Source: Streptomyces sp. NBC_00440
GTDB lineage: Bacteria; Actinomycetota; Actinomycetes; Streptomycetales; Streptomycetaceae
Assembly (NCBI RefSeq): GCF_036014215.1
Contig: NZ_CP107921.1
Span: 4,274,001 to 4,338,000, forward strand
Direction of reading: 5' to 3'
Length of the DNA: 64,000 bases
Both the position numbers and the translations under genes were made by a program. The notes under the pieces are model-generated. The model made no database searches and was not told the origin of the DNA. It saw nothing but the letters and a program-made list of their open reading frames with translations. Positions 1 to 64,000 of this stretch are shown in pieces; position 1 is the first letter of the stretch, and each line of letters opens with the position of its first letter.

Positions 1-611
1 AGGTGCGGCACGCACTGGAGCGCATCCACTCCGAGTCCCACCGGATGACCCGCCTCGTCGACGACCTGCTGCTCCTCGCCCGGCTGGACGCGGGCCGCCC
101 GCTGGAGCGCGAACAGGTCGATCTCACCCGGCTGGTACTCGACGCGACGGACGACGCACGGGCCGCGGGCCCCGGCCACCGCTGGCTGCTCGACCTGCCG
201 GAGGAGCCCGTCACGCTCACCGGCGACACCCACCGGCTCCAGCAGGCGTTCGGCAACCTCCTGGCCAACGCGCGCACGCACACCCCGCCGGGCACCGAGG
301 TGACCGTACGGCTCAGCACGGTGGAGGCGGGCATCGAGCTGAGCGTGCACGACACCGGCCCGGGCATTCCCGAAGAGCTCAGGCCCGAGGTGTTCGGCCG
401 CTTCGTCCGCGCCGACCACAGCCGCTCCCGCACGACGGGAAGCACGACCGGCAGCACCGGCCTCGGCCTGGCCATCGTCCATGCGGTGGTCACCGCACAC
501 GGCGGCACGGTCGACGTCAGCAGCAGCCCCGGTGACACCACGTTCCGGGTGGTCCTGCCCACCCGGCCCGACACCACCGGAGTCACGCAGACTGGTCCCG
601 CAGCGCATTGA
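1..611 (+). CDS. Sensor histidine kinase, C-terminal part (5' end outside window)
   Basis: The reading frame is open at the window edge and ends with TGA at 609-611, so only about 203 C-terminal residues are present. The first visible stretch (HRMTRLVDDLLLLARLDAG) is the second helix of a HisKA dimerisation domain; the phospho-accepting His lies upstream. A full HATPase_c domain follows: N box around LQQAFGNLLANARTH, G1 box DTGPGIP, F box FGRF and G2 box GLGLAIV. It is the transmitter part of a membrane two-component kinase; signal and partner regulator cannot be seen. The flavoprotein gene begins 13 bp downstream and is probably co-transcribed. Confidence 0.93.
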   Translation, partial: VRHALERIHSESHRMTRLVDDLLLLARLDAGRPLEREQVDLTRLVLDATDDARAAGPGHRWLLDLPEEPVTLTGDTHRLQQAFGNLLANARTHTPPGTEVTVRLSTVEAGIELSVHDTGPGIPEELRPEVFGRFVRADHSRSRTTGSTTGSTGLGLAIVHAVVTAHGGTVDVSSSPGDTTFRVVLPTRPDTTGVTQTGPAAH

Positions 612-624
612 CGAGGGGGACCAC

Positions 625-1209
625 ATGAGAGAACAGCCCGCACAGCCCGGCGGGACGCCCCCGCCCGACGGGACGCAACAGCCCGACCGGCCGAAGAGGC
701 CCTTCCTGTACGTGGTGGTCTGCGCGTCCGGCATCGCGGGCGGGGTGGGCCGACTGATCACGGCCGCGCAGGAGCGGGGTTGGGACGTCGGCGTCGTCGC
801 CACCCCGCAGGGGCTCGGCTTCATCGACGCGGACGCGGTGGTGGCACAGACCGGCTACCCGATCAGGTCCGCCTGGCGCGCTCCCGGCGACCCGCGCCCG
901 CTGCCGCCGGCGGACGCCGTCGCGGTGGCGCCCGCCACGTTCAACACGATCAACAAATGGGCGGCCGGTATCTCGGACACCCTGGCGCTCGGCATCCTCT
1001 GCGAGGCCTACGGCGCGGGCATCCCCACCGTCGTACTGCCCTGCCTGAACGCGGCCCAGGCCGCCCACCCCGCGTACCGCCGGAGCGTCGACGCACTGCG
1101 TGACATGGGCGTCCTGTTCAGTGCGTACGATCCGGGTCCGCCCGGGGCCACGAAAGCCACCTCCGGGTTCCGCTGGACCGAGGCCCTGGAGCTGCTCGGC
1201 GGTCCCTGA
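625..1209 (+). CDS. Flavoprotein (Dfp/CoaC-like fold)
   Basis: A 194-residue protein starting at ATG 625, four bases after a GAGGGGGA ribosome site. After a Pro/Gly-rich leader of about 25 residues it has the flavoprotein Rossmann-like fold. The stretch YVVVCASGIAGG is the FMN phosphate loop and APATFNTINKWAAGISD is the APATANT-type motif of the HFCD/flavoprotein family. Such proteins include CoaC-like decarboxylases and stand-alone flavoproteins of unknown substrate. The short length and lack of a CoaB half argue against it being Dfp itself. It directly follows the kinase gene and may share its transcript. Confidence 0.8.
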   Translation: MREQPAQPGGTPPPDGTQQPDRPKRPFLYVVVCASGIAGGVGRLITAAQERGWDVGVVATPQGLGFIDADAVVAQTGYPIRSAWRAPGDPRPLPPADAVAVAPATFNTINKWAAGISDTLALGILCEAYGAGIPTVVLPCLNAAQAAHPAYRRSVDALRDMGVLFSAYDPGPPGATKATSGFRWTEALELLGGP

Positions 1210-1244
1210 AGCGCTGCCGCCGGAGCGCGCCATGCGGTGGCGGG

Positions 1245-2513
1245 TCAGGTGCGGCCGTAACGGACGGTGTGGTCGGCGAACTCCAGGGCCATGTCCGCAG
1301 TGACGGTGGGCCGGGTGCGGCTGATGGTGCGGAGGTAGTCGTCGGTGGTGGGCCGGGCCCTCTCTCCGGTGTCGAGGGTGCGCTCGAAGACGGCCTGGGC
1401 GACCGTACGGGCGGCCTGCTTGATGTCGGCCGGAGTGAATCCGTCGCTGGCGTCGGCCAGCACGGACATGTCGGTCTCGCCCCCGGCCTTGGCGGTGTAC
1501 CCGGCCCACAGCGCCTTGCGGGCCTCATGGTCGGGCGGTCCGACGGGCAGGACGTAATCGAACCGCCCATGGCGCAGGAACGCCGGATCGAGAGCGGCGA
1601 CGGCGTTGGTGGCGCAGATGAGCAGCCTGCCCTCGCGCCGGCGGAAGCGCACGATCGCCTTGAGGAGTTCGTTGACGACGCCGATCGCTGCGGGGTCGGC
1701 GCGATTGCGCGCACTGGCGACCTCCTCCACCTCGTCGATGAAGACCAGCGCATGGTCGAGCCGGCCGATCTCGTCGAAGCGGCGGCCCAGCCCGTTCGCC
1801 AGCCCGTCCTCCAGCGCGAGCCGGGAGGGAAAGAGCTCCACGAACGGCCAGCCGAGCCGGCCCGCCACGGCCTTGGCGAAGGTGCTCTTTCCGGTGCCCG
1901 GCGGCCCGAACAGCACAACGGCCTGCGGGGGTTCGACGCCGTGCTGCTCGGCCACGTCGGGGTTGGCCAGCGGGAGCACCAGCCGGCGCTCGATGAGCCG
2001 TTTCTCGTCCACCATGCCCGTGAGCTGTTCCCACAGCCCGGTCGCGGGAGTCGTCGCGCCGAGCGAGGACAGGGCAGCGGAGCCCTGCGCCGTCGCCGAG
2101 CGCACCTTCTCGAAGTACGTCAGCCCGCGGTGCGGGCGGAACCCCGAGTTGCCGAGCGCCGTGGCACCGGTCTCCTCATCGGGCAGCACCGCTGCGATGA
2201 TCCTGGATCCGGCAGCCTGCAACCGCTGCTCCAGGGCGGTGAGCAGCGCGGTGCCGAGCCCCAGATTGCGCCAGCCCGGATGCAGTGCGATGCGCAGCAC
2301 CCACGCCCGGTCCCCGTCCACGCGGCCCACGGCGGCCCCCACGAGATGCCCGTCGGCCACCGCGACGACGCTGGGATTCTGCGCCTGCAGCGCGGCGACG
2401 GTCTCCGACAGACGGAAGACGGGCTGCTGATCGCTGGTCGTGCTGTCCCCGTCGAGGCGCACCACGGCTTCCAGATCGTCCGGAGTGAAGTCCCGTACGT
2501 GCCAGCCGCCCAT
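1245..2513 (-). CDS. GNAT acetyltransferase-AAA+ ATPase fusion
   Basis: 422 residues from ATG 2513, chosen because a GAGGG ribosome site sits 7 nt upstream; the frame stays open to 2624. Residues 1-135 form a GNAT domain (HPGWRNLGLGTALL acetyl-CoA loop at about 79-92). Residues 160-420 form an AAA+ module with Walker A GPPGTGKST (203-211), Walker B LVFIDEVEEV, sensor-1 CATN and the arginine-finger region DPAFLRHGRFD. Probably it couples ATP-driven remodelling to acetylation, but the target is unknown. It converges with the flavoprotein gene (36 bp gap) and lies about 120 bp downstream of the FemX-like gene on the same strand. Confidence 0.85.
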   Translation of the reverse strand: MGGWHVRDFTPDDLEAVVRLDGDSTTSDQQPVFRLSETVAALQAQNPSVVAVADGHLVGAAVGRVDGDRAWVLRIALHPGWRNLGLGTALLTALEQRLQAAGSRIIAAVLPDEETGATALGNSGFRPHRGLTYFEKVRSATAQGSAALSSLGATTPATGLWEQLTGMVDEKRLIERRLVLPLANPDVAEQHGVEPPQAVVLFGPPGTGKSTFAKAVAGRLGWPFVELFPSRLALEDGLANGLGRRFDEIGRLDHALVFIDEVEEVASARNRADPAAIGVVNELLKAIVRFRRREGRLLICATNAVAALDPAFLRHGRFDYVLPVGPPDHEARKALWAGYTAKAGGETDMSVLADASDGFTPADIKQAARTVAQAVFERTLDTGERARPTTDDYLRTISRTRPTVTADMALEFADHTVRYGRT

Positions 2514-2630
2514 GATCAAGCCCTCGGAGGTCGCGTTTGCTTTCCCGCGTGCTTCCATCATCGTCCGCGCGCCGCCCGATCGCCCGTTCTGGGCGGTTCC
2601 GGGCTGTTCCGGAACCGGGCGCACCCGGCC

Positions 2631-3800
2631 TCAGCGCCGGGACATGTACAGGTCGAGGGCCTTGTGCAGGAAGCGGTTGAGGGGGAAGTCCCACTCGCCC
2701 AGGTACTCGGCAGCGTGACCGCCGGTGCCGACCTTGAAGCGGAGCAGGCCGAGCAGGTGGTTGCTCTCCTCCAGGGTGTCGGTGATGCCCCGCAGGTCGT
2801 AGACGCCGGCACCGAGTGCGTGTGCGTCGGACATCATGCGCCACTGGATGGCGTTGTTCGGCTGGACTTCGCGCTTTCTGCCGGTGGACGCGCCGTAGGA
2901 GTACCAGACGTGCTCGCCGACCGTCAGCATCGTGGCGGCCGCGAGGACTTCACCCTCGTGGTGGGCCAGGTAGAGCCGCATCCGGTCGGGGTCCTCGGCG
3001 GTCAGTACGGTCCACATCCGCTGGAAGTACGCGAGCGGACGGGGGATGAACCGGTCCCGGGCGGCCGTCTCGACGTAGAGGTCGTAGAAGGCGGACAGGT
3101 CTGCGTACTCACCCCGTACGACCGTGACTCCGGCCTTCTCGGCCTTCTTGATGTTGCGCCGCCACTGCTGGTTGAGGCCCTTGTGCACCTCGTCCAGCGA
3201 GCGCCCCGCGAAAGGCACCTGGAACACGTAGCGCGGCTGGCCCGCCGCGAAACCGTCCTCGCCGCCCGGCTCGGTCTGCTGCCACCCCATCCCGCGCAGC
3301 CGGTCGGCGACGTCGAGGGCCCGGGGATCGTGCCAGGTCGGGGCGGCGTCCCGCAGCCGCCCGGCCGCCGGATCGGCGATGGCGGCCTTGACCGCATCGG
3401 TGTCCCAGAGCCGGGCGACCACGGGCGGCCCCATCTTCACCGAGAACGCCCCCTGCCGCTTCAGATGCGACAGCATCGGCTTCAGCCACCGCTCCAGATC
3501 GGCCGCGTGCCAGTCGATGACCGGGCCCTCGGGCAGATAGGCGAGGTAGCGCCTGAGTCTGGGCAGCGGTCTGAACAGCACCAGCCCCACTCCGACGAGC
3601 CGGCTGTCCGCCCGCTCGTCCGTCCCGTCGTCCGCCCGCTCGTCCGTCCAGCCGTCCGTCTCGAACCAACCCAGGCTCTCCGCCCGCCAGTCCGGCTTCA
3701 CGTCCCCCCACGACGGCACCTGCATATGGCTCGCAGAAGGCCGGGCCCTGATGAAAGCCAGGTGTTCTTCGCGGGTGATGCTCTTCAGCCGAAGGCTCAT
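2631..3800 (-). CDS. FemABX-type peptidyltransferase (FemX-like)
   Basis: 389 residues from ATG 3800 with an AGAGGAG ribosome site 8 nt upstream. The double-GNAT FemABX fold is recognisable from the N-terminal HMQVPSWGDVK segment, the NQQWRRNIKKAEKAGV coiled-coil helical arm and the C-terminal YDLRGITDTLEESNHLLGLLRFK segment that closes the tRNA/acceptor site. Family members transfer an amino acid from aminoacyl-tRNA to lipid II; in Streptomyces FemX adds the first glycine of the interpeptide bridge. A small acidic repeat, TDERADDGTDERAD, sits near residues 50-64 and is mirrored by a DNA repeat near 3600-3655. Cytoplasmic, acting at the membrane precursor. Confidence 0.88.
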   Translation of the reverse strand: MSLRLKSITREEHLAFIRARPSASHMQVPSWGDVKPDWRAESLGWFETDGWTDERADDGTDERADSRLVGVGLVLFRPLPRLRRYLAYLPEGPVIDWHAADLERWLKPMLSHLKRQGAFSVKMGPPVVARLWDTDAVKAAIADPAAGRLRDAAPTWHDPRALDVADRLRGMGWQQTEPGGEDGFAAGQPRYVFQVPFAGRSLDEVHKGLNQQWRRNIKKAEKAGVTVVRGEYADLSAFYDLYVETAARDRFIPRPLAYFQRMWTVLTAEDPDRMRLYLAHHEGEVLAAATMLTVGEHVWYSYGASTGRKREVQPNNAIQWRMMSDAHALGAGVYDLRGITDTLEESNHLLGLLRFKVGTGGHAAEYLGEWDFPLNRFLHKALDLYMSRR

Positions 3801-3891
3801 GCGCAACGCTCCTCTGCCCGGGACGCCTCTCCCGAGGCGTACGGCCCGTCTGTCTCTCCGTACGCACCATGTCAAGGCCACGGACCCTGTG

Positions 3892-5283
3892 TCAGCGGGC
3901 GCCACGCCGCAGGGCCGGGCCCGGATCAGCGTCCGGCCCCCGTACCCGTTCCCCCGTACCGCCCTCCCGTGCGGCGAAGCGCCGGAAGAGCGGGTGGAGC
4001 AGTACGGCGGTGAGTGTGCCCGCCACCACGCCGCTGCCCAGGATCGTCCGGGCCCAGCCGGGGAAGCCCTGGTAGATGTCCGGTGCGACCACCGGCAGCA
4101 GGCCAGCGGTGAGGGACAGGGCGATCACCGTGGAGTCGGCCGTCGCGCCGGGGGCCGTGCGTCCCAGCATGGCGATGCCCATCGCCGCGATGATCCCGTA
4201 GATCACCAGCGATGATCCCCCGACGACCGGCGCCGGTATCCCGGCCGGCAGCCGCGACAGAGGCGCGAACAGGCCGACCACGACGAGCAGGGCACCCGCC
4301 CCCGCCGTGACGAAGCGGCTGCGGACTCCGGTCAGCCGGACGATTCCGATGTTCTCCGAGCTGGTCACCAGCAGCGACGTACCGAACAGCCCGCCGAGGA
4401 GCGAGACCAGCGCATCGGTCGATGCGACGCGCGGTACATCGCGTCCTGGGTCGGAGACCCGGCCCACCGTCTCGCTGTTCAGGACGGTCTGGCCGGTGAT
4501 CTCCGCGAGGGTCGTGAGGCTGAAGACGAGCAGCGGCAGCGCGGCCACCACGTCGAAGTGCGGTGCTCCGTACGGAAGGAGGCGCGGGAGGGACAGACCG
4601 CCGCCGCCTCCGCCGGGGGGTGCGAAGTGGCCCAGGCCGGTCGTGACGGCGATGACGGTGCCGGCCCCCATCCCGAGCAGCACCGCGGTCTGCCGCCAGA
4701 CCCCGCGGAGCAGCAGCAGGAGCAGCAGTGTGCAGCCGATCGTCGCGGCGGCCAGTACGACCGCCGACGGTGCGGCGTACCCGGCGGTCCCGGGCAGGCC
4801 GGTGATCAGCTGGGCGCCGACCCTGATCATGCCGATGCCGATCAGTAGCACGGTGACGCCCATGACCAGCGGCGGGAAGAGGCGCACGATCCTGGCGTAG
4901 AACGGCAGCACGGCACCCAGCAGCGCAGCCGCGAGGAGGACCGCCCCGGTCGCGGTGGCCGGGCCGTGGTCCTTGGCGGTCTGGAGGAACAGCGCCGTCG
5001 CCGCCCCGCCGGGCAGCATCACGAACGGCAGCCGCGCCCCGGCCTTCCACACCCCGAGCGACTGCAGAAGGGTCCCCGCGCCGCACAGCACGAGAGTGGC
5101 GCTGAGCAGGGACGCGGTGCGCCCGGGGCCGAGGCCGAGGGCCTGGCCGGTCAGGAACACCGTCGACACGGGCGAGGCCACCATGGCCAGGACGTGCTGC
5201 GCGGACAGCGGGGCCAGCCGGCGCAGCGGCAGCCGTTCGTCGACGGCGTCGAGGCGGCCGGGCGGGAGACCGGCGGTCGTCAC
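3892..5283 (-). CDS. Nucleobase:cation symporter-2 (uracil-xanthine permease family)
   Basis: 463 residues from GTG 5283, whose GTGA overlaps the stop of the upstream arylsulfotransferase-like gene by 4 bp, so translation is probably coupled. It is strongly hydrophobic with about 12-14 predicted membrane spans. The NCS2 signature region is present: QTVLNSETVG in one span followed by SSENIGIVRLTGVRSR. Family members import uracil, xanthine, urate or other purine/pyrimidine-like solutes with H+ or Na+. The unusual pairing with an arylsulfotransferase-like gene suggests a less standard substrate, which is inference only. Confidence 0.87.
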   Translation of the reverse strand: MTTAGLPPGRLDAVDERLPLRRLAPLSAQHVLAMVASPVSTVFLTGQALGLGPGRTASLLSATLVLCGAGTLLQSLGVWKAGARLPFVMLPGGAATALFLQTAKDHGPATATGAVLLAAALLGAVLPFYARIVRLFPPLVMGVTVLLIGIGMIRVGAQLITGLPGTAGYAAPSAVVLAAATIGCTLLLLLLLRGVWRQTAVLLGMGAGTVIAVTTGLGHFAPPGGGGGGLSLPRLLPYGAPHFDVVAALPLLVFSLTTLAEITGQTVLNSETVGRVSDPGRDVPRVASTDALVSLLGGLFGTSLLVTSSENIGIVRLTGVRSRFVTAGAGALLVVVGLFAPLSRLPAGIPAPVVGGSSLVIYGIIAAMGIAMLGRTAPGATADSTVIALSLTAGLLPVVAPDIYQGFPGWARTILGSGVVAGTLTAVLLHPLFRRFAAREGGTGERVRGPDADPGPALRRGAR

Positions 5284-6431
5284 GGGGTGGCCCCCGCGTC
5301 CAGCCAGGGCAGCTCGTCGGCGGAGTAACGGTACGCGCGGAAGACGGCGTTGGGCTCGGACGGGAACAGGCCGCGCACCTCGGACTCCCGGTATCCGCCG
5401 AAGTACGGGACGACGTACTCCCAGCACAGGTATCCGTCGGGCGTCACCTCGAAGAGCCGGCCCGAAGGGGAGTCCGTGACCAGGGTGTTGCCGCCCGCGA
5501 GGCGCTGCGCACTGCCCATGAACGGCGCGAAGAACGACTCCCGGGCCGGGTCGTGGTACTCCCACACGATCTTTCCCGACGACCGCTCGATCTCGATGAC
5601 ACGGGAGTACGGCACGTCCGATCCGGGCCGGAAGACTCCGTTGTCGAACACCAGCAGACCGCCGCCGGCCAGCTCGGTGGGCGCGTGCTGCTGCGAGACG
5701 GTGCCGGGGGCGGTCCGCCACAGGATCTCGCCGGTCTCGCGGCTGATGACGACGACGGCCGAGACGCTGCGCAGACTGGCCAGGATGGTGCCGTCGGCGA
5801 GCGGGGCGACGCTGTTGATCAGGGGCCAGTGCTCGCGCGCGTAGTCGGGGTGCAGCGGGTACTCCTCGCGGTCGAGGTGCTCGGAGGCCCGCCACGACCA
5901 GCGTACGGAGCCGTCCGCGCCGACTTCCCGGATCGTGTCCGCCCAGACCGTGCCGTCGGCCGCCTCCGAACCGGGCACTCCGCCCCGTACGGCGTCCGCG
6001 TCCGCGCCCCGCAGGGGTTCGAGCGCGGTGTAGAGGATGCGGCCGTCGCCGATGTGGTGGGCGTCGTGGTGCTGGAGCGGGTCCCGGTACTCGCGCAGCA
6101 CGGTGCCGTCCGGGGCGGCTTCGAGCATCACGCCGCCCCGGTACTTGTGCCACATGGGGAAGAGCGCCGGCTCGCCGGGGAGCACGCCGTTGTAGGCGAG
6201 GTTCCCGTTGGCCAGGACGCGCGCGTGCCGGCCGGGCCGGTAGGGCAGCTTCCACTCGTGGACGACCGTGCCGTGCAGGTCGATCAGGTACACCTCGCCG
6301 GTGCCGGTGAGCGGGGCGAAGAGGGTGTAGCCGCCCGCGGAGGCGTCGGGGTCGAGAGCGATCAGGCCGGTGCCGCGGCGGCGGCGGGTGTTCTGGTCGA
6401 CCGGTGACGTACGCGTACGAGCCGTTGACAT
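5280..6431 (-). CDS. Arylsulfotransferase (ASST)-like beta-propeller protein
   Basis: 383 residues from ATG 6431, preceded by a GGAGGGG ribosome site; the frame is open to 6467 but that start lacks a better site. It contains repeated propeller-blade motifs such as YLIDLHGTVVHEWKLP, LANGNLAYNG, VLREYRDP, DGRILYTALEP and GKIVWEYHDP, typical of the arylsulfotransferase/ArylST family. Bacterial ASSTs move sulfuryl groups between phenols through an active-site His; the HHDAHHIGDGRILY segment is a candidate. No signal peptide is seen, so it is apparently cytoplasmic, unlike periplasmic ASST. It is first gene of a two-gene operon with the NCS2 permease. Confidence 0.75.
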   Translation of the reverse strand: MSTARTRTSPVDQNTRRRRGTGLIALDPDASAGGYTLFAPLTGTGEVYLIDLHGTVVHEWKLPYRPGRHARVLANGNLAYNGVLPGEPALFPMWHKYRGGVMLEAAPDGTVLREYRDPLQHHDAHHIGDGRILYTALEPLRGADADAVRGGVPGSEAADGTVWADTIREVGADGSVRWSWRASEHLDREEYPLHPDYAREHWPLINSVAPLADGTILASLRSVSAVVVISRETGEILWRTAPGTVSQQHAPTELAGGGLLVFDNGVFRPGSDVPYSRVIEIERSSGKIVWEYHDPARESFFAPFMGSAQRLAGGNTLVTDSPSGRLFEVTPDGYLCWEYVVPYFGGYRESEVRGLFPSEPNAVFRAYRYSADELPWLDAGATP

Positions 6432-6582
6432 AGGACCCCTCCATGAAACTTTCTTTGATGTGGTCAATCTCCTTAGAAGCTAGAGCCGGAGTGTTGCGGC
6501 GCTGTGAAGGGCGTACGAAGTCATCGGCAGGCTGCGAGATGATGAGAAGCGGCACAGCGGACCGGAGACGAGGGAGCACGAC
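6432..6582. promoter_or_regulatory. Divergent promoter region (XRE-cupin / ASST-permease)
   Basis: This 151-bp gap separates the divergent starts at 6431 and 6583. It holds an A/T-rich segment (6440-6480) unusual for this DNA, consistent with promoters and an operator for the XRE-cupin protein. No clear palindrome was identified by eye. Confidence 0.45.
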
Positions 6583-7158
6583 GTGACAGCCGAATCGCCC
6601 GCCCTCCGGATCGGACCGGGCATCCGCAGGCGGCGCAGGGCTCTGGACCTCACGCTCGCCGAGGTCGCCGCTCTCAGCGGTCTGTCGTCGCCTTTCCTCA
6701 GCCAGATCGAGAACAACCGGGCCCGCCCCAGCATGCGTTCGCTGCAACTCATCGCGGACGCGCTGGAGACGACTGCCGTACAGCTCCTGTCGGCCGCCGA
6801 CTCCCCGCGCCGGGTGGACGTCGTACGGGCCGACGCAGACCCCGGCCTCGACGCGACGGCGCGCGTCCGCCCGCTGGTGCGCGGCCACCAGCAGATGCAC
6901 GCACTGGAGTTCACCGGTGACCACGACGAGAGCCGCGAATTCGAGCACCGCAACGACGAGTTGATGTACGTCGCCGACGGCACGGCCGAAGTCGAGGCCG
7001 AAGGCCGTACGTACCAACTGGGCCGGGGCGACACGCTCTTCCTCACCGGCGGAGTGCGGCACCGCTGGCGGGCACGGGAGGAGGGCACGCGGGTGCTGCT
7101 CGTGGCCGTGGCCGACCACGTCGGGACCGGGCCTACGCCTCCCGGCCCACGGACGTGA
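6583..7158 (+). CDS. XRE-family regulator with C-terminal cupin domain
   Basis: 191 residues from GTG 6583 (GAGGGAGC ribosome site). Residues 10-65 form a Cro/CI helix-turn-helix (LTLAEVAALSGLSSPFLSQIE). Residues 100-180 form a small cupin barrel (EFEHRNDELMYVADGTAEV, then GDTLFLTGGVRHRWR). Such XRE-cupin proteins usually repress or activate a neighbouring catabolic operon in response to a small molecule held in the cupin. It is transcribed divergently from the arylsulfotransferase-permease operon across a 151-bp region, so it is the likely regulator of that pair. Its 3' end overlaps the convergent aldo/keto reductase gene by 26 bp. Confidence 0.88.
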   Translation: MTAESPALRIGPGIRRRRRALDLTLAEVAALSGLSSPFLSQIENNRARPSMRSLQLIADALETTAVQLLSAADSPRRVDVVRADADPGLDATARVRPLVRGHQQMHALEFTGDHDESREFEHRNDELMYVADGTAEVEAEGRTYQLGRGDTLFLTGGVRHRWRAREEGTRVLLVAVADHVGTGPTPPGPRT

Positions 7159-8194
7159 TGGACATGTCCGCGTAGCGGTCGCCCGCCACCTGGCCGGCGA
7201 TCGGCTCAAGGCGCGCCAACTCGTCGTCCGTCAGCGTGATCCGGGTGGCCGCGGCGTTCTCCAGGAGGCGGCTGCGCTTGCGGGTCCCGGGGATCGGCAC
7301 GACGGTCAGGCCGTGCGCCCGGGCCCGCTGCTGCACCCAGGCCAGCGCGATCTGCGCCGTGGTGGCGCCGCGGGCGGCCGCGATCTCGTGCAGCGGTGCC
7401 AGGAGAGCGGCGTTCGCCTTGGCGTTGTCGCCCGTGAAACGCGGCAGCAGCTGCCGGAAGTCGCTGCCGGAGAGGTCCTTGTCCGAACCGGTGATGGCAC
7501 CGGTCAGCAGCCCCCTGCCGAGCGGCGAGTACGGCACGAAGGCCACCCCCAGCTCGGCGGCCGCGCCCACCGCGCTGCGCTCGACGTCCCGGCTGAAGAC
7601 CGACCACTCCGACTGGAGGGCGGCGATCGGGTGCACGGCGTGCGCCTCGCGCAGCTCGGCGCCGGTGACCTCGCTCAGGCCGAGGTGCCTGACCTTGCCC
7701 TCCTGTACCAGTTCGGCCATGGCGCCGACGGAATCGGCGAACGGGACGGCGGGGTCGCGGCGGTGCATGTAGTAGAGGTCGATGACATCGACGTCCAGGC
7801 GGCGCAGGCTCGCCTCGACGGCCTTCCTGATGTACACCGGATCGTTCCGGATGGCCCGGTAGGCCGGGTCGTCGGCGCGGTACTCGAAGGCGAACTTGGT
7901 GGCCAGGGTGATCTCGTCACGGTGCGCGGCGACGAACGGCGCGAGGAACTCCTCGTTGGTGCCGGTGCCGTACATGTCGGCGGTGTCGATGAGGGTGACG
8001 CCCGCCTCGACGGTGGCCTCCAGGGCGTCGCGGGCCGCCGCGGCGTCCGTCTCCCCGTAGACGGCGCTGATGCCCATGGCGCCGAAACCCTGGACGCCGA
8101 CGAGGGGGCCGCCGGTGCCCAGCTCGACCTTGCGTATCTCGCGGACCGGTTCGGTGGCGGTGGCGGTGGTGTTTGTCCCGATGGCGTTGCTCAT
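7133..8194 (-). CDS. Aldo/keto reductase
   Basis: 353 residues from ATG 8194. The (alpha/beta)8 aldo/keto reductase family is identified by the catalytic tetrad segments: Asp and Tyr in LIDTADMYG, Lys in ATKFAF and His in YYMHRRDP. NADPH-binding motifs follow near the C-terminus (PIPGTRKRSRLLENAAA). Family enzymes reduce aldehydes or ketones with NADPH in the cytoplasm. The gene lies 8 bp downstream of a MerR-type regulator and is almost certainly its target and operon partner. An N-terminal extension of about 20 Thr/Ala-rich residues suggests the true start could be slightly internal. Confidence 0.92.
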   Translation of the reverse strand: MSNAIGTNTTATATEPVREIRKVELGTGGPLVGVQGFGAMGISAVYGETDAAAARDALEATVEAGVTLIDTADMYGTGTNEEFLAPFVAAHRDEITLATKFAFEYRADDPAYRAIRNDPVYIRKAVEASLRRLDVDVIDLYYMHRRDPAVPFADSVGAMAELVQEGKVRHLGLSEVTGAELREAHAVHPIAALQSEWSVFSRDVERSAVGAAAELGVAFVPYSPLGRGLLTGAITGSDKDLSGSDFRQLLPRFTGDNAKANAALLAPLHEIAAARGATTAQIALAWVQQRARAHGLTVVPIPGTRKRSRLLENAAATRITLTDDELARLEPIAGQVAGDRYADMSITSVGREA

Positions 8195-8202
8195 GATGAT
8201 GC

Positions 8203-8667
8203 TCAGGCCCTTTCCGACGCCGTGCCGGCGCCCGCATAAAATCGGATCTTGGAGTCCAGTACGGCGAGGGCGCCTTGCAAGTCCGCGATGCGCGCGACGA
8301 CTTCCTGCCGGGTCTGCTCCAGAATCCGCTGCCGTTCCTGGTAGGTGACCTCGCCCCGGAGGACCAGCTCCGCGAAGCGGACCATGTCGGCGACCGGCAT
8401 GCCGGTCAGCCGCAGTTTGCTCACGAAGGCGAGCCAGTCCAGGTCCCTGTTGTCGAAGCGGCGCTGGCCGGTGTGCGACCGCTCCACGCGCGGCATCAGA
8501 CCGATCTGCTCGTACCAGCGCAGGGTGGGCGCGCTGAGCCCGGTGTACGCGACGACTTCGCTGATCGTGTAGCGGTCCTGGCCGTCGGGGAGCGGGTGGG
8601 CCGGTCCGACGGACAGGCAGTGGTCCACGGGTGGGGCCTTCACGGGGGTGCTCTCGGTCACCGTCAT
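8203..8667 (-). CDS. MerR-family transcriptional regulator
   Basis: 154 residues if translation begins at ATG 8667; the frame runs up to 8778. The winged HTH DRYTISEVVAYTGLSAPTLRWYEQIGLMPRVERSHTGQRRF is the MerR N-terminal domain in order, followed by a coiled dimerisation helix to the C-terminus. No cysteine cluster is present, so it is not a metal or SoxR-type sensor; sensing of electrophiles or carbonyl compounds is possible given its target. There is no good ribosome site at 8667, so the mRNA may be leaderless. It is upstream of and co-oriented with the aldo/keto reductase (8 bp gap). Confidence 0.87.
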   Translation of the reverse strand: MTVTESTPVKAPPVDHCLSVGPAHPLPDGQDRYTISEVVAYTGLSAPTLRWYEQIGLMPRVERSHTGQRRFDNRDLDWLAFVSKLRLTGMPVADMVRFAELVLRGEVTYQERQRILEQTRQEVVARIADLQGALAVLDSKIRFYAGAGTASERA

Positions 8668-8685
8668 GACGGCCACGCTAGAACG

Positions 8686-8701
8686 TTCCAGTGCACTTGA
8701 A
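8686..8701. promoter_or_regulatory. Candidate MerR operator (imperfect palindrome)
   Basis: A 16-bp near-perfect palindrome, TTCCAGTGCACTTGAA on the plus strand, centred on GTGCAC with one mismatched pair. It lies 19 bp upstream of the MerR start codon, where MerR-type proteins bind between the -35 and -10 elements. Autoregulation of the MerR-reductase operon is inferred. Confidence 0.5.
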
Positions 8702-8844
8702 GCAAGCGCGTTGTGCGCAGGGCCTCTTGGAGCCTGCCGGTCCGGCGGACCGGACAGCAGCGGGCGGCCGGGTGCCACCGCGTCGGTATTCCTTCACGAC
8801 ACGTGGCACCCGGCCGCCCGCGGGTGCTGTCAGGGCGCTGTCTG

Positions 8845-10209
8845 TCAGGCGCCGCTGTGGCGGAGCATGTCCTCGCGCTCGACGACCTTCACGCGCTCGC
8901 GGCCCTCCGCGTCGCCCAGGCTCCGCTCGTGGCTGTCGAGCTGGTGCCAGCCGTCCCACGTGGTGTAGCGGACGCCGCGCTCCGCCAGGAAGACGGTGAC
9001 GGCATCCGGGTCCGGCAGGCCGGCGCCGGGGAGGCGCCCGGCGGCGTGGTCGTCGAGGAGGCAGGCCACGGTCTCGTTGGCGTCGCCCTTGGTGTGGCCG
9101 ATGAGCCCGATCGGGCCGCGCTTGATCCAGCCGGTGACATAGACGGCGGTCTGGTGGCTGCCGTCGGCGGCCAGCACGCGCCCGGCCTCGTGGGGAACGG
9201 TGCCGGAGGCCACGTCGAAGGGCAGCTTGGGCAGCTCGTCCGAGCGGTAACCCACCGCGCGGTAGACGGCCTGGACGTCCCAGTCGGTGAAGCGGCCGGT
9301 GCCGCGGACGTTGCCGGTGCCGTCCAGCTCGGTGCGCTCCGTACGCAGCCCGACCACGCGCCCGTCCTCGCCGATGATCTCCTCCGGGGACTCGAAGAAG
9401 TGCAGGAAAAGCTTGTGCGGGCGGTCCCCGGCGTCGCGGATGGCCCAGTTCTCCAGGGTGGAGGCGACCATGTTGGCCTGCTTGTCACCGCGGCGGGTGG
9501 CGATCGAGCCCTCGTCGTAGTCGATGTCCTCGGGGTTGACCACGACCTCGATGTTCGGCGAGTGGTCGAGCTCGCGCAGTTCCATCGGGCTGAACTTGGC
9601 CTGCGCGGGTCCGCGGCGGCCGAAGACATGGACCTCGACGGCCTTGTTCTGCTGCAGCCCGCTGTGGACGTTCGGCGGGATCTCGGTGGGCAGCAGCTCG
9701 TCGGCGGTCTTGGCCAGGATCCGGGCCACGTCCAGGGCGACGTTGCCCACCCCGAGCACGGCGACCTTCCCGGCCTCCAGCGGCCAGGTGCGCGGGACGT
9801 CGGGGTGGCCGTCGTACCAGGAGACGAAGTCCGCGGCGCCGAACGAGCCGTCCAGGGCTATCCCGGGAATGTCCAGGGCCCGGTCCGCCATCGCGCCGGT
9901 GGAGAAGACCACGGCGTCGTAGAAGCGGTGCAGGTCGTCCAGCGTGAGGTCGTTGGGGTAGTCCACATTGCCGAAGAGCCGTATCTGAGGCTTGTCCAGC
10001 ACCTTGTGCAGCGCGGTGATGATGCCCTTGATCCGCGGGTGGTCCGGGGCGACCCCGTAGCGGATCAGCCCGAACGGTGCGGGCATCCGCTCGAACAGGT
10101 CGATGGAGACGCCCGGGGTCTGGGCGGCGTCGGACTTCAGCAGGGCGTCGGCGGCGTAGATACCGGCCGGGCCGGCACCGACGATCGCGACTCGGATGGG
10201 ACGAGACAT
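8845..10209 (-). CDS. Ferredoxin-NADP+ reductase (FprA / adrenodoxin reductase type)
   Basis: 454 residues from ATG 10209, with GGAGGAA upstream. The N-terminal FAD site VAIVGAGPAGIYAADALL and the second dinucleotide loop VAVLGVGNVALDVARIL show the glutathione-reductase-like fold of the FprA/adrenodoxin reductase family. The family segments PFGLIRYGVAPDHPRIK, VFGRRGPAQAKFSP and YVTGWIKRGPIGLIGHTKGDA are all present. It transfers electrons from NADPH to ferredoxins, which in Streptomyces feed cytochromes P450. The P450 gene about 1.5 kb away on the same strand is a conceivable client, though no ferredoxin gene is seen in the window. Confidence 0.93.
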   Translation of the reverse strand: MSRPIRVAIVGAGPAGIYAADALLKSDAAQTPGVSIDLFERMPAPFGLIRYGVAPDHPRIKGIITALHKVLDKPQIRLFGNVDYPNDLTLDDLHRFYDAVVFSTGAMADRALDIPGIALDGSFGAADFVSWYDGHPDVPRTWPLEAGKVAVLGVGNVALDVARILAKTADELLPTEIPPNVHSGLQQNKAVEVHVFGRRGPAQAKFSPMELRELDHSPNIEVVVNPEDIDYDEGSIATRRGDKQANMVASTLENWAIRDAGDRPHKLFLHFFESPEEIIGEDGRVVGLRTERTELDGTGNVRGTGRFTDWDVQAVYRAVGYRSDELPKLPFDVASGTVPHEAGRVLAADGSHQTAVYVTGWIKRGPIGLIGHTKGDANETVACLLDDHAAGRLPGAGLPDPDAVTVFLAERGVRYTTWDGWHQLDSHERSLGDAEGRERVKVVEREDMLRHSGA

Positions 10210-10357
10210 ACGGGACGTTCCTCCAGGCAACGCGGACAGACGGGTCGACAGGCCCGCCAGGCGTGTCGTCCGAAAGCATATGGCACCAGGTGACAGAATC
10301 CCCTGGCTGCCCACGGTACGGTCCGCCGGTAAGCCGTCCCGCCCAGGAGGAACCCGT

Positions 10358-11041
10358 ATGCAACCCAGCCCGGCCGAACGCACCGCGTCCGCCGGCCTGC
10401 GCGCCCGCAAGAAGCTCCGGACCCGCGACGCGCTCTGCCACGCGGCCCTCGACCTGTTCGGCTCCCGCGGCTTCGACGGCACCACGCTGGACGACATCGC
10501 GGCCGCGGCCGATGTGTCCAAACGCACGTTGCTGCGGTACTTCACGGGCAAGGAGGACGTGCTGCTCGCGGTGTTCCGGGAGCTGGCCGTACTCACCCTG
10601 CGCGAGCTGGACCGCAGGCCCCCGGAGGAGCCGCCGCTGGCCGCGCTGCGCGAAGCCACGCGCCGCGCCCTGACCGAGGTGACGCGGGCCGGTCCCGAGT
10701 ACCGCTCCACGCCGGCCTGCCTCGCCGTACTGCACCTCGTGGCCGTCACACCCGGCCTGCTCGTCTCCCTCCACCGCGTCCTGCTGAGCGAGCAGGACGC
10801 ACTCGCCGGGATCCTCGCCGCGCGGGAGCACCTCGCGGACCCGGCCGACCCGCGGCCCCAGCTCCTGGTGTCGATGCACGCCTGCGCCATGACGGTCGCC
10901 GTCCGCACCTGGCAGGCGAGCGGCAGCCGCGACCTCGACACCCTGCTGCACCTGATCGACCTGTGCCTCGACAACCTCAGCTCAGCGGCCGGAGGGCCGT
11001 GGGCGGGGTCACCGGTGGACCGGGGGCTGGCCGGGGTGTGA
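10358..11041 (+). CDS. TetR-family transcriptional regulator
   Basis: 227 residues from ATG 10358, 7 nt after AGGAGG. The N-terminal TetR DNA-binding domain is clear (RDALCHAALDLFGSRGFDGTTLDDIAAAADVSKRTLLRYFTGKEDVLLAVF). The helical C-terminal half is the ligand/dimer domain with no recognisable ligand class. It is divergent from the ferredoxin reductase gene across 148 bp and could regulate it. Confidence 0.9.
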   Translation: MQPSPAERTASAGLRARKKLRTRDALCHAALDLFGSRGFDGTTLDDIAAAADVSKRTLLRYFTGKEDVLLAVFRELAVLTLRELDRRPPEEPPLAALREATRRALTEVTRAGPEYRSTPACLAVLHLVAVTPGLLVSLHRVLLSEQDALAGILAAREHLADPADPRPQLLVSMHACAMTVAVRTWQASGSRDLDTLLHLIDLCLDNLSSAAGGPWAGSPVDRGLAGV

Positions 11042-11194
11042 CGGCGGTTGGCCGTACGTAACCACGCGACTACGGGACGACGTGATTACGGATCGATTCA
11101 CCCGAATGGCCCCGCCCGGCTGGTGGCGGAAGCCGTGGAGGCGGAGTGTCGGGGCCACGCCGGAACGCCCGACTACCCGGCGAAGGAGGCTCTC

Positions 11195-11647
11195 ATGGCT
11201 CAGTCCGCAGCCCCCTCCGGGGGGCCCACACCTCACCACACGCAGCCCGGCAGGGGCAGCGGCAGTGCCTGGGCGAGTGGTGGAACCCTGTTCGCCGGTG
11301 TGCTGCTGTTCGTGGACGGCGTGCTGGGTGTGCTCAACGGCGTGGTCGGCATCGCGAAGGACAGCGTCTACACACGGGTCGGCCACTACGCGTACGAGTT
11401 CAACCTGACCGCCTGGGGCTGGATCCATCTGGCCATCGGCGTGCTCCTCATCCTCACCGGCCTGGGCATTCTCCGGGGTGCCCCCTGGGCCCGCTGGCTC
11501 GGCGTCTTCATGGCCGGGATCAGCGTCATCGCGAACTTCATGTGGCTGCCGTACCAGCCGATCTGGGCGTTCATCGCCATCGCGATCGGCGTCTTCGTGA
11601 TCTGGTCCCTCCTGACGGACCACCACGTCAGGGCGCCTGGTCGGTGA
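11195..11647 (+). CDS. Four-TM membrane protein (DUF7144-like)
   Basis: 150 residues from ATG 11195, with AAGGAGG upstream. After a Pro/Gly/His-rich cytoplasmic leader of about 30 residues there are four hydrophobic spans, including GTLFAGVLLFVDGVLGVLNG, GWIHLAIGVLLILTGLGIL and AFIAIAIGVFVIWSLL. The layout matches a small integral membrane family widespread in Streptomyces and usually annotated as a conserved membrane protein. Function is unknown. A strong hairpin follows the stop codon. Confidence 0.8.
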   Translation: MAQSAAPSGGPTPHHTQPGRGSGSAWASGGTLFAGVLLFVDGVLGVLNGVVGIAKDSVYTRVGHYAYEFNLTAWGWIHLAIGVLLILTGLGILRGAPWARWLGVFMAGISVIANFMWLPYQPIWAFIAIAIGVFVIWSLLTDHHVRAPGR

Positions 11648-11670
11648 ATTCCGGAAAGCCCAGGTTCCAC

Positions 11671-11703
11671 GGAAAGCCCCGGGTCTGTGGCCCGGGGCTT
11701 TCC
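11671..11703. terminator. Bidirectional hairpin terminator
   Basis: A perfect 13-bp stem (GGAAAGCCCCGGG / CCCGGGGCTTTCC) with a 7-nt loop lies between the convergent membrane-protein gene and P450 gene. There is no U-tract, as is usual in Streptomyces. A partial copy of the arm follows downstream. Confidence 0.8.
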
Positions 11704-11759
11704 GGTGGGACCCGGGCTTTCCGGTGGAACCTGAACGACCGGCAGCGGCAGCGCCGGCA

Positions 11760-13118
11760 TCAGCCGGTGGGGGCTGAGGGGCGGGTGTCCACGGGCAGCC
11801 GGTTCACCCTGCGCAAGCAAGCTCCGTGCCAGGTGAGTTCGTCCTCAGGGGCGGCAAGGCTCAGATGGGGGAACCGGCCGAAGAGCCCGACGAGGGCGTC
11901 GTGGACGAGGTGGCGTCCGAGCGCCGCGCCGAGGCAGTAGTGCGGCCCGTGTCCGAAGGACAGATGGCTGCCCGGCGACCGGCGGTGCGGATCGGCCCGC
12001 AGGGGGTCGGGCCAGACCGTGGGGTCGAGGTTGGCGGAGAGCAGGGAGGTGACGACCACGGCGCCTTGGGGCAAGGAGATGCCCGCGACGCGGCAGGGTT
12101 CCCGGGTGAATCGCCAACCGGTGTGCTGAAAGGGCGGGTTCAGCCGCAGGATCTCCTCGGTCAGCGCCCTCGTATGTTGTTCGGCGCTGTGGCTGAGACC
12201 GTGCCTGACGTCCGGGCGGCGCATGGCCAGGAGCGTGCCGGCCGGGATGACGGTGGTGAGCGAGTCGATGGTGCCGATGAGCAACATGCCGAGCATTCCG
12301 GCCATTTCGGCGTTGGTGAGTTCTCCCGCCCGGTTGGCGTGCAGCACGGCGGTAGCCGCGGTGGGGGTGGGGGAGTGGCGGGCGGCGCTGATGACCTGCA
12401 GCACGGTGCGGGAAAAGGCACGGTGCGCCGACCGGGCCGTCTCCGTCCCCGGAGCTGTCGCACTTGCGGCAAGAGCGGCCGTCACGGCTGCCGGGCGTAG
12501 CCCGGGCGGAATGCCGAGCACCTCGCCGACGGCGGCGCCTGCCAGCGGCAGGGCGAAATCGGCGACGATGTCGACGCGGTCGCGGCCGGCCAGGGACCGG
12601 AGGATCTGTGCGGCCTCGCACCGCAGCCCGGTGGCCGTCTCCGCTGCCGCTGCGGCGGTGAAGAAGGGGGCCACGATCCGGCGCATCCTGCGGTGGCGGT
12701 CCCCGGAGGCGGAGAGCAACTGTGGTGCGTGGGCGAAGAAGTCCTCCGGGTAGCGGCGGACGGGGAAGCCCTGCACGGGCCGGCCCACCTCGCTGACGTC
12801 ATTGGTCAGCCGCGGATCGGTGAGTACGGCGCGGGACACGGCCGCGTCCGTCGCGGCCCAGGCGCGCAGACCCCCGGCGAGAGTGACGGGGCGCAGGGCG
12901 GGGCCGCCCGGTCCGGTGAGCCGGCCCACCGCCGTAACGAACCCGCCCTCGTTGAGAGTTGGGCACGCCAGGAGGGCCGGGGCACCGGAGGGGGCCGGGC
13001 GGTCCGAGGGCGTGGGGCAGGCCGAGGCGGCCGGGCCGTCCGAGGGGCCCGGGCCGTCCACGGGTGTTGAGCCGGCCGACAGGCCCGACGGGTCTGTCGT
13101 GGGCGTGGTGCGGGTCAC
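11760..13118 (-). CDS. Cytochrome P450
   Basis: 452 residues from GTG 13118, which overlaps the ketosynthase stop codon by 4 bp (GTGA). The heme-binding loop FGHGPHYCLGAALGR places the thiolate Cys at 395, and EEILR is the K-helix ExxR. The I-helix segment LLIGTIDSLTTVIP lacks the usual acid-Thr proton relay, so oxygen activation may be unusual or substrate-assisted. The first 45 residues are Pro/Ser/Ala-rich and probably disordered. It is last gene of the leftward reductase-ACP-KS-P450 operon and would oxidise an acyl or polyketide product, perhaps while ACP-bound. Electron donor is not encoded nearby except the reductase at 8845. Confidence 0.9.
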   Translation of the reverse strand: MTRTTPTTDPSGLSAGSTPVDGPGPSDGPAASACPTPSDRPAPSGAPALLACPTLNEGGFVTAVGRLTGPGGPALRPVTLAGGLRAWAATDAAVSRAVLTDPRLTNDVSEVGRPVQGFPVRRYPEDFFAHAPQLLSASGDRHRRMRRIVAPFFTAAAAAETATGLRCEAAQILRSLAGRDRVDIVADFALPLAGAAVGEVLGIPPGLRPAAVTAALAASATAPGTETARSAHRAFSRTVLQVISAARHSPTPTAATAVLHANRAGELTNAEMAGMLGMLLIGTIDSLTTVIPAGTLLAMRRPDVRHGLSHSAEQHTRALTEEILRLNPPFQHTGWRFTREPCRVAGISLPQGAVVVTSLLSANLDPTVWPDPLRADPHRRSPGSHLSFGHGPHYCLGAALGRHLVHDALVGLFGRFPHLSLAAPEDELTWHGACLRRVNRLPVDTRPSAPTG

Positions 13119-14341
13119 GCGGTGGTGAAGATCAGGGCGGTGTTCTGCCCGCCGAAGCCGATGGAGGTACTCGCCACAGCGGCCATCCGCTGGTGCCGGG
13201 GCTCCTTGGTGACGATGTCGAGGTCGATGGCGGGGTCGTGCCGGTCCAGGTTTGCGGTGGGATGGATGGTCTGAGTGGTGAGACTCAGGACGCTGACCGC
13301 CGCCTCGATCGCACCGGCGCCTGCGATGGCGTGGCCGATGATGCTCTTGGTGGCGGTGACGGGCGGCGGCGTGTGGAAGACGGCGCGCAGGGCCTCGGCT
13401 TCGCTGATGTCGTTGGCGGGGGTCGATGTGGCGTGGGCGTTGACGTGACCGATGTCGGCAGGCGTGAGAGCTGCGTTGCTGAGAGCGGTGCGCAGGGCCT
13501 GTACGGTGCCGCGCCCCCCGGGGTGCGGGGTGGTCCAGTGGTGGGCGTCGCAGGTGGTGCCGTATCCGGCCAGATGGGCGCGGACGGGGGCGCGCCGAGC
13601 TCTGGCGTGGCGGGTCTCCTCCAGGATCAGGATGCCGGCGCCTTCGCCGAGGACGAAGCCGTCCCGGTCCGCGTCGAAGGGGCGGGAGGCTCCGGCGGGG
13701 TCGTGGCTACGGGTGGAGAGGGCGCCCATCCGCCAGAACGCTCCGGCGGCCAGACGTGAGGAGCCGGCGGATTCGCTGCCTCCGGCGATGACGATGTCGC
13801 ACGTTCCGGAGACGATCAGGTCGCGGGCGAGACCGATGGCCGTGGCCCCGGATGCGCAGGCGGTGCTGACGGCGAAGTTGGGCCCGGTCGCCTGGCAGTC
13901 GATGGCGATCTCGGCGGGTGCCATGTTGGGCATGGAGCGGGGCACGTCGGTCGGCGACAACGCCCGGTAGGCGCCACGGGCCAGCTGCTCGTACTCCCGC
14001 AAGGCGGTGTCCTGACTGCTCCCGCCGACGCCGATCACGACCCCGACCCGGCTGCCGTCCCAGGTGGCGGGGTCGAGCCCGGAGTCCGCGAGGGCCTCCC
14101 GTGCGGTGAGGAGCGCGAGGTGTACGAACCTGTCGGTGCGCCAGACGATCCGGCGGCCGATGGCTCCGACGGCGTCGAACTCGGGGATCTGGCAGGAGAA
14201 GGCGACCGGCATCCCGTCCAGCCTCGGATCCGGTGCCGCAGTGGACGTGCCTTCGCACAAGCGGGCCCAGGTCGCGGTGGCCCCCACACCGGCGGGGGTG
14301 GTCATACCGAGACCGGTGACGGATACGGAGCGGGCGGTCAT
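13115..14341 (-). CDS. Beta-ketoacyl-ACP synthase (KAS II / FabF-like)
   Basis: 408 residues from ATG 14341, overlapping the ACP stop by 4 bp. The thiolase fold has the active triad: Cys162 in STACASGATA, His303 in NAHATSTPAND and His337 in KSIIGHAIAGAGA. The canonical HGTGT motif reads HATST. It should catalyse decarboxylative condensation of an acyl primer with malonyl-ACP. No chain-length factor, ketoreductase, dehydratase or acyltransferase is encoded beside it, so either one condensation occurs or the chain is processed by primary fatty-acid enzymes. Member of the operon 15835 to 11760. Confidence 0.92.
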   Translation of the reverse strand: MTARSVSVTGLGMTTPAGVGATATWARLCEGTSTAAPDPRLDGMPVAFSCQIPEFDAVGAIGRRIVWRTDRFVHLALLTAREALADSGLDPATWDGSRVGVVIGVGGSSQDTALREYEQLARGAYRALSPTDVPRSMPNMAPAEIAIDCQATGPNFAVSTACASGATAIGLARDLIVSGTCDIVIAGGSESAGSSRLAAGAFWRMGALSTRSHDPAGASRPFDADRDGFVLGEGAGILILEETRHARARRAPVRAHLAGYGTTCDAHHWTTPHPGGRGTVQALRTALSNAALTPADIGHVNAHATSTPANDISEAEALRAVFHTPPPVTATKSIIGHAIAGAGAIEAAVSVLSLTTQTIHPTANLDRHDPAIDLDIVTKEPRHQRMAAVASTSIGFGGQNTALIFTTA

Positions 14342-14598
14342 GACGTGGCGGGCATGGTCGCCAGCAGCCGCGAGAGCGCCTCGGCTGCCTGGGCCAGGGT
14401 CACACCGGGGCTGAAGGAGCCCTCGATCTCGGGGAATTGGAGTCCGTACCGGTCTTCGAGGATCACCACGGTCTCCGCCAGAGCCAGCGAGTCCATGTCC
14501 AGGTCCTCGAACGTGGTGGACGGTGTGATCTCGGCCGGGTCGATGCCGAAGTGGCCGCAGATGATGTCGGCGATCTGGTCCTGCATCGGAACGCTCAT
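14338..14598 (-). CDS. Acyl carrier protein
   Basis: 86 residues from ATG 14598, behind an AGGAG site. It is a four-helix acyl carrier protein with phosphopantetheine attachment at Ser37 in the DMDSL motif; acidic helix II (LAETVVILEDRYG) follows. Its stop overlaps the ketosynthase start (ATGA), so the two are coupled and probably act on the same chain. The reductase gene lies 25 bp upstream. Confidence 0.93.
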   Translation of the reverse strand: MSVPMQDQIADIICGHFGIDPAEITPSTTFEDLDMDSLALAETVVILEDRYGLQFPEIEGSFSPGVTLAQAAEALSRLLATMPATS

Positions 14599-14623
14599 GC
14601 TTACTCCTGTGGTGGCAGACCGG

Positions 14624-15835
14624 TCAGCCGGCCGAGGTCGGCGGGCTGAGGACGGCGTCGAGATAGGAACTGTCGATGGACGCCGGGGGGTTGACCAGCC
14701 GACGGCGCTCCAGGTCCGCCAGGCTGCTGCGTTCGTAACGGCGGCGCAGCCCGAGGTAGGCGGTGGCCTCGGCCCCGTACTGGTCGACGGCGCGCTCCAG
14801 ATCCGTGGGGTCCGGCCGCTCGGTGACCAGCTCCAGACGGAGCCGGGGAACGGACCTCTGCAGTGCGTCATTGACTCGTTCCACGGGCGTCTCGACGGGG
14901 TGCACGACGTGGTGGACGTGTGCCCCGGGCCCGGCCGGCGGGCGCCCTGCCAGCTGCAGCATGGCCAGAGCCGCGTCCTCGACCTGCAGCAGGTTGATAC
15001 CGGCGTCGGGTGCACCCAGCAGACGGACCACCAGCTCCCCCGTACGGTCGGTCGCGGGGGAAGGCCCCGGCCCCCGCGGACCGTGCAGCGAATGCCGGAG
15101 GAACAGGGCGAGCTTGGCGGCCAGGACGGCGTAGGTGTGCTGCGGGGCGCGGGGCAGTGCCCGGCGCTCGCTCAGCAGCACACTGGGCCGGAAGACCGTG
15201 GCACACCGGCTGTTGTCGCGCGCCCAGTCGTGGACCAGTTTCTCGCCCCGGTATTTGGACTCCTCGTAGGGGGTGAGGAATCCATGGGCGCATTCCAACT
15301 GCCGTTCCGGGACGACGCCTTCCAGCTGTGCACCGGCCACGAATGCCGTGCTGATGTGAAACACCGGCGGTCTGCGGCTGCCGGCTGTCGCCAGGGTGAG
15401 AATCTGCCGGGTGCCTTCCACATTAGTGCGGTGCAGTTCCTCGGCGGCGCCATGGAGTTTGGTGAGCGCGGCACAGTGCCATACGGCGTCGACACTGTCG
15501 GCGATGGTACGGAATTCGCTTTCGGGCAGGCCCAGTTGTGGACCGTCGAGGCTGACCTGGACCGCACGTACCTGGCGGGGGATCCGTTCCACGGTCCCGG
15601 CGGGTGCCCCCGCCGATCGCAGGGCGCAGGCGAGGGAGGCCAGGGCCCGGTGCGGGGGCTTGCGCACCAGGGCAACCACCCGGGTGTCATACGGCAGCAG
15701 CCGCAACAGCAGGTGCGAGGCGAGGAATCCGGTGGCGCCGGTCAGGGCGATCGTGGAGCCGGCAGGCCTCTCGTACGGGAGTCCGGCGGCCTGGTCGGTC
15801 GATTGCACCGTGTCCGGCATGGCCCGTCTTCGCAT
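14624..15835 (-). CDS. Standalone thioester-reductase-like NAD(P)-binding enzyme
   Basis: 403 residues; ATG 15835 is taken as start, with ATG 15820 possible. It is an extended short-chain dehydrogenase with the nucleotide loop TGATGFLASHLLLRL (32-46), HISTAFVAG holding the catalytic Ser/Thr (160-168) and Y190-x3-K194 in YEESK. The layout matches the reductase (R) domains of carboxylic acid reductases and NRPS/PKS terminal reductases and the male-sterility-type fatty acyl reductases. Here it is free-standing and first in an operon with an ACP and ketosynthase. The likely reaction is reductive release of an acyl-ACP to aldehyde or alcohol; the substrate is unknown. Confidence 0.82.
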   Translation of the reverse strand: MRRRAMPDTVQSTDQAAGLPYERPAGSTIALTGATGFLASHLLLRLLPYDTRVVALVRKPPHRALASLACALRSAGAPAGTVERIPRQVRAVQVSLDGPQLGLPESEFRTIADSVDAVWHCAALTKLHGAAEELHRTNVEGTRQILTLATAGSRRPPVFHISTAFVAGAQLEGVVPERQLECAHGFLTPYEESKYRGEKLVHDWARDNSRCATVFRPSVLLSERRALPRAPQHTYAVLAAKLALFLRHSLHGPRGPGPSPATDRTGELVVRLLGAPDAGINLLQVEDAALAMLQLAGRPPAGPGAHVHHVVHPVETPVERVNDALQRSVPRLRLELVTERPDPTDLERAVDQYGAEATAYLGLRRRYERSSLADLERRRLVNPPASIDSSYLDAVLSPPTSAG

Positions 15836-16250
15836 TCTCTGTGGAGTGGCTTACGTACGCGGAATATTGAGAAGTCACGGAATCACGGATCGCGGAATCT
15901 CGAAATGCTGCCTGCTGCTCGCTGCCCGCTGTCTTCTGTCTTCTGTCTCACGAGATGCCCGAACCTATACCGGCAGGAAGACGCCGAAGCACCCGATATG
16001 GCCAAAGGGGCTGATCCGGGGCCCAGTTCCACTCCATCGAGGGAAGCAATCCGCTGCTTTGCATATTTGCTTCACTCCGGATCGCGGTAGACGCGAGCGG
16101 TGAGCAGAAAGCGGCCGTGCCCTGGACCGGCTGTGCATCGTTCCCTCCGTGGAATTACCCGCCCGCAGCGGGCGAGCGGCCAGGCGGTCGAGCGGTCGGC
16201 ACCGGTACGCAACGGTGCAGCCGGGGCCGCTCGAACTGAATGAGAGACGC
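15836..16250. promoter_or_regulatory. Divergent promoter region of the ACP/KS cluster
   Basis: This 415-bp gap lies between the divergent reductase and MMPL genes. It is locally A/T-richer than its surroundings (15860-16080) and should contain both promoters. Short direct repeats (GTCTTCT twice near 15931) are visible. No regulator gene sits in the cluster, so control comes from elsewhere. No gene is seen in it. Confidence 0.5.
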
Positions 16251-18842
16251 ATGGGCGCGCGAGACACAGGGGCACCGCATTCACCGGGGCCGGCGCCCCA
16301 CGGCCCCGGTCGACTGCTCGCTGCGACAGGGCGCGTCGCCGTCCGACGGCGGCGCGCCGTGCTACTGCTCGCTGCGGCGCTGACGCTGCTCTTCGCCCTG
16401 GCCGGATACGACGTCGGCGGGCGGCTGGTGAACGGTGGCTTCGTCCCCGACTCCGCCCCCTCCGCCGTGACCCACAAGACCATGGAAGGCTTCGGCGGCG
16501 GTGCGCCCGACTTCGTTCTGCTGGCTCACACCCCGGGCGCGGTCGACGCGCCGCACGCCCGTCGCGACGGCCTGCGGCTCGTCTCCCGCTTGCTCGCCGA
16601 CCGCCATGTCACGGATGTGGACTCCTACTGGACCGGCGCCGTTCGGCACGGCGCACCGGAAACGCCCGCAGCGGCAGTCACAGCGAGCGCGCTGACACAG
16701 CGGCTGCGTACGCGGGACGGCCATACCGCCGCAACCCTGGTACGCCTGCAGGGCAGCGCCACCGAAGTGCGTACCGCGGTGGACCGGCTGCTCCCCGAAG
16801 TCACCGGTCGCCAGGGGCCGTTGGACGTCCGGGCGACGGGGCAGGCCGCAGCACTCCGAGATCTCGAAGACCAGAGCGAACGAGACCTGCGCACCGCCGA
16901 ACTCATCGCCACACCCGCCGTATTGCTCCTCCTGCTGTGGGCCTTCGGGAGTCTGTGGGCCGCGCTGCTGCCCCTGGCCGTCGGCGCGGTGGCCGTCGCA
17001 GGTGCCATGGCAGTGCTGCGCGCGCTGACCACAGTGACGGAGGTGTCGGTATTCGCGCTGAACCTCACTACCGCGGTGGGCCTGGCCATGGCTGTCGACT
17101 ACAGCCTGTTCCTGGTCGCCCGCTACCGGGAGGAACGCGCTGCCGGCGTCCCTCACGACGCCGCGATCCAGCGGATGATGGCCACCGGCGGCCGCATCGT
17201 CGTGGTGTCAGCGGCGGTCGTCGGGTCCGCCCTGACAGGGCTGCTGCTCTTTCCGCTGTACTTCCTGCGTTCCCTTGCGTGGGCGGGTCTCGCGGTCGTG
17301 GCGCTGGCTGCTGTCGTCGCGCTCCTGGTGGTCCCGGCTGCGCTGTCCTGTCTGGGCGAAAAACGGGCCGGCGCGGACTGGTTCGCGCGCCGACGCCTGC
17401 GGGGGCCTGTGGAGGGCGGGCGATGGTATCGGCTGGCCACTTCGGTGATGCGGCGCCCCGTGGTGGTGAGCGTCGGCGGTCTGCTGGTCCTGACCGCGCT
17501 CGCGTTGCCGTTCCGCGGCGCCGTTTTCGGTCTCAGCGACGAGCGCGTCCTTCCCAGGACCGCGCCCGTGGCGAGCACGGCACGCGCCCTGCACGCCGGC
17601 TTTCCTGCGGTGTCGGGGTCCCCCATCGACGTACTGCTGCCGCACTGGCAGGCCGACTCCGCACATCGCCGACGTGAACTGGACGCCTACGCACGCCACC
17701 TGTCCGCCTTGCACGGGGCCGCCGACGTACGGACCGTCACGGGCATCTACGTGTCCGGTCGTTCTGTCGTGAGCTGCCCAGCGGCCCTCACCGATCGGGC
17801 CCTCACCGCCCCGGCCGCCCTCACCGCGCCGGCCGCAACCGATCCGGCCCTCACCCATCCGCTCGTACGACGGGCCACGTGCGCCGACCTCGCCGGCCGC
17901 CACCGCGCGGCGGCCGGGACCTGGGTGGCGCTGAGCGGCCCACCGGCGGCCTACAGCCCCGCCGGTACACGGCTGGCGAGCTCCGTACGCGTCACCCGGG
18001 CCCCGGCCGCCATCCGGCTCGCCGGGCCGGCGGCGGACCTGTCCGACATCAAAGCGGCCATCTCCCAACGGCTCCCCTACGCAGCCGCGCTGGTCATCCT
18101 CTGCACCCTGGCCCTCCTCGGGCTGTTCACGCGCAGCGTCTTCCTGCCCGTCAAGGCACTGCTGATGAACGTGTTCAGCCTCACGGCGACGGCGGGGGGC
18201 ATGGTCTGGATCTTCCAGGAAGGCCATCTGCGGTCCTGGGTGGGGGAGTTCACCGTCACCGGGACCACCGACCTGCTGACCCCGATGGTGGCGATCTGCC
18301 TGGCGTTCGGGCTCTCCATGGACTACGAGGTCCTCCTGCTGTCCCGTATCGGGGAGGCCCACGCCCGCACCCGCGACACGGTCCGCGCGACAGCGGCCGG
18401 ACTACAGGCGGCCGCACCCCTGTTCACGGCCTCCGCCGCCGTCGTCATCGCCGTACTGCTCGCGCTCGCCTCCGCCGACATCACCGTGATCAAGCTCATC
18501 GGTGTCACCGTCGCGCTCTCCCTGCTCATCGACACCTTGCTGATCCGGCCCCTGCTGGTCCCCGCGGTCATGGCCCTGGCCGGAACCGTCAACTGGTGGT
18601 CACCGAGCGGCTTCCGGCGTCGCTACCCCGCCCCGCCGGCTGCCGTCTCCCCCGTACCGCACCCGGCCGCGCCTCCACCACCCGCACCTTCCGAACCCCT
18701 CGCGGGCGGTCAAGGAGGGGCGGGCGCTCAGCAAGGCTCGGGTGATGAACAAGGCTCGGGTCATCAACAAGGCCAGGGTCATCAACAAGGCTCGGGCGCT
18801 CAGCAGGGCTCCCGCGCTCAGCAGGGAGAAGGGCGGCGATGA
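16251..18842 (+). CDS. MMPL/RND-superfamily membrane transporter
   Basis: 863 residues from ATG 16251 (GAGAGACGC upstream); the frame stays open back to 16149. Topology is that of an MMPL protein: one N-terminal span, a large extracellular domain, five clustered spans, then the pattern repeats. The paired spans carry the MMPL signatures TTAVGLAMAVDYSLFLVARYREER and AICLAFGLSMDYEVLLLSRIGE. Such pumps export lipids, glycolipids or polyketides using the proton gradient. The last 36 residues are a Gln/Gly/Ser hexapeptide repeat. It is first gene of the rightward operon of the ACP/KS cluster and the obvious exporter of its product. Confidence 0.9.
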   Translation: MGARDTGAPHSPGPAPHGPGRLLAATGRVAVRRRRAVLLLAAALTLLFALAGYDVGGRLVNGGFVPDSAPSAVTHKTMEGFGGGAPDFVLLAHTPGAVDAPHARRDGLRLVSRLLADRHVTDVDSYWTGAVRHGAPETPAAAVTASALTQRLRTRDGHTAATLVRLQGSATEVRTAVDRLLPEVTGRQGPLDVRATGQAAALRDLEDQSERDLRTAELIATPAVLLLLLWAFGSLWAALLPLAVGAVAVAGAMAVLRALTTVTEVSVFALNLTTAVGLAMAVDYSLFLVARYREERAAGVPHDAAIQRMMATGGRIVVVSAAVVGSALTGLLLFPLYFLRSLAWAGLAVVALAAVVALLVVPAALSCLGEKRAGADWFARRRLRGPVEGGRWYRLATSVMRRPVVVSVGGLLVLTALALPFRGAVFGLSDERVLPRTAPVASTARALHAGFPAVSGSPIDVLLPHWQADSAHRRRELDAYARHLSALHGAADVRTVTGIYVSGRSVVSCPAALTDRALTAPAALTAPAATDPALTHPLVRRATCADLAGRHRAAAGTWVALSGPPAAYSPAGTRLASSVRVTRAPAAIRLAGPAADLSDIKAAISQRLPYAAALVILCTLALLGLFTRSVFLPVKALLMNVFSLTATAGGMVWIFQEGHLRSWVGEFTVTGTTDLLTPMVAICLAFGLSMDYEVLLLSRIGEAHARTRDTVRATAAGLQAAAPLFTASAAVVIAVLLALASADITVIKLIGVTVALSLLIDTLLIRPLLVPAVMALAGTVNWWSPSGFRRRYPAPPAAVSPVPHPAAPPPPAPSEPLAGGQGGAGAQQGSGDEQGSGHQQGQGHQQGSGAQQGSRAQQGEGRR
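18729..18836 (+). repeat. Six-unit 18-bp tandem repeat in the MMPL 3' end
   Basis: Six consecutive 18-bp units encode QQGSGD-like hexapeptides (QQGSGD, EQGSGH, QQGQGH, QQGSGA, QQGSRA, QQGEGR). The repeat keeps the frame and forms a flexible cytoplasmic tail, probably variable in copy number between strains. Confidence 0.85.
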
Positions 18843-20140
18843 ACCGGCAGACCCCGCCCCCCTTCACCGCCACCGGACTCCTCGGCGGTCCGCTGCCCGC
18901 CGCGGCTCAGCAGGCCATGGCCGTCAGCGGCACCGGACCCGTCAGCGACGTACGCAGTCTGATGACCGGCCGGCCGGCCGCCACGATCCCCCACTCCACG
19001 CCCGCAGACGTCCTTACGGCGATCACCACGGCCGCGGAGGCCCGGCAGGCCTGGTCACGGTCCCCGGCCGCCTGCCGCCGCACCGCCCTGACCGGCCTGC
19101 ACACCTGGATCACCCGGAACCGTACGTACCTCAGTGATCTCCTGGCCCACGGTTCGGGCTTGTACGGCGCCGACGCCACGGCCGAGTTGCGCGACGCCCG
19201 GCGCACGATGCGGGACAACCGCGCGCGCCTCCATCCCCTCGCCCCCTTCGTCCGTCGGCAGCCCCAGCAACCACCCGAAACCGTCGCCACACACGCCGAG
19301 GACTGCAGGCCCCTCGTATCGCTGCTCGAAGCCGCGGTGCCCGCCCTCCTGAACGGCAACGCCGTCATCAGCCATGTCTCCCCACGCACCGCGGTGTTCG
19401 CCGCCCGACTGTGCGCAGCGGCAACGGCTTCCGGCCTGCCCCGGGGAGTCTGGCAACTGGTCGTCGCCCCCACCGGATCCCTCACCGCCGCGGTGCTCGA
19501 CGAGCATGTGGACGCCGTTGTCCCACGGTGCTGCCCGGCGACCACCATCGCGGGCACGCACCGGCCCGGCATGTTCATCGTCCGTCACGACGCCAACCTG
19601 CGAACGGCCGTCACGCAAGCTCGCCACGCCTGCTTCGACCGAGCCGGCCGAGGCTGCACGGCCGCCCCGCTCGTAGTCGCTCACGACAAGCATCACGACG
19701 CACTCCTGCGCGGGCTCACCGCAACAGCCGCTCAGCTGCCGGCGGGTGCGATGTCCTCTCTCCCGGGGAGCCGCGACAGCGAGAACTTCACTCGCTTCGT
19801 GCGGCGCATCTCCGCCGACGGACCATTCCGCCCGGTCCTCACCGGCACCCCCCGACCGGACATCTCCCCCTACCTGCACGAGGCGGTCGTCGCCACCGCT
19901 GCCCTCGACCCGGACCTGCCGGGAGCCGTCCCGCCGGGCCCGCTTGCGGTCGTGATGCGCTACACACACTGGTCCGACGTCCTGGCACTCGCCCGCCACA
20001 CGGGCCGCCACGCCACTGTGATCACCCATGCCCGTTCCACGTACCTGGCAGGCCAGTTCGCCTGCCTCGCCGCCAACGACATCCACCTCAACCGCCACCC
20101 CCGCCACTGCCGGACGACCGACCGCCGGCTTGGTCGGTGA
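18839..20140 (+). CDS. Degenerate aldehyde-dehydrogenase-superfamily protein
   Basis: 433 residues from ATG 18839, overlapping the MMPL stop (ATGA). The middle of the protein aligns by eye with aldehyde dehydrogenases: AAVPALLNGNAVISHVSPRTAVFAA equals the APALAAGNAVVLKPS region, GLPRGVWQLV follows, and C273 in DRAGRGCTAAPLVVAHD matches the nucleophile loop. The cofactor Lys is replaced by His179 and the NPF Asn and ELGG Glu are not recognisable. The protein is therefore either catalytically altered or uses an acyl-enzyme chemistry without normal NAD binding. Coupling to the exporter and divergence from the reductase suggests handling of an aldehyde or acyl intermediate. Confidence 0.7.
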   Translation: MNRQTPPPFTATGLLGGPLPAAAQQAMAVSGTGPVSDVRSLMTGRPAATIPHSTPADVLTAITTAAEARQAWSRSPAACRRTALTGLHTWITRNRTYLSDLLAHGSGLYGADATAELRDARRTMRDNRARLHPLAPFVRRQPQQPPETVATHAEDCRPLVSLLEAAVPALLNGNAVISHVSPRTAVFAARLCAAATASGLPRGVWQLVVAPTGSLTAAVLDEHVDAVVPRCCPATTIAGTHRPGMFIVRHDANLRTAVTQARHACFDRAGRGCTAAPLVVAHDKHHDALLRGLTATAAQLPAGAMSSLPGSRDSENFTRFVRRISADGPFRPVLTGTPRPDISPYLHEAVVATAALDPDLPGAVPPGPLAVVMRYTHWSDVLALARHTGRHATVITHARSTYLAGQFACLAANDIHLNRHPRHCRTTDRRLGR

Positions 20141-20197
20141 GTAGCGATCCATGTGAAGGCGGAAATTACGAGGTGGGGTTGCCGCGCCCCCACCGCC

Positions 20198-20896
20198 TCA
20201 TCGGACCGCGTACCCGTCCCAGAGCGGGCCGCCGGCCCGGTCGAGCACCTCTGTCACGGTCGCGGCGAAGGCGTTCGTGTCCCCGGCGACCGCCTGCGCG
20301 GCGGCCTCGGTCAGCGCTCGGTGCAGTCCGGGGTCGGCCGCGGCCAGCCGCCGCGACAGCCACTTGCCCCCGCCGAGCCAGTGCCCGCCGGCCAGCAGGA
20401 CCAGCTCGGACGCGCGCTGCAACATGTGCGCGACCAGGTGCACCTGCTCGGCAGGGTCCGCGCAGCCGCGCAGGTCGTCGAGCAGGTCGGTCAGGATGTA
20501 CCGCTGGTAGTCCCGTTCACGGTCCGAGAGCGGTGGCGGTCCCGCAGCCCAGCGCTTTCGCGCCTCGGCCTGGAGCGAAGCGCCCAGCCCGTCCCTGTCG
20601 ACGAGAAGCATCCCGTCGGAACACATGGCGAGCAGCGGTGAACTCCGCTTCGCGGTCTCCCGATCGGCGAAGCGCTGCCAGTCGGCCCGGGTCTGTACGA
20701 ACAGCTCCACCGGCCAGCCGCGGTACAGCAGGTTCTCGCGGAGGGGTGCGGGCGGTCCGTCCAGGAGGACGACGATGTCCAGGTCGGAGGTGGGTGTCCG
20801 GCGGTCGGTCAGCACACTGCCGGCGAGGAAGGCTGCCCGGGCGCCGGGGAACCGTTCCCGCACGAGTTCACGGGCGGTGAGTACGGGGTCGTCCAT
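20198..20896 (-). CDS. Nucleotidyltransferase-fold protein
   Basis: 232 residues from ATG 20896. The N-terminus has the minimal nucleotidyltransferase signature GSVLTDRRTPTSDLDIVVLLDG, where the two Asp of DLD bind metal, then an alpha-helical second half. It resembles aminoglycoside-adenylyltransferase-like and MNT-type proteins, but the substrate cannot be assigned. It is divergent from the neighbouring phosphotransferase across 150 bp. The two may be a functionally unrelated pair of drug-modification-like genes. Confidence 0.8.
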   Translation of the reverse strand: MDDPVLTARELVRERFPGARAAFLAGSVLTDRRTPTSDLDIVVLLDGPPAPLRENLLYRGWPVELFVQTRADWQRFADRETAKRSSPLLAMCSDGMLLVDRDGLGASLQAEARKRWAAGPPPLSDRERDYQRYILTDLLDDLRGCADPAEQVHLVAHMLQRASELVLLAGGHWLGGGKWLSRRLAAADPGLHRALTEAAAQAVAGDTNAFAATVTEVLDRAGGPLWDGYAVR

Positions 20897-21046
20897 GGGG
20901 GGACCCTACGGACACCCTTTCCCCCGGCACAGCGAATTGTTCACACGACGCGGTGGCACAGCGGGCGGGAGGAGCGAAGCGGCGTCGCCCATCGCCTCCG
21001 AGGAATCCTTTTGCGCGTGCCGTCGTCCGGATGATGAGCTGGGACA

Positions 21047-22000
21047 GTGACCAATCACCATGAAGCGGAGGCTGTCCGACCGTCGACCCTCGCTTGGGTG
21101 AGACGGCACCTGGAGGCCGGCGAACGGATCGTCAGAGCCGAAGCGCTGCACGGGGGCATCACTGCCGACGTACGGAAGCTGACCATCGGTACGCGGGACG
21201 GAGGCACCCGCGATCTGGTGCTGCGGACCTTCGTCAACGTGGAGCACGCGGAGGACTGGCTGAACAGGGAGGCCGGAGCCCTGGCCCTGCTCGCGGGGAG
21301 CAGCGTGCCGGCTCCTGGACTGGTCGCGGTTGACCCGACCGCCGCGCATTGCGAGTTTCCGTCGCTCCTGAGGACCCATCTGCTGGGACGGACAGTCCTC
21401 GACGATGAGGGAGTGGAGACGCGCGTTCCGCTGCTGGCCCGTCAACTCGCGTCGATCCATGCGCTGCGCCCCGCCGAACGGCCTCCCACGTATGTGGCGT
21501 TGACGACCGCGGACACCGTCGTGACTCCGAAGGGCGCCGACGCGGCGGCATGGGCCGCGGCGATCGACGTGATCCGCAGACCTGTGCCCGCCTATCAAGG
21601 GCGCTTCCTGCACCGGGACTTCCAGCCCGGCAACGTGCTGTTCGACGCCTTGCCCTCAAGGCCGGCGGCTGCCCGGATCACGGGGGTCGTCGACTGGGCA
21701 GGGGCTTCCTGGGGCCCGGCCGATCTCGATGTGGCGCACTGTTCCACCACTCTCGCGCTGCTGCACGGCCCGGCGTGGGGTCTGCGGTTCGCCGAGGCGT
21801 ACGAGGAGGCCGGTGGGGTGCTGGCAGCGGCTGCGGGCGAGCGGCTGTACTGGCTGGTACGGGACGGGCTGGCGTCCTCGGAAGAAGTGCGGCAGGTGTC
21901 GCAGTCATGGCGTGAGTCAGGGAGGACGGAGCTGACGACGCGGCTCGTCGAGGAGCGGCTGAACGCCTATGTCACCGCCCTGATGGATGCACGGGACTGA
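21047..22000 (+). CDS. Aminoglycoside phosphotransferase (APH)-family kinase
   Basis: 317 residues from GTG 21047. The protein-kinase-like APH fold is shown by the catalytic Brenner motif HRDFQPGNVLF and the metal-binding segment GVVDWAGASWGPADLDVA. The N-terminal lobe has EALHGGITADVRKL in place of a Gly-rich loop. Many Streptomyces APH-family enzymes phosphorylate antibiotics or small metabolites such as choline-like alcohols; the exact substrate cannot be read from sequence. No clear operon partner exists. Confidence 0.88.
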   Translation: MTNHHEAEAVRPSTLAWVRRHLEAGERIVRAEALHGGITADVRKLTIGTRDGGTRDLVLRTFVNVEHAEDWLNREAGALALLAGSSVPAPGLVAVDPTAAHCEFPSLLRTHLLGRTVLDDEGVETRVPLLARQLASIHALRPAERPPTYVALTTADTVVTPKGADAAAWAAAIDVIRRPVPAYQGRFLHRDFQPGNVLFDALPSRPAAARITGVVDWAGASWGPADLDVAHCSTTLALLHGPAWGLRFAEAYEEAGGVLAAAAGERLYWLVRDGLASSEEVRQVSQSWRESGRTELTTRLVEERLNAYVTALMDARD

Positions 22001-22090
22001 GCCGAAGCAGCTCGGGGCGCTGGCGCGGTCGCGAGTGCCGATACCGGCGGCCACGCCGGGGAGCGAGCTCGTCATCGTCCCCGGAGTCCC

Positions 22091-22990
22091 TTACAGCTCG
22101 AAGAGTCCGGCCGCGTTGTCGTGGCAGACCGCTCGCAGCCAGTCGCGCCCCAGGTCCAGACGCTCCAGGGCGTGGAGCTGGTGCAGGTAGGGGTAGGGCA
22201 CGTTGGGGAAGTCGGTGCCGAGCAGGATGCGGTCGCCCAGGTCGGCGAGACGCGCCAGGTCCCGCGGCGGAAACGGCATGAATCCTTCGGTGAAGTCGGT
22301 GAACGTCATCGTCGTGTCCAGCCGTACCTGGTCGTACCGCTCGGCGAGATCGAGGAACTCCGCGTACTCGGGCATGCCCATGTGCGCGACGATCAGCCGG
22401 AGTCCCGGATGGCGTTCCAGGACGCGCGCGACCGGTTCAGGACCGGTGTACTTGCCGGGCGCGGGTCCGGAACCGCAGTGCATGACCACCGGGATGCCTG
22501 CCTCGGCCAGCAGCCCCCAGACCGGCCCGAGACGTTCATCGGCCGGGTCATAGGCGCCCACCTGTATGTGAGCCTTGAACACGCGGGCCCCCGCTTCGAC
22601 GGCCTCGCGGACGTATGCCTCGACGCCCGGCTCGGGATACAAAGTGGCCGTGTGCAGGCAGTCAGGGGTGCGGTGGGCGAAGCCGGCCGCCCACTCGTTC
22701 AGCCACTGGGCCATGGCGGGCTTGTGGGGATAGACCATCGCGGTGAAGGCCCGCACCCCGAAGTCCCGCAGGACGGCCACACGTTCCGCCTCCTGCTTGC
22801 GGTAGGCGATGGGCCATGCCAATCCGCCGATCATCGGCCCGCTGGTGTCGAAGTAGTCCCAGACCTTGTGCAGGACGCGCTCAGGCATGAAGTGGGTATG
22901 GACGTCGATCAACCCGGGGAGGCCGAGCCCGCCCCAGAAACGACGGATCTCACCGGCTTCATCGGCGACGTCCATGGGAGTGGAACTCAC
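22091..22990 (-). CDS. Amidohydrolase (Amidohydro_2 / ACMSD-like TIM barrel)
   Basis: 299 residues from GTG 22990. Metal-site motifs of the amidohydrolase_2 branch are present: DVHTHF, VVMHCGSG, VAHMGMPEY and LLGTDFPNVPY with the C-terminal Asp. Relatives include ACMSD and gamma-resorcylate decarboxylase, which remove CO2 or hydrolyse rings with a Zn or Mn ion. The substrate is not predictable. The Cys-rich mini-gene lies 267 bp upstream on the same strand and could be co-transcribed. Confidence 0.87.
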   Translation of the reverse strand: MSSTPMDVADEAGEIRRFWGGLGLPGLIDVHTHFMPERVLHKVWDYFDTSGPMIGGLAWPIAYRKQEAERVAVLRDFGVRAFTAMVYPHKPAMAQWLNEWAAGFAHRTPDCLHTATLYPEPGVEAYVREAVEAGARVFKAHIQVGAYDPADERLGPVWGLLAEAGIPVVMHCGSGPAPGKYTGPEPVARVLERHPGLRLIVAHMGMPEYAEFLDLAERYDQVRLDTTMTFTDFTEGFMPFPPRDLARLADLGDRILLGTDFPNVPYPYLHQLHALERLDLGRDWLRAVCHDNAAGLFEL

Positions 22991-23257
22991 CTGGTATCAC
23001 CCTTCTCGAACAGACACGTCACCGGCGGGCGCGTTCACGCGGATCAGTGTCTGCCGGTCGAAGCTGCCCCGGACGCGCAGGCGGGCCCTGGTCCGCCCCG
23101 GCACCTGAGGCGGCCGACGGGGCGGACCACACCGTACCGGCGCAGGCCCTGCGCGGACCAGACCGGGCCGGCGCAGGTCTTACGCGGAGCAGACCGGACC
23201 GGACTGGACCGGCGAGAGGGTTCCTATGCGGACCGGACCGGAGAATCGGCGCGAGTC
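22991..23257. other. Intergenic region with GGACCGGA-type short repeats
   Basis: A 267-bp stretch between the Cys-rich gene and the amidohydrolase. It contains multiple scattered copies of GGACCGGA, GACCGGGC and GGCGCAGG (23140-23240). No gene or clear terminator is seen. Confidence 0.4.
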
Positions 23258-23473
23258 CTACGCCGTTGCGACGGCATCCAGTTTTCCCGCCTTTGCCTCC
23301 TCCAGCAGGGAGCCGAACTGATCCGCGCTCATTTCCACCCGCTGTCCGAAGTCGTCCGTGATCACGACCCTGCGCTCCACGGCTGCCGTCTCGTCGACGA
23401 ACAACTGGGGACAGCCGCAGTTGCAGTTGCCGCAGAACGTCGCCACGGGCTCCGGAGAACTGTTTCCGGTCAT
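23258..23473 (-). CDS. Small Cys-rich protein of unknown function
   Basis: 71 residues from ATG 23473, preceded by GAGGAGAGTGAGGA. The N-terminal part holds four cysteines in eight residues (CGNCNCGC), suited to Zn, Cu or Fe-S binding. The rest is a small beta/alpha segment (ERRVVITDDFGQRVEMSADQF). I do not recognise the family. Good ribosome site, codon bias and compact fold-like composition support a real gene. Confidence 0.65.
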   Translation of the reverse strand: MTGNSSPEPVATFCGNCNCGCPQLFVDETAAVERRVVITDDFGQRVEMSADQFGSLLEEAKAGKLDAVATA

Positions 23474-23815
23474 CGGTCCTCACTCTCCTCTCGGTGGATC
23501 GCTGTAGGGGCTACCGGGACGGTCTCCCGTTCCCACGCAGGTGGAATACCCGGGGCCGGACACCTGGAAGCGGTCGTGGCACCCCGCTCGGAGGCACGGG
23601 CCGGCCACCCCGTGCGCCCGATGCTCCCGCCCGGGCGGAACCCGCCGGAACCGAACGGCGCAGCCGGCCGACTACCTCTGGAGGCATCTGCCACCAGGTG
23701 CTCCGCGCCTTGTTGGGGATGCCATCCGACAGCATCCGTCGGGCACGAGAAGACGGCGAACATGTCGGACTTGACCGGAGCGAGTGCCACGGCTGGATGC
23801 GAGGATGAGCCCACC

Positions 23816-24613
23816 ATGACTGGGGACGTACTGGGACGCGCGGTGCGGGCCGCGATGTTCGCTGCTGTCTGCCTGCTGTGTGCGGTCACCGGTCACGTCC
23901 TCATGTCCGGCGTCCCGTTGGCCTGGTGGACGGTTGCCGGCGGGTTCGCCGGAACGGCCGTCGGTTCCTGGGCCCTTGCCCGCAAAGAGCGTGGCATCAC
24001 GGCAGTCACCTCGGCGGCGGTCGGTATGCAGGCCGCACTCCATGCCGGTTTCTCCCTGGCCCAGGCCGCCACTCACCCCGCCATGGCGGGCGGATCCTCC
24101 TTCGCCCGCGAATGGAGCGCGTTCCTGCTGTGCGGGAACACCGGGGATCTCTCCGAGTCCGCGGCCACCCGCATGGTGAGGGCCGCGGGGCTGGGCGGGC
24201 ACCTGCGTCAACCGCCTCCCGGGATGGGCCACATGGACATGCCTGGCGTGGTCGTGCCCGGCGCCCGGAGCCACGTACACCACGTCATGCAGACCATGAC
24301 CCACGGCGCCGGCATGCCCGCCGGGCACCACATGGGGAACATGTCGCCGTCCGGAATGCTGGCAGCCCACCTGCTGGCCGCTCTGCTGAGCGGCCTGTGG
24401 CTCGCCCACGGAGAACGTGCGGCCTTCCGTACCGGACGAGCTGTGGCCGGCTGGCTCGCAGCACCTCTCCGGCCCCTCGTCCTGGCCACCCCGGTACCGG
24501 TACCGGACCGCCCGCGGATCTGCTGCGGCAGCGAAGTCCGCACCCCGCGACAGCTGCTGCTCTCCCACGTCATCACGTCCAGAGGACCGCCTCGCGGGAT
24601 CGCTGTCATCTGA
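23816..24613 (+). CDS. Met/His-rich integral membrane protein (possible copper link)
   Basis: 265 residues from ATG 23816 (GAGGATGAG upstream). It has about five hydrophobic spans. The extracytoplasmic loop between the third and fourth spans is Met/His-rich (MGHMDMPG, HHVMQTMTH, HHMGNMSPSGM), a composition typical of copper-handling proteins. A short Cys pair (ICCGS) lies near the C-terminus. It precedes a SigC-like sigma factor by 147 bp; in mycobacteria SigC is tied to copper acquisition, so a copper role is a reasonable inference. I do not recognise an exact family. Confidence 0.7.
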   Translation: MTGDVLGRAVRAAMFAAVCLLCAVTGHVLMSGVPLAWWTVAGGFAGTAVGSWALARKERGITAVTSAAVGMQAALHAGFSLAQAATHPAMAGGSSFAREWSAFLLCGNTGDLSESAATRMVRAAGLGGHLRQPPPGMGHMDMPGVVVPGARSHVHHVMQTMTHGAGMPAGHHMGNMSPSGMLAAHLLAALLSGLWLAHGERAAFRTGRAVAGWLAAPLRPLVLATPVPVPDRPRICCGSEVRTPRQLLLSHVITSRGPPRGIAVI

Positions 24614-24717
24614 CAGCCGGCTTCCCGACGGCGGCGCGGACATGCCGCCTCCCGGGCATCGGCCCTCGACAGGGCCGTACCAGCTCACCGGCGTGCCGCA
24701 GTGTGCCGCGCCGGACG

Positions 24718-24745
24718 ATCCCGTATCCCGTATCCCTTATCCCGT
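24718..24745 (+). repeat. Four-copy 7-bp tandem repeat upstream of the sigma gene
   Basis: Four tandem units of ATCCCGT (third unit ATCCCTT) end 15 bp before the start codon of the SigC-like gene. Slippage here would alter leader length or spacing. Confidence 0.85.
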
Positions 24746-24760
24746 GAAGGACATGAGGCG

Positions 24761-25417
24761 ATGACCCCTGCCCTGCCCCCACCCATCCGTCCGCGCCGGG
24801 CGCTGCACTCCGTCGCGACCGACGAGACCACGACCCGGCTCGCTCTCGCGGCCCGCGACGGAGACCCCGAGTCCGTGGAGGAGTTCATCCGCGCACTGCG
24901 CCTCGACGTCTGGCGCTACGTGGCCTACCTCAGCGCGGAGCCCCAGTCGGCCGACGATCTGACCCAGGAGACCTTCCTGCGCGCCCTGCGCAGCCTGCCC
25001 GGTTTTGAGGGCCGCTCGTCCGCGCGTACCTGGCTTCTGTCCATCGCCCGGCGCACCGTCGTGGACAGCTTCCGCCGCGCCGCCGCCCGGCCGGCGGTCT
25101 CCCGCCGCGAGGACTGGCAGTCCGCGGCTGAGCAGTCCCAGCCGGGTGGACTGCCGGGATTCGACGACGGCATCGCGCTGGCGGAACTGCTGGCGACAGT
25201 CCCGGAGGACGGCCGCAGAGCGTTCGTGCTCACCCAACTGGTCGGACTGCCCTATGCCGAAGCCGCCCTCGTCATCGGCTGCCCGATCGGAACGGTGCGC
25301 TCCCGGGTGGCTCGCGCCCGCAGCACCCTGCTTCAGCTGATCACCGAGTCCGACGATCCCGCCGGACCGCCTCCCCGCGATCCGGTTCAGGTCATACGGA
25401 TGCCGGCTGTCGCCTGA
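24761..25417 (+). CDS. ECF RNA polymerase sigma factor, SigC-like
   Basis: 218 residues from ATG 24761. Region 2 is VEEFIRALRLDVWRYVAYLS plus SADDLTQETFLRALRSLPGFEGRSSARTWLLSIAR. Region 4 is LLATVPEDGRRAFVLTQLVGLPYAEAALVIGCPIGTVRSRVARAR. The wording of both blocks closely resembles M. tuberculosis SigC, including VAYLS, SSARTWLL and GCP.GT.RSRVARAR. No anti-sigma gene is adjacent, as in SigC. Four 7-bp ATCCCGT repeats lie just upstream. It likely controls a small metal-related regulon. Confidence 0.88.
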   Translation: MTPALPPPIRPRRALHSVATDETTTRLALAARDGDPESVEEFIRALRLDVWRYVAYLSAEPQSADDLTQETFLRALRSLPGFEGRSSARTWLLSIARRTVVDSFRRAAARPAVSRREDWQSAAEQSQPGGLPGFDDGIALAELLATVPEDGRRAFVLTQLVGLPYAEAALVIGCPIGTVRSRVARARSTLLQLITESDDPAGPPPRDPVQVIRMPAVA

Positions 25418-25460
25418 CAACGGCGTACGGAGGGGATGGGCCGCCCTGACAGATCTGGAC

Positions 25461-25499
25461 GGCCGAGAGGCCCGGGCCGACGGCCCGGGCCTCTCGGCC
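25461..25499. terminator. Strong bidirectional hairpin
   Basis: A perfect 18-bp stem with a 3-nt loop (GAC) separates the convergent sigma factor and carboxypeptidase genes. It is the strongest hairpin in this part of the window. Confidence 0.85.
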
Positions 25500-25531
25500 G
25501 GGATGCAGTGCTCTCAGCGCTCTCAGCGCTC

Positions 25532-27187
25532 TCAGCCTTCTCCTCGCGCCGCCGCCTCCTGCAAGTACGCGGAGATCATGGCGAGGTCATTGCCGATATC
25601 CAGCACACCGTTGACGTCGGTTGTCGGGGTGGAGGCGCCGTTCACGCCCGCGAAGAAGACGTCGAAGCGGCCGTTGCCCTTGTCCAGGTAGCCGGCGATC
25701 GTGATGGCGCCGACGGCCAGGCGGTTGTTGAGCGCATCCAGCCCGACGGCGGCGCCGGTCTTGGCGAACACCTTCCCGCGGGCGGCGCAGTGGGTGCAGT
25801 TGTCGGCCAGCAGGCCGTCGACGCCGAGGATGGGCAGCGCATTCCGGAAGACCTTGGCCTCGGGGGTGTGCTGCCAGTACGTCAGCAACTGCACCACGGC
25901 CTTGGGCGTGGTGCGGTCGGCGGGGTTCCCGCCCCGGCCGTCCAGGAGCTGGACCTGTTTGCGGTCGACGCCCGCGCGATCCAGGAAGCCGGCCAGCACC
26001 GGGAAGCCGTCCATGCAGTGCTTGCTGCCGGTCGCGACGGCCATCAGACAGATGGCGAGGTTGCCGCCCAGGTTGTGGCTGACCTTGAAGATGAGCTTGG
26101 CGTACTGGGAGAACGGCGGCGAGGTGTAAAGAGCCACGCGCGGGCGGCCCTTGTACGAGCCGGGGAGTTGCCCGACCGGGTTGGCACCGGTCGGCTTCGC
26201 CGTCACCTTCACCCCGGCCCGCCCCAGCGCCTCGATCAGCGCGGTGCGTCCGAAGGCCGCCGGATCGGCGATGGGCGACACCTTCAGAGCCGGTTCGGAG
26301 CCGGCCGCGACGGTGCCGGAAAGCCGGATCCGGGTGCCGTTGTCGGAGGTCGTCACCTGGATGTCCGTCGGCTGCCCCGCCGCCACGGTCTTCACCGACG
26401 ACGTGACGCGGTACGGGGCGACTTTCGGCCGCCAGTCCAGTTGTGCGGGCGCGCCGGGGTGGGCCCCGGGGGTGGTCAGCAGGTCGATGAGATTGTCGTT
26501 GACCATCAGCGGCGTCGGTTCGGGGATGAAGGTCGGCTCGGGCTGGAAGAGCCGGTCGTCGACGACCACGTTCCCATTGACGCGGGTGATGCCGGATTTC
26601 CGTACCTGCTGCGCGAGCTTGTTGATCCCGGCGAGCGGGTTCTCCGGAGTGAGCGTGGCGCCGGGGAAGTCGTTGGCGTACGTGTGGTCGAGGTCGGTGT
26701 AGTCGACCGTGCCGTCGGGGCGGGTCCTGCCGCCCATGGTCAGGTCGCCCTGGGCGACGAGGCCGAGGTTGCCGTTCAGCGTGGTTCCGCGGCGCTCGCC
26801 GACCGCGTAGACCGGCGTCTTGAAGCGGTGGCCGCCGCCGAGGGTGTCCCACTCTCCGGAGGTGCCGAACAGCTTGGCCACCGACCCGGGGATGAAGAAC
26901 TGTTCGGCGAACCGGCTGTGGATGACCCGTCCGTTGTCCGGGTCCTGCTGGAGCAGGCCCCACTGGGCGTTGGGGTAGTCCGGCTTCCGCATGATCTCCG
27001 TGATCCGCGGATCGAGCCGGCCGGAACCGCCGTGGTCGGGCGACGAGGCCGCCTGGGCTGCCCCGCCCGAAGTCAGGGCCAGGAGCAGCAGGGCACAACA
27101 TCCGGCGCCAAAGCGATGCCGAAGGGACCCGGAATTCTCTCCACGCACTGCGATACGCACTGTTCGTCCCGATGGTTTCCTGTCCAT
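25532..27187 (-). CDS. D-alanyl-D-alanine carboxypeptidase/endopeptidase (S13, PBP4/DacB type)
   Basis: 551 residues from ATG 27187; the frame stays open to 27262. A Sec signal peptide spans about residues 24-46 (FGAGCCALLLLALTSGGAAQA). The class-C penicillin-binding motifs are complete: S102-V-A-K105, SHN at 370-372 and KTG at 476-478. As in family S13, long insertions separate SxxK from SxN. It is exported and trims or cleaves peptidoglycan peptide stems. A triple GCTCTCA-type repeat follows its stop codon (25509-25537). Confidence 0.92.
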   Translation of the reverse strand: MDRKPSGRTVRIAVRGENSGSLRHRFGAGCCALLLLALTSGGAAQAASSPDHGGSGRLDPRITEIMRKPDYPNAQWGLLQQDPDNGRVIHSRFAEQFFIPGSVAKLFGTSGEWDTLGGGHRFKTPVYAVGERRGTTLNGNLGLVAQGDLTMGGRTRPDGTVDYTDLDHTYANDFPGATLTPENPLAGINKLAQQVRKSGITRVNGNVVVDDRLFQPEPTFIPEPTPLMVNDNLIDLLTTPGAHPGAPAQLDWRPKVAPYRVTSSVKTVAAGQPTDIQVTTSDNGTRIRLSGTVAAGSEPALKVSPIADPAAFGRTALIEALGRAGVKVTAKPTGANPVGQLPGSYKGRPRVALYTSPPFSQYAKLIFKVSHNLGGNLAICLMAVATGSKHCMDGFPVLAGFLDRAGVDRKQVQLLDGRGGNPADRTTPKAVVQLLTYWQHTPEAKVFRNALPILGVDGLLADNCTHCAARGKVFAKTGAAVGLDALNNRLAVGAITIAGYLDKGNGRFDVFFAGVNGASTPTTDVNGVLDIGNDLAMISAYLQEAAARGEG

Positions 27188-27599
27188 GGCGTCAGGTATG
27201 GACCCCGATGGGCGCCGGAGACGGGCGGCGCGAATGGTTGTCACCCGAACGGCACGGCGCATTCGTCGAAAGGCGCAGCGAACGCCCGGTCGACACGGCC
27301 GGTCGGCGACAGCGGCCGCGCTTCAGTCTCAAGGGGCCTGCCCTCAGCGGCTCGGACAGCGCGCCCCAAGGTGCGCGACCGCACCGGCGACAGAGTCGGG
27401 GTGTCGGAGTCAGGGTGCCTCCTGTCTGAGCCATCTGCCCGGGCGGGGCGAGGACCGACGCCAGGGCCGCCGCCGTCATCCGTGAGGTCAATACGCCTGT
27501 GACAGAACGAAGACGTCGCGGAGGACGGCCTGTAACCCGGTGCGAGATAGAAATACTTCAGTCCGCACGCACCGACCGCACTCTTTCTGGGGGAACACC
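27188..27599. other. Divergent intergenic region
   Basis: A 412-bp region between the divergent carboxypeptidase and lipoprotein genes, expected to hold both promoters. Short ORFs here lack coding bias and ribosome sites. No gene is seen. Confidence 0.4.
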
Positions 27600-28295
27600 G
27601 TGAAGTACACCCGCATCACTGCTCTCGCCGCCATCAGCCTCGCCGCCACCCTCTCGCTCACCGCCTGCGGCAACGACGCCTCCGGAAAGAACGCGTCGTC
27701 CCAGGGTTCCTCGTCCTCGGCTTCCTCCTCGGACGGTGGCTCGAAGTCGGAGAGCGGCACGGGCTCGGCCTCTTCGACCTCTTCGTCTTCTTCCTCCTCG
27801 GGCGGCAGCTCGAAGTCGGAGGGCGGCTCGGGCTCCGGTGAGGACACCAAGGCCGGCGCCGCGAACGGCGCGACGACGACCGGCAGCAAGGTCACGTTCT
27901 GCAAGACGGAGGATCTGGCCATCGACGCCCAGGACTCCTCGCCCGACGCGACCACCGGCACGATCGACATCACCATGATGAACCGGGGTTCGACCACCTG
28001 CTCGGCGTCGGGCTTCGCCGGCGTCGACATCAAGGACTCCGACCACACCTCGGAGCCCATACCGCGCGGCCACGCCGTGCCGCGTATCACCACCCTGAAG
28101 CCCGGCGATGCCGCTGTCTTCAACCTCTCCTACACCATCGACCCCAGCGGCAACAGCCTCACGCACCCGACCAACATCGAGGTGACGCCCCCGAACGAGA
28201 CCCACACCGTGAGCCTGAAGTGGCCTGCGGGCGCTGGGCAGATCAAGGGCAGCTACGCCGACGTCGAGGTCTACCCCACGCACACGACCAACTAG
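27600..28295 (+). CDS. Secreted lipoprotein with DUF4232 domain
   Basis: 231 residues from GTG 27600 (GGGGGAAC upstream). The signal peptide ends in a lipobox, LSLTAC, so the mature protein is lipid-anchored outside the membrane. A Ser/Gly/Thr-rich linker (residues 27-95) leads to a C-terminal domain with FCKTEDLAIDA, MMNRGSTTCSASGFAGVDI and PGDAAVFNLSY, the pattern of DUF4232 seen in many actinobacterial lipoproteins. Function is unknown. Confidence 0.88.
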   Translation: MKYTRITALAAISLAATLSLTACGNDASGKNASSQGSSSSASSSDGGSKSESGTGSASSTSSSSSSSGGSSKSEGGSGSGEDTKAGAANGATTTGSKVTFCKTEDLAIDAQDSSPDATTGTIDITMMNRGSTTCSASGFAGVDIKDSDHTSEPIPRGHAVPRITTLKPGDAAVFNLSYTIDPSGNSLTHPTNIEVTPPNETHTVSLKWPAGAGQIKGSYADVEVYPTHTTN

Positions 28296-28302
28296 AGGTA
28301 GT

Positions 28303-28351
28303 GCCAGCGGCCAGCGGCCAGCGGCCAGCGGCCAGCGGCCAGCGGCCAGCG
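28303..28351 (+). repeat. Seven-copy 7-bp tandem repeat (GCCAGCG)
   Basis: Seven perfect tandem copies of GCCAGCG begin 7 bp after the lipoprotein stop codon; an eighth is degenerate. It is non-coding, likely length-variable. Confidence 0.9.
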
Positions 28352-28355
28352 GCAA

Positions 28356-28984
28356 GCAGCCAGCTCTGCGGCAACGTCCCGCCGGCTCACGCCCCTACGC
28401 AGCACGTGGACAATGCCCCGCCGGGCCGGTCCCCTCGTAGGACACGATCCAAGACTGCGACGAGTACTTGTCGCTTCGTTGTTCCGGGCATCAAATGACC
28501 GCCCGTAGTCACTTACGGGCCGGGTCACGGGGCGGCAGCCCGCCGGACACAGGCCCTTCGCAGCCGGAAGTGCGCACCCGATTACCTGTGCAGTGCCACA
28601 GGACACACGTCTCTGCACCGGGTCGCGAACACCCGCCGCACGCCACCCCTTCGGGCGCCAGGCCATTTACCTTCCCCACCTGGTCCTGTCCTCTCACGCC
28701 GCGATTCCTTGGCGGGGAACGCGCGCGAGGACGCGGACCAGGAGTGGCTCTACGACGATGCGATGGACGGGATCGATGAAAATCCCGTCGCGGAGGGTCT
28801 CGGCATCGCGCGGCGGATCTCGGCATCGCGCCCATGCCGGTCGGACCGTGGTTCACGCCCTCCGACGACCGCCGGTACGTCCATCCGTATGCCGCCGACG
28901 CGCCCGCAGCCGAGATGAACTGAGCGCCACAAGAGGCGAGGGCTTTGGAGCTTCGGTTCTGTAGAGCCGTTGTCTGTAGAGCAG
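28356..28984. other. Non-coding or decayed stretch
   Basis: About 630 bp without a convincing gene. A 7-bp hairpin (GCCCGTA/TACGGGC) lies at 28501-28520. Short open frames (for example plus-strand 28709-28918) have no ribosome site or recognisable domain. It adjoins a transposase relic and is probably a degraded insertion zone. Confidence 0.4.
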
Positions 28985-29245
28985 TTGACAGGGGCGCACC
29001 TCTGTCGCGTGCGCACGGTCTTCAGCTCGAACGACCCCGCGCCGTCGCAGGGAACGGGTTTCGCCCCGCGCCGACCTCGGCCAGGAACTCCTTGCAGCGG
29101 GTGCCGTTGCGGCTGTTGCCGCCGTTCTTCCCCGCCGGATCGTGCCGGTCATATCCGAGCTGATCGGCGATCTCGCCCCCCAGGGACGAGTCCAGCAGCC
29201 GCTTGGCCGGCTGCTGCCAGAGCTCGGCCTGGGCGCCCGCAGTGT
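28985..29245 (-). pseudogene. IS256-family transposase relic (N-terminal part)
   Basis: Translating the minus strand from about 29245 gives SSLGGEIADQLGYDRHDPAG and KNGGNSRNGTR. This closely matches the N-terminal region of IS256/mutator transposases (GE.TDHLGY..HDPAGRNGGNSRNG..). A frameshift near 29050 moves the continuation GSFELKTVRTRQR to another frame, and the catalytic DDE region is absent. It is a truncated, inactive remnant on the opposite strand to the sigma gene that follows. Confidence 0.75.
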
Positions 29246-29323
29246 GACGCAGGTCTCATGATGTGCGTGCAGCAAACGGGACCGCTTTCCCGTCGAGGAG
29301 GGGTGACAGGAAGGGATGGGGAT

Positions 29324-29896
29324 GTGGACCTGGCAACCGAGCACGATGTCCGTATCGGAATCAGCAAGTCCGGACCGGCGGAGTCGCAGTACGACTTCCA
29401 CGGCTTTGTCGTCGCCCGGTCGGCCGTACTGTTCCGAGGTGCCCTCGTCCTGACGGGGAATCACGAGGCCGCGGAGGACCTGGTCCAGGAGACCCTGGAG
29501 CGGGCCTGCCGCAAGTGGCGCACCATCGCCGCCAAGGACTCTCCGGAGGCGTACGTGCGGCGGATCATGGTGAACCTGGCCAACGACCGGTGGCGGAGGT
29601 TCCGCCGCATGGTCCCGCATCAGGACGGCGACCGTGCCGCCCCCGGGGACCAGTACGGGCGAGTGGACACGAGGGACCAGTTGGTCCGGGCGCTCCAGGG
29701 TCTGCCGATGCGCATGCGGACGGTCGTGGTGCTGCGGTATTTCCATGAGTTGTCGGATGACGAGATAGCGGCTGACCTGAAGATCTCGCCAGGCACCGTG
29801 CGGTCCCAGCTCGCTCGCGGTATGGACAAGCTCAGAGGCCAGTTCCCCGCACTCTCCAGCCCTTCAACACCGCAGCCGACGGAGGGAGTCCAATGA
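29324..29896 (+). CDS. ECF RNA polymerase sigma factor (SigE/SACE-like)
   Basis: 190 residues from GTG 29324, chosen for the GGAAGGGATGGGG site; GTG 29303 is possible but its GGAGG is too close. Region 2 is FHGFVVARSAVLFRGALVLTGNHEAAEDLVQETLERACRKW and region 4 is RALQGLPMRMRTVVVLRYFHELSDDEIAADLKISPGTVRSQLARGMDKLR. This is the SigE-like family common in Streptomyces, often paired with a one-TM protein. The following gene overlaps its stop by 4 bp. An IS256 relic lies directly upstream and may have supplied or displaced the promoter. Confidence 0.88.
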   Translation: MDLATEHDVRIGISKSGPAESQYDFHGFVVARSAVLFRGALVLTGNHEAAEDLVQETLERACRKWRTIAAKDSPEAYVRRIMVNLANDRWRRFRRMVPHQDGDRAAPGDQYGRVDTRDQLVRALQGLPMRMRTVVVLRYFHELSDDEIAADLKISPGTVRSQLARGMDKLRGQFPALSSPSTPQPTEGVQ

Positions 29897-30393
29897 GTTC
29901 ACACGATTCGCCGCCGTCCGGCTGCACATCCTTCGAGATGGAACTGGTGAATGCCATGAACGACTTCGTGAACACCACCCCGACGCCGCACTTCGATACG
30001 GCCACCATCGCGCGCGGGGCTCGTCGCAAGCGGGCCACGGCCATCGCGGGCATCGCCACCGCCCTCGTCGTGGCCGGTGCGGGCACCGCCCTGGCGGTCG
30101 GCGCCGTCGGCAGCGGTTCGGACACCGCGCGGCCGGCCGCCGCTGCCGCCGCCGACAGCACCACCTTGCTTGTCCGCACCAGCGACGGCGGGACCGCCAC
30201 GGAGCGGCTGGCCGGCGTGAGTTCGGCGAGGGCCAGGGTGTCGCTCGTCCACTTCGGCCTCACACCCAAGTTCACCCGGGTCCAGAAGGCCGACTGCACG
30301 AAGCCGGAGGACGCAGTGGTCTCGCTCTCGCCGCATGCCCCGACGGTCGTGCACGCGGGCGACACGGTCCTCGTAACCACCTGCTACCGCTGA
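29893..30393 (+). CDS. Single-TM membrane protein, putative sigma-factor partner
   Basis: 166 residues from ATG 29893, overlapping the sigma stop (ATGA). A cytoplasmic N-terminus of about 50 residues is followed by one span (ATAIAGIATALVVAGAGTALAVG) and an exported C-terminal domain. That domain ends with SPHAPTVVHAGDTVLVTTCY, vaguely PASTA-like. There is no HxxxCxxC zinc motif, so it is not a classic ZAS anti-sigma factor. Position and coupling suggest it binds or senses for the sigma factor; this is inference. Confidence 0.75.
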   Translation: MSSHDSPPSGCTSFEMELVNAMNDFVNTTPTPHFDTATIARGARRKRATAIAGIATALVVAGAGTALAVGAVGSGSDTARPAAAAAADSTTLLVRTSDGGTATERLAGVSSARARVSLVHFGLTPKFTRVQKADCTKPEDAVVSLSPHAPTVVHAGDTVLVTTCYR

Positions 30394-30447
30394 CCCCGGC
30401 GGAACCGGCCTGACCGAGCCGGGCCGACCGGACAGAGGCAGGACAGA

Positions 30448-30482
30448 GGGTGGTGGCCCCGTCGGAACCGGGGCCACCACCC
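30448..30482 (+). terminator. Hairpin terminator after the sigma operon
   Basis: A 14-bp stem (GGGTGGTGGCCCCG / CGGGGCCACCACCC) with a 7-nt loop lies 55 bp downstream of the membrane partner gene. Confidence 0.85.
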
Positions 30483-30666
30483 CCCTGCATTCCACCACGC
30501 GTCGCCCCTGGGACGGAGTGCGTCAGCATCGAGGTGGAAGGACCGGACGCGTTCGGGGGCCAGGTCCAGCGCGCCCGAGGCGAGGGGCCGGCCTCCGTGC
30601 GATCACCAGTCTTCATGCGGAGCCTCCAACTCCTGGAGCCGTCCCCGATTTTGTCGGCACGCGTGT

Positions 30667-30858
30667 ACTAACGCTTTTCGGGCCGGCCGTCGTACTCCTC
30701 GCGGGTGGTGCGGACATCCTCGATGTGCTGCACGGACCACTCCGTGAGCGCTTTCAGGGAGCCTCGCAGCGTCTGGCCGAGCGGCGGCGTCGGGGCGTAC
30801 TCCACGCGGATCGGCGCCTCCGGGTACACCGTTCGCAGGATCACGGGCTCAGATCGTG
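30667..30858 (-). pseudogene. HxlR-family regulator remnant (C-terminal part)
   Basis: On the minus strand the frame ending at TAG 30667 reads RTVYPEAPIRVEYAPTPP then LGQTLRGSLKALTEWSVQHI. These are the C-terminal wing and last helices of HxlR-type winged-helix regulators (usual form VPPRVEYSLT..GRSL..VL..L..W). No start or recognition helix exists upstream before 30860, so it is 5'-truncated. It lies just outside the outermost tRNA-Gly repeat. Confidence 0.65.
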
Positions 30859-30973
30859 CGGCTCCTGTTCGTACTCCGCGATGTCCATGGCCCCAGCAGA
30901 GTTGGGGCTTGCGGCACTAAGCGCTGCCAGGCATCGAGCAACCTGGCCCCTTGAGCGGTCTGGACGACAGAGA

Positions 30974-30998
30974 AGCCCCAGGGCGCTGACCTGGGGCT
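30974..30998 (-). terminator. Hairpin beside the outer att repeat
   Basis: A 9-bp stem, AGCCCCAGG/CCTGGGGCT, with a 7-nt loop sits directly beside the 31005 repeat. It occupies the same position as the terminator downstream of the intact tRNA-Gly gene, suggesting that both were captured together. Confidence 0.7.
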
Positions 30999-31004
30999 AA
31001 GTAA

Positions 31005-31048
31005 GGGAGTGAGTGACGGCAATCGAACCCGCGCTCTGAGCTTGGGAA
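31005..31048 (-). repeat. att-like copy of the tRNA-Gly(CCC) 3' end (outermost)
   Basis: 44 nt match the 3' part of the tRNA-Gly gene at 44580-44623 with three mismatches. It covers the T arm, 3' acceptor strand and part of the anticodon arm, and stops at the same point (GGGAA) as the copy at 33323. It is the distal attachment-site scar of the outer element. Confidence 0.85.
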
Positions 31049-31306
31049 TCACCGGCCCTTTGCTTGCACCGGCAAGCTGACCAGGAGGAGACAGATGCCA
31101 GGGTGAACCCTAAGGGCTCACCCTGGCACCCGTGGGTCCCCGCCCAGTCGGGCACGGACATTTCTGATCCGTAGATCTAGCCGGATCGGTCGGGGATGGC
31201 TATTTCGGCTGCTACCGAGCCCTGGAGGGGCACTACCGGACGCGGGCGATTGCCGGGGTTGTGGTATCTGGCTGCTGTACCGCAGGATCCAGACGGGGGT
31301 GTGACC

Positions 31307-31666
31307 ATGGAACGGCATGAGCTCGAATCGCTGTTGGTCGGTGATGACGAGGCGTCAACGATAGCTCTTGCCACCCTCCGCAGCGGCGCCACCTACTGGG
31401 TGGGAGACCGAGCACAACACGCAGGCCAGCATGCCGGAGTCTTCAAGGGCCGACTTCAGCGCATGCGGAAACACGGACTCGAACCTCTTTGGCTGGAACG
31501 AGCAGTTCAGCTCGTCCGCGAGCATGGCCGGCCAGTGCGCACAGGGCTGATCGATTCTGCCGATCGGGCATGGACCACGCTGTTCTTCCTCACCGAGGAC
31601 GGCAGCGCACTAGTGGCCTGCGCCGGCTGGCCGCTGCCACTGGTTGCCAGAGAGCCACCGCTTTAG
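31307..31666 (+). CDS. Hypothetical protein in element A
   Basis: 119 residues from ATG 31307. No family is recognised. It begins MERHELESLLVGDD and continues with a mixed alpha/beta composition (LKVWERAVQ-like helices, AWTTLFFLTEDGSALVAC strands). G/C content is lower than in flanking chromosome, in keeping with mobile DNA. Ribosome site is weak. Confidence 0.5.
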   Translation: MERHELESLLVGDDEASTIALATLRSGATYWVGDRAQHAGQHAGVFKGRLQRMRKHGLEPLWLERAVQLVREHGRPVRTGLIDSADRAWTTLFFLTEDGSALVACAGWPLPLVAREPPL

Positions 31667-31899
31667 CAGCGGGGTGGGGTGAGTTGGGGGCTGACCTGCG
31701 GATGCCTACTTCGGCGTCCACTGGCTATGGCCGTTGCTGATCGCTACGGTTTCCCGCGAGTTCCCGCCCGATATGGCGCGGTTGTGGCACAGGGACTTCT
31801 GCGATCCGAAGTTATCCCAGTCTCGGGGAATGGCCTTCGTGTGCCCGTGCGAGCCGAGACCCTGTACTCGGCAAGTCACTCAACCGTTCTGGGGGATGT

Positions 31900-32496
31900 A
31901 TGTCTGGCAACGTTCTATCCGAAGCAGCGCTAGCTGTGTCGATTGTGGCATTCGGGCTGTCGTTGGTCGCCACGCTGGCTCAGAGGCGGAGGGCCAACAT
32001 GGAGATTGCTCGTGCACTCCACGTTGACTTGACCTCGGGTGTTGTGGCGGAAGCGCGCAGGCCCCTTGGTGAACTCGCGTTCGCAGTCAGAAGTGACTGG
32101 GAAGCCGAGGATGACGCGAACCCTGAGCAGGTGCTGATCCGGAGCGGTGTGGACGCGGCGGAGTTGCGACATCACTACTTCGTCTTGCTGTGGTGCTTCG
32201 AGCGAATTTGGCATGGTTACCAGGTGATTAACCGCGACCGTGTGCTTGGCCTCGGGGCAGACAAAGAGTTCGCGAGCATGCTGGGGTGGCATGTGCGGAA
32301 CTGGTCCGAAGACTTGCCCGCGATCAAGCAGGCCCTGGAGACGAAAGTGGGCAAGATCCATGACGGCGACTCTGCTCGGGCGCTTGCTGAGCTGGGGGAC
32401 GCAGTGTTGACAGATGCGGACATCAGAATGATGCGAAGCAGGCTGGGACAGATGAGTTTGCAGCCCATAGGCGGACCTGCGTGGTGGCATGGGTAG
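31900..32496 (+). CDS. Hypothetical protein with N-terminal membrane span
   Basis: 198 residues from ATG 31900. One hydrophobic segment (AALAVSIVAFGLSLVATLA) at residues 8-26 is followed by a basic patch and a helical cytoplasmic domain (HHYFVLLWCFERIWHGYQVI). Small one-TM proteins of this layout are common cargo in actinobacterial islands. Function unknown. G/C content is low for this genome. Confidence 0.6.
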   Translation: MSGNVLSEAALAVSIVAFGLSLVATLAQRRRANMEIARALHVDLTSGVVAEARRPLGELAFAVRSDWEAEDDANPEQVLIRSGVDAAELRHHYFVLLWCFERIWHGYQVINRDRVLGLGADKEFASMLGWHVRNWSEDLPAIKQALETKVGKIHDGDSARALAELGDAVLTDADIRMMRSRLGQMSLQPIGGPAWWHG

Positions 32497-32500
32497 AGCA

Positions 32501-33259
32501 GGCGCTGAGCCCACCACCGTACGAACGACCTTGACGCCCTGGGCGCGGCTGCTCGGCTTTGCCTGGGTCGGAGGTGGTCGGGATGGAAGCCTTCACCACG
32601 CTCGCCACGACATACCGGCACTCGCGGACGCGGCTCCCCTCGTTGCTCAGGTAGACGGCTTTGGCGAACGAGCTGGGCCCCGTTGGCGGCTGATGGTCTT
32701 CCTCGGTGCCTATGGACCGATGCGGCCAGAGGAACAAGCGGAACTGCGTCGCAAGGATGTGGACGTGGATGGAGTAGCCATCCGTATTCGTTTGGCTGCG
32801 CCTGAGCTGACCACAGGGCACCGTGCGCTTGGGGGCACCAAGTCGCAAGCGGGTAAGCGCCTCGTGGTGCTGCGGCGGCATCTCGACTGGTACGCCGAGA
32901 AAGGACCGGACGGGCTGCTGTTCGTCGGGGAGAAGGACAAGCCGTTCCGGCGCTCCACCTTCGGGCGGAAGCGGCGCAAGGCGCGTGCTCATGTTGGTCT
33001 CCCGGACGATTTCCGGTTCTACGATCTGCGTCATACCGGGCACACTCTGACGACCCGATCGGGTGCCACGCTGAAGGACACGATGGCGCGTGCCGGTCAG
33101 TCCTCGGAACGGGCCGCGCTGATCTATCAGCACTCCGACCAGGAGCGGCAGAAAGAGGTGGCCTCGGGCCTGGACTCGATGGTCAGGCGGGAACGCCAGA
33201 AGGGCGCTACCGGTACCGAGGATCATCGATCGGGCACGCAACGGGCACGAGAGTCTTAG
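32501..33259 (+). pseudogene. Truncated tyrosine recombinase (integrase)
   Basis: The C-terminal catalytic domain is well preserved, about residues 60-250: GAYGPMRPEEQAELRR with the first Arg, GTKSQAGKR with the beta-hairpin Lys, FYDLRHTGHTL and RAGQSSERAALIYQHSD with the Tyr nucleophile. The FYDLRH variant is usual in Streptomyces element integrases. The N-terminal core-binding and arm-binding domains are missing, and no credible start is seen. The 3' end is 64 bp from the inner att repeat, the normal integrase position. The left boundary given is approximate. Confidence 0.75.
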
Positions 33260-33322
33260 ACTGGTCTGGACAACACAAAGGCCCGGGCTGGGGATCACGT
33301 CCCTGACCTGGGCCTTGGCTGG

Positions 33323-33366
33323 TGGAGCGAGTGACGGGAATCGAACCCGCGCTCTGAGCTTGGGAA
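33323..33366 (-). repeat. att-like copy of the tRNA-Gly(CCC) 3' end (inner)
   Basis: 44 nt identical to the tRNA-Gly gene segment 44580-44623, including the CCA end, the T arm and the end point at GGGAA. An AAGGCCC...GGGCCTT hairpin lies at 33278-33316, matching the tRNA terminator position. It is the shared border of the two stacked elements. Confidence 0.92.
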
Positions 33367-33845
33367 TCACCCGGGGCTTGAGCCGGGTCGTGTCCGCTGA
33401 CCTGCGGAAACAGTCGCGGGGCGGTGCTTTTTAAAGGCCCGCCGGGCACCTTAGTGACCGCTGTTTACCGCCCCTCCTGGCACGTTATGGCACGCGGCGC
33501 GGCATCGCGTGCGTGTCATGTGGTGAGGCGTGGCAACCCGCCATCGGCTCCCGGCGAGTGAATTACCGGCGAACCGCCGGAGTTCCTCGCCGCGGCCCTG
33601 CTGACCGGAGTACGGAAGCTTCCGCTCAGCCTTGACCGTTGACTGACCGAGGTGTTCCGTGCCACGAGGCGCGAAGCCACAAGGCTGCTGTGATCACGCA
33701 TGGAGCAGGGGGGTGGATGTGATCTTCGCCAGCGATGTGTACGAGAAGAGTCGTCCGTGACTGATGATATGTACATCGCATGATGAGTCAGTGGCCCGGC
33801 GCCTGATCAGAAGGGTGGGCCGCTGACAAGCGCTGGGACAGAATA
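33367..33845. other. Non-coding left end of island B
   Basis: 479 bp with no supportable gene. Small open frames on both strands lack ribosome sites and coding bias. Composition is mixed and lower in G/C than the core genes. Confidence 0.4.
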
Positions 33846-34367
33846 TCAGTCGTCCAGTATCTGCCTGCAAAGTTGCGTGAAGGCGTCCAGTGCCTCATAG
33901 CTGCTTTCCTTGTGTCGCAACACCTCCGGTATGCCCACTGACATGTGGGCTGTGCGCATATATTGGCCCTCATTTGTAGCGATGGCGAGGGATAAGCTGT
34001 TCGCCCACACTCGCACGGCTCCTACGAGTTCCAGTGCTGCGGAATCGGATCTTGCTGGCCCTTCCAAAGCAACCAGACTCATCGGAGCGTCCAGCTTGGG
34101 TGCTAGCTCGCAGAACTGTTCCATAAGATCGCTAGCATTCGGCTCATCGTCTTCGTAGGCGTCCGTGGCTCTGCTGCCTACCCTGATCGCCTCAGAGGTT
34201 TGGCTCACAAGTTGGCTGTAGGCATCACGGCGCTGCTGACGACGCCAGTGCTCGTGCTGACTCTGCCGTTGTTCCCTACCTGCGAGCCGTGTAGACCCCA
34301 AGGTGCCCACGACACCGATGAGGCCGCCCACAAGTACACCTACTAAGCCCGCTGTGCCTTGGTCCAT
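33846..34367 (-). CDS. Hypothetical one-TM protein
   Basis: 173 residues from ATG 34367. The N-terminus has one glycine-rich span (AGLVGVLVGGLIGVVGTLGS) followed by a basic helix, REQRQSQHEHWRRQQRRDAY. The rest is a helical cytoplasmic domain. The layout resembles many small phage/island proteins of unknown role. The coding G/C content is notably low. No good ribosome site is visible. Confidence 0.6.
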   Translation of the reverse strand: MDQGTAGLVGVLVGGLIGVVGTLGSTRLAGREQRQSQHEHWRRQQRRDAYSQLVSQTSEAIRVGSRATDAYEDDEPNASDLMEQFCELAPKLDAPMSLVALEGPARSDSAALELVGAVRVWANSLSLAIATNEGQYMRTAHMSVGIPEVLRHKESSYEALDAFTQLCRQILDD

Positions 34368-34485
34368 GGCGCCAGTAAAGATGAGTTCATCGGCCTGCGG
34401 GTGCCCTTCGGGGCATAGGTGAGGGTGGCGGGCCGATGCTTGATGAACTTGCGGTGCCCCCCCTTTGGTCCCGTCCGCGGGCGAC

Positions 34486-34519
34486 AGAGGGCACGTACTG
34501 TCTCCAGTACGTGCCCTCT
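34486..34519. terminator. Intrinsic-terminator-like hairpin
   Basis: A perfect 15-bp stem, AGAGGGCACGTACTG/CAGTACGTGCCCTCT, with a TCTC loop, followed on the plus strand by a T-rich run. No gene reads into it; it sits beside a tRNA T-arm-like sequence at 34548-34570, as a captured tRNA terminator would. Confidence 0.75.
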
Positions 34520-34573
34520 GGTTTGCTATTTTACAGCTGTCAGAGTCGCGGGATTTGAACCTAAACCTCTTCG

Positions 34574-34810
34574 TCCCGAATGAGGTTCGAGTAAGATTGA
34601 TGCCTGCCAATTTTGCAAATTTGCAGGCCAGGGGGATTGTCTGAGTTGGTGCGGCGGTGCCTCGATCGGACTTCGAAGGGAGAACATCTCCCAGATTTCT
34701 CCCAGGCGTGGAGGGCTGCTGCATTCTGGGTGCGTCTTGGCAACGATTGCTGGCGCGAGTTTGCAGGTTCTGTCGGGTTCACGTTGGGAGATCGGGGAAC
34801 ACCGGTGCGG
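34574..34810. other. Non-coding stretch downstream of the unknown operon
   Basis: About 237 bp with no gene that can be supported. It separates the operon ending at 34811 from the tRNA-like scar. Confidence 0.35.
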
Positions 34811-35011
34811 TCATGGTGGCTCGGTTGCCTCTGTGGAGTCCTCCGGGAGATGGCCGTACAGGCGGTACCCCATCTCGTCAGGGTGCCGAGTGACGCGGGC
34901 CAGCCGCCAGGCTGCCTCGTACGACATACGTCCGTGGTTCTGGGTATGGAGCCGCACCGCCAGCAGGCTGGTGACCGGGTCGAGAAACCAGCGCAGGAGC
35001 ATCACCTTCAC
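34811..35011 (-). CDS. Small protein, last gene of the unknown operon
   Basis: 66 residues from GTG 35011, whose GTGA overlaps the stop of the SPFH-like gene by 4 bp. It is Arg/Leu-rich with LLRWFLDPVTSLLAVRLH, then MSYEAAWRLARVTRHPDEMGYRLYGHL. No family is recognised. The overlap and matching orientation are the main support. Confidence 0.55.
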   Translation of the reverse strand: MKVMLLRWFLDPVTSLLAVRLHTQNHGRMSYEAAWRLARVTRHPDEMGYRLYGHLPEDSTEATEPP

Positions 35012-35787
35012 TGGAACTCGCCGGCTATGGCGGTGAGGGCGCGGGAGGCGTCCTCACCGCCGAATGCCTCTACGGTGCCTGCGAGTAGGACGAGTAGTTC
35101 CTTGCATCCTTCGGGGGTCAACTTGCTGACGAAATCGTGTATCACCTGAGCGACAACGACCCACCGCTGTCCGGGCTGCCACTGTCTGACTGTGCGGACC
35201 AGATCTTCGAGATCCGTACCGGCTGGCGGTCCGCCGAGGCGGGGCCAGTTCTCGGCTGAGCCTTCCAGAGCGGTGTAGAGCCGGGCGGCGGCGGGGCTGG
35301 CGAGGATGTGATCTCGCAGGAAGTCCTCGCGTGCTTTGGCCTGGCGACGGGCCAGCTCGTCCAGCTCTAGTTCGCGGCGCAGCAGCTCTTCCTGACGACG
35401 GTGGTTCTGCTGCAGCTGTTCCGCGGCGAACGCGGCCTTCCGGGTTGATTCGTCCACTTCGATGCTCACGGTGGCGCCCACGACGATTACGCCCACGCCT
35501 CCGAGGGGCAGGGCTTCGGCGAGTGCGGTGCCAATGTCCTGCTCGGCGGCGTCAGGACGGAGGACATCGCAGGCGGCGGCCGCCTCATCGATCACGGCTC
35601 TGACGAGCTGCCCGACTGCGTACGGGGACCCAGGGATGTGGGTGTCGTCCTGGCGCCGCCAGGTCGCTCGGACATGTGCGCAGAAGTGGAGCGTTGGGTC
35701 CGCGCTACGTGGCCGGTCTGAGAAAGTGGAGACCCAGGTGGCGCCGCCCGGCTGGGAGGCGCCTTTGGGGGTGGGGCGGCGCTTCAT
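35008..35787 (-). CDS. SPFH/band-7-like coiled-coil protein
   Basis: 259 residues from ATG 35787, overlapping the stop of the ATPase-like gene by 4 bp. Residues 20-115 resemble a band-7/SPFH fold (LHFCAHVRATWR, ATVSIEVDESTRKAA). A charged coiled coil follows (QQNHRRQEELLRRELELDELARRQAKAREDFLRDHIL), then a helical C-terminus. SPFH proteins form membrane-linked ring or cage scaffolds, but no membrane span is obvious here. It may scaffold the ATPase-like protein encoded just upstream. The assignment is tentative. Confidence 0.6.
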   Translation of the reverse strand: MKRRPTPKGASQPGGATWVSTFSDRPRSADPTLHFCAHVRATWRRQDDTHIPGSPYAVGQLVRAVIDEAAAACDVLRPDAAEQDIGTALAEALPLGGVGVIVVGATVSIEVDESTRKAAFAAEQLQQNHRRQEELLRRELELDELARRQAKAREDFLRDHILASPAAARLYTALEGSAENWPRLGGPPAGTDLEDLVRTVRQWQPGQRWVVVAQVIHDFVSKLTPEGCKELLVLLAGTVEAFGGEDASRALTAIAGEFQ

Positions 35788-38360
35788 GCGGCCTCGTGCT
35801 CCTCTGACTTGTCTGCCTCGGGGTGTTCCTGCAGCAGAAGCTTCTGGACCTTGGCCAGATCGGCGTCGAGGAGGGAGGAGAGTTCGAGCTTCAGGTTTGC
35901 CCGGTCGGGCGAATACGGGCGGTTTTCACCCTGGACCCACACTTGTGAGCAGGTACGCAGGGCCTCACGCAGGGTCGGGCCTTCAGGGCCGCGGACGTCC
36001 ACGGCCCGCCGAAGGGTGTCGAGGACGATCTGCCGTAGAGGGGGTCGCTCAAGGGCCGCATCGAGCCACAGGAAGATGGCCCGGTCGAGTTCGCGATCCC
36101 CCGCTGCTCCGGTCGCCTGACGCAGGAGAGTGCGCCACCCGGTGACAAGGCCGGCGATTGGAGGGCGGAAGTCTTCCTCTTCGTCGGTGTCCGGGCTGGT
36201 GTCACTGTGGAGCACCAGCGGCACTCGGTCGGCTTCTGGTGCAGACGACGCGGCGAGAGCCGTGAACGTTCGGTGGCCGACAGTGTCCCGGATCTTCTCG
36301 TCACCGCACCAATCGACGACGTACCCGAAGAGCGTCTTCCGGATGGAGGTGTCCGCCCACAGCACCCGGATCGCTTCGCGCAGGCTGTCCACGACCTCCG
36401 TCAGCCCGCTGTTGGCCACGTTCTTGAGACGGCGTAGCGCCTTCCCAGTGTGACGCCGCCCGAACTGTCCGGTGCAGACCTCGACGACCGCCTGTTGGAG
36501 TGAGGGCTCTTTGCGCTTGGCCCATGACAGCAACAGGGAGTGCACGTACGGAGCGCTGGCTGCGTGAATCGCTGCGTTGTCGAGCAACTTGACAGCCAAG
36601 GGCCACAACTCCTTGTCCGTGCCGTGGGCGTACCAAGCCGTGACGATCTCCTCTAATGGTTCTTGTCTGCGATGGCGCACGGCCCAGCGCAGCGCGAACT
36701 CACTGATGCGGCCTGCCAAGGCACGGCGGGCGTCCTTGGTGATGGTCTCCAGGGCCTCCTTGTTCGTTCCTGTGTCGTCGAAGGGGACCTGGGCGAGCCA
36801 CTTCAAGAAGGAGGTGCGGGCCAGCGGGCGATCGTTCCAGAAGTACTCGATCGCGGCGTCGTCCCAGTGCGCGCGGTTGAAATGGAGGGTCCCGTCTTCC
36901 TCGCGCCGCGCATCGATGGCCTTGGTCATGGCGATCACCCCCGGAGCCTGTTGCCCGTGGACGGGGACAGGGGTGTCGCGTTTGTCGAGGGTGTCGGTCA
37001 ATTCGGCGGCTTTGGCATACACATGGCCCACCGGGTCGCCGCGCAGGACCGCTGCGGTCAGGAGGAAGTTCCGTTCGAAGCTGGTCCGGACGCGGTTTTC
37101 TGGTTCGTGCCACTCGTAGAGGGCGTCCTCCCAGTTGCTGAGGACGGCCTCGACATTGGCGATCTGTTCGTCGAGGGAGCGGCGCCGCTCGGCAGAAGCC
37201 TGCTGCGCCGAATCGCGGGCTACGTCAGAGACGTCATCGGCCGCGAGGCGCTCGGCCTTCCGGTGCTCATCGAGCATGAGGGGAGTGACGTTCAAGATGT
37301 CCGTGGGAGTCATGCCGCCGATGAGGCGGCGTATGCCGGTGCTGCCGAGCCAGGCACTGACCGGGAACGCTGGCTCCTGTGCCAGCAGCCAGCGTGTGGC
37401 GATGTCGTGGGGGTGGATCTCGCCCAGATCCGGCGCGGCACTCGGCGGTGCACCGTGGCTGATTCGTCGCCACTGTTCCGGGCGGGTCAGGACGATGAGT
37501 CGGTTGTCCCGTCGGGCCAGCTGCTCACCGAGCTTTCCCAGGCCGGAACCGAATGTGTCGGCTACCTGGAAGCCGTCTTCGTCTGGCGGGAGTTCGAGCA
37601 GGAAGCCGCATCGGCGGTCATGAGGCAGGCGTCGCGCGGGGAAGTGCTGGGAGCCGCCGAAGGAGAGTGGGCGTGCTTCTGTGATCAAGCCTTCTTCCAC
37701 GAGCTGGTCGAGAAGGGAGTATGCAGTCGTGGTTCTGCTGCTGTTCGGCGGGCGGTTGATAACCAGTACGGAACCCGAAGGCCGGAGGCTCTCAAGGGCC
37801 TGGGTGAAGGGGCTACTGGTCCGGTCTGTGTCCTCGGAGCGGGGCTTGGCATAAACCCTCCGGATCACTGCCAAGTATTCGGCGTCGATGGGCGCGTCTG
37901 CGTCCAGGGTCTGCTCGAACACGTATTTCGTGCCGATCATCTCGCCCAGGTTGATTAACGCGCGCTGGAGCGTGGCCGCCTGCCCGACGGCTTCGATCGC
38001 CTCGGGGGACGGTGGTGGCGTCCTGCCCTGCTCAGTTTCTCGCTGTGCTGCGGGTTCAGGGCTGTTCGGTGGGATGGCAGGGGCAGGGGGATACGACGGG
38101 AGCGCGGGTCCTGACTCTGAGCTCGCCGGCGCGGTCACTTCGGGGCGAGCGCGCGCTGCAGACTCGGTATTGGTCTCTGAGACTGCCGCGGGCGCGTCGG
38201 CGGAGGCGGCGGGGCCCTCCGTATGGTCGGTCTGGTCTTCGTTGCAGTACCGGTCGAGTAGCCGTGGAGGCACGCGCGAATCTTCGGCAGCGCTGTACGG
38301 GTTCCCGGTCGCCGGAACGGACTGCTGCCGGGCGAAGTCCTGCTCGTTGTCTAGGGTCAT
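35784..38360 (-). CDS. Large protein with degenerate P-loop ATPase domain and helical repeats
   Basis: 858 residues from ATG 38360. Residues 1-125 are acidic, Pro/Ala-rich and probably disordered. Residues 140-340 look like a P-loop domain: SVLVINRPPNSSRTTTAYSL (about 197-216) sits where Walker A should be but lacks the Gly-Lys, GFLLELPPDE may be Walker B and RLIVLTRPEQW a sensor strand. The remaining 500 residues are helical, HEAT/TPR-like. The shape recalls STAND-type or effector NTPases of bacterial conflict systems with altered nucleotide binding. It is second in an operon of four. Confidence 0.6.
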   Translation of the reverse strand: MTLDNEQDFARQQSVPATGNPYSAAEDSRVPPRLLDRYCNEDQTDHTEGPAASADAPAAVSETNTESAARARPEVTAPASSESGPALPSYPPAPAIPPNSPEPAAQRETEQGRTPPPSPEAIEAVGQAATLQRALINLGEMIGTKYVFEQTLDADAPIDAEYLAVIRRVYAKPRSEDTDRTSSPFTQALESLRPSGSVLVINRPPNSSRTTTAYSLLDQLVEEGLITEARPLSFGGSQHFPARRLPHDRRCGFLLELPPDEDGFQVADTFGSGLGKLGEQLARRDNRLIVLTRPEQWRRISHGAPPSAAPDLGEIHPHDIATRWLLAQEPAFPVSAWLGSTGIRRLIGGMTPTDILNVTPLMLDEHRKAERLAADDVSDVARDSAQQASAERRRSLDEQIANVEAVLSNWEDALYEWHEPENRVRTSFERNFLLTAAVLRGDPVGHVYAKAAELTDTLDKRDTPVPVHGQQAPGVIAMTKAIDARREEDGTLHFNRAHWDDAAIEYFWNDRPLARTSFLKWLAQVPFDDTGTNKEALETITKDARRALAGRISEFALRWAVRHRRQEPLEEIVTAWYAHGTDKELWPLAVKLLDNAAIHAASAPYVHSLLLSWAKRKEPSLQQAVVEVCTGQFGRRHTGKALRRLKNVANSGLTEVVDSLREAIRVLWADTSIRKTLFGYVVDWCGDEKIRDTVGHRTFTALAASSAPEADRVPLVLHSDTSPDTDEEEDFRPPIAGLVTGWRTLLRQATGAAGDRELDRAIFLWLDAALERPPLRQIVLDTLRRAVDVRGPEGPTLREALRTCSQVWVQGENRPYSPDRANLKLELSSLLDADLAKVQKLLLQEHPEADKSEEHEAA

Positions 38361-38375
38361 CGGTTGCGCCGCCTC

Positions 38376-38903
38376 TCAGCCGATGGTTCCGTCGATCTCG
38401 ACGCCGACTTGTTCCGCCGCCGCCTCAATGACCCTCGCGGACTGGTCCACGCGCACGCGGCCCGTCCTGGAAATGTCCTGTGCGCGTACACCGACCTGGC
38501 TGCCGGTGAGCTGTTCCGCGCGCTGCGTGACGGAGACGCCGGGGCGCGAGGGCCGCTCCTCCTCGTCGCCGAAGGGCAGTTGCCGCCCGTAGATCTCCTC
38601 CAAGTCCAGGCGGAGTGCACCCAGTAGATCCCTGAGCCCCGGACCGTCTGCCTGCATCAGCGCCGGACGTGTCAGATACACCTGGAGTGCGCCGCGGGCC
38701 TCGGTGATGCGCTCGATCCGTGCAGAGGAAAGTTCAGCCGGTCGGACGGTCAACGGACCTACCTGGCCTTCGACGTGCTCCGGTTCCTCCACGGGAACCC
38801 GACCCGCACGTCGATCGAGGACCGCTCCGGCTCGGTCGAACAGGAACTTGACCGCCTCAGTGAGTGCGGTGCCGGCAAGCATGGGAAACGTCAGTGGATC
38901 CAC
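38376..38903 (-). CDS. Hypothetical protein, first gene of the unknown operon
   Basis: 175 residues from ATG 38903. The N-terminus MDPLTFPMLAGTALTEAVKFLFDRAGAVLDRR is an amphipathic or weakly hydrophobic helix that could bind a membrane or a partner. The middle has VGPLTVRPAELSSARIERI and an acidic loop. A C-terminal segment, RVRVDQSARVIEAAAEQVGVEIDG, follows. No family is recognised. It lies 15 bp upstream of the ATPase-like gene. Confidence 0.6.
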   Translation of the reverse strand: MDPLTFPMLAGTALTEAVKFLFDRAGAVLDRRAGRVPVEEPEHVEGQVGPLTVRPAELSSARIERITEARGALQVYLTRPALMQADGPGLRDLLGALRLDLEEIYGRQLPFGDEEERPSRPGVSVTQRAEQLTGSQVGVRAQDISRTGRVRVDQSARVIEAAAEQVGVEIDGTIG

Positions 38904-39842
38904 GGATGTGCCCTCCCCGTTGATTGCGCGTCCCGCTGTGTACGCGGGCGCAAAACCTGACTGACGGTACGGTTGCTGTCACTCAGAGAGAAGGGCTGTT
39001 CCGGTCGCTCACGGTGATGTCCCGAATGCGCCTGGCGTTCATGTGTGCGATGCCCTTGACGTGGGCGTGGTTCGATAGTGCTCGGCCGATATGCATATGG
39101 CAGACGCACTTCCGGCCGGAATCATGTGGAATGGCCCGCACGCGAGCTGCTTGGCGTGGCCGAAACGCAGAAAAGGAGCGTCCTTCACCTACATCGGCAG
39201 CAGCAGCTCAGAGATCAGAGAGGAGCTGTACAGCGAGTGCCGCGAAGCTGTCCAAGGGCATCGGGAAGGTCTTCGACGCGATGCTCTCCTGCCCCTCCTA
39301 CCAGGTGACATTGGGCAGCACTGTCATCGACATGGGCACTCAGGAGTCGGCCGCGCCGAACTCGGCGACGGGCAGTGGAGCCAACTGCTCGCCTTCTCCG
39401 CAGGCGGGTGGCGCAGCGTCGTCAAGCAGACGGCGATCCGCGCCGGCAGCATCCTGGTGGTCGTCTATGGTGCTCCTGGCCTGGTTGAGACCCATCTGGC
39501 GAAGGCTGTCGACAAGGCTCACCCCACAAGGTGCGCATGCCCGCCATGCCACCTTCGCGTCAGTCGCAGGCCAGTCCGTGGAAGGTATTGCGGATGTCCG
39601 TCAGAGGTTGGCGGTCGCGGGTGTAGTAGAGCTTGTTGGTCAGGAGCACCGCCCGTCGCCGTTGACGCGGCGAGATCCACATGCCGCCGCGCCCGGCATC
39701 GCCCCCGCCGATGACGTCTGAGTCCACTACGGCTTCACCGGCACCTCGGGCTACGGGGCGCAGGTGTTCGTCGGCCCTGCGGCAGCGCTGCATGGGTAAC
39801 CCATCCGTACAGGGCGTTGCGCGGCGCATTACCCTGCCGAGC
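38904..39842. other. Gene-poor, scrambled segment
   Basis: About 940 bp between the divergent unknown operon and HAD gene. Overlapping open frames in several phases (39091-39714 plus, 38924-39721 plus) disagree and lack ribosome sites. Scattered runs such as RSVVKQTAIRAGSILVVVYGAP read like decayed coding sequence. The stretch also contains the hydrolase-like fragment annotated separately. Confidence 0.4.
39563..39722 (-). pseudogene. Possible serine-hydrolase C-terminal fragment
   Basis: The minus strand reads MWISPRQRRRAVLLTNKLYY followed by TRDRQPLTDIRNTFHGLACD and a stop. This is similar in wording to the C-terminal end of beta-lactamase-like serine hydrolases (...GTSLWIDP...VLLTNRV...). 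The upstream catalytic region is absent. Weak, by-eye evidence. Confidence 0.35.
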
Positions 39843-40502
39843 ATGATTCGCGCTGTGGTGTTCGATGTCGGTGAGTGCCTTGTGGACGAGACCCGTGAGT
39901 ATGGGACCTGGGCGGACTGGCTGGGAGTGCCGCGGCATACTTTCGCGGCGATGTTCGGGGCGGTCGTCGCGCAGGGGCGGGATTACCGTGAGACGTTCCA
40001 GGAGTTCCGGCCGGGGTTCGACCTGGCCGAGGAGCGGGACAGGCGAGCCGAGGCCGGCAAGCCGGAGTGGTTCGGCGAGGACGACCTCTATCCCGATGTG
40101 CGGCCGACCCTGGCTGGGCTGCGCGAGGCCGGTCTCTGGGTCGGCATCGCCGGCAATCAGACCGTGCGGGCCGGCGGTCTGTTGCGTGGGCTGGATCTGC
40201 CGTCCGATCTCATCGCTACCAGCGACGACTGGGGTGCGTCGAAGCCTGATGTGAAGTTCTTCGAGCATGTCATCGAGGCGACGCCTGCCGAGCCGGGCGA
40301 GATTCTGTACGTCGGCGACCGGCTCGACAACGACATTCGCCCGGCCGTGCAGGCCGGGCTGCTGACAGCGCTGATCCGTCGGGGCCCCTGGGGCACGATC
40401 CAGCAGCGTGATCCGGAGGCCGACGCGATCACCACGATGCGGATCGACTCGCTGGCGGAGCTGCCGGGGAGGATCGCCAGGTTCAACGCTGGAGAGCGCT
40501 GA
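39843..40502 (+). CDS. HAD-superfamily hydrolase
   Basis: 219 residues from ATG 39843. HAD motifs in order: I VVFDVGECLVDET with nucleophile Asp8, II IAGNQT, III SKPDVKFF with Lys, IV YVGDRLDNDI. The second Asp of motif I is replaced by Gly10, as in some dehalogenase/epoxide-hydrolase-like HAD members, so phosphatase activity is uncertain. A small helical cap lies between motifs I and II. Cytoplasmic. Its 3' end overlaps the convergent XRE-TPR gene by 20 bp. Confidence 0.85.
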   Translation: MIRAVVFDVGECLVDETREYGTWADWLGVPRHTFAAMFGAVVAQGRDYRETFQEFRPGFDLAEERDRRAEAGKPEWFGEDDLYPDVRPTLAGLREAGLWVGIAGNQTVRAGGLLRGLDLPSDLIATSDDWGASKPDVKFFEHVIEATPAEPGEILYVGDRLDNDIRPAVQAGLLTALIRRGPWGTIQQRDPEADAITTMRIDSLAELPGRIARFNAGER

Positions 40503-41757
40503 CCGTCGTCCCCCAGTCGTAGAGCCGGTCGTCGAAGTCCCGGACACACTGCTCGTTCTGCCACGGAGCGAGCGTGCGCCGCACTTCGCGTACGCGGTCC
40601 ATGCCTGTGGCGTACCAGGTGGCGGCGAGCTGGTCGAGGGCCTGGCCGGCGTAGTGGCATGCCTCCTGCGGATTGCCGTCGGCTGCTGCCACCGCGGCCA
40701 GGTCTCCGAGGACGACGGTGCGTTGCTTGGCGGACTCGGGCGGCAGGTCTTCGAGGACCTGCTGAAGGGTCTCGCGGGCCTGAGGGATGCGACCCGCTTT
40801 GAGCTGAGTGTTGCCCTTGAAGGCCGCCAGGCGGGCGGAGCCGAACCAGTCCATCCACACGGGAGTGGTGTGCTCGGAACCGGCGGTGAGGATGTCTTCG
40901 GCGTGGCTGATGAGGTTCAGGGCGGTGCGGGTGTTGCCGCAGCGGGTCTCGCACTCGGCTTCGACGGCGTCCAGCCAGGCGTGGAACTCGGCAGACGCGG
41001 GGCCGCGGCGGGCGTAGGTGCGGGCCGCCACCATCCGCTCCACTGCCGCCTCGCGTTCGCCTGCCCAGCCCGGGATGAAGGCCGTATGCGCGAGGATCGC
41101 GGATCCCAGAAGCGGATCATCCGCCTCGCCGGCGGCCTGGAGAGCGCGGAGCAACGTGTCACCGGCCTGGTCGGGTTGGCGGAGGTCGAAGAACTCAATG
41201 CGGCCTGCCAGCAGGTAGGACTCGGCGAGTGCGGCTGCGAGCCGGTGCCGGGCCGGTTCGACCGTCTCGGGCAGAAGCGCGCAGCCCAGCCGCGCGTGCT
41301 CCAGAACCGCGGGGTGGAGAGTGGCCGGCGCGACCGACCAGTACAGGTACCGATGGGAACGGGTCACGGCTTCGAAGTTGGCTCCGACGCTGATCGGTTG
41401 TGTGATTGCGACGGATTGGGTGGGCACCGTGGCCAGGCGCGTGCCGGGCATGGAACGGGCCGTCGAGGTTGGGCGGGTCTGACCACCCGAATGTTGTCCT
41501 GAGCCCCAGGGAGCGGTGAAGCCGAGATCTTCGGCCTCCTGACCCAGCAGATGGGTGAGCACGCGACGGATGTCCGGCTGGGGCCACGGCGGATTGTCGG
41601 ACTCCCACCGCCGGACCTGGCGGACACCAACGGCCAGTCCCCGGATGCCGAGCTGCGGTGCGTCGCTCGTGATGGCGTCCGCGAGGGCCTGCTGCGAGTT
41701 GTAGCCAGCCGCCACCCGGGCGGCTTTGAGGCGAGTGTTGCCTATGGGACGGGACAT
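40483..41757 (-). CDS. XRE-family regulator with tetratricopeptide-like C-terminus
   Basis: 424 residues from ATG 41757, directly after GGAGGAGTC. Residues 8-75 form a Cro/CI-type HTH region (TRLKAARVAAGYNSQQALADAI, VRQVRRWESDNPPWPQPD). Residues 150-415 are helical TPR-like repeats (LLAGRIEFFDLRQPDQAGDTLLRALQ, AGRIPQARETLQQVLEDLPP). Such proteins bind peptides or small proteins through the TPR part. It is divergent from the radical SAM gene set, and the shared region carries a 13-bp inverted repeat, so it is the probable regulator. Confidence 0.82.
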   Translation of the reverse strand: MSRPIGNTRLKAARVAAGYNSQQALADAITSDAPQLGIRGLAVGVRQVRRWESDNPPWPQPDIRRVLTHLLGQEAEDLGFTAPWGSGQHSGGQTRPTSTARSMPGTRLATVPTQSVAITQPISVGANFEAVTRSHRYLYWSVAPATLHPAVLEHARLGCALLPETVEPARHRLAAALAESYLLAGRIEFFDLRQPDQAGDTLLRALQAAGEADDPLLGSAILAHTAFIPGWAGEREAAVERMVAARTYARRGPASAEFHAWLDAVEAECETRCGNTRTALNLISHAEDILTAGSEHTTPVWMDWFGSARLAAFKGNTQLKAGRIPQARETLQQVLEDLPPESAKQRTVVLGDLAAVAAADGNPQEACHYAGQALDQLAATWYATGMDRVREVRRTLAPWQNEQCVRDFDDRLYDWGTTVSALQR

Positions 41758-41959
41758 GACTCCTCCGTGGTATCGGAACCTCACCTGAGGCTCTCACGCT
41801 ACGTCCCCTTCGCGGCACCAACTCATCAACCAGGTGAATGGAAGCCCTCTTGGAGTCCTCTGAGTGACCCTTTGAAGTCCTCGAAGGGGACGTAAGGTCT
41901 CGCGAGGATGACACCTCCGCACATTCAAGCCTCAGTGCTCAGTGAGGAGTTGTCCCTTC
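41758..41959. promoter_or_regulatory. Divergent control region with 13-bp inverted repeat
   Basis: A 13-bp perfect inverted repeat, TACGTCCCCTTCG at 41800-41812 and CGAAGGGGACGTA at 41882-41894, flanks about 69 bp. Two further related half-sites, AGTCCTCTGAG and AGTCCTCGAAG, lie at about 41851 and 41875. It is a good candidate operator for the XRE-TPR protein acting on both directions. Confidence 0.6.
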
Positions 41960-42367
41960 GTGTCACAAGAGACCCCGGAACCACCCACGATGCGCACGGT
42001 AGGAAGCTGCGAGATCCAGGGCGCCGGATTCCGCTGGGACGCCGTACGCGTGCCTCGAAGCCTCGGGGCGCGTGTGCTGGTCGCTCTCGGTTCTCGTAGC
42101 GGTGCTGTGATCGAAGATCCGCGTGAACCGGCCCTCTACTGGTTCGTACGGACGGGCACCGCGGCCGTCTGGGACGTGCCTGACACGCGACCACTCGGCC
42201 TGTCCCAGCACCTTGTCGTCCCTCCACCGCATCGCATGCGCGGGCCTGGTCCCCACTGGCGGATCTGTCCCGAGAACGGCCAGATGTTGACGGACGCCCA
42301 GGTCCTTCACGCGGCAGTCGAAGGCGTGACAGCTCCTCTCCGAGCACCAGTTACGGAGACGACATGA
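41960..42367 (+). CDS. Hypothetical protein upstream of the radical SAM gene
   Basis: 135 residues from GTG 41960 (GAGGAG 10 nt upstream); starts at 41942 or 41990 are possible. A compact alpha/beta protein with DAVRVPRSLGARVLVALG, GAVIEDPREPALYWFVRTGTAA and WDVPDTRPL, similar in style to a small conserved Streptomyces family I cannot name. Its stop overlaps the next start (ATGA). Confidence 0.65.
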   Translation: MSQETPEPPTMRTVGSCEIQGAGFRWDAVRVPRSLGARVLVALGSRSGAVIEDPREPALYWFVRTGTAAVWDVPDTRPLGLSQHLVVPPPHRMRGPGPHWRICPENGQMLTDAQVLHAAVEGVTAPLRAPVTETT

Positions 42368-42588
42368 CCACTTCCCTGCACTCGGGCCCCTCACGGCAGC
42401 GATTCGGCGCGTCGGCCGCGGCCCCACCTGCAGGCCGTGACCTCCTCGGCATGGTTCTCGGCGTCATATGGGCCCCCGGCTCGATCGTCGCCGTGTGCGG
42501 GCTTGCCTACCTGACCCAGCACAGCCCGGCGCCGGTGCAGACGGGCAGCGCAGCCGCGTCCGTCCCTGACTCGGCTATCAGTTCCTGA
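42364..42588 (+). CDS. Small one-TM peptide
   Basis: 74 residues from ATG 42364, overlapping the stop of the previous gene (ATGA). A Ser/Ala/Pro-rich N-terminus, one span (LLGMVLGVIWAPGSIVAVCGLAYL) and a short Pro/Ser tail. It sits directly upstream of a radical SAM gene, where precursor peptides are often encoded, but no leader-like or core-like motif is obvious. Confidence 0.6.
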   Translation: MTTSLHSGPSRQRFGASAAAPPAGRDLLGMVLGVIWAPGSIVAVCGLAYLTQHSPAPVQTGSAAASVPDSAISS

Positions 42589-42681
42589 CCCGGTCAGTAC
42601 AGGGGCCAGTCGACCGGGCCCACCTCAGCCAGATCTCTCCCTCCAGGCCACCGGCTTGCCATGCCGAAGGAGCAACGTCAC

Positions 42682-43776
42682 ATGTTCCAGCACCGCGCTT
42701 TACAAAACGTCAGCGATGACGTTCCCATCCATGTCTCGATGGACCGGACACTGCGCGTCAAAGTCATCGACGCATGCGGCATGACGTGCACGTTCTGCCA
42801 TAACGAGGGAACTCCGGTCAGCGCCGACAACCACCCGCGCTGGCCCGAACGTTTCACCCCGACAGGCCCCTCGGGGAGGACCTCCCTTTACGTTGCCACC
42901 AACGGCGCCCGCTTCACCAGCGCCCCCGTCATCCCGGACGAGGCGTTCCGCGCTGCCCTCACTCAACTCCGCGACGCACTGGACTTCGACGAGGTCCACC
43001 TCACCGGCGGGGAACCGACCCTGCACCCCAAGCTGCCGCAGATCGTCGCTCTGGCACGGCAGGCCGGCTACTCGGCCAGTGTCACCTCGAACGGCGAGAA
43101 CGGTGTGAGGTCCTTGCCCGGCTGTGCGGACGCCGGACTTCGGCACGTCAACTTCTCGATCTTCGGCACCACCCCCGACGAGCTCACGCAGGTTCAGAAC
43201 ACACGGTTCAGCGTCCGGGCGCTGGCAACCCGCAAGATCGAAGCGCTGGAGGACTCGATCCGCGTCGCTGTGGCCCTCGGCATCGGAGTGCGGGCAAACG
43301 TCGTCATCCCCGATCACACCCACGTGCAGAGGGTCCACCGGCTGCTGGAGAAGTACTCGCCGAGGCTATCCGTGCGGATACTGACGTCGCTGGCTGATGG
43401 TGATGCGTCTCTTGACGCCGTTGATCTTCTCCTGGCCGAGCTTGGTGCTGTTCCGCAGGAGATCCGGCTGATCGCAGGTACGTCAGGCTTCCGCATCGCC
43501 TATCGGCTTCCGTCAGGCCGGCAGCTCGTGGTGAAGCACATCCGTTCCTTGCGGCTGCCCGATACGTGTGCCGACTGCAGGTTCAACAACAGCGTTGACT
43601 GTCAGGAGGGTTACTACGGGGTTCGGCTCTATCGCGACCCGGACGGCACCTTCCACGTCGGCGTGTGTATTCAGCGCATGGACCTGTGTCTGCCCGTGGA
43701 AGAGTTCGTGGGCAGCGACGCGTGCGCCGAGATCAGGAAGATGCGCGAGCAGGACCTGCACGACCTGACCGCGTAG
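42682..43776 (+). CDS. Radical SAM enzyme (MoaA/SPASM-like)
   Basis: 364 residues from ATG 42682, with AAGGAG 9 nt upstream; ATG 42661 is an alternative. The [4Fe-4S]/SAM motif is C32-GMT-C36-TF-C39, and the GGEP motif follows at 109-112 (LTGGEPTLHP). A C-terminal cluster of four or more Cys (DTCADCRFNNSVDCQ, then VCIQRMDLC) suggests an auxiliary Fe-S cluster as in MoaA and SPASM proteins. The substrate is unknown; partners are the upstream peptide and the downstream CYTH enzyme. Confidence 0.88.
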   Translation: MFQHRALQNVSDDVPIHVSMDRTLRVKVIDACGMTCTFCHNEGTPVSADNHPRWPERFTPTGPSGRTSLYVATNGARFTSAPVIPDEAFRAALTQLRDALDFDEVHLTGGEPTLHPKLPQIVALARQAGYSASVTSNGENGVRSLPGCADAGLRHVNFSIFGTTPDELTQVQNTRFSVRALATRKIEALEDSIRVAVALGIGVRANVVIPDHTHVQRVHRLLEKYSPRLSVRILTSLADGDASLDAVDLLLAELGAVPQEIRLIAGTSGFRIAYRLPSGRQLVVKHIRSLRLPDTCADCRFNNSVDCQEGYYGVRLYRDPDGTFHVGVCIQRMDLCLPVEEFVGSDACAEIRKMREQDLHDLTA

Positions 43777-43805
43777 ATAACGAAACAAACGAGAGCGAGG
43801 ATGCT

Positions 43806-44351
43806 GTGGCCCAGCACGAATACGAAGCCAAGTTCCTGGAGATCGACGTGGACGCGGTACGCGACCACCTGCGATCGGCCGGGGCCGAGCGGGCCTTCGG
43901 CAAGACCATGTTCACCCGTCTGATCTTCGAGAACGACGCCGTCCAGGGCGAGCAGTGGCTGCGCCTGCGGGACGAGGGCGGCAAGACCACCCTCACGCTC
44001 AAGCAGGTCACCGACGCCACCCACATCAACGGCACCACCGAGATCGAGATCGAGGTGAACGACCTGGAGCGGACCACGGAACTCCTCGCGGCCCTGGGCC
44101 TGCGCCAGGTGCGGTACCAGCAGAACTACCGCGAGGAATGGCAGCTCGACGGCGTCACCTACGACTTCGACACCTGGCCGGACCTCCCCACCTTCCTGGA
44201 GATCGAGAGCACCTCCGAAGAGGCCGTACGCAAGGCGGTGGCCTCGCTCGGACTCGACTACACCGAGGCCCGCTTCGGCAGTATCGATCTGATCTACAAG
44301 AGCGAGCGGGACCGGGACATTCTCGCTGAACCCACTCTGCTCTTCGGCTGA
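43806..44351 (+). CDS. CYTH-domain protein (class IV adenylate cyclase/triphosphatase type)
   Basis: 181 residues from GTG 43806. The defining CYTH motif ExExK is E5-Y-E7-A-K9 at the N-terminus, followed by the triphosphate-tunnel strands: WLRLRDEGGKTTLTLKQ, EIEIEVND, RYQQNYREEWQLDGVTYDFDTWPDLPTFLEIE. Family enzymes are class IV adenylate cyclases, thiamine triphosphatases or polyphosphatases. Which of these it is cannot be told. It follows the radical SAM gene by 29 bp and is last in the set before the tRNA. Confidence 0.88.
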   Translation: MAQHEYEAKFLEIDVDAVRDHLRSAGAERAFGKTMFTRLIFENDAVQGEQWLRLRDEGGKTTLTLKQVTDATHINGTTEIEIEVNDLERTTELLAALGLRQVRYQQNYREEWQLDGVTYDFDTWPDLPTFLEIESTSEEAVRKAVASLGLDYTEARFGSIDLIYKSERDRDILAEPTLLFG

Positions 44352-44547
44352 CACCTTGCTCCCTGGCCAGCTGTCGCATCCGGTGCTCGCCTGTGACTCG
44401 CCAGTCGAGCACCGGAACTCGCAACGCTAAGGCCCCGCATTGATCATCGGGAGACGCGCAGTCGCAGTCGGTGCCCCCGACGCGAGCAGGGAGAAGGTTG
44501 TGATCCTCCACGCACGGCCCGTGTCGAAAATGGCCCAGACAACAAAC
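44352..44547. other. Non-coding right end of island B
   Basis: 196 bp between the CYTH gene and the tRNA terminator. An inverted pair GTGCTCGCCTGTGACTCG / CGAGTCGAGCAC-like is visible near 44382-44412. No gene seen. Confidence 0.35.
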
Positions 44548-44574
44548 AAGGCCCTGGTCTCCGACCAGGGCCTT
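44548..44574 (-). terminator. Terminator of tRNA-Gly
   Basis: A perfect 12-bp stem, AAGGCCCTGGTC/GACCAGGGCCTT, with a 3-nt loop. On the minus strand it is followed by TTGTTTGTT, giving a classical intrinsic terminator just past the tRNA CCA end. Confidence 0.9.
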
Positions 44575-44579
44575 CGTCA

Positions 44580-44623
44580 TGGAGCGAGTGACGGGAATCG
44601 AACCCGCGCTCTGAGCTTGGGAA
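44580..44623 (-). repeat. att site inside the tRNA-Gly gene
   Basis: The 44 nt shared, without mismatch, with 33323-33366. Integration restores a complete tRNA gene here and leaves the duplicate on the far side. Confidence 0.9.
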
Positions 44624-44653
44624 GCTCATGTTCTACCATTAAACTACACTCGC
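44580..44653 (-). tRNA. tRNA-Gly (anticodon CCC)
   Basis: Minus-strand sequence folds as a full cloverleaf. The acceptor stem GCGAGTG/CACTCGC is followed by discriminator T and an encoded CCA. The anticodon stem TGAGC/GCTCA holds loop TTCCCAA with anticodon CCC. The T arm is CGGGTTCGATTCCCG. Its 3' 44 nt are the attachment site for the elements to the left. Confidence 0.95.
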
Positions 44654-45020
44654 GCAGCGATCTTCCCGGAGGGAATCGCATCGCGTTTACTCTACCTCAT
44701 GGCCAGCCGCACCCGGTGCCGCGTCCCGGAGCTGTGAGCCGTGTCGGCGCCCGCCGTCTCCCCGGGTGTTTCCGGCTTGCCCCATGTGTTGCCCCCGCCC
44801 CGCCCCGCCCTTCCCGGTTACCCCGTGTTGGGGGGTGGGGGACCGTCCGTACAGTCGTCCGGTTTGGGTGGTTTCGGGCTTGCTTTCGGGTGGGGATCCC
44901 GCTGCCCGGTGCGGAAGTTGGGGCGTACCGTGGCCGATCGGAGTGCCGGTTGGAGCGGTGTCCTGTACATCCCCTAATGTGGTGTTTTCTCTCGTCCGCG
45001 CTTGATGGGGAAGGGACTTG
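44654..45020. other. Intergenic region, no gene seen
   Basis: 367 bp between the tRNA and the zinc-ribbon-like mini-gene. It contains a CCCCG run (44796-44812) and G-rich tracts. Expected to contain the tRNA promoter on the minus strand and a promoter for the following genes. Confidence 0.4.
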
Positions 45021-45194
45021 ATGGATCCGATGGAGCGCACCGTCGTCCGCTGTGCCGAAGGGCACGTGTTCAGTACTGCCTCGTTCCCGTTGCAGCAGCT
45101 CGGGACCGACCGGATCGGGCCCGGGCGGCTCATTCGGTGTCCGCGCTGTGCGCGGTTGCGGCATGCCGTGCCGGTGGGGCTGGAGCAGCAGTAG
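45021..45194 (+). CDS. Small zinc-ribbon-like protein
   Basis: 57 residues from ATG 45021, with GGGAAGGGA upstream. Sequence features are RCAEGHVFST then IRCPRCARLRHAVP, giving one Cys plus His and a CxxC pair, a mini zinc-ribbon layout. Short conserved proteins of this kind are frequent in Streptomyces near dcd. Function unknown. Confidence 0.7.
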   Translation: MDPMERTVVRCAEGHVFSTASFPLQQLGTDRIGPGRLIRCPRCARLRHAVPVGLEQQ

Positions 45195-45377
45195 CAGCAG
45201 GATCGGCAGCAGGGGCAGAGGCAGGAGCCGGCCCGCTGCGGGAGCAGTAGCGACAAGATCAGCTGGGGCGGGAGGAGTGGCCCCGGTCGCCGTTTCGGGC
45301 GGGTGCGTCGTCCGTGGTGCGGGGTGTGCGGGTCGGCCGATTGGGGCGGGGCCGCACGGTCCCCGTATCCTCGGGGC

Positions 45378-45953
45378 GTGCTTCTCTCAGACAAGGACAT
45401 CCGGGCCGAGATCGACGCCGGGCGCGTGCGCATCGATCCGTACGACGAATACATGGTGCAGCCCTCCAGCATCGACGTGCGGCTCGACCGCTACTTCCGG
45501 GTGTTCGAGAACCACAGGTATCCGCACATCGACCCCGCGGTCGAGCAGGCGGATCTGACGCGCAAGGTCGAGCCGGACGGGGACGAGGCGTTCATCCTGC
45601 ACCCCGGTGAGTTCGTGCTCGCCTCCACCTACGAGGTCGTCACGCTGCCCGACGATCTCGCGTCCCGTCTCGAAGGCAAGTCCAGCCTCGGGCGGCTCGG
45701 GCTCGTCACGCACTCGACCGCCGGGTTCATCGACCCGGGTTTCTCGGGGCATGTCACGCTCGAACTGTCGAACGTCGCGACGCTCCCCATGAAGCTCTGG
45801 CCCGGGATGAAGATCGGGCAGCTCTGCATGTTCCGGCTCACCTCGCCGGCCGAGCACCCGTACGGCAGTGAGCGGTACGGGTCGCGCTACCAGGGGCAGC
45901 GCGGGCCGACCGCCTCGCGGTCCTTCCTCAATTTCCATCGGACCCAGGTGTGA
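45378..45953 (+). CDS. dcd: dCTP deaminase
   Basis: 191 residues from GTG 45378, matching the usual length. It begins [17 protein letters not shown] and has [47 protein letters not shown] and the catalytic-loop region [22 protein letters not shown], all hallmarks of Dcd. The trimeric enzyme converts dCTP to dUTP (bifunctional forms go on to dUMP) in pyrimidine deoxynucleotide supply. The phosphoribosyltransferase gene follows after 9 bp. Confidence 0.96.
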
Positions 45954-45962
45954 TATCCAGCC

Positions 45963-46460
45963 ATGAGTGACGTACGCGAGAACCTGACATACGACGGCTT
46001 CGGGAACGCGGTGCGCGAGCTCGCGCAGACCATCGCCGACGACGGCTATGAGCCGGACATCGTGCTCAGCATCGCGCGCGGCGGCGTATTCGTGGCCGGC
46101 GCGCTCGCCTATGCCCTGGACTGTAAGAACATTCATCTGGTGAACGTCGAGTTCTACACCGGTGTAGGGACCACGTTGGAGATGCCGGTCATGCTGGCGC
46201 CCGTGCCCAACGCAATCGATTTCTCGGCCAAAAAGGTGCTCATCACCGATGATGTCGCCGACACCGGGAAGACCCTCAAACTGGTCCACGACTTCTGTGT
46301 CGGCGCCGTCGCCGAGGTGCGCAGTGCCGTGATCTACGAGAAGTCGCACTCGCTGGTGAAATGCGAGTACGTGTGGAAGCGCACCGACGAGTGGATCAAC
46401 TTCCCCTGGAGCGTCGAGCCGCCCGTCGTGCGGCGCGAGGGCCAGGTGCTGGACGCCTGA
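45963..46460 (+). CDS. Phosphoribosyltransferase-family protein
   Basis: 165 residues from ATG 45963, 9 bp after dcd, so probably co-transcribed. The PRPP-binding motif is VLITDDVADTGKTL, and the PPi loop is SIARGGVFVAGAL. It resembles xanthine/hypoxanthine-type salvage phosphoribosyltransferases of actinobacteria. The base specificity is not readable. Cytoplasmic nucleotide salvage fits its pairing with dcd. Confidence 0.9.
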   Translation: MSDVRENLTYDGFGNAVRELAQTIADDGYEPDIVLSIARGGVFVAGALAYALDCKNIHLVNVEFYTGVGTTLEMPVMLAPVPNAIDFSAKKVLITDDVADTGKTLKLVHDFCVGAVAEVRSAVIYEKSHSLVKCEYVWKRTDEWINFPWSVEPPVVRREGQVLDA

Positions 46461-46956
46461 TGCCGCAATCGTAAATGCGGGGGAACGGTGAAGGATTCGG
46501 GTGCTGACCGGCACTTGAATCCTCTCGGTGGGGCTCTCCGTGCCCCTCTCCGTCTCTGTTCTGTCTCCGTTCTGTACCTGTTGCTCGTTGCGCAATGGAC
46601 TCGCTATTCCACCGGCGGGCCGCTCTGGGCTCCGAGTTGCGCGGGGTTTGTCCGGCTTTCTGGCTTGATGCGGCCGGGATGCCGTGCGGTTCGCGGAGGG
46701 AATACGCCCCATCGGTCCGGGAGTTCATCGGACTGTCGTCTCCGATCGCCCCGGGTGTGTAACGGGTCGGTTAGAGACGTGTGAGAGGCTTTCCGGTCGG
46801 TGGTCGCCTTAATACCGGGCTGTCCGTCTCGTGCCGATCTCGTGTAGGCCCACGAATGCGGACACACCATCAGCCACAGGAGTGCGGACTCCGTTGATTC
46901 CGCCGGATCACGGTGTGACGCATCATGGTGTTCTGCGAGAACGTGAGGGGTTGGCC
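46461..46956. promoter_or_regulatory. Long leader region upstream of the CIS regulator
   Basis: 496 bp without a gene. Composition is less G/C-rich than surroundings. It should carry the promoter of the LuxR-type regulator gene. Confidence 0.4.
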
Positions 46957-47610
46957 ATGCGGACGTCATTAGATTCGACGGGACCTGAAGCCAGGATCCC
47001 GGTCGCCATTCACGCGTCCGACCCGCTCTCGCTGGCAGGAGCTACCACTCAGCTACGCCAGCAGCCGGCCATCGAGCTGGTCGACGAGGCGAGCGGACGG
47101 CCGGGAACGGTGGCGGTCCTGCTGGCGGACGCGCTGGACGAGCCGACCCTGTCGCAGTTGCGGCGGCTGGTACGGATCGACGGCACCCGGGCGGTCCTCG
47201 TGGCCGGTCTGATCCGCGAGGCTGAACTGCTTCAGGTCATTGAGAGCGGCGTCGCGGCCATAGTCTGGCGGCACGAGGCCACCGGGCACCGGCTCCTGCA
47301 GGCAGTCATCGCTGCCTCAAGGGGCGAGGGAGACCTCCCGTCCGATCTGCTCGGGCGGTTGATATCCCAGGTCGGTGCCCTTCAGCGCAAAGCCACCAGC
47401 TCACCGGGGGCCCCCGCTTCGGGGCTCTCCTCGCGTGAGCTGGAGGTGCTGCAACTGGTGGCCGAAGGCATGGACACGGCTGAGGTCGCGCGCAAGCTCT
47501 CGTACTCGGAACGCACTGTCAAGAACGTGATGCACGGCCTCACGACCCGGCTGCACCTTCGCAATCGGGCCCATGCCGTCGCTTATGCCTTCAGGGAGGG
47601 CTATATCTGA
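46957..47610 (+). CDS. LuxR-family (NarL-type) regulator of the injection-system cluster
   Basis: 217 residues from ATG 46957 (GTGAGGGG upstream). The N-terminal 125 residues have a receiver-like alpha/beta fold (VAIHASDPLSLAGATTQLR) without the phospho-acceptor Asp pattern. The C-terminus is a LuxR HTH (LSSRELEVLQLVAEGMDTAEVARKLSYSERTVKNVMHGLTTRL). An orphan regulator of this type heads the contractile injection gene set in several Streptomyces, so control of the downstream cluster is likely. The next gene starts 231 bp downstream. Confidence 0.87.
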   Translation: MRTSLDSTGPEARIPVAIHASDPLSLAGATTQLRQQPAIELVDEASGRPGTVAVLLADALDEPTLSQLRRLVRIDGTRAVLVAGLIREAELLQVIESGVAAIVWRHEATGHRLLQAVIAASRGEGDLPSDLLGRLISQVGALQRKATSSPGAPASGLSSRELEVLQLVAEGMDTAEVARKLSYSERTVKNVMHGLTTRLHLRNRAHAVAYAFREGYI

Positions 47611-47742
47611 CCATGGCGGGACGGGTCCCGGTTCCGGCACTCAGCCGGCCGGGTGCCCTGCCGGTCATTCCGCCGGTCCTCAAGGGCACGCCGTACTGCC
47701 CCTGAGGGCCAGCGGCGTTGTACCCGGACCGTCCCTCCCACG

Positions 47743-47766
47743 CCTGGGGTGTTGATGCACCCCAGG
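47743..47766 (+). terminator. Hairpin between the regulator and cap gene
   Basis: A 9-bp stem (CCTGGGGTG/CACCCCAGG) with a 6-nt loop. It may end the regulator transcript or attenuate read-through into the injection-system operon. Confidence 0.5.
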
Positions 47767-47841
47767 TGCAGGATGGCGGTGCGGACCCGCGACCCGGAGC
47801 GGGTGACGCCTGTGACACCGGCACCAGTGAAGGGCGCGACA

Positions 47842-48576
47842 GTGATCCACGAGGTGGACGAGGTCCTGAAGGGGCTGCTGTCCGGCGGCGCCCTGGCGGG
47901 GACCGGAGTCGACATCGCCTTCGAGGCGCCGACCCGCGACTGGGCGGCCCGGCGCAACTCACCGACGATCGACGCCTATCTGTACGACATCCGCGAGGAC
48001 GTCAAGCGGCGTGAACGCGGCGCCATCGCGATCAAGGACGAGCGTGGCGTGGTGCTGAAGCGGCGCCAGCCGCCGCGTTGGTTCCGGCTCTCGTATCTCG
48101 TCACGGCCTGGACCAAGCAGCCCCAGGACGAGCACCGGATGCTCTCCGCCGTACTGGCCACGCTGCTGCCCCGCGAGGTGCTGCCGCCGGAGGAGCTGAC
48201 CGGGGCGCTGGCCGAGCTCGGGCTCACCGTGCCCATGACGATCGCCGGGCTGCAGACCGACGCGCGGTCGTTCGCCGAGATCTGGTCCGCGCTGGGCGGC
48301 GAGCTCAAGCCGTCACTGGACCTGGTCGTGACCGCGCCCTTCCCGGCGTTCCCCGAGTACGAGGTCGGGCCGCCGGTCACCGAGGGCGCCGGGGTACGGG
48401 TCCGCGGTACGGACGGCACCCTCGACGACTCGCAGCAACGGGATCACCAGCCGCGCCACTTCGCCCGGACCAGCGCACGCCGCCGACCGGGCGTCGCAGG
48501 CGGGGCAGGCGCCGCAGGCGGGGCCACGGGTACGGCCACCGATACGAGTACGGGCACGGGAGCGCAGGCGGAGTGA
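47842..48576 (+). CDS. Contractile injection system cap/tail-terminator protein (DUF4255)
   Basis: 244 residues from GTG 47842 (GAAGGG upstream); earlier ATGs at 47755 and 47773 are possible. The fold is DUF4255: VIHEVDEVLKGLL, PTIDAYLYDIREDVKRRE, RRQPPRWFRLSYLVTAWT, EHRMLSAVLATLLPREVLP. It corresponds to Afp16/Pvc16, which caps the sheath-tube end and sets its length. The last 50 residues are Arg/Gly/Thr-rich and disordered. Its stop overlaps the ATPase start (GTGA). Confidence 0.88.
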   Translation: MIHEVDEVLKGLLSGGALAGTGVDIAFEAPTRDWAARRNSPTIDAYLYDIREDVKRRERGAIAIKDERGVVLKRRQPPRWFRLSYLVTAWTKQPQDEHRMLSAVLATLLPREVLPPEELTGALAELGLTVPMTIAGLQTDARSFAEIWSALGGELKPSLDLVVTAPFPAFPEYEVGPPVTEGAGVRVRGTDGTLDDSQQRDHQPRHFARTSARRRPGVAGGAGAAGGATGTATDTSTGTGAQAE

Positions 48577-50819
48577 CGTCGGACACCGAACTCGGCCGCG
48601 AAGCCGGACCGGAAGCCGGCGGCCGTGCAGCCGGGCTGCGTCGCGGCACCGGCACCGGCACCGATGGGACGGCCGACGCGCTGATCGCCCGGCTGGGGCT
48701 GCTGCGTGAGCGGGTCGCGGAGCTGGTGGAGTCGCGCAGCGCCACCGACCCGACCGCCGCCGATCCGCTGCGCGGGCTGTATCTCTCCGACGAGGCCGTC
48801 CAGCATCTCCTCGGGGCCCGTGACAGGGCCGGGGCCGTTCCCCGCGTGGGTACTACCGGCGTTGGTACTGATGCGAGCGGTGACGAGAGCGGAGACGGGG
48901 GCAGCACCCCCGGCCCCCGCGCCTCCGGTGGCGTCGACCGGCTGCGCCGCCTCACCCGCAGGCTCGGGCTCGGCCCGCTGGACGAGGCGATCCTGCTGCT
49001 GGCCCTCGCCCCCGACCTCGACCGCACCTTCGAGCCGTTGTTCGGCTACCTCAACGACGACGTCAGCCGTCGCCGGGCGACCGTCGGGACGGCCATCGAA
49101 CTGTGCGGCCTGCCCGTGCACGATGCCGGCGCCCGTGCCCGCTTCCACCCCTCCGCGCCGCTGCCCGCCCTGGGACTCATACAGGTCGAGGAGGCCGAAC
49201 GCCCCTTCCTCAGCCGGTCGTTGCGGGTACCGGACCGGGTCACCGCGCATCTGCTCGGCGACGACACCCCGGACGCCGCGCTCGCCGGACAGGTCACGCT
49301 GCTGGCGCCCCGCCCCGTGGAATCCGCCCCGCCGGGCGGCCCGCTCGTCGAGCAGCTGGCCGAGCGGCTGACCGCCGGGCGGCTGACGGTGTACCTCCGC
49401 GAGCAGCGGGACGGCGACGGCCTCTCCTGCGCCACCGCCGCACTGGCCGCCGCCGGTCTGGAGGCCCTGCACTTCAACCCGGGCCAGGGCTCCTCCGGGG
49501 ACACCGCTGCGGCGGATCCGGCTGCTCCGTACCCGGCCCCGGGCGAGCGCGGCACACCGGAGTTCCTCTCCGATCTGCTGCGCGAGGCGCGGCTGCGTGG
49601 GTGCCCCATCGTGGTGGCACCGGTACCGGAGAGACCGGGGCCGCTGCTCCGGGCGCTGATGGCACAAGGCATTTCACAGGGCAGCACTTCACAAGCCGGC
49701 ACCTCACAAGGGGTCTCCGTGCTGGTGGCCGGCGGGCGTCCGTACGATCCTGACTGGTGCGGCCGCGACCCACTGGTCGTCGACGCCCCCCGGCAGCGCT
49801 CCGGCGATCTCGATGTCTGGTCGGCGGCGCTCGGGCTGGCGGACGGGCCGGGCTCGCTCGGCTTCGATCTGGCGCCCGTCGTCGCCCCGTACCGGCTGGG
49901 CGGCGACCGTATCCGCCGTACCGCGCGCGCCGCGCTGGACCTCGCCGCCTTCGACGGCACTGAGTTGTCCGCCGCGCATCTGCGGCTCGCCGCCCGGCAG
50001 CAGTCCGCTTCGGGGCTTGAGCAGCACGCCCGCCGGATCAGGCCCGACGTGGGCTGGGACGATCTGGTGCTGCCCGACCGGCCGCTGGCGCAGCTGCATG
50101 AACTGGCCCTGCGGGCACGCCACCGCGACCGGGTGCTCGGCGACTGGCGGCTGAGTGCCGGCGGTGGGCGCGGGCGGGGCGCGCTGGCGCTGTTCGCGGG
50201 TGAGTCGGGGACCGGCAAGACGCTGTCCGCCGAGGTGGTCGCCGCCGAACTCGGCCTCGATCTCTACGTCGTGCAGCTCTCGTCGGTGGTCGACAAGTAC
50301 ATCGGTGAGACCGAGAAGAACCTGGAACGGATCTTCGCCGAGGCGGACCGTACGGACGCCGTGCTGCTCTTCGACGAGGCCGACGCCGTCTTCGGCAAGC
50401 GCTCGCAGGTGACCAGTTCGAACGACCGCTACGCGAACCTGGAGAGCGCCTATCTGCTCCAGCGCCTGGAGTCCTTCGACGGGATCGTGCTGCTCACCAC
50501 CAATCTGCGGGGCAACATCGACGAGGCGTTCACCCGGCGCCTGGACCTGATCGTCGATTTCCCGTTCCCGGACGCCGCCCAGCGGCTGGCGCTGTGGCAG
50601 CACAGCCTGACGCATGTGCCGTGCGCGGACGACATCGATCCGGACCCCTGCGCCAAGGAGTTCGAGCTGGCGGGCGGTTCGATCCGCAGCGCCGTGGTCA
50701 CCGCCGCGTATGCGGCCGCGGGCCGGAACTCGCCGGTCACCTCGGACGATCTGCTGGCGGGCGCGCAGCGCGAGTACCGCAAGGCCGGGCGGCTGGTCCT
50801 GGACGACGGCGGCTGGTGA
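48573..50819 (+). CDS. AAA+ ATPase of the contractile injection system (Afp15-like)
   Basis: 748 residues from GTG 48573. The N-terminal half is an adaptor region rich in Gly/Thr with winged and helical parts. The AAA+ domain has Walker A GESGTGKT, LYVVQLSSVVDKYIGETEKNL, Walker B AVLLFDEADAVFGKRS, sensor VLLTTNLRGNIDEAFTRRLD and a C-terminal lid. Such ATPases are encoded in all eCIS clusters and act in assembly. Strongly coupled to the cap gene. Confidence 0.92.
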   Translation: MTSDTELGREAGPEAGGRAAGLRRGTGTGTDGTADALIARLGLLRERVAELVESRSATDPTAADPLRGLYLSDEAVQHLLGARDRAGAVPRVGTTGVGTDASGDESGDGGSTPGPRASGGVDRLRRLTRRLGLGPLDEAILLLALAPDLDRTFEPLFGYLNDDVSRRRATVGTAIELCGLPVHDAGARARFHPSAPLPALGLIQVEEAERPFLSRSLRVPDRVTAHLLGDDTPDAALAGQVTLLAPRPVESAPPGGPLVEQLAERLTAGRLTVYLREQRDGDGLSCATAALAAAGLEALHFNPGQGSSGDTAAADPAAPYPAPGERGTPEFLSDLLREARLRGCPIVVAPVPERPGPLLRALMAQGISQGSTSQAGTSQGVSVLVAGGRPYDPDWCGRDPLVVDAPRQRSGDLDVWSAALGLADGPGSLGFDLAPVVAPYRLGGDRIRRTARAALDLAAFDGTELSAAHLRLAARQQSASGLEQHARRIRPDVGWDDLVLPDRPLAQLHELALRARHRDRVLGDWRLSAGGGRGRGALALFAGESGTGKTLSAEVVAAELGLDLYVVQLSSVVDKYIGETEKNLERIFAEADRTDAVLLFDEADAVFGKRSQVTSSNDRYANLESAYLLQRLESFDGIVLLTTNLRGNIDEAFTRRLDLIVDFPFPDAAQRLALWQHSLTHVPCADDIDPDPCAKEFELAGGSIRSAVVTAAYAAAGRNSPVTSDDLLAGAQREYRKAGRLVLDDGGW

Positions 50820-50838
50820 AGCGGTGAACGGTGGCGGG

Positions 50839-50858
50839 CGGCGGGTTCTCACCCGCCG
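50839..50858. terminator. Hairpin between convergent genes
   Basis: An 8-bp stem, CGGCGGGT/ACCCGCCG, with a TCTC loop lies between the convergent ATPase and lectin-like genes. Confidence 0.55.
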
Positions 50859-50929
50859 TCCGCTCATTCGTCACCCGCCGCTCACGGTGCCGCCCGGCTC
50901 CGGACAGGACCGGACGGAACCGGATGGGA

Positions 50930-52393
50930 TCACGAGTCCTTGGGGATCTGGATGAAGGACCATTCATGGGCATCCGGGATGTCGCACTGCCCGATCATGA
51001 GCTCGTTGTCGTCGTTGGTGCCCTGCTGGTTGTCCGGGCCGTTCTGAGTCGTCTTCAGGCAGAGGTCGTTGCTCGCGTAGTTGCGGATCAAGTAGTGATC
51101 GTCGCGCTGCTTGTCGAGCCACCACAGCTGGTTGTCGGCCTTGGTGCCGTCGCAGGTGAACTCGGCGAGCCCGGTTCCGGCCGGCCTGGGGCCCATGTCC
51201 CCCAGGTCCATGCAGAGGCGGTCCTTGATGTTGCGCATCTGGAACAGGCTGTTGTTGTTCGGGCCGCCGTGCGGGTAGCGCACCTCCAGGTCCCAGATCT
51301 GGTTGTCCGCGTCCGTGGGGTTGCAGTCGTTCTCGATGACCCAGCCGTTGATCTGGCCCTTGTCCCGCCCGGGGAGTTCGGCGCAGAGCTTGGTCCCATC
51401 GTTCTTGATCAGCACGTGCTTGGCGTTCGCCGGGTCGGGCTTCTTCTTGGGAGCGCCTCCGCCGCCGCCTCCGCCGCCTCCGCTGCCGCCGCCGCTGTTG
51501 CCGGTGTCCGGGTTCGGAGCTGACGGCGTGGGCGGCGGGGGCACGCTGGCCGCGGGCGTCGGGAGGCTCTGTGTGGGGGTGGGGGCGGGGATGTCGCCGG
51601 CTTGTTCGACCTTGGCGGTGGCGCGGGTGGCGACGGTGGGTTTGTGGGTGAACCAGGCCATGATGAAGACGATGGCGATGGCCATGAAGATGGCGAAGAC
51701 GGTGGCGAGCCAGCGGGGGAGTACTCCGCGTTGGACGTAGGTGCCGTCGACGTCGAGGGGTTTGGTGCCGGAGCGCTGGATGGCGAGTTTGTAGGGGCGG
51801 TCCTGTTTGCGGCCGAACCAGATGATCTGGCGGGGGCGGAGGGTGGCGCGTACGAAGGCGGCGCGGCCGGGTTCGATCTGGACGTTGGCCGGGAGGATCT
51901 CGTACGAGAGCTGGTCGCCGTTCTCGCTGCCGTTGATCGATGCGGTGAGCTTGGTGTTGCCGAGGTTGTCGATCGCGAGCTTGGGGCGTCCGCGGAAGCG
52001 TCCCTTGACGGTGTGGGGTACGAGTTCTGCGCGGACTTCGGAGAACGGGGTGATGGTGACGTTGCCCTCGGGGACGGTGGTCGCCTCGGGGTGTTCGGTG
52101 GGGATGACCTGGACGCCGTACGGGTTGGGTCCGGCGATGGCGTCGGGGGTGCGCGGCGGGGCGAACGTGAGGTCCACGGTGCCGGTGGTGCCGGGGAAGA
52201 GTCGGATGGTCGGTGGTTCGACGGTCACGTACGGGGCGAGGTCACCGACGGGTACGCACCGGTACTCGTCGACGACGTCGCCCGTGTTGCGCAGCCGTAG
52301 CCGCACGGTGGCCGTACTGCCGGGGTCCACTGTGGTGGACGCCGGCTCCAGAGATGTCCAGATGCTCACGCGCCGGACACTAGTCAGCGTCAT
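50930..52393 (-). CDS. Membrane-anchored ricin-lectin-like protein (CisA-like)
   Basis: 487 residues; ATG 52393 is taken as start with GTG 52369 possible. The N-terminal 220 residues are two immunoglobulin-like beta domains (TVRLRLRNTGDVVDEYRC, GTVDLTFAPPRT). One span lies at 228-248 (WLATVFAIFMAIAIVFIMAWF). A Pro/Gly linker (265-320) leads to a ricin-type beta-trefoil domain (residues 325-487, repeated DNQ.W motifs). Domain order and place in the cluster match CisA, the S. coelicolor protein reported to link cytoplasmic injection systems to the membrane and cell death; from memory, not checked. It is transcribed against the structural genes. Confidence 0.8.
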   Translation of the reverse strand: MTLTSVRRVSIWTSLEPASTTVDPGSTATVRLRLRNTGDVVDEYRCVPVGDLAPYVTVEPPTIRLFPGTTGTVDLTFAPPRTPDAIAGPNPYGVQVIPTEHPEATTVPEGNVTITPFSEVRAELVPHTVKGRFRGRPKLAIDNLGNTKLTASINGSENGDQLSYEILPANVQIEPGRAAFVRATLRPRQIIWFGRKQDRPYKLAIQRSGTKPLDVDGTYVQRGVLPRWLATVFAIFMAIAIVFIMAWFTHKPTVATRATAKVEQAGDIPAPTPTQSLPTPAASVPPPPTPSAPNPDTGNSGGGSGGGGGGGGGAPKKKPDPANAKHVLIKNDGTKLCAELPGRDKGQINGWVIENDCNPTDADNQIWDLEVRYPHGGPNNNSLFQMRNIKDRLCMDLGDMGPRPAGTGLAEFTCDGTKADNQLWWLDKQRDDHYLIRNYASNDLCLKTTQNGPDNQQGTNDDNELMIGQCDIPDAHEWSFIQIPKDS

Positions 52394-52820
52394 GACGTCG
52401 TGTCACCAGGCTGGGGGGCAGGGCGGTTGCCCCGGGCGGCCTTTCCGGCTGCCCTTCGTGTCGGTCACGGGCACCGGCCGGGGCTCCACGGGCACCGGTC
52501 GAGGCTCCCGGGGGCACCCGTGCTGGGCACGCGCCGGTGTCCGGGCGGACGTCCGCGGTCCGTACGGCCGGCCGACGGGTCACCGGGACAGCAACGGGTG
52601 ACAACACGGCATCTGCCTGTAATCATCTGGCCGTTCACCCGTTGCCGCACCGTCACCGTGCGGGACCGCGCCACGGATCGGCGGTGGCCCCGCGAGCACC
52701 CGGCTGCCCATCGGGGCATTCGCCATGCCCTCGAATAGGTACCGGCGGACGTTTCGCCGCCGCTTCCGGTGTCGCAGGGTGGAGAGCAGGTCGTGTCTCG
52801 TACCCCGAGGAGAGCTGAGA
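52394..52820. promoter_or_regulatory. Divergent region between CisA-like gene and sheath
   Basis: 427 bp with no supportable gene. GGCACCGG..GGCTCC units recur near 52480-52520. Promoters for the structural operon and for the CisA-like gene are expected here. Confidence 0.45.
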
Positions 52821-54413
52821 ATGCCGTCTTACCTGTCACCAGGTGTGTACGTGGAGGAGGTGGCCAGCGGCTCCCGTCCGATCGAGGGGGTGGGCACCTC
52901 GGTCGCCGCCTTTGTCGGTCTCGCGCCCGTTGGGCCGCTGAATGAGCCGACACTGGTGACCAACTGGACGCAGTACGTCGCGTCGTTCGGTGAGTTCACC
53001 GACGGCTATTTCCTGGCGCACTCGGTCTACGGTTTCTTCAACAACGGCGGCTCGGCCGCCTATGTGGTCCGCGTCGGTGGAGTCCCCGGTGGGGTTCCCG
53101 GCGAGGAGGAGCAGAGCCCCGCGGCCGTCACCGGCCGCCGTGCGCCGGCCGCGCTGCCGCCCGGCGAGCCGAAGCAGCTCGGCACCTTCGCGGTGTCGGC
53201 GATCGCGCCCGGCGAGAGTGGCTCCATCAGCGTCGAGGTCGCGGACTCCGAGGGGCCCGCAGACCGCTTCAAGCTGGTCGTCAAGGACGGCGAGAAGGTC
53301 GCGGAGACCTTCGACGTCTCGGCCAAGAAGGGCAACCGCAACTACGTTGTCACGCAGGTCAAGGAGCGCTCGAAGCTGATCCTCCTCCAGGAGGACGCCG
53401 CTGCCGCGCAGGTCGCGAGGCCGGAGAACCAGACGGTCGCGCTCGCCGCGCCGCCCGCCGCCCCGGCCACCCCGGCCCCGGTGGAGCAGCAGCAGCCCGA
53501 GCAGGTCCGCATCGGTGACTACCTCGGCGACTCCGCCGACCGGACCGGCTTCGGCGGTCTGGAAGCGGTCGACGAGATCTCGATGGTCGCGGTCCCCGAC
53601 CTGATGGCCGCCTACCAGCGCGGCGCCATCGACCTGGAGGCCGTCAAGGCCGTCCAGCTCGGTCTGATCGCGCACTGCGAGCTGATGGGCGACCGGCTGG
53701 CCGTCATCGACCCGCCGCCCGGCCTCAACGCCCGCGAGATCCGTGTCTGGCGCCAGGACACCGCTGGTTACGACTCCAAGTACGCAGCCCTGTACTACCC
53801 GTGGATCAAGGTCTTCGACCCGGCGGGCGGCCAGACCAGGCTGATCCCGCCGAGCGGCCACGTCTCCGGCATCTGGGCCCGTAACGACTTCGAGCGCGGT
53901 GTGCACAAGGCGCCGGCCAACGAGGTCGTACGCGGCGCCGTGGACCTGGAGATGCAGATCACCCGCGGTGAGCAGGACCTGCTCAACCCGCTCGGCATCA
54001 ACTGCATCCGGGCGTTCCCCGGCCGCGGTATCCGGATCTGGGGTGCGCGCACCCTCTCCTCCGACCCGGCCTGGCGCTACCTGAACGTCCGCCGGTACTT
54101 CAACTACCTGGAGGAGTCGATCCTCACAGGTACCCAGTGGGTCGTCTTCGAGCCGAACGACCAGGCTCTCTGGGCCAGGATCCGGCGGAACATCTCGGCC
54201 TTCATGGTGACCGAGTGGCGCAACGGCGCACTCTTCGGTGCTACGCCGGAGGACGCCTACTACGTGAAGTGCGACGCCGAGACCAACCCGCCGGAGTCGG
54301 TGGACCTCGGCCGTGTGATCTGCGAGATCGGTGTTTCACCGGTCAAGCCGGCCGAGTTCGTGATCTTCAGGCTGGCCCAGTTCTCCAGCGGTGGCGGAGA
54401 GCTGGAGGAGTAG
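52821..54413 (+). CDS. Contractile tail sheath protein
   Basis: 530 residues from ATG 52821, with GAGGAGAGC upstream. The N-terminal handshake region PSYLSPGVYVEEV and the conserved C-terminal core (TLSSDPAWRYLNVRRYFNYLEESI, FEPNDQALWARIRRNISAFM, EIGVSPVKPAEFVIFRL) identify a phage/eCIS sheath. An inserted beta domain (about 118-206) and a Pro/Ala/Gln linker (207-230) are surface decorations. It polymerises around the tube and contracts to fire it. Confidence 0.96.
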   Translation: MPSYLSPGVYVEEVASGSRPIEGVGTSVAAFVGLAPVGPLNEPTLVTNWTQYVASFGEFTDGYFLAHSVYGFFNNGGSAAYVVRVGGVPGGVPGEEEQSPAAVTGRRAPAALPPGEPKQLGTFAVSAIAPGESGSISVEVADSEGPADRFKLVVKDGEKVAETFDVSAKKGNRNYVVTQVKERSKLILLQEDAAAAQVARPENQTVALAAPPAAPATPAPVEQQQPEQVRIGDYLGDSADRTGFGGLEAVDEISMVAVPDLMAAYQRGAIDLEAVKAVQLGLIAHCELMGDRLAVIDPPPGLNAREIRVWRQDTAGYDSKYAALYYPWIKVFDPAGGQTRLIPPSGHVSGIWARNDFERGVHKAPANEVVRGAVDLEMQITRGEQDLLNPLGINCIRAFPGRGIRIWGARTLSSDPAWRYLNVRRYFNYLEESILTGTQWVVFEPNDQALWARIRRNISAFMVTEWRNGALFGATPEDAYYVKCDAETNPPESVDLGRVICEIGVSPVKPAEFVIFRLAQFSSGGGELEE

Positions 54414-54420
54414 CAGCGCC

Positions 54421-54455
54421 CGGACCCGGCGGCCAGGACCTGGCCGCCGGGTCCG
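54421..54455 (+). terminator. Strong hairpin between sheath and tube genes
   Basis: A nearly perfect 35-nt palindrome with arms CGGACCCGGCGGCCAGG and CCTGGCCGCCGGGTCCG lies 7 bp after the sheath stop, 120 bp before the tube start. It could act as partial terminator or as an mRNA-processing site setting sheath:tube ratio. Confidence 0.75.
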
Positions 54456-54575
54456 GCCCGCGCACCACCGGGCGTCCGCCCGCCACGGCCATCACGGCCC
54501 GTGCGGGCGGCCCCGGTACCGGCACCACCGGCACTATCGACACCTCGGACAGCGCGAACAGAAGGAACAGCGTCC

Positions 54576-55019
54576 ATGAGCCTCATGCCCGGCGATTCGC
54601 TCACTTCACATAATTTCGGTCTCCAGATCGACGGCGTCATGGTCGAGTACCTCCAGGAGGTCAACGGCCTGGACATGACGCAGGACGTCATCGAGTTCCA
54701 GCAGGTCTCTTCGAACGGCCAGCCCATCACCAAGAAGCTGCCCGGCGTGAAGAAGGCGGGGGAAGCCACGGTCGTCCGCGGCATGACCCAGTCCAAGTCC
54801 TTCAACGACTGGATCAACGCCTCCGTACGCGGCGACATGGGCTCGGCCCGTAAGAACGCCTCCATCATCGTGATGGACTACCAGAACAGCCCCGTGAAGC
54901 GTTACCACCTCCGCAACGCCTGGTGCAGCAAGGTCGCGGCCAGCACGGTGAAGGCCGGCGAAGCCTCGGCTCTCACCGAGACCGTCACGATCACCTACGA
55001 AGAAATGATCATGGAGTAA
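54576..55019 (+). CDS. Tail tube protein 1
   Basis: 147 residues from ATG 54576 (GAAGGAAC upstream). It has the T4 gp19-like tube fold: NFGLQIDGVMVEYLQEVNGLDM, ITKKLPGVKKAGEATVVRGM, RYHLRNAWCSKVAAST and ETVTITYEEM. Hexameric rings stack to make the inner tube. Followed without gap by the next gene (TAATG). Confidence 0.95.
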   Translation: MSLMPGDSLTSHNFGLQIDGVMVEYLQEVNGLDMTQDVIEFQQVSSNGQPITKKLPGVKKAGEATVVRGMTQSKSFNDWINASVRGDMGSARKNASIIVMDYQNSPVKRYHLRNAWCSKVAASTVKAGEASALTETVTITYEEMIME

Positions 55020-55498
55020 TGCGCAGGGGAGCAGTTGCCCAGCCCGCACCGGCCGCCGCCACGGTCACCCCCGAGGCGGCGGCTCCGGTCGCGGTACCGG
55101 CCGCCGAACCACCTCCCGCACGACGGGAGTTGCGCACCGAGTTCGCCTTCGAGCTGCCGCGCGGCTACGTGGACGAAGCGGGGAACGTGCACCGTGAAGG
55201 TGTCATGCGCCTGGCCACCGCACGGGACGAGCTGATCCCGTTGCGGGACATACGGGTGCAGGAGAACCCCGCATATCTGTCGGTCGTCCTGCTCGGCCGG
55301 GTCATCACCCGGCTGGGCAGTGTGACGCATATGCACGACGGCGTGGTGGAGAACATGTTCGCCTCCGACCTCGCCTTCCTGCAGGACTTCTACCGTCAGG
55401 TCAACGCCGAGGGCCACACCAGGGCCGGCGTGACCTGTCCGCACTGTGAGCAGCCGTTCGAGGTCGAACTCGGCGGGGGCCGCCTGGGGGAATCGTGA
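55019..55498 (+). CDS. Tail assembly protein (tube-associated, zinc-finger-ended)
   Basis: 159 residues from ATG 55019, overlapping the tube stop by one base. After an Ala/Pro-rich leader it has EFAFELPRGYVDEAGNVHREGVMRLATARDE, the pattern of phage tail assembly chaperone-like proteins placed after the tube gene. It ends in a CPHC half zinc finger. The stop overlaps the next start (GTGA). Confidence 0.78.
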   Translation: MRRGAVAQPAPAAATVTPEAAAPVAVPAAEPPPARRELRTEFAFELPRGYVDEAGNVHREGVMRLATARDELIPLRDIRVQENPAYLSVVLLGRVITRLGSVTHMHDGVVENMFASDLAFLQDFYRQVNAEGHTRAGVTCPHCEQPFEVELGGGRLGES

Positions 55499-55653
55499 CG
55501 TACGCGACCGAACGTGTCCACGAGGAGATCGCGTACATCGCTTACCACTTCCACTGGAGCCTGGAGGACATCCTGGACCTCGAACACCGCGACCGGCGCC
55601 AGTATGCGGAGCAGATCGCCGCGCTCGTGACCCGCGCGTCGGCAGAGCGGTAA
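55495..55653 (+). CDS. Small injection-system protein (DUF6760-like)
   Basis: 52 residues from GTG 55495, overlapping the previous stop by 4 bp. It reads VHEEIAYIAYHFHWSLEDIL then DLEHRDRRQYAEQIAALV, typical of the short helical proteins encoded after the tail assembly gene in eCIS and phage clusters; a role in assembly is inferred. Tightly coupled position supports it. Confidence 0.8.
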   Translation: MTYATERVHEEIAYIAYHFHWSLEDILDLEHRDRRQYAEQIAALVTRASAER

Positions 55654-55671
55654 GGGGGCGGGGGCACCGTC

Positions 55672-58600
55672 ATGGGATTCCTCGACAGGTTCCGGGGCCG
55701 TACGGACACGGGCTCGGGCACGTCTGCGCGTAACGCTCCGGCGCCCTCGGGCCCGGCGCCTGCCGCGCAGGCTTCTTCTGCGCCCACATCTTCTGCGCCC
55801 ACTTCTTCTGCCCCGGCGGCGGCCGCGCCGGCCGTGGTGGCGGCTTCCGGGCGGGACTGGAACGGACTGCCCGAGATCCAGCGGGCGACCGGTCGCACGG
55901 CGGGGCACGCCGTGGCGACCGCCGACTTCGCCTCCCGGCTGGCCACTTGGCAGAACCCGTCCTTCTCCGGGTCGCTCTCGCACGCCGTGCTCGACGGCGC
56001 CCCCGGCGGGCTGCTCCGTGACGCCCTGACGCCCGCAGCCGCTCCCTCCGGGGCCGGCTTCGGGCTGCCCGCGCTGTCGCTGCCGGTCGCCCCGGCCGAC
56101 GACGCCGCCGACCTCGCGGACGCGGGCCCCGGCCCGTACGAGGGCTCCGGTCTGCTGCCGGGCTCGCCGGTCCAGCGGGCGGTCGCCGCCGCACGCCCGG
56201 CCGGTCCCCGCGTCGCACCCGTACAGCAGGCGGCGAGCCGCCGGGCTCCGCTGACCAAGGCGGCTCCGCCTGCGGTGCAGCGACGGGTGCTGCCCGCTTC
56301 GGCCCGTCCGGTACAGGCGGGTGAGCCTCCCGCCAGGGAGGCGGAATCTCCGGCTCCGGCCGTGTCTGAGTCTTCGCGTGCTGTGCCTTCCAGGGCTGCT
56401 GTGCCCTCTGGGTCCTCTGCGTCTGCTGTGACTCCTCGGGGTGCCGCCGCCCCCGGGCGGTCCGGGAGCGTTCCGGGAAGCGCGGCAGCGCCGGGAGCAC
56501 CGGTACGGCGGTCGGCGGGCGCGCCGCCCGCGCCTGCGCAGGCTCCCGTACGGCAGGCTCCCGTACGGCAGACTCCCGTGCAGCTGTCGAAGTCGCCGTC
56601 GAAGTCGCCGTCCCGGGCTGCTGGTTCGGCTCCTGCTGCGGCGCCGTCGGGTCCGGCGGGTCCTGTGTCGTCGGCCGCGCCGTCTGTGCCGTCTGTGCCG
56701 CCCGTTGGTCCTGTCGGGCCGGTTGCCGGGGGCGCGGTGCAGCGGAGTGTGTCCACGCCCGGTGGGTCCGGGGCCAGTGGTACGGAATCGGTCAGTGGTA
56801 CGGAGCCGGAGCGCGCAGCCGTGGAACGTGCCGTGACGGAGCCTCCCGCAGGCGGGAGTTCCCCTGCCGGGAACACGCCGGTGACCGGGAACCCCGCAGC
56901 CGGAAGTGCCGTGCCGGACCGGGGTGTTCAGCGGTCCATGGCTCCTGAGCGTGCGGTACGGGCGCAGCAGGGCCCCGCTTCCGTTCAGCGCGCGGCGACG
57001 CAGGGAACCGGCCGGGCGTCCGCGCTCGGTGCGCCGGTACGGAGCAGTGCGGGGGCAGGCTCCGCAGCGCCCGAGACGCCGCAGCCGGTCCGCTCCAGCA
57101 GGCTCGGACCGCCCGCGTCGGCTCCGCAGCCGCAGCGCCCGACGCCGTCCGAAACCCCGGCCAACCGGGGTGCGGGGAGCGGTACTTCTCCGTCTGGTGG
57201 TACAGGGTCGGGCTCCACTACGCCGTCCGGCTCGTCCGGCGAGGCTTCCCAGTCCCAGTCCCAGTCCGGGTCGAAGGCTCAGCCCCCGGCCGGCTCGCCG
57301 TCCCCGTCCGCCCCCGTACAGAAGCGTGCGACCGGCAGCGGGACCGGTACCGGCAGTGCGTCCACTCCCGCCTCGCCGTCCTCCGCGCCCCGGCGCAGGC
57401 CGCTGCTCGGCGCGCCGATGGCCGGGCCGCCGGACGGGGCGCGGCCGGTCGCGGGAGAGGCGAAGGGACCAACTCCGTTGCAGCGTAAGAAGGAAGGCGC
57501 TCCGGGCGGCAAGGCTGCCCCGGCGCCCGTACAGCGGTCGGCCACGTCCTCGGCTGCCCCGGCTCCGGGTCGTCAGGATGCCGGATCCGCCGGGAGCGGT
57601 ATGGGGCGCTCGGACGTCACCGCAGCGTCGGCACCAGCACCGGCACCCATGTCTGCACCGGCACAGGCACCTGCATCTGCACCGACGCCCACGTCTGCAC
57701 CGACGCCCACGTCTTCGCCGACGCCCGCTTCCACGCCCCCGTCCATCGCGATGCCGGTCGGGCCGACCAGTGCTGATGCACCGTCAACTTCCGGGCCTGG
57801 CAACGATGTCGGTCCCGTAGCGGCTACTCCGGCCGTGCAGCGCGCCCCCGGCGGGCCGGCTCCCGCCCCCGCCGCGCCGCCCGAGCGGCGGGCCCCCCGC
57901 GCGTCCGCTCCCGCCGCACGGCCCCTGGCCCCCGCGCGCGCCGTACGGCCGCCGGTCGAGGCGTCGGGTGCCGTGCAGCGGAAGAGTGCTCCGGGTGCGG
58001 CCGCTCCGCTCCGCTCCGTCGCGCCAGAAACGCGAGTCCCGGACCTCCCGGTTCCGGGCCGCACAGCCACGGACCGCCCAGCCCCGGCCAGCACGGTTCC
58101 GGGCAGCACAGCTCCGGGCAGCACGGTTCCGGATCTCCCTGCCCCGGCTCTTCCCGCCCCGGCTCTCCTGGTGTCGGACGACCGGCCAATGCGCCCCATG
58201 GCCGGCAGCGCGCCGGTCATCCAGCGTTCCGCCGCGCCCGGCATGCCCGTACCGCACGCCATTCCGGAGGCGAGCAGCGCTCCGGCGCCGGGGCCGAACC
58301 GCGTCTCCGTGCCTGGGAGTTCCGCGGCAGTGCGTCCCGTGGTCCGGCCCGCCGGTTCGGGTGAGCCGGTGGTCCAGCGTCGCGCCGTGTCCCTGCCTGG
58401 ACCCGGTGGGGCCGCACCGCCGGCGAGCGGTGCCGGTACGGCCGGATCGGCCGATGTGCCCGCTACGACCCCGGTGGCGCGCCCCGTTCAGCGCTCGGCC
58501 GACCTGTCGGGGCCGGTGCCTTCGGCGGCTCTTCCCGGTGGTCCGGCCGCCCAGCAGGCTGCCGCGCCCCCGGTGCCGCTGCACATTCAGCGTGCGTCGG

Positions 58601-59355
58601 TCCCGGGCTCCGTGGCTCCCGTGCCGCAGGGCCCGGCCCCGGCCTCCTTCCGCCAGGAAGGTGCTTCGATGCGTGGCGACGGCCTCCCGTCCAGCGGCCT
58701 CCCGTCCAGCGGTGTCGCGCAGGCCTTCTCGGCCCTGCCGGTGCAGCTCTCGGCCGCTCCACAGGGCGCACCGTCCGCACCCACGGCCCCGGTCACGCCC
58801 GCACCGCCGGCCCCGCTCACGGCCCGGACCACGCTGCCGGTCCCGGGGGCCGCACCGGCGCCGGACACCGCAGGGCGCCCGACCGCACCCGTCGTCGCCC
58901 TCGGCCGCACGGCTTCCGGGCCCGCGTCCGCGGCGCTACCGGTGGTGCAGCGGGCCAACCCGCCGGGGTCGAAGCCTCCCCTGCTGGTCAAGCCGCCGAC
59001 CCCCGCGGCCCCGCAGCTCTCGACCGTCAACGTCACGTCCCACAGCACACCGGGCGGCGGTGGCAGCGGCAACGGCAGCAGCGGCAACGGCGGTGGGGGC
59101 GCACCCCCGCCCCCGTACACCGAGCACGCCGACAGCCCCCCGCCGTACAGTGCCGTAGCGCCGAACCTCAACAATGGTCCCCGCTGCGACGGTTCCACCG
59201 AGGCGACCGGGAACAGGTTCGATGCCAGGGAACTGTCCGACGGCCAGGTGGATGAGCTCACCCACCGGCTGATGGGCCCGCTCACCCGGCTGCTGAGGAC
59301 GGAGCTGCGCATGGACCGCGAACGGATCGGCAGACTCCGGGACCCCCGGCGCTGA
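55672..59355 (+). CDS. Very long disordered Pro/Ala/Ser-rich protein with repeated VQR motifs
   Basis: 1,227 residues from ATG 55672. Apart from a short N-terminal piece (MGFLDRFRGRTD), a segment near 60-150 (LPEIQRATGRTAGHAVATADFASRLATWQNPSF) and the C-terminal helix (DELTHRLMGPLTRLLRTELRMDRERIGRLRD), it is low-complexity. At least fifteen scattered copies of a [VI]QR[SARK] motif occur at intervals of 20-90 residues. Its position between assembly and second tube genes marks it as part of the injection particle, perhaps a ruler, cargo or tether; the role is unknown. Confidence 0.75.
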   Translation: MGFLDRFRGRTDTGSGTSARNAPAPSGPAPAAQASSAPTSSAPTSSAPAAAAPAVVAASGRDWNGLPEIQRATGRTAGHAVATADFASRLATWQNPSFSGSLSHAVLDGAPGGLLRDALTPAAAPSGAGFGLPALSLPVAPADDAADLADAGPGPYEGSGLLPGSPVQRAVAAARPAGPRVAPVQQAASRRAPLTKAAPPAVQRRVLPASARPVQAGEPPAREAESPAPAVSESSRAVPSRAAVPSGSSASAVTPRGAAAPGRSGSVPGSAAAPGAPVRRSAGAPPAPAQAPVRQAPVRQTPVQLSKSPSKSPSRAAGSAPAAAPSGPAGPVSSAAPSVPSVPPVGPVGPVAGGAVQRSVSTPGGSGASGTESVSGTEPERAAVERAVTEPPAGGSSPAGNTPVTGNPAAGSAVPDRGVQRSMAPERAVRAQQGPASVQRAATQGTGRASALGAPVRSSAGAGSAAPETPQPVRSSRLGPPASAPQPQRPTPSETPANRGAGSGTSPSGGTGSGSTTPSGSSGEASQSQSQSGSKAQPPAGSPSPSAPVQKRATGSGTGTGSASTPASPSSAPRRRPLLGAPMAGPPDGARPVAGEAKGPTPLQRKKEGAPGGKAAPAPVQRSATSSAAPAPGRQDAGSAGSGMGRSDVTAASAPAPAPMSAPAQAPASAPTPTSAPTPTSSPTPASTPPSIAMPVGPTSADAPSTSGPGNDVGPVAATPAVQRAPGGPAPAPAAPPERRAPRASAPAARPLAPARAVRPPVEASGAVQRKSAPGAAAPLRSVAPETRVPDLPVPGRTATDRPAPASTVPGSTAPGSTVPDLPAPALPAPALLVSDDRPMRPMAGSAPVIQRSAAPGMPVPHAIPEASSAPAPGPNRVSVPGSSAAVRPVVRPAGSGEPVVQRRAVSLPGPGGAAPPASGAGTAGSADVPATTPVARPVQRSADLSGPVPSAALPGGPAAQQAAAPPVPLHIQRASVPGSVAPVPQGPAPASFRQEGASMRGDGLPSSGLPSSGVAQAFSALPVQLSAAPQGAPSAPTAPVTPAPPAPLTARTTLPVPGAAPAPDTAGRPTAPVVALGRTASGPASAALPVVQRANPPGSKPPLLVKPPTPAAPQLSTVNVTSHSTPGGGGSGNGSSGNGGGGAPPPPYTEHADSPPPYSAVAPNLNNGPRCDGSTEATGNRFDARELSDGQVDELTHRLMGPLTRLLRTELRMDRERIGRLRDPRR

Positions 59356-59502
59356 CGGCGAGCAACCGCACAGCACCGCACCACAACCGCACAGCACCGG
59401 ACAACAACCTCACAGCACCGCACCACCGGCCGGGCCCGCACCACCCGGCCACCGCAGTACCGCACCACCCGCACCGACCCGCAGGAAGGAAAGCCGCACC
59501 CG
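59356..59502 (+). other. Low-complexity spacer (CACAGCACCGCACCA repeats)
   Basis: 147 bp of C/A-rich degenerate repeats (CAGCACCGCACCA-like) before the second tube gene, which has its own AGGAAGGA site. Confidence 0.5.
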
Positions 59503-59928
59503 ATGCCCCAGGACCAGGATCCCGGCTCCACCATCTTCTTCAGCCTGTCCATCGACGGAGAGAGCCTGGGCACGTTCAACGGCTGCGAAGGGCTCTCCTC
59601 CCAGGTGGAGATCGAGCAGCGGCAGGAGGGCGGCAACAACGGCTTCGTCTGGCAGCTGCCGTCCCGGGTCACGTTCTCCAACATCACGCTGACGCGCCCG
59701 CTCACCCCGGACACCTCGAAGGTCGCGGCCTGGATCTCCTCCATCACCACCGGGGTCACCCGGCCCACGGCGCAGATCTCCGCGCTGCGCGCCGACGGTT
59801 CGCTGGTCGCACGCTGGGGGCTCATCGATGTGCTGCCGGTGAGCTGGCGGGGTCCTTCGCTGAACCCGTCGAACCCCTCCGTGGCCGTCGAGACCCTGGA
59901 GATCACCCACCACGGATTCACGGACTAG
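59503..59928 (+). CDS. Tail tube protein 2 (baseplate-proximal)
   Basis: 141 residues from ATG 59503. The tube fold is clear: FFSLSIDGESLGTFNGCEGLSSQVEIEQRQEG, PSRVTFSNITLTRPLTPDTSKVAAW, ETLEITHHGF. eCIS clusters carry two or more tube paralogues, one forming the first rings on the baseplate. Downstream is the LysM adaptor after 12 bp. Confidence 0.93.
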   Translation: MPQDQDPGSTIFFSLSIDGESLGTFNGCEGLSSQVEIEQRQEGGNNGFVWQLPSRVTFSNITLTRPLTPDTSKVAAWISSITTGVTRPTAQISALRADGSLVARWGLIDVLPVSWRGPSLNPSNPSVAVETLEITHHGFTD

Positions 59929-59940
59929 GGGGCAGCGCAG

Positions 59941-60678
59941 ATGGCGAGCACCGGAGGCAAGGGCGGTAAGGGCGGCGCGGGCAAGAGCCTGGTGCGTGCG
60001 ACGCTCGCGATCCACCAGCCGCCCGTCGGCTACAGCACGACGCCCGGCGGGCTGATCCGCACGTTCAACTTCGACTTCAACCCGTCCCAGCTGGCGCTGA
60101 GCCGCCGCGCCCAGTGGAAGACGACGCCCACGGCGGCGGTACGCGACGGCGCGGTGCCGGAGTTCATGGGGCCCGAACCCCGCGAGATGACGGTCGAGGT
60201 GTTCCTGGACACCTCCGACGAGCCGGACAGCAACGACGTGCGGAAGAACGTCGAAGCGCTCTTCTCCTGCTGTGAGGTGACCTCGGCCAGCATCGCGGCG
60301 AAGCAGCCGTCGACACCGTGGGTGGTCTTCCAGTGGGGTGCGTTCTCCACCGCGCGCTTCACCGCGTACGTCAGCTCGGTCGACGCCACGTACAGCCTCT
60401 TCAGCACCACGGGCGTCCCGATCCGCGCCACCTGCCAGGTGCATCTGCACGAGATCCCGAGCAAGACCGCCGGGCAGAACCCCACGTCGGGCGCGCTCAC
60501 CGCACGCCGGGTGCACCGGGTCGTCGCGGGTGACTCGCTCCAGTTCCTCGCCTGGCGCGAGTACGGTGATGCCACGGTCTGGCGCACCATCGCCGAGGCC
60601 AACGGCATCGACAACCCGGGGCAGTTGAGCCCGGGCACCGAACTCATGCTCCCTGCCGCCGAAGAGGTCGGCCACTGA
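59941..60678 (+). CDS. LysM-containing baseplate hub/adaptor (Afp7-like)
   Basis: 245 residues from ATG 59941. N-terminal region: FNFDFNPSQLALSRRAQWK and VEVFLDTSD, a tube-initiator-like domain. C-terminal LysM motif: RRVHRVVAGDSLQFLAWREYGDATVWRTIAEANGI. The family links the tube to the spike. Its stop overlaps the next ATG by one base (TGATG). Confidence 0.92.
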   Translation: MASTGGKGGKGGAGKSLVRATLAIHQPPVGYSTTPGGLIRTFNFDFNPSQLALSRRAQWKTTPTAAVRDGAVPEFMGPEPREMTVEVFLDTSDEPDSNDVRKNVEALFSCCEVTSASIAAKQPSTPWVVFQWGAFSTARFTAYVSSVDATYSLFSTTGVPIRATCQVHLHEIPSKTAGQNPTSGALTARRVHRVVAGDSLQFLAWREYGDATVWRTIAEANGIDNPGQLSPGTELMLPAAEEVGH

Positions 60679-62561
60679 TGACCAAGATCGGCTACTCCAA
60701 TGTCCTCCATGTCACCATCGGCGGGGCGCCGTTGACGAAGGAGCTCGCATCGCTGCTCGTCGCCGGGTGGATCGATTTCGGCGCGGGTGTGCCCGGTTCC
60801 TTCCAGCTCACCTTCCGCGACCCCAAGAAGAAGGTGCTCTCCGACTCCGGCGCCGACATTGGCAAGAAGATCGTCATCGCGCCGGTCGCCGACGGCCAGG
60901 GGGCCCAGTCCCCGCTGATCACCGGTGAGATCACCGGCCTGGAGATCGACTACGACGGCACCGGCACCATGACGGTCATCCGCGGCTACGACGGCGGCCA
61001 CCGGATGCTGCGGCAGCGGCGGGTGGTCGGGTACCGGAACATGACGGCGTCCGACATCGCCCGCAAGCTCGCGGGGCAGGACAAGCTGAAGATCGGCAAG
61101 ATCGACGCCACCAAGAGCATCTACGAGTACATCACCCAGGCCAACGTCACCGACTGGGACTTCCTGTGCCGGCTCGCCGACGAGAACGAGCGGGTGCTGT
61201 CCGTCGACTCCGAGGGCGAGTTCCAGTTCGCCAAGGCCGACAAGGCGTCCGGCGCCCCGCCGGTCAGCACGCCGAGCGAGAAGAGCCCGTACGTCCTGGA
61301 GGCCGGGGTCGACATCCTTCGCTGCCGCGCCGCGGTCACCTCCGCCGACCAGGTGGCCACCGCCGAGGCGCGCGGCTGGGACGTGACGGCCAAGCGCGAC
61401 ATCGTCGGCAAGTCGCCCGCCACGTCCAACCCGGGGATATCCATCGGCACCACGCCCGCGAAAGCCAGCAGCAAGTTCGGGCCCGCGACGATCGTCGAGA
61501 CGGACACCCCGTACGACAAGCAGAGCGAGGTGAAGAACGCCGCTTCGGCCCTCGCCGACGACGTCACCGCGGCCTTCGCCGAGCTGGAGGTGACGGTCCG
61601 CGGCAACCCCAAGCTGCGGCCCGGCGTCCCGGTCGCGCTCGCCGATGTGGGCGACCCGTTCGAGGGCAAGTACACGGTGACCGCCGCCCGCCACTCGTTC
61701 GGTGACGGCCGGCACTACGAGACGTTCCTGACGGTCAGCGGCCGCCAGTGGCGTTCGCTGTACGGGCTCACATCGGGCGGGCAGAGCCCGTCGGCCCGGA
61801 TGCCCAGCGTCGCCAACGCGCTGGTCACCGACATCAAGGACCCGTTGAAGCAGGGCCGGGTCAAGCTGCGCTTCCCGTGGCTCGACGACATGTACACCAG
61901 CGACTGGACCCGTACCGTGCAGTTCGGCGGGTTCAAGGGCGGCGGCATCATCGCGCCCGACGCCGGGGACGAGGTGCTGGTGGGCTTCGACCGCGGCGCC
62001 CTCGACCACCCGTTCGTGATCGGCGGCCTCTACAACGGCAAGGACAAGCCCAGCAGCAACGACGTCCAGCCGTACGACCGCACCAGCGGCCGGGCCACCC
62101 GCCACACGCTGGGCGACCGCAACCGCAACCGGGTCGACCTGCTCGACGAACGGGTGGGCGGCAAGCGCGGTGTCCGCATCAGCAGCGGCGACGACCGGCT
62201 GACCATCAACCTGGACCGCACCAAGACCGAGATCACCGTCGACAGCAAGGGCTCCGTCACCATCAAGGGCACCCGGTCGGTGTCCATCGAGGCGGGCAAG
62301 GACCTCTCGTTGAAGGCGGGCGGCAAGATCTCGATCAGGAGCGGCGGGATCCTCGACATGCAGGGGTCGATCATCAACACCAAGGCCATCGGTGCGTACA
62401 ACGTCGAGGCCGGTGGCGAACTGGGCCTGAACGCCGTCGGTCTGACCACCATCTCCGGCGAGGGCACCGTCCAGATCAACGCGATCGCGGACATCGGCAT
62501 CAAGGCCGTCAGGGTGGACCTGCTGGGCCTCGTCTTCGCCAACGACATTCCGGTGGTCTGA
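60678..62561 (+). CDS. VgrG-like central spike (Afp8-like)
   Basis: 627 residues from ATG 60678. The first 370 residues form the gp27-like hub (DIARKLAGQDKLKIGKID, TDWDFLCRLADENERVL). Then a gp5 OB domain (KLRFPWLDDMYTSDWTRTVQFGG, DAGDEVLVGFDRGALDHPFVIGGLYNGKD) and a repetitive beta-needle (GSVTIKGTRSVSIEAGKDLSLKAG). No C-terminal enzymatic domain is fused. It tips the tube and is expelled on firing. Confidence 0.95.
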   Translation: MTKIGYSNVLHVTIGGAPLTKELASLLVAGWIDFGAGVPGSFQLTFRDPKKKVLSDSGADIGKKIVIAPVADGQGAQSPLITGEITGLEIDYDGTGTMTVIRGYDGGHRMLRQRRVVGYRNMTASDIARKLAGQDKLKIGKIDATKSIYEYITQANVTDWDFLCRLADENERVLSVDSEGEFQFAKADKASGAPPVSTPSEKSPYVLEAGVDILRCRAAVTSADQVATAEARGWDVTAKRDIVGKSPATSNPGISIGTTPAKASSKFGPATIVETDTPYDKQSEVKNAASALADDVTAAFAELEVTVRGNPKLRPGVPVALADVGDPFEGKYTVTAARHSFGDGRHYETFLTVSGRQWRSLYGLTSGGQSPSARMPSVANALVTDIKDPLKQGRVKLRFPWLDDMYTSDWTRTVQFGGFKGGGIIAPDAGDEVLVGFDRGALDHPFVIGGLYNGKDKPSSNDVQPYDRTSGRATRHTLGDRNRNRVDLLDERVGGKRGVRISSGDDRLTINLDRTKTEITVDSKGSVTIKGTRSVSIEAGKDLSLKAGGKISIRSGGILDMQGSIINTKAIGAYNVEAGGELGLNAVGLTTISGEGTVQINAIADIGIKAVRVDLLGLVFANDIPVV

Positions 62562-62562
62562 C

Positions 62563-63000
62563 ATGGCAGAGCAATTCGTCGGCACCGGCTGGGCGTTCCC
62601 GCTCCGCATCGGCCCCACCGGTGGCATCGCCATGGTCAGCGGGGAGCGCGAGGTCGAGGAGGCCATCCGGCTCGTCCTCGCCACCGCACCCGGCGAACGG
62701 CCGATGCGCCCCGACTTCGGCTGCGCCATCCACGACATGGTCTTCGCCCCGGTCAACGAGGCGACGGCCGGCCGGATCCAGCACGAGGTGTATGTGAGCC
62801 TCGACCGCTGGGAGCCGCGCATCGAGGTGGAGGACGTCGAGGTCAGCGCCGGGGACCAGCAGGGCGTGCTCTTCATCGACGTCCGGTACTCGATCCGCGG
62901 TACCAACAACCCGCGCAGCCTGGTCTTCCCGTTCTACACGATTCCCTCCCACGACGAGCCGTCCTCGGATGCGGGACCGGCCACCGAAAGCGAACGCTGA
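62563..63000 (+). CDS. gp25-like baseplate protein (Afp9-like)
   Basis: 145 residues from ATG 62563, one base after the spike stop. Conserved gp25 features: GWAFPLRIGPTGGIAMVSGEREVEEAIRLVLATAPGERPMRPDFG and the C-terminal ID/RYSIR strands. It nucleates sheath assembly at the baseplate. Its stop shares a base with the next start. Confidence 0.95.
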   Translation: MAEQFVGTGWAFPLRIGPTGGIAMVSGEREVEEAIRLVLATAPGERPMRPDFGCAIHDMVFAPVNEATAGRIQHEVYVSLDRWEPRIEVEDVEVSAGDQQGVLFIDVRYSIRGTNNPRSLVFPFYTIPSHDEPSSDAGPATESER

Positions 63001-64000
63001 TGGCACTGCCCTCTCCCCACCTCGACGACCGCCGCTTCCAGCAGTTCGTCGACGACGCCAAGCGCTACATCCAGCAGCGCGCCCCGGAGTGGACGGACCA
63101 CAACGTGTCCGACCCGGGGGTGACGCTCGTCGAGACGGTCGCCCACATGGCCGACCAGATCGTGTACCGGCTCAACCGCGTCCCCGAGAAGAACCACCTC
63201 GCCTTCCTTGACCTGATCGGGATCACCCTCTTCCCGCCGTCGGCGGCGCGCACCGACGTCACCTTCTGGCTGTCGGCGCCGCTGGACGAGGCGGTGCGGC
63301 TGCCCGTGGGCACCGAGGTCGCCACCGCCCGTACGGAGAGCGAGGAGGCGGTCGTCTTCGCCACCGAGCGCGAACTCACCATATTCTCGTGCGAGTTGGC
63401 GTACCTGGTGATCCAGCGCAGTGGTGAGACCGCCGCCGACCGTACGGCCGAGCTGGCCGAGGGCAAGGACCTGCTCTGCTTCTCCGAGTCGCCGCAGCCC
63501 GGCGACTGCCTGATGTTCGGGCTCACCGCGGCCGTGCCGCACTGCGCCGTGGCGCTGACCCTCGACAGCCGCGTCGACGGTGTCGGTGTCGACCCCCGGC
63601 AGCCCCCGCTGGTCTGGGAGGCGTGGACCGAGGACGGCTGGACCGCCTGCGAGGTGGACCGGGACGGCACCGGCGGTCTCAACCGCCCCGGCGAGGTCGT
63701 CCTGCACATCCCCGGCGGCCACACCAGGTCCCGCAGCGGGCGCCGCGAGGCCGGCTGGCTGCGCTGCCGGGTCACCGAACCCGCCACCGGGCAGCCCTTC
63801 TACACGACGTCGCCCACCGTGCGGTCGGCCGAGGCGTTCACCATGGGCGGCACCACCGGCACCGTGCACGCGGAGACCGTGCGTGACGAGGCGCTGGGGG
63901 AGTCCACCGGACTGCCCGGCCAGCGGCTGCGGCTCGCCGCAGCCCCGGTCGTCGGTGACATACCGCCGCTGAACCTGCAGATCGCCGAGCGCGACGGCTG
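63000..64000 (+). CDS. Baseplate wedge protein (gpJ/Afp11-like), 3' truncated by window
   Basis: Starts at ATG 63000 (TGATG junction) and runs open through the window end, about 333 residues visible. The N-terminus LDDRRFQQFVDDAKRYIQQRAPEWTDHNVSDPGVTLVETVAHMADQIVYRLNRVPEK is the hallmark of putative baseplate assembly proteins. It forms baseplate wedges around the hub. The rest of the cluster must continue to the right. Confidence 0.95.
   Translation, partial: MALPSPHLDDRRFQQFVDDAKRYIQQRAPEWTDHNVSDPGVTLVETVAHMADQIVYRLNRVPEKNHLAFLDLIGITLFPPSAARTDVTFWLSAPLDEAVRLPVGTEVATARTESEEAVVFATERELTIFSCELAYLVIQRSGETAADRTAELAEGKDLLCFSESPQPGDCLMFGLTAAVPHCAVALTLDSRVDGVGVDPRQPPLVWEAWTEDGWTACEVDRDGTGGLNRPGEVVLHIPGGHTRSRSGRREAGWLRCRVTEPATGQPFYTTSPTVRSAEAFTMGGTTGTVHAETVRDEALGESTGLPGQRLRLAAAPVVGDIPPLNLQIAERDG

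Follow-up and report, generated by a model that had tools for sequence, protein, structure and literature searches.

The window (the whole 64,000-nt stretch of the Streptomyces sp. NBC_00440 genome that was analysed) holds a single tRNA gene, an intact tRNA-Gly(CCC) on the minus strand (44580-44653) that is presumed to be attB. The 3' 44 nt of this gene, from the anticodon loop to the CCA end, recur as two displaced copies, also on the minus strand: one is identical (33323-33366) and the other has three mismatches (31005-31048). The earlier note had listed these three copies in one orientation, and both a repeat search and a genome scan bear it out. A query made of the final 40 of the 44 nt (plus-strand reading), with up to three mismatches allowed, finds exactly three sites in the 8.68 Mb genome, at 44580, 33323 and 31005, while the reversed pattern finds none; the repeat is therefore not a dispersed motif, which the earlier note had named as a way in which its reading could fail. 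A hairpin lies at the position of the tRNA terminator at each copy, as had also been claimed. The one that adjoins the intact tRNA (44548-44574, minus strand) has a 12-bp stem, read by eye, and near-identical hairpins lie beside displaced copies in two relatives, G259 (at 54981) and G100 (at 14139). The hairpin outside copy 31005 has a 9-bp stem, and the longest uninterrupted stem outside copy 33323 is 7 bp (fold, -27 kcal/mol).

Segment X (31049-33322), bounded on its left by copy 31005 and on its right by copy 33323, is a remnant with a truncated integrase. The tyrosine integrase stretch (32642-33256, plus strand) is homologous to residues 175-387 of a 387-aa relative, with an internal gap of 8 residues: the C-terminal part is kept and the N-terminal part is absent. 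Its open frame (32489-33259) ends about 64 bp before copy 33323, and the homology match stops 67 bp before it. Beside the break in the integrase, the DNA at 32507-32641 recurs in relatives at 82-87% identity, and in neither of the two relatives inspected does its counterpart hold a plausible long frame. Parts of X are also found away from tRNA-Gly, in relatives G023 and G129.

Segment Y (33367-44579) extends from copy 33323 to the intact tRNA and is composite. No mobility gene was found in it, either among the ORFs scanned or with the family of X's integrase as query. Its left block (34524-39686) matches G023:C1:3489643-3494830 at 95% identity; its right block (39762-44414), with genes for a HAD hydrolase, an NsdA-family regulator, a radical SAM protein and a CYTH protein, has two counterparts in G023 (94% and 95% identity) about 80 kb apart, one of which lies inside G023's own tRNA-Gly pile, between a 44-nt copy and the tRNA. 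A rearrangement joint separates the blocks, with 59 bp (39687-39745) inverted relative to G023. Because the two blocks sit apart in G023, it may be, to judge from this comparison, that Y was never one mobile unit. A single element common to Y and G023 was considered and rejected: the left ends and the terminator-like flanks differ, and the right block is present twice in G023, at that spacing.

The left block encodes an 858-aa protein of unknown function (35784-38360, minus strand; 67 database homologues beside itself) and a 259-aa unknown protein (35008-35787, minus strand), their genes overlapping by 4 bp. Close homologues of the window's proteins carry Streptomyces names in the database. 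The structural model of the larger protein is weak (mean pLDDT 68) and would allow a possible NTPase-like part and helical repeats; its candidacy as an NLRP9/EfAvs5-like defence protein was dropped, the models matching weakly (TM about 0.15). The radical SAM protein of the right block gave the single notable PADLOC match in Y, to pVip (E 4e-14). A defence system was nevertheless rejected: a MoaA model has the better NCBIfam E-value than pVip/viperin, and MoaA and viperin both score below the NCBIfam cut-off.

Near the left end of Y's left block lies a degenerate tRNA-Pro(CGG) 3' end (34534-34580, minus strand; 42 of 48 alignment columns identical, one gap), preceded by a hairpin that was read by eye. 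Its gapped alignment scores 64, whereas none of 200 shuffled queries exceeds 30; an ungapped search for the tRNA-Pro 3' end does not clearly single it out, owing to the one-base gap. The other 53 tRNA-Gly loci that were compared (below) have no tRNA-Pro match. In G023 the block that matches 34524-39686 starts at a distal copy of the tRNA-Pro(CGG) 3' end, 44.4 kb from the intact tRNA-Pro gene, and we infer that this repeat pair bounds an island. Since the relic sits at the boundary of a block that in G023 starts at a tRNA-Pro copy, Y is, on sequence grounds, a composite with material from a second tRNA site, its route of entry being presumptive. The relic within the tRNA-Gly pile shows that one site can come to contain DNA from two different tRNA sites. 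One account of its entry, which we hold tentatively and rate somewhat below even, is that a block at the distal tRNA-Pro(CGG) att of a sister species was carried, with its att footprint, into the tRNA-Gly(CCC) pile, cargo thus moving between tRNA hotspots. If that were so, Y would stem from an element that used, or captured DNA from, two attachment specificities, and islands at different tRNAs would swap modules rather than evolve separately.

The same tRNA site was compared at 54 loci, on the 3' side of tRNA-Gly: that of the window, those of 45 of 60 relatives, and eight picked by hand from the top-ranked matches to a 3-kb query beside the tRNA. Displaced copies, defined as agreeing with the tRNA of their own locus at 37 or more of 44 positions, are present at 32 of the 54 loci (the window included) and total 53: one copy at 16 loci, two at 13, three at one and four at two. 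These counts are lower bounds, because the stretch read per locus was mostly 18-19.5 kb (8.8 kb at one locus and 45-59 kb at four); for the same 54 loci, the 22 with no displaced copy within the stretch read are not thereby shown to have an empty site. A 31-nt partial copy in G259 falls under the threshold and is left out of the 53. Searches of all 54 loci for copies in reverse orientation, for the tRNA 5' half in either orientation (threshold 25 of 30) and with shuffled queries each returned zero. In an all-against-all comparison of 46 loci, most have the tRNA and the dcd side in common, while the majority of 500-bp bins to the left of the tRNA recur in few other loci or in none. The terminator-like flanks differ from copy to copy, as is expected if each element supplies its own. 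An uninterrupted stem of at least 8 bp (G-U allowed) adjoins 35 of the 53 displaced copies, against 21% of 1000 random stretches, so that a hairpin beside displaced copies is enriched but, by stem length, not universal.

The genes between copies also speak for integration. In G036 (locus L043) a GntR regulator, an FtsK/SpoIIIE-domain protein, RepSA and a full integrase are encoded between copies at 9160 and 19439, which by annotation is the core AICE gene set. The corresponding interval in G023 has genes for an integrase, a relaxase-domain protein and a DnaB-like protein, and more than one kind of element therefore seems to use the site. For the one integrase family that was counted, that of X's integrase, a match lies within 200 bp of eight of the 53 displaced copies, none of them near full length, and within 200 bp of 13 of the 54 intact tRNAs, near full length in eight. 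Altogether, 14 near-full-length relatives of this integrase occur in the loci; seven end 55-61 bp before the tRNA and the remaining seven lie 131 bp to 7 kb from it. Full integrases beside the tRNA and partial ones beside displaced copies fit decay after displacement. From these comparisons, tRNA-Gly(CCC) is a strongly occupied integration site, and there is good support for the proposed serial insertion at a single attB.

How far the variable DNA reaches is seen by comparison with G259, which among 392 genomes comes closest to the 3-kb query beside the tRNA (93% identity). At E ≤ 1e-20, an integrase stretch and one 124-bp piece are all that G259 has from 31049-44530. The prospect that relatives might hold the same DNA at 31-44 kb with no repeats, checked as far as possible, is thus answered by a genome that is without nearly all of it. 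Collinearity with G259 on the left ends near 20129 (with G023, near 11715), and the intervening DNA (20130-31004) is likewise variable, being absent from G259 at the site except for one 200-bp inverted stretch. In G056 and G358, pieces of the 25.5-31.0 kb region are found no more than about 10 kb from the same tRNA, although one of the searches behind this was biased, its loci being mostly tRNA-Gly loci or matches to the same DNA; one gene of this region is also matched at other places, both in many relatives and in its own genome. Since variable DNA reaches to about 20.1 kb against G259, and with these pieces near the tRNA in G056 and G358, copy 31005 probably does not, on this sequence comparison, mark where the variable zone ends. 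The comparison in relatives that the earlier note had proposed yielded single and multiple displaced copies but, among the relatives compared, no genuinely empty site whose left neighbour is shared, and the insertion accordingly lacks a clean before-and-after pair. The stretch 8736-11715, the S13 peptidase gene and 28000-31100 were tried as a stable left neighbour; none served, and where they matched it was often elsewhere in the relative.

The reading that we regard as very probable is that the tRNA-Gly(CCC) site has undergone accretion and decay, with at least two integration events visible and with a tRNA-Pro block in Y. The anticodon-loop-to-CCA half of the tRNA gene would be the attachment site for tyrosine-integrase elements, among them actinomycete ICEs of the RepSA/FtsK type. 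At each integration, presumably by recombination, the element's own copy would rebuild the tRNA 3' end and the older copy would be pushed outward, elements accumulating head to tail on the tRNA 3' side. X, whose integrase fragment abuts copy 33323, would probably have come first; the boundaries of Y would have formed between X and the tRNA, probably later. Decay would have cost X the N-terminal portion of its integrase and presumably also the transfer genes, and Y its integrase; Y would further have gained a block that came, if the move was in that direction, from a tRNA-Pro(CGG) island and brought the att footprint of that site along. Both segments would at present be immobile.

Since no integrase was found in Y, its entry by integration is argued from its repeats, and it is possible, if rather unlikely, that X is the only remnant of an integrative element and that Y came between existing att copies by homologous recombination or another rearrangement. 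Y's lack of any mobility gene that could be found, the separate places of its two main blocks in G023, the 59-bp inversion at its joint and the tRNA-Pro relic within it would all sit well with such an origin. Against it, the limits of Y fall exactly at a perfect 44-nt copy of the tRNA 3' end and at the tRNA; the left end starts with TCA, as do 31 of the 53 displaced copies, and the right-end terminator-like flank resembles that of the displaced copies in G259 and G100; exact bounds, TCA and such a flank are what an integrated element leaves.

Less probable still is a reversed order, in which X inserted after Y, into the displaced copy instead of the tRNA. Displaced copies could in principle act as attB, and the number of mismatches, on which the earlier note had relied in calling the outer element older and the inner one younger, does not track position: at the 16 loci with at least two displaced copies, the outermost is the more diverged at eight and the innermost at five, with three ties (sign test, p = 0.58). 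Mismatch count is a poor clock at this site, because the copy that an element brings may differ from the outset; at the sampled loci repeat identity alone does not order layers, which calls for caution with a common inference. X's integrase adjoins copy 33323, as in an element that was once beside the tRNA, and this counts weakly against the reversed order, since it fits either. It is the geometry of the locus that makes X then Y the probable succession. That both copies arose by simple duplication of the 3' part of the tRNA gene, with no mobile element involved, is hardly credible: the repeated part is indeed limited to the tRNA and terminator-like sequence, but copies of the 5' half number zero against 53 of the 3' part in 54 loci, one integrase family lies beside eight displaced copies and 13 intact tRNAs, and two copies in G036 enclose an AICE gene set.

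Under the favoured reading of accretion and decay, the earlier description of two stacked elements has to be loosened. A count of two is too simple, given the tRNA-Pro relic and the G023 tRNA-Pro block in Y and the variable DNA left of 31005; "element" overstates both segments, with X's integrase truncated and no mobility gene found in Y.

CIMEs (cis-mobilizable elements) are att-flanked segments that lack recombination and transfer genes. Y resembles one, as read from its sequence, in having att-like repeats, cargo and no integrase that was found, and differs in looking composite. The tRNA 3'-end direct repeats at both ends that are usual for tyrosine-integrase AICEs are present (31005, 33323, 44580). 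The integrase is partial in X (residues 175-387 of 387) and none was found in Y, and a Pfam search of 18 X and Y ORFs (a subset of the six-frame ORFs) matched neither a RepSA-type replication initiator nor an FtsK/TraB transfer protein; the same library does find RepSA and FtsK/TraB in G036. With att-like repeats, cargo and no complete recombination or transfer gene among the selected ORFs, X and Y correspond in layout to a decayed AICE remnant or CIME-like segment, and with two displaced copies here, and at least two at 16 of the 54 loci, the site corresponds to an accretion site. The element pIJ408 may have a link with this site; in the literature examined, the matching name is that of the vector pIJ4083. 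A DAICE (defective AICE), as characterized in PMC9513070, carries a signature traB gene, which was not found among the 18 ORFs; the same source mentions cis mobilization.

Accretion and decay is a known process, and the window is a fresh instance of it with one unusual feature, the tRNA-Pro relic. The literature searched yielded no report of this Streptomyces tRNA-Gly site, and the main text of PMC3218068 and PMC9513070 does not mention it, though their supplementary site tables may list it. One close likeness is to several AICEs and a traB-less remnant that lie in tandem at tRNA-Arg in a Streptomyces population, between direct repeats (PMC9513070): there, as here, elements or remnants are in tandem at one tRNA gene, whereas here the gene is tRNA-Gly(CCC), both segments are remnants and one has the att relic of a second tRNA. 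Decayed sites at another target gene, with partial integrase, cargo and two repeats, appear in the same text. The tandem pairs Fean5518/Fean5534 (tRNA-Lys) and Sav3708/Sav3728 (tRNA-Arg), of which the Frankia pair excises, are like the window in lying head to tail at one tRNA gene; they are described in the accessible text as identified AICEs, whereas a complete recombination module was not found in the window's segments (PMC3218068). A tRNA-Thr hotspot appears in the portion available of PMC6722414. A gene cluster of Frankia CcI3 that has direct repeats of tRNA-Gly on its flanks (PMC4117964) shares with the window an actinobacterial tRNA-Gly and direct repeats around a variable cluster, and differs in genus; its anticodon and any tandem layering are unstated in the text available. 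With the tRNA-Gly(CCC) site occupied so often in the sampled species, displaced tRNA copies are a readable record of past element traffic.

The part of segment Y that adjoins the intact tRNA-Gly(CCC) gene holds a block (39762-44414) of genes for a HAD hydrolase, an NsdA-family regulator, and radical SAM and CYTH proteins. Parts of this block are matched (E <= 1e-50) in 139 of the 392 genomes of the genus, the block's own genome included; among the matches listed, its left and right parts match separately, except in genomes G000 and G023, and the latter carries the block twice, with different flanks. Segment Y also contains a degenerate tRNA-Pro(CGG) 3' end (34534-34580), which lies at the edge of a block that is situated, in G023, at a tRNA-Pro 3' copy. 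The exact tRNA-Pro pattern occurs in two copies per genome in G259, the closest of the 392 genomes by a 3-kb query, in G358 and in G023, spaced 22.8, 41.8 and 44.4 kb apart, respectively. Segment Y further includes two overlapping genes (35008-38360), with products of 259 and 858 amino acids. The larger protein has 67 homologues in the database, itself excluded, those named being mainly from Streptomyces, and its modeled structure resembles STAND-type NTPases weakly.

In segment X, the ~135 bp immediately ahead of the integrase break (32507-32641) recur with 82-87% identity at several other sites in relatives, two of these counterparts being non-coding in appearance.

Further left, genes for a P450, a ketoacyl synthase, a reductase, an MMPL protein and an aldehyde dehydrogenase (11760-20140) have the look of a small biosynthetic cluster; they are also present in G259, and none is found at the corresponding place in G023. 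The variable zone includes an APH-family phosphotransferase gene (21047-22000), adjoined by a nucleotidyltransferase-domain gene.
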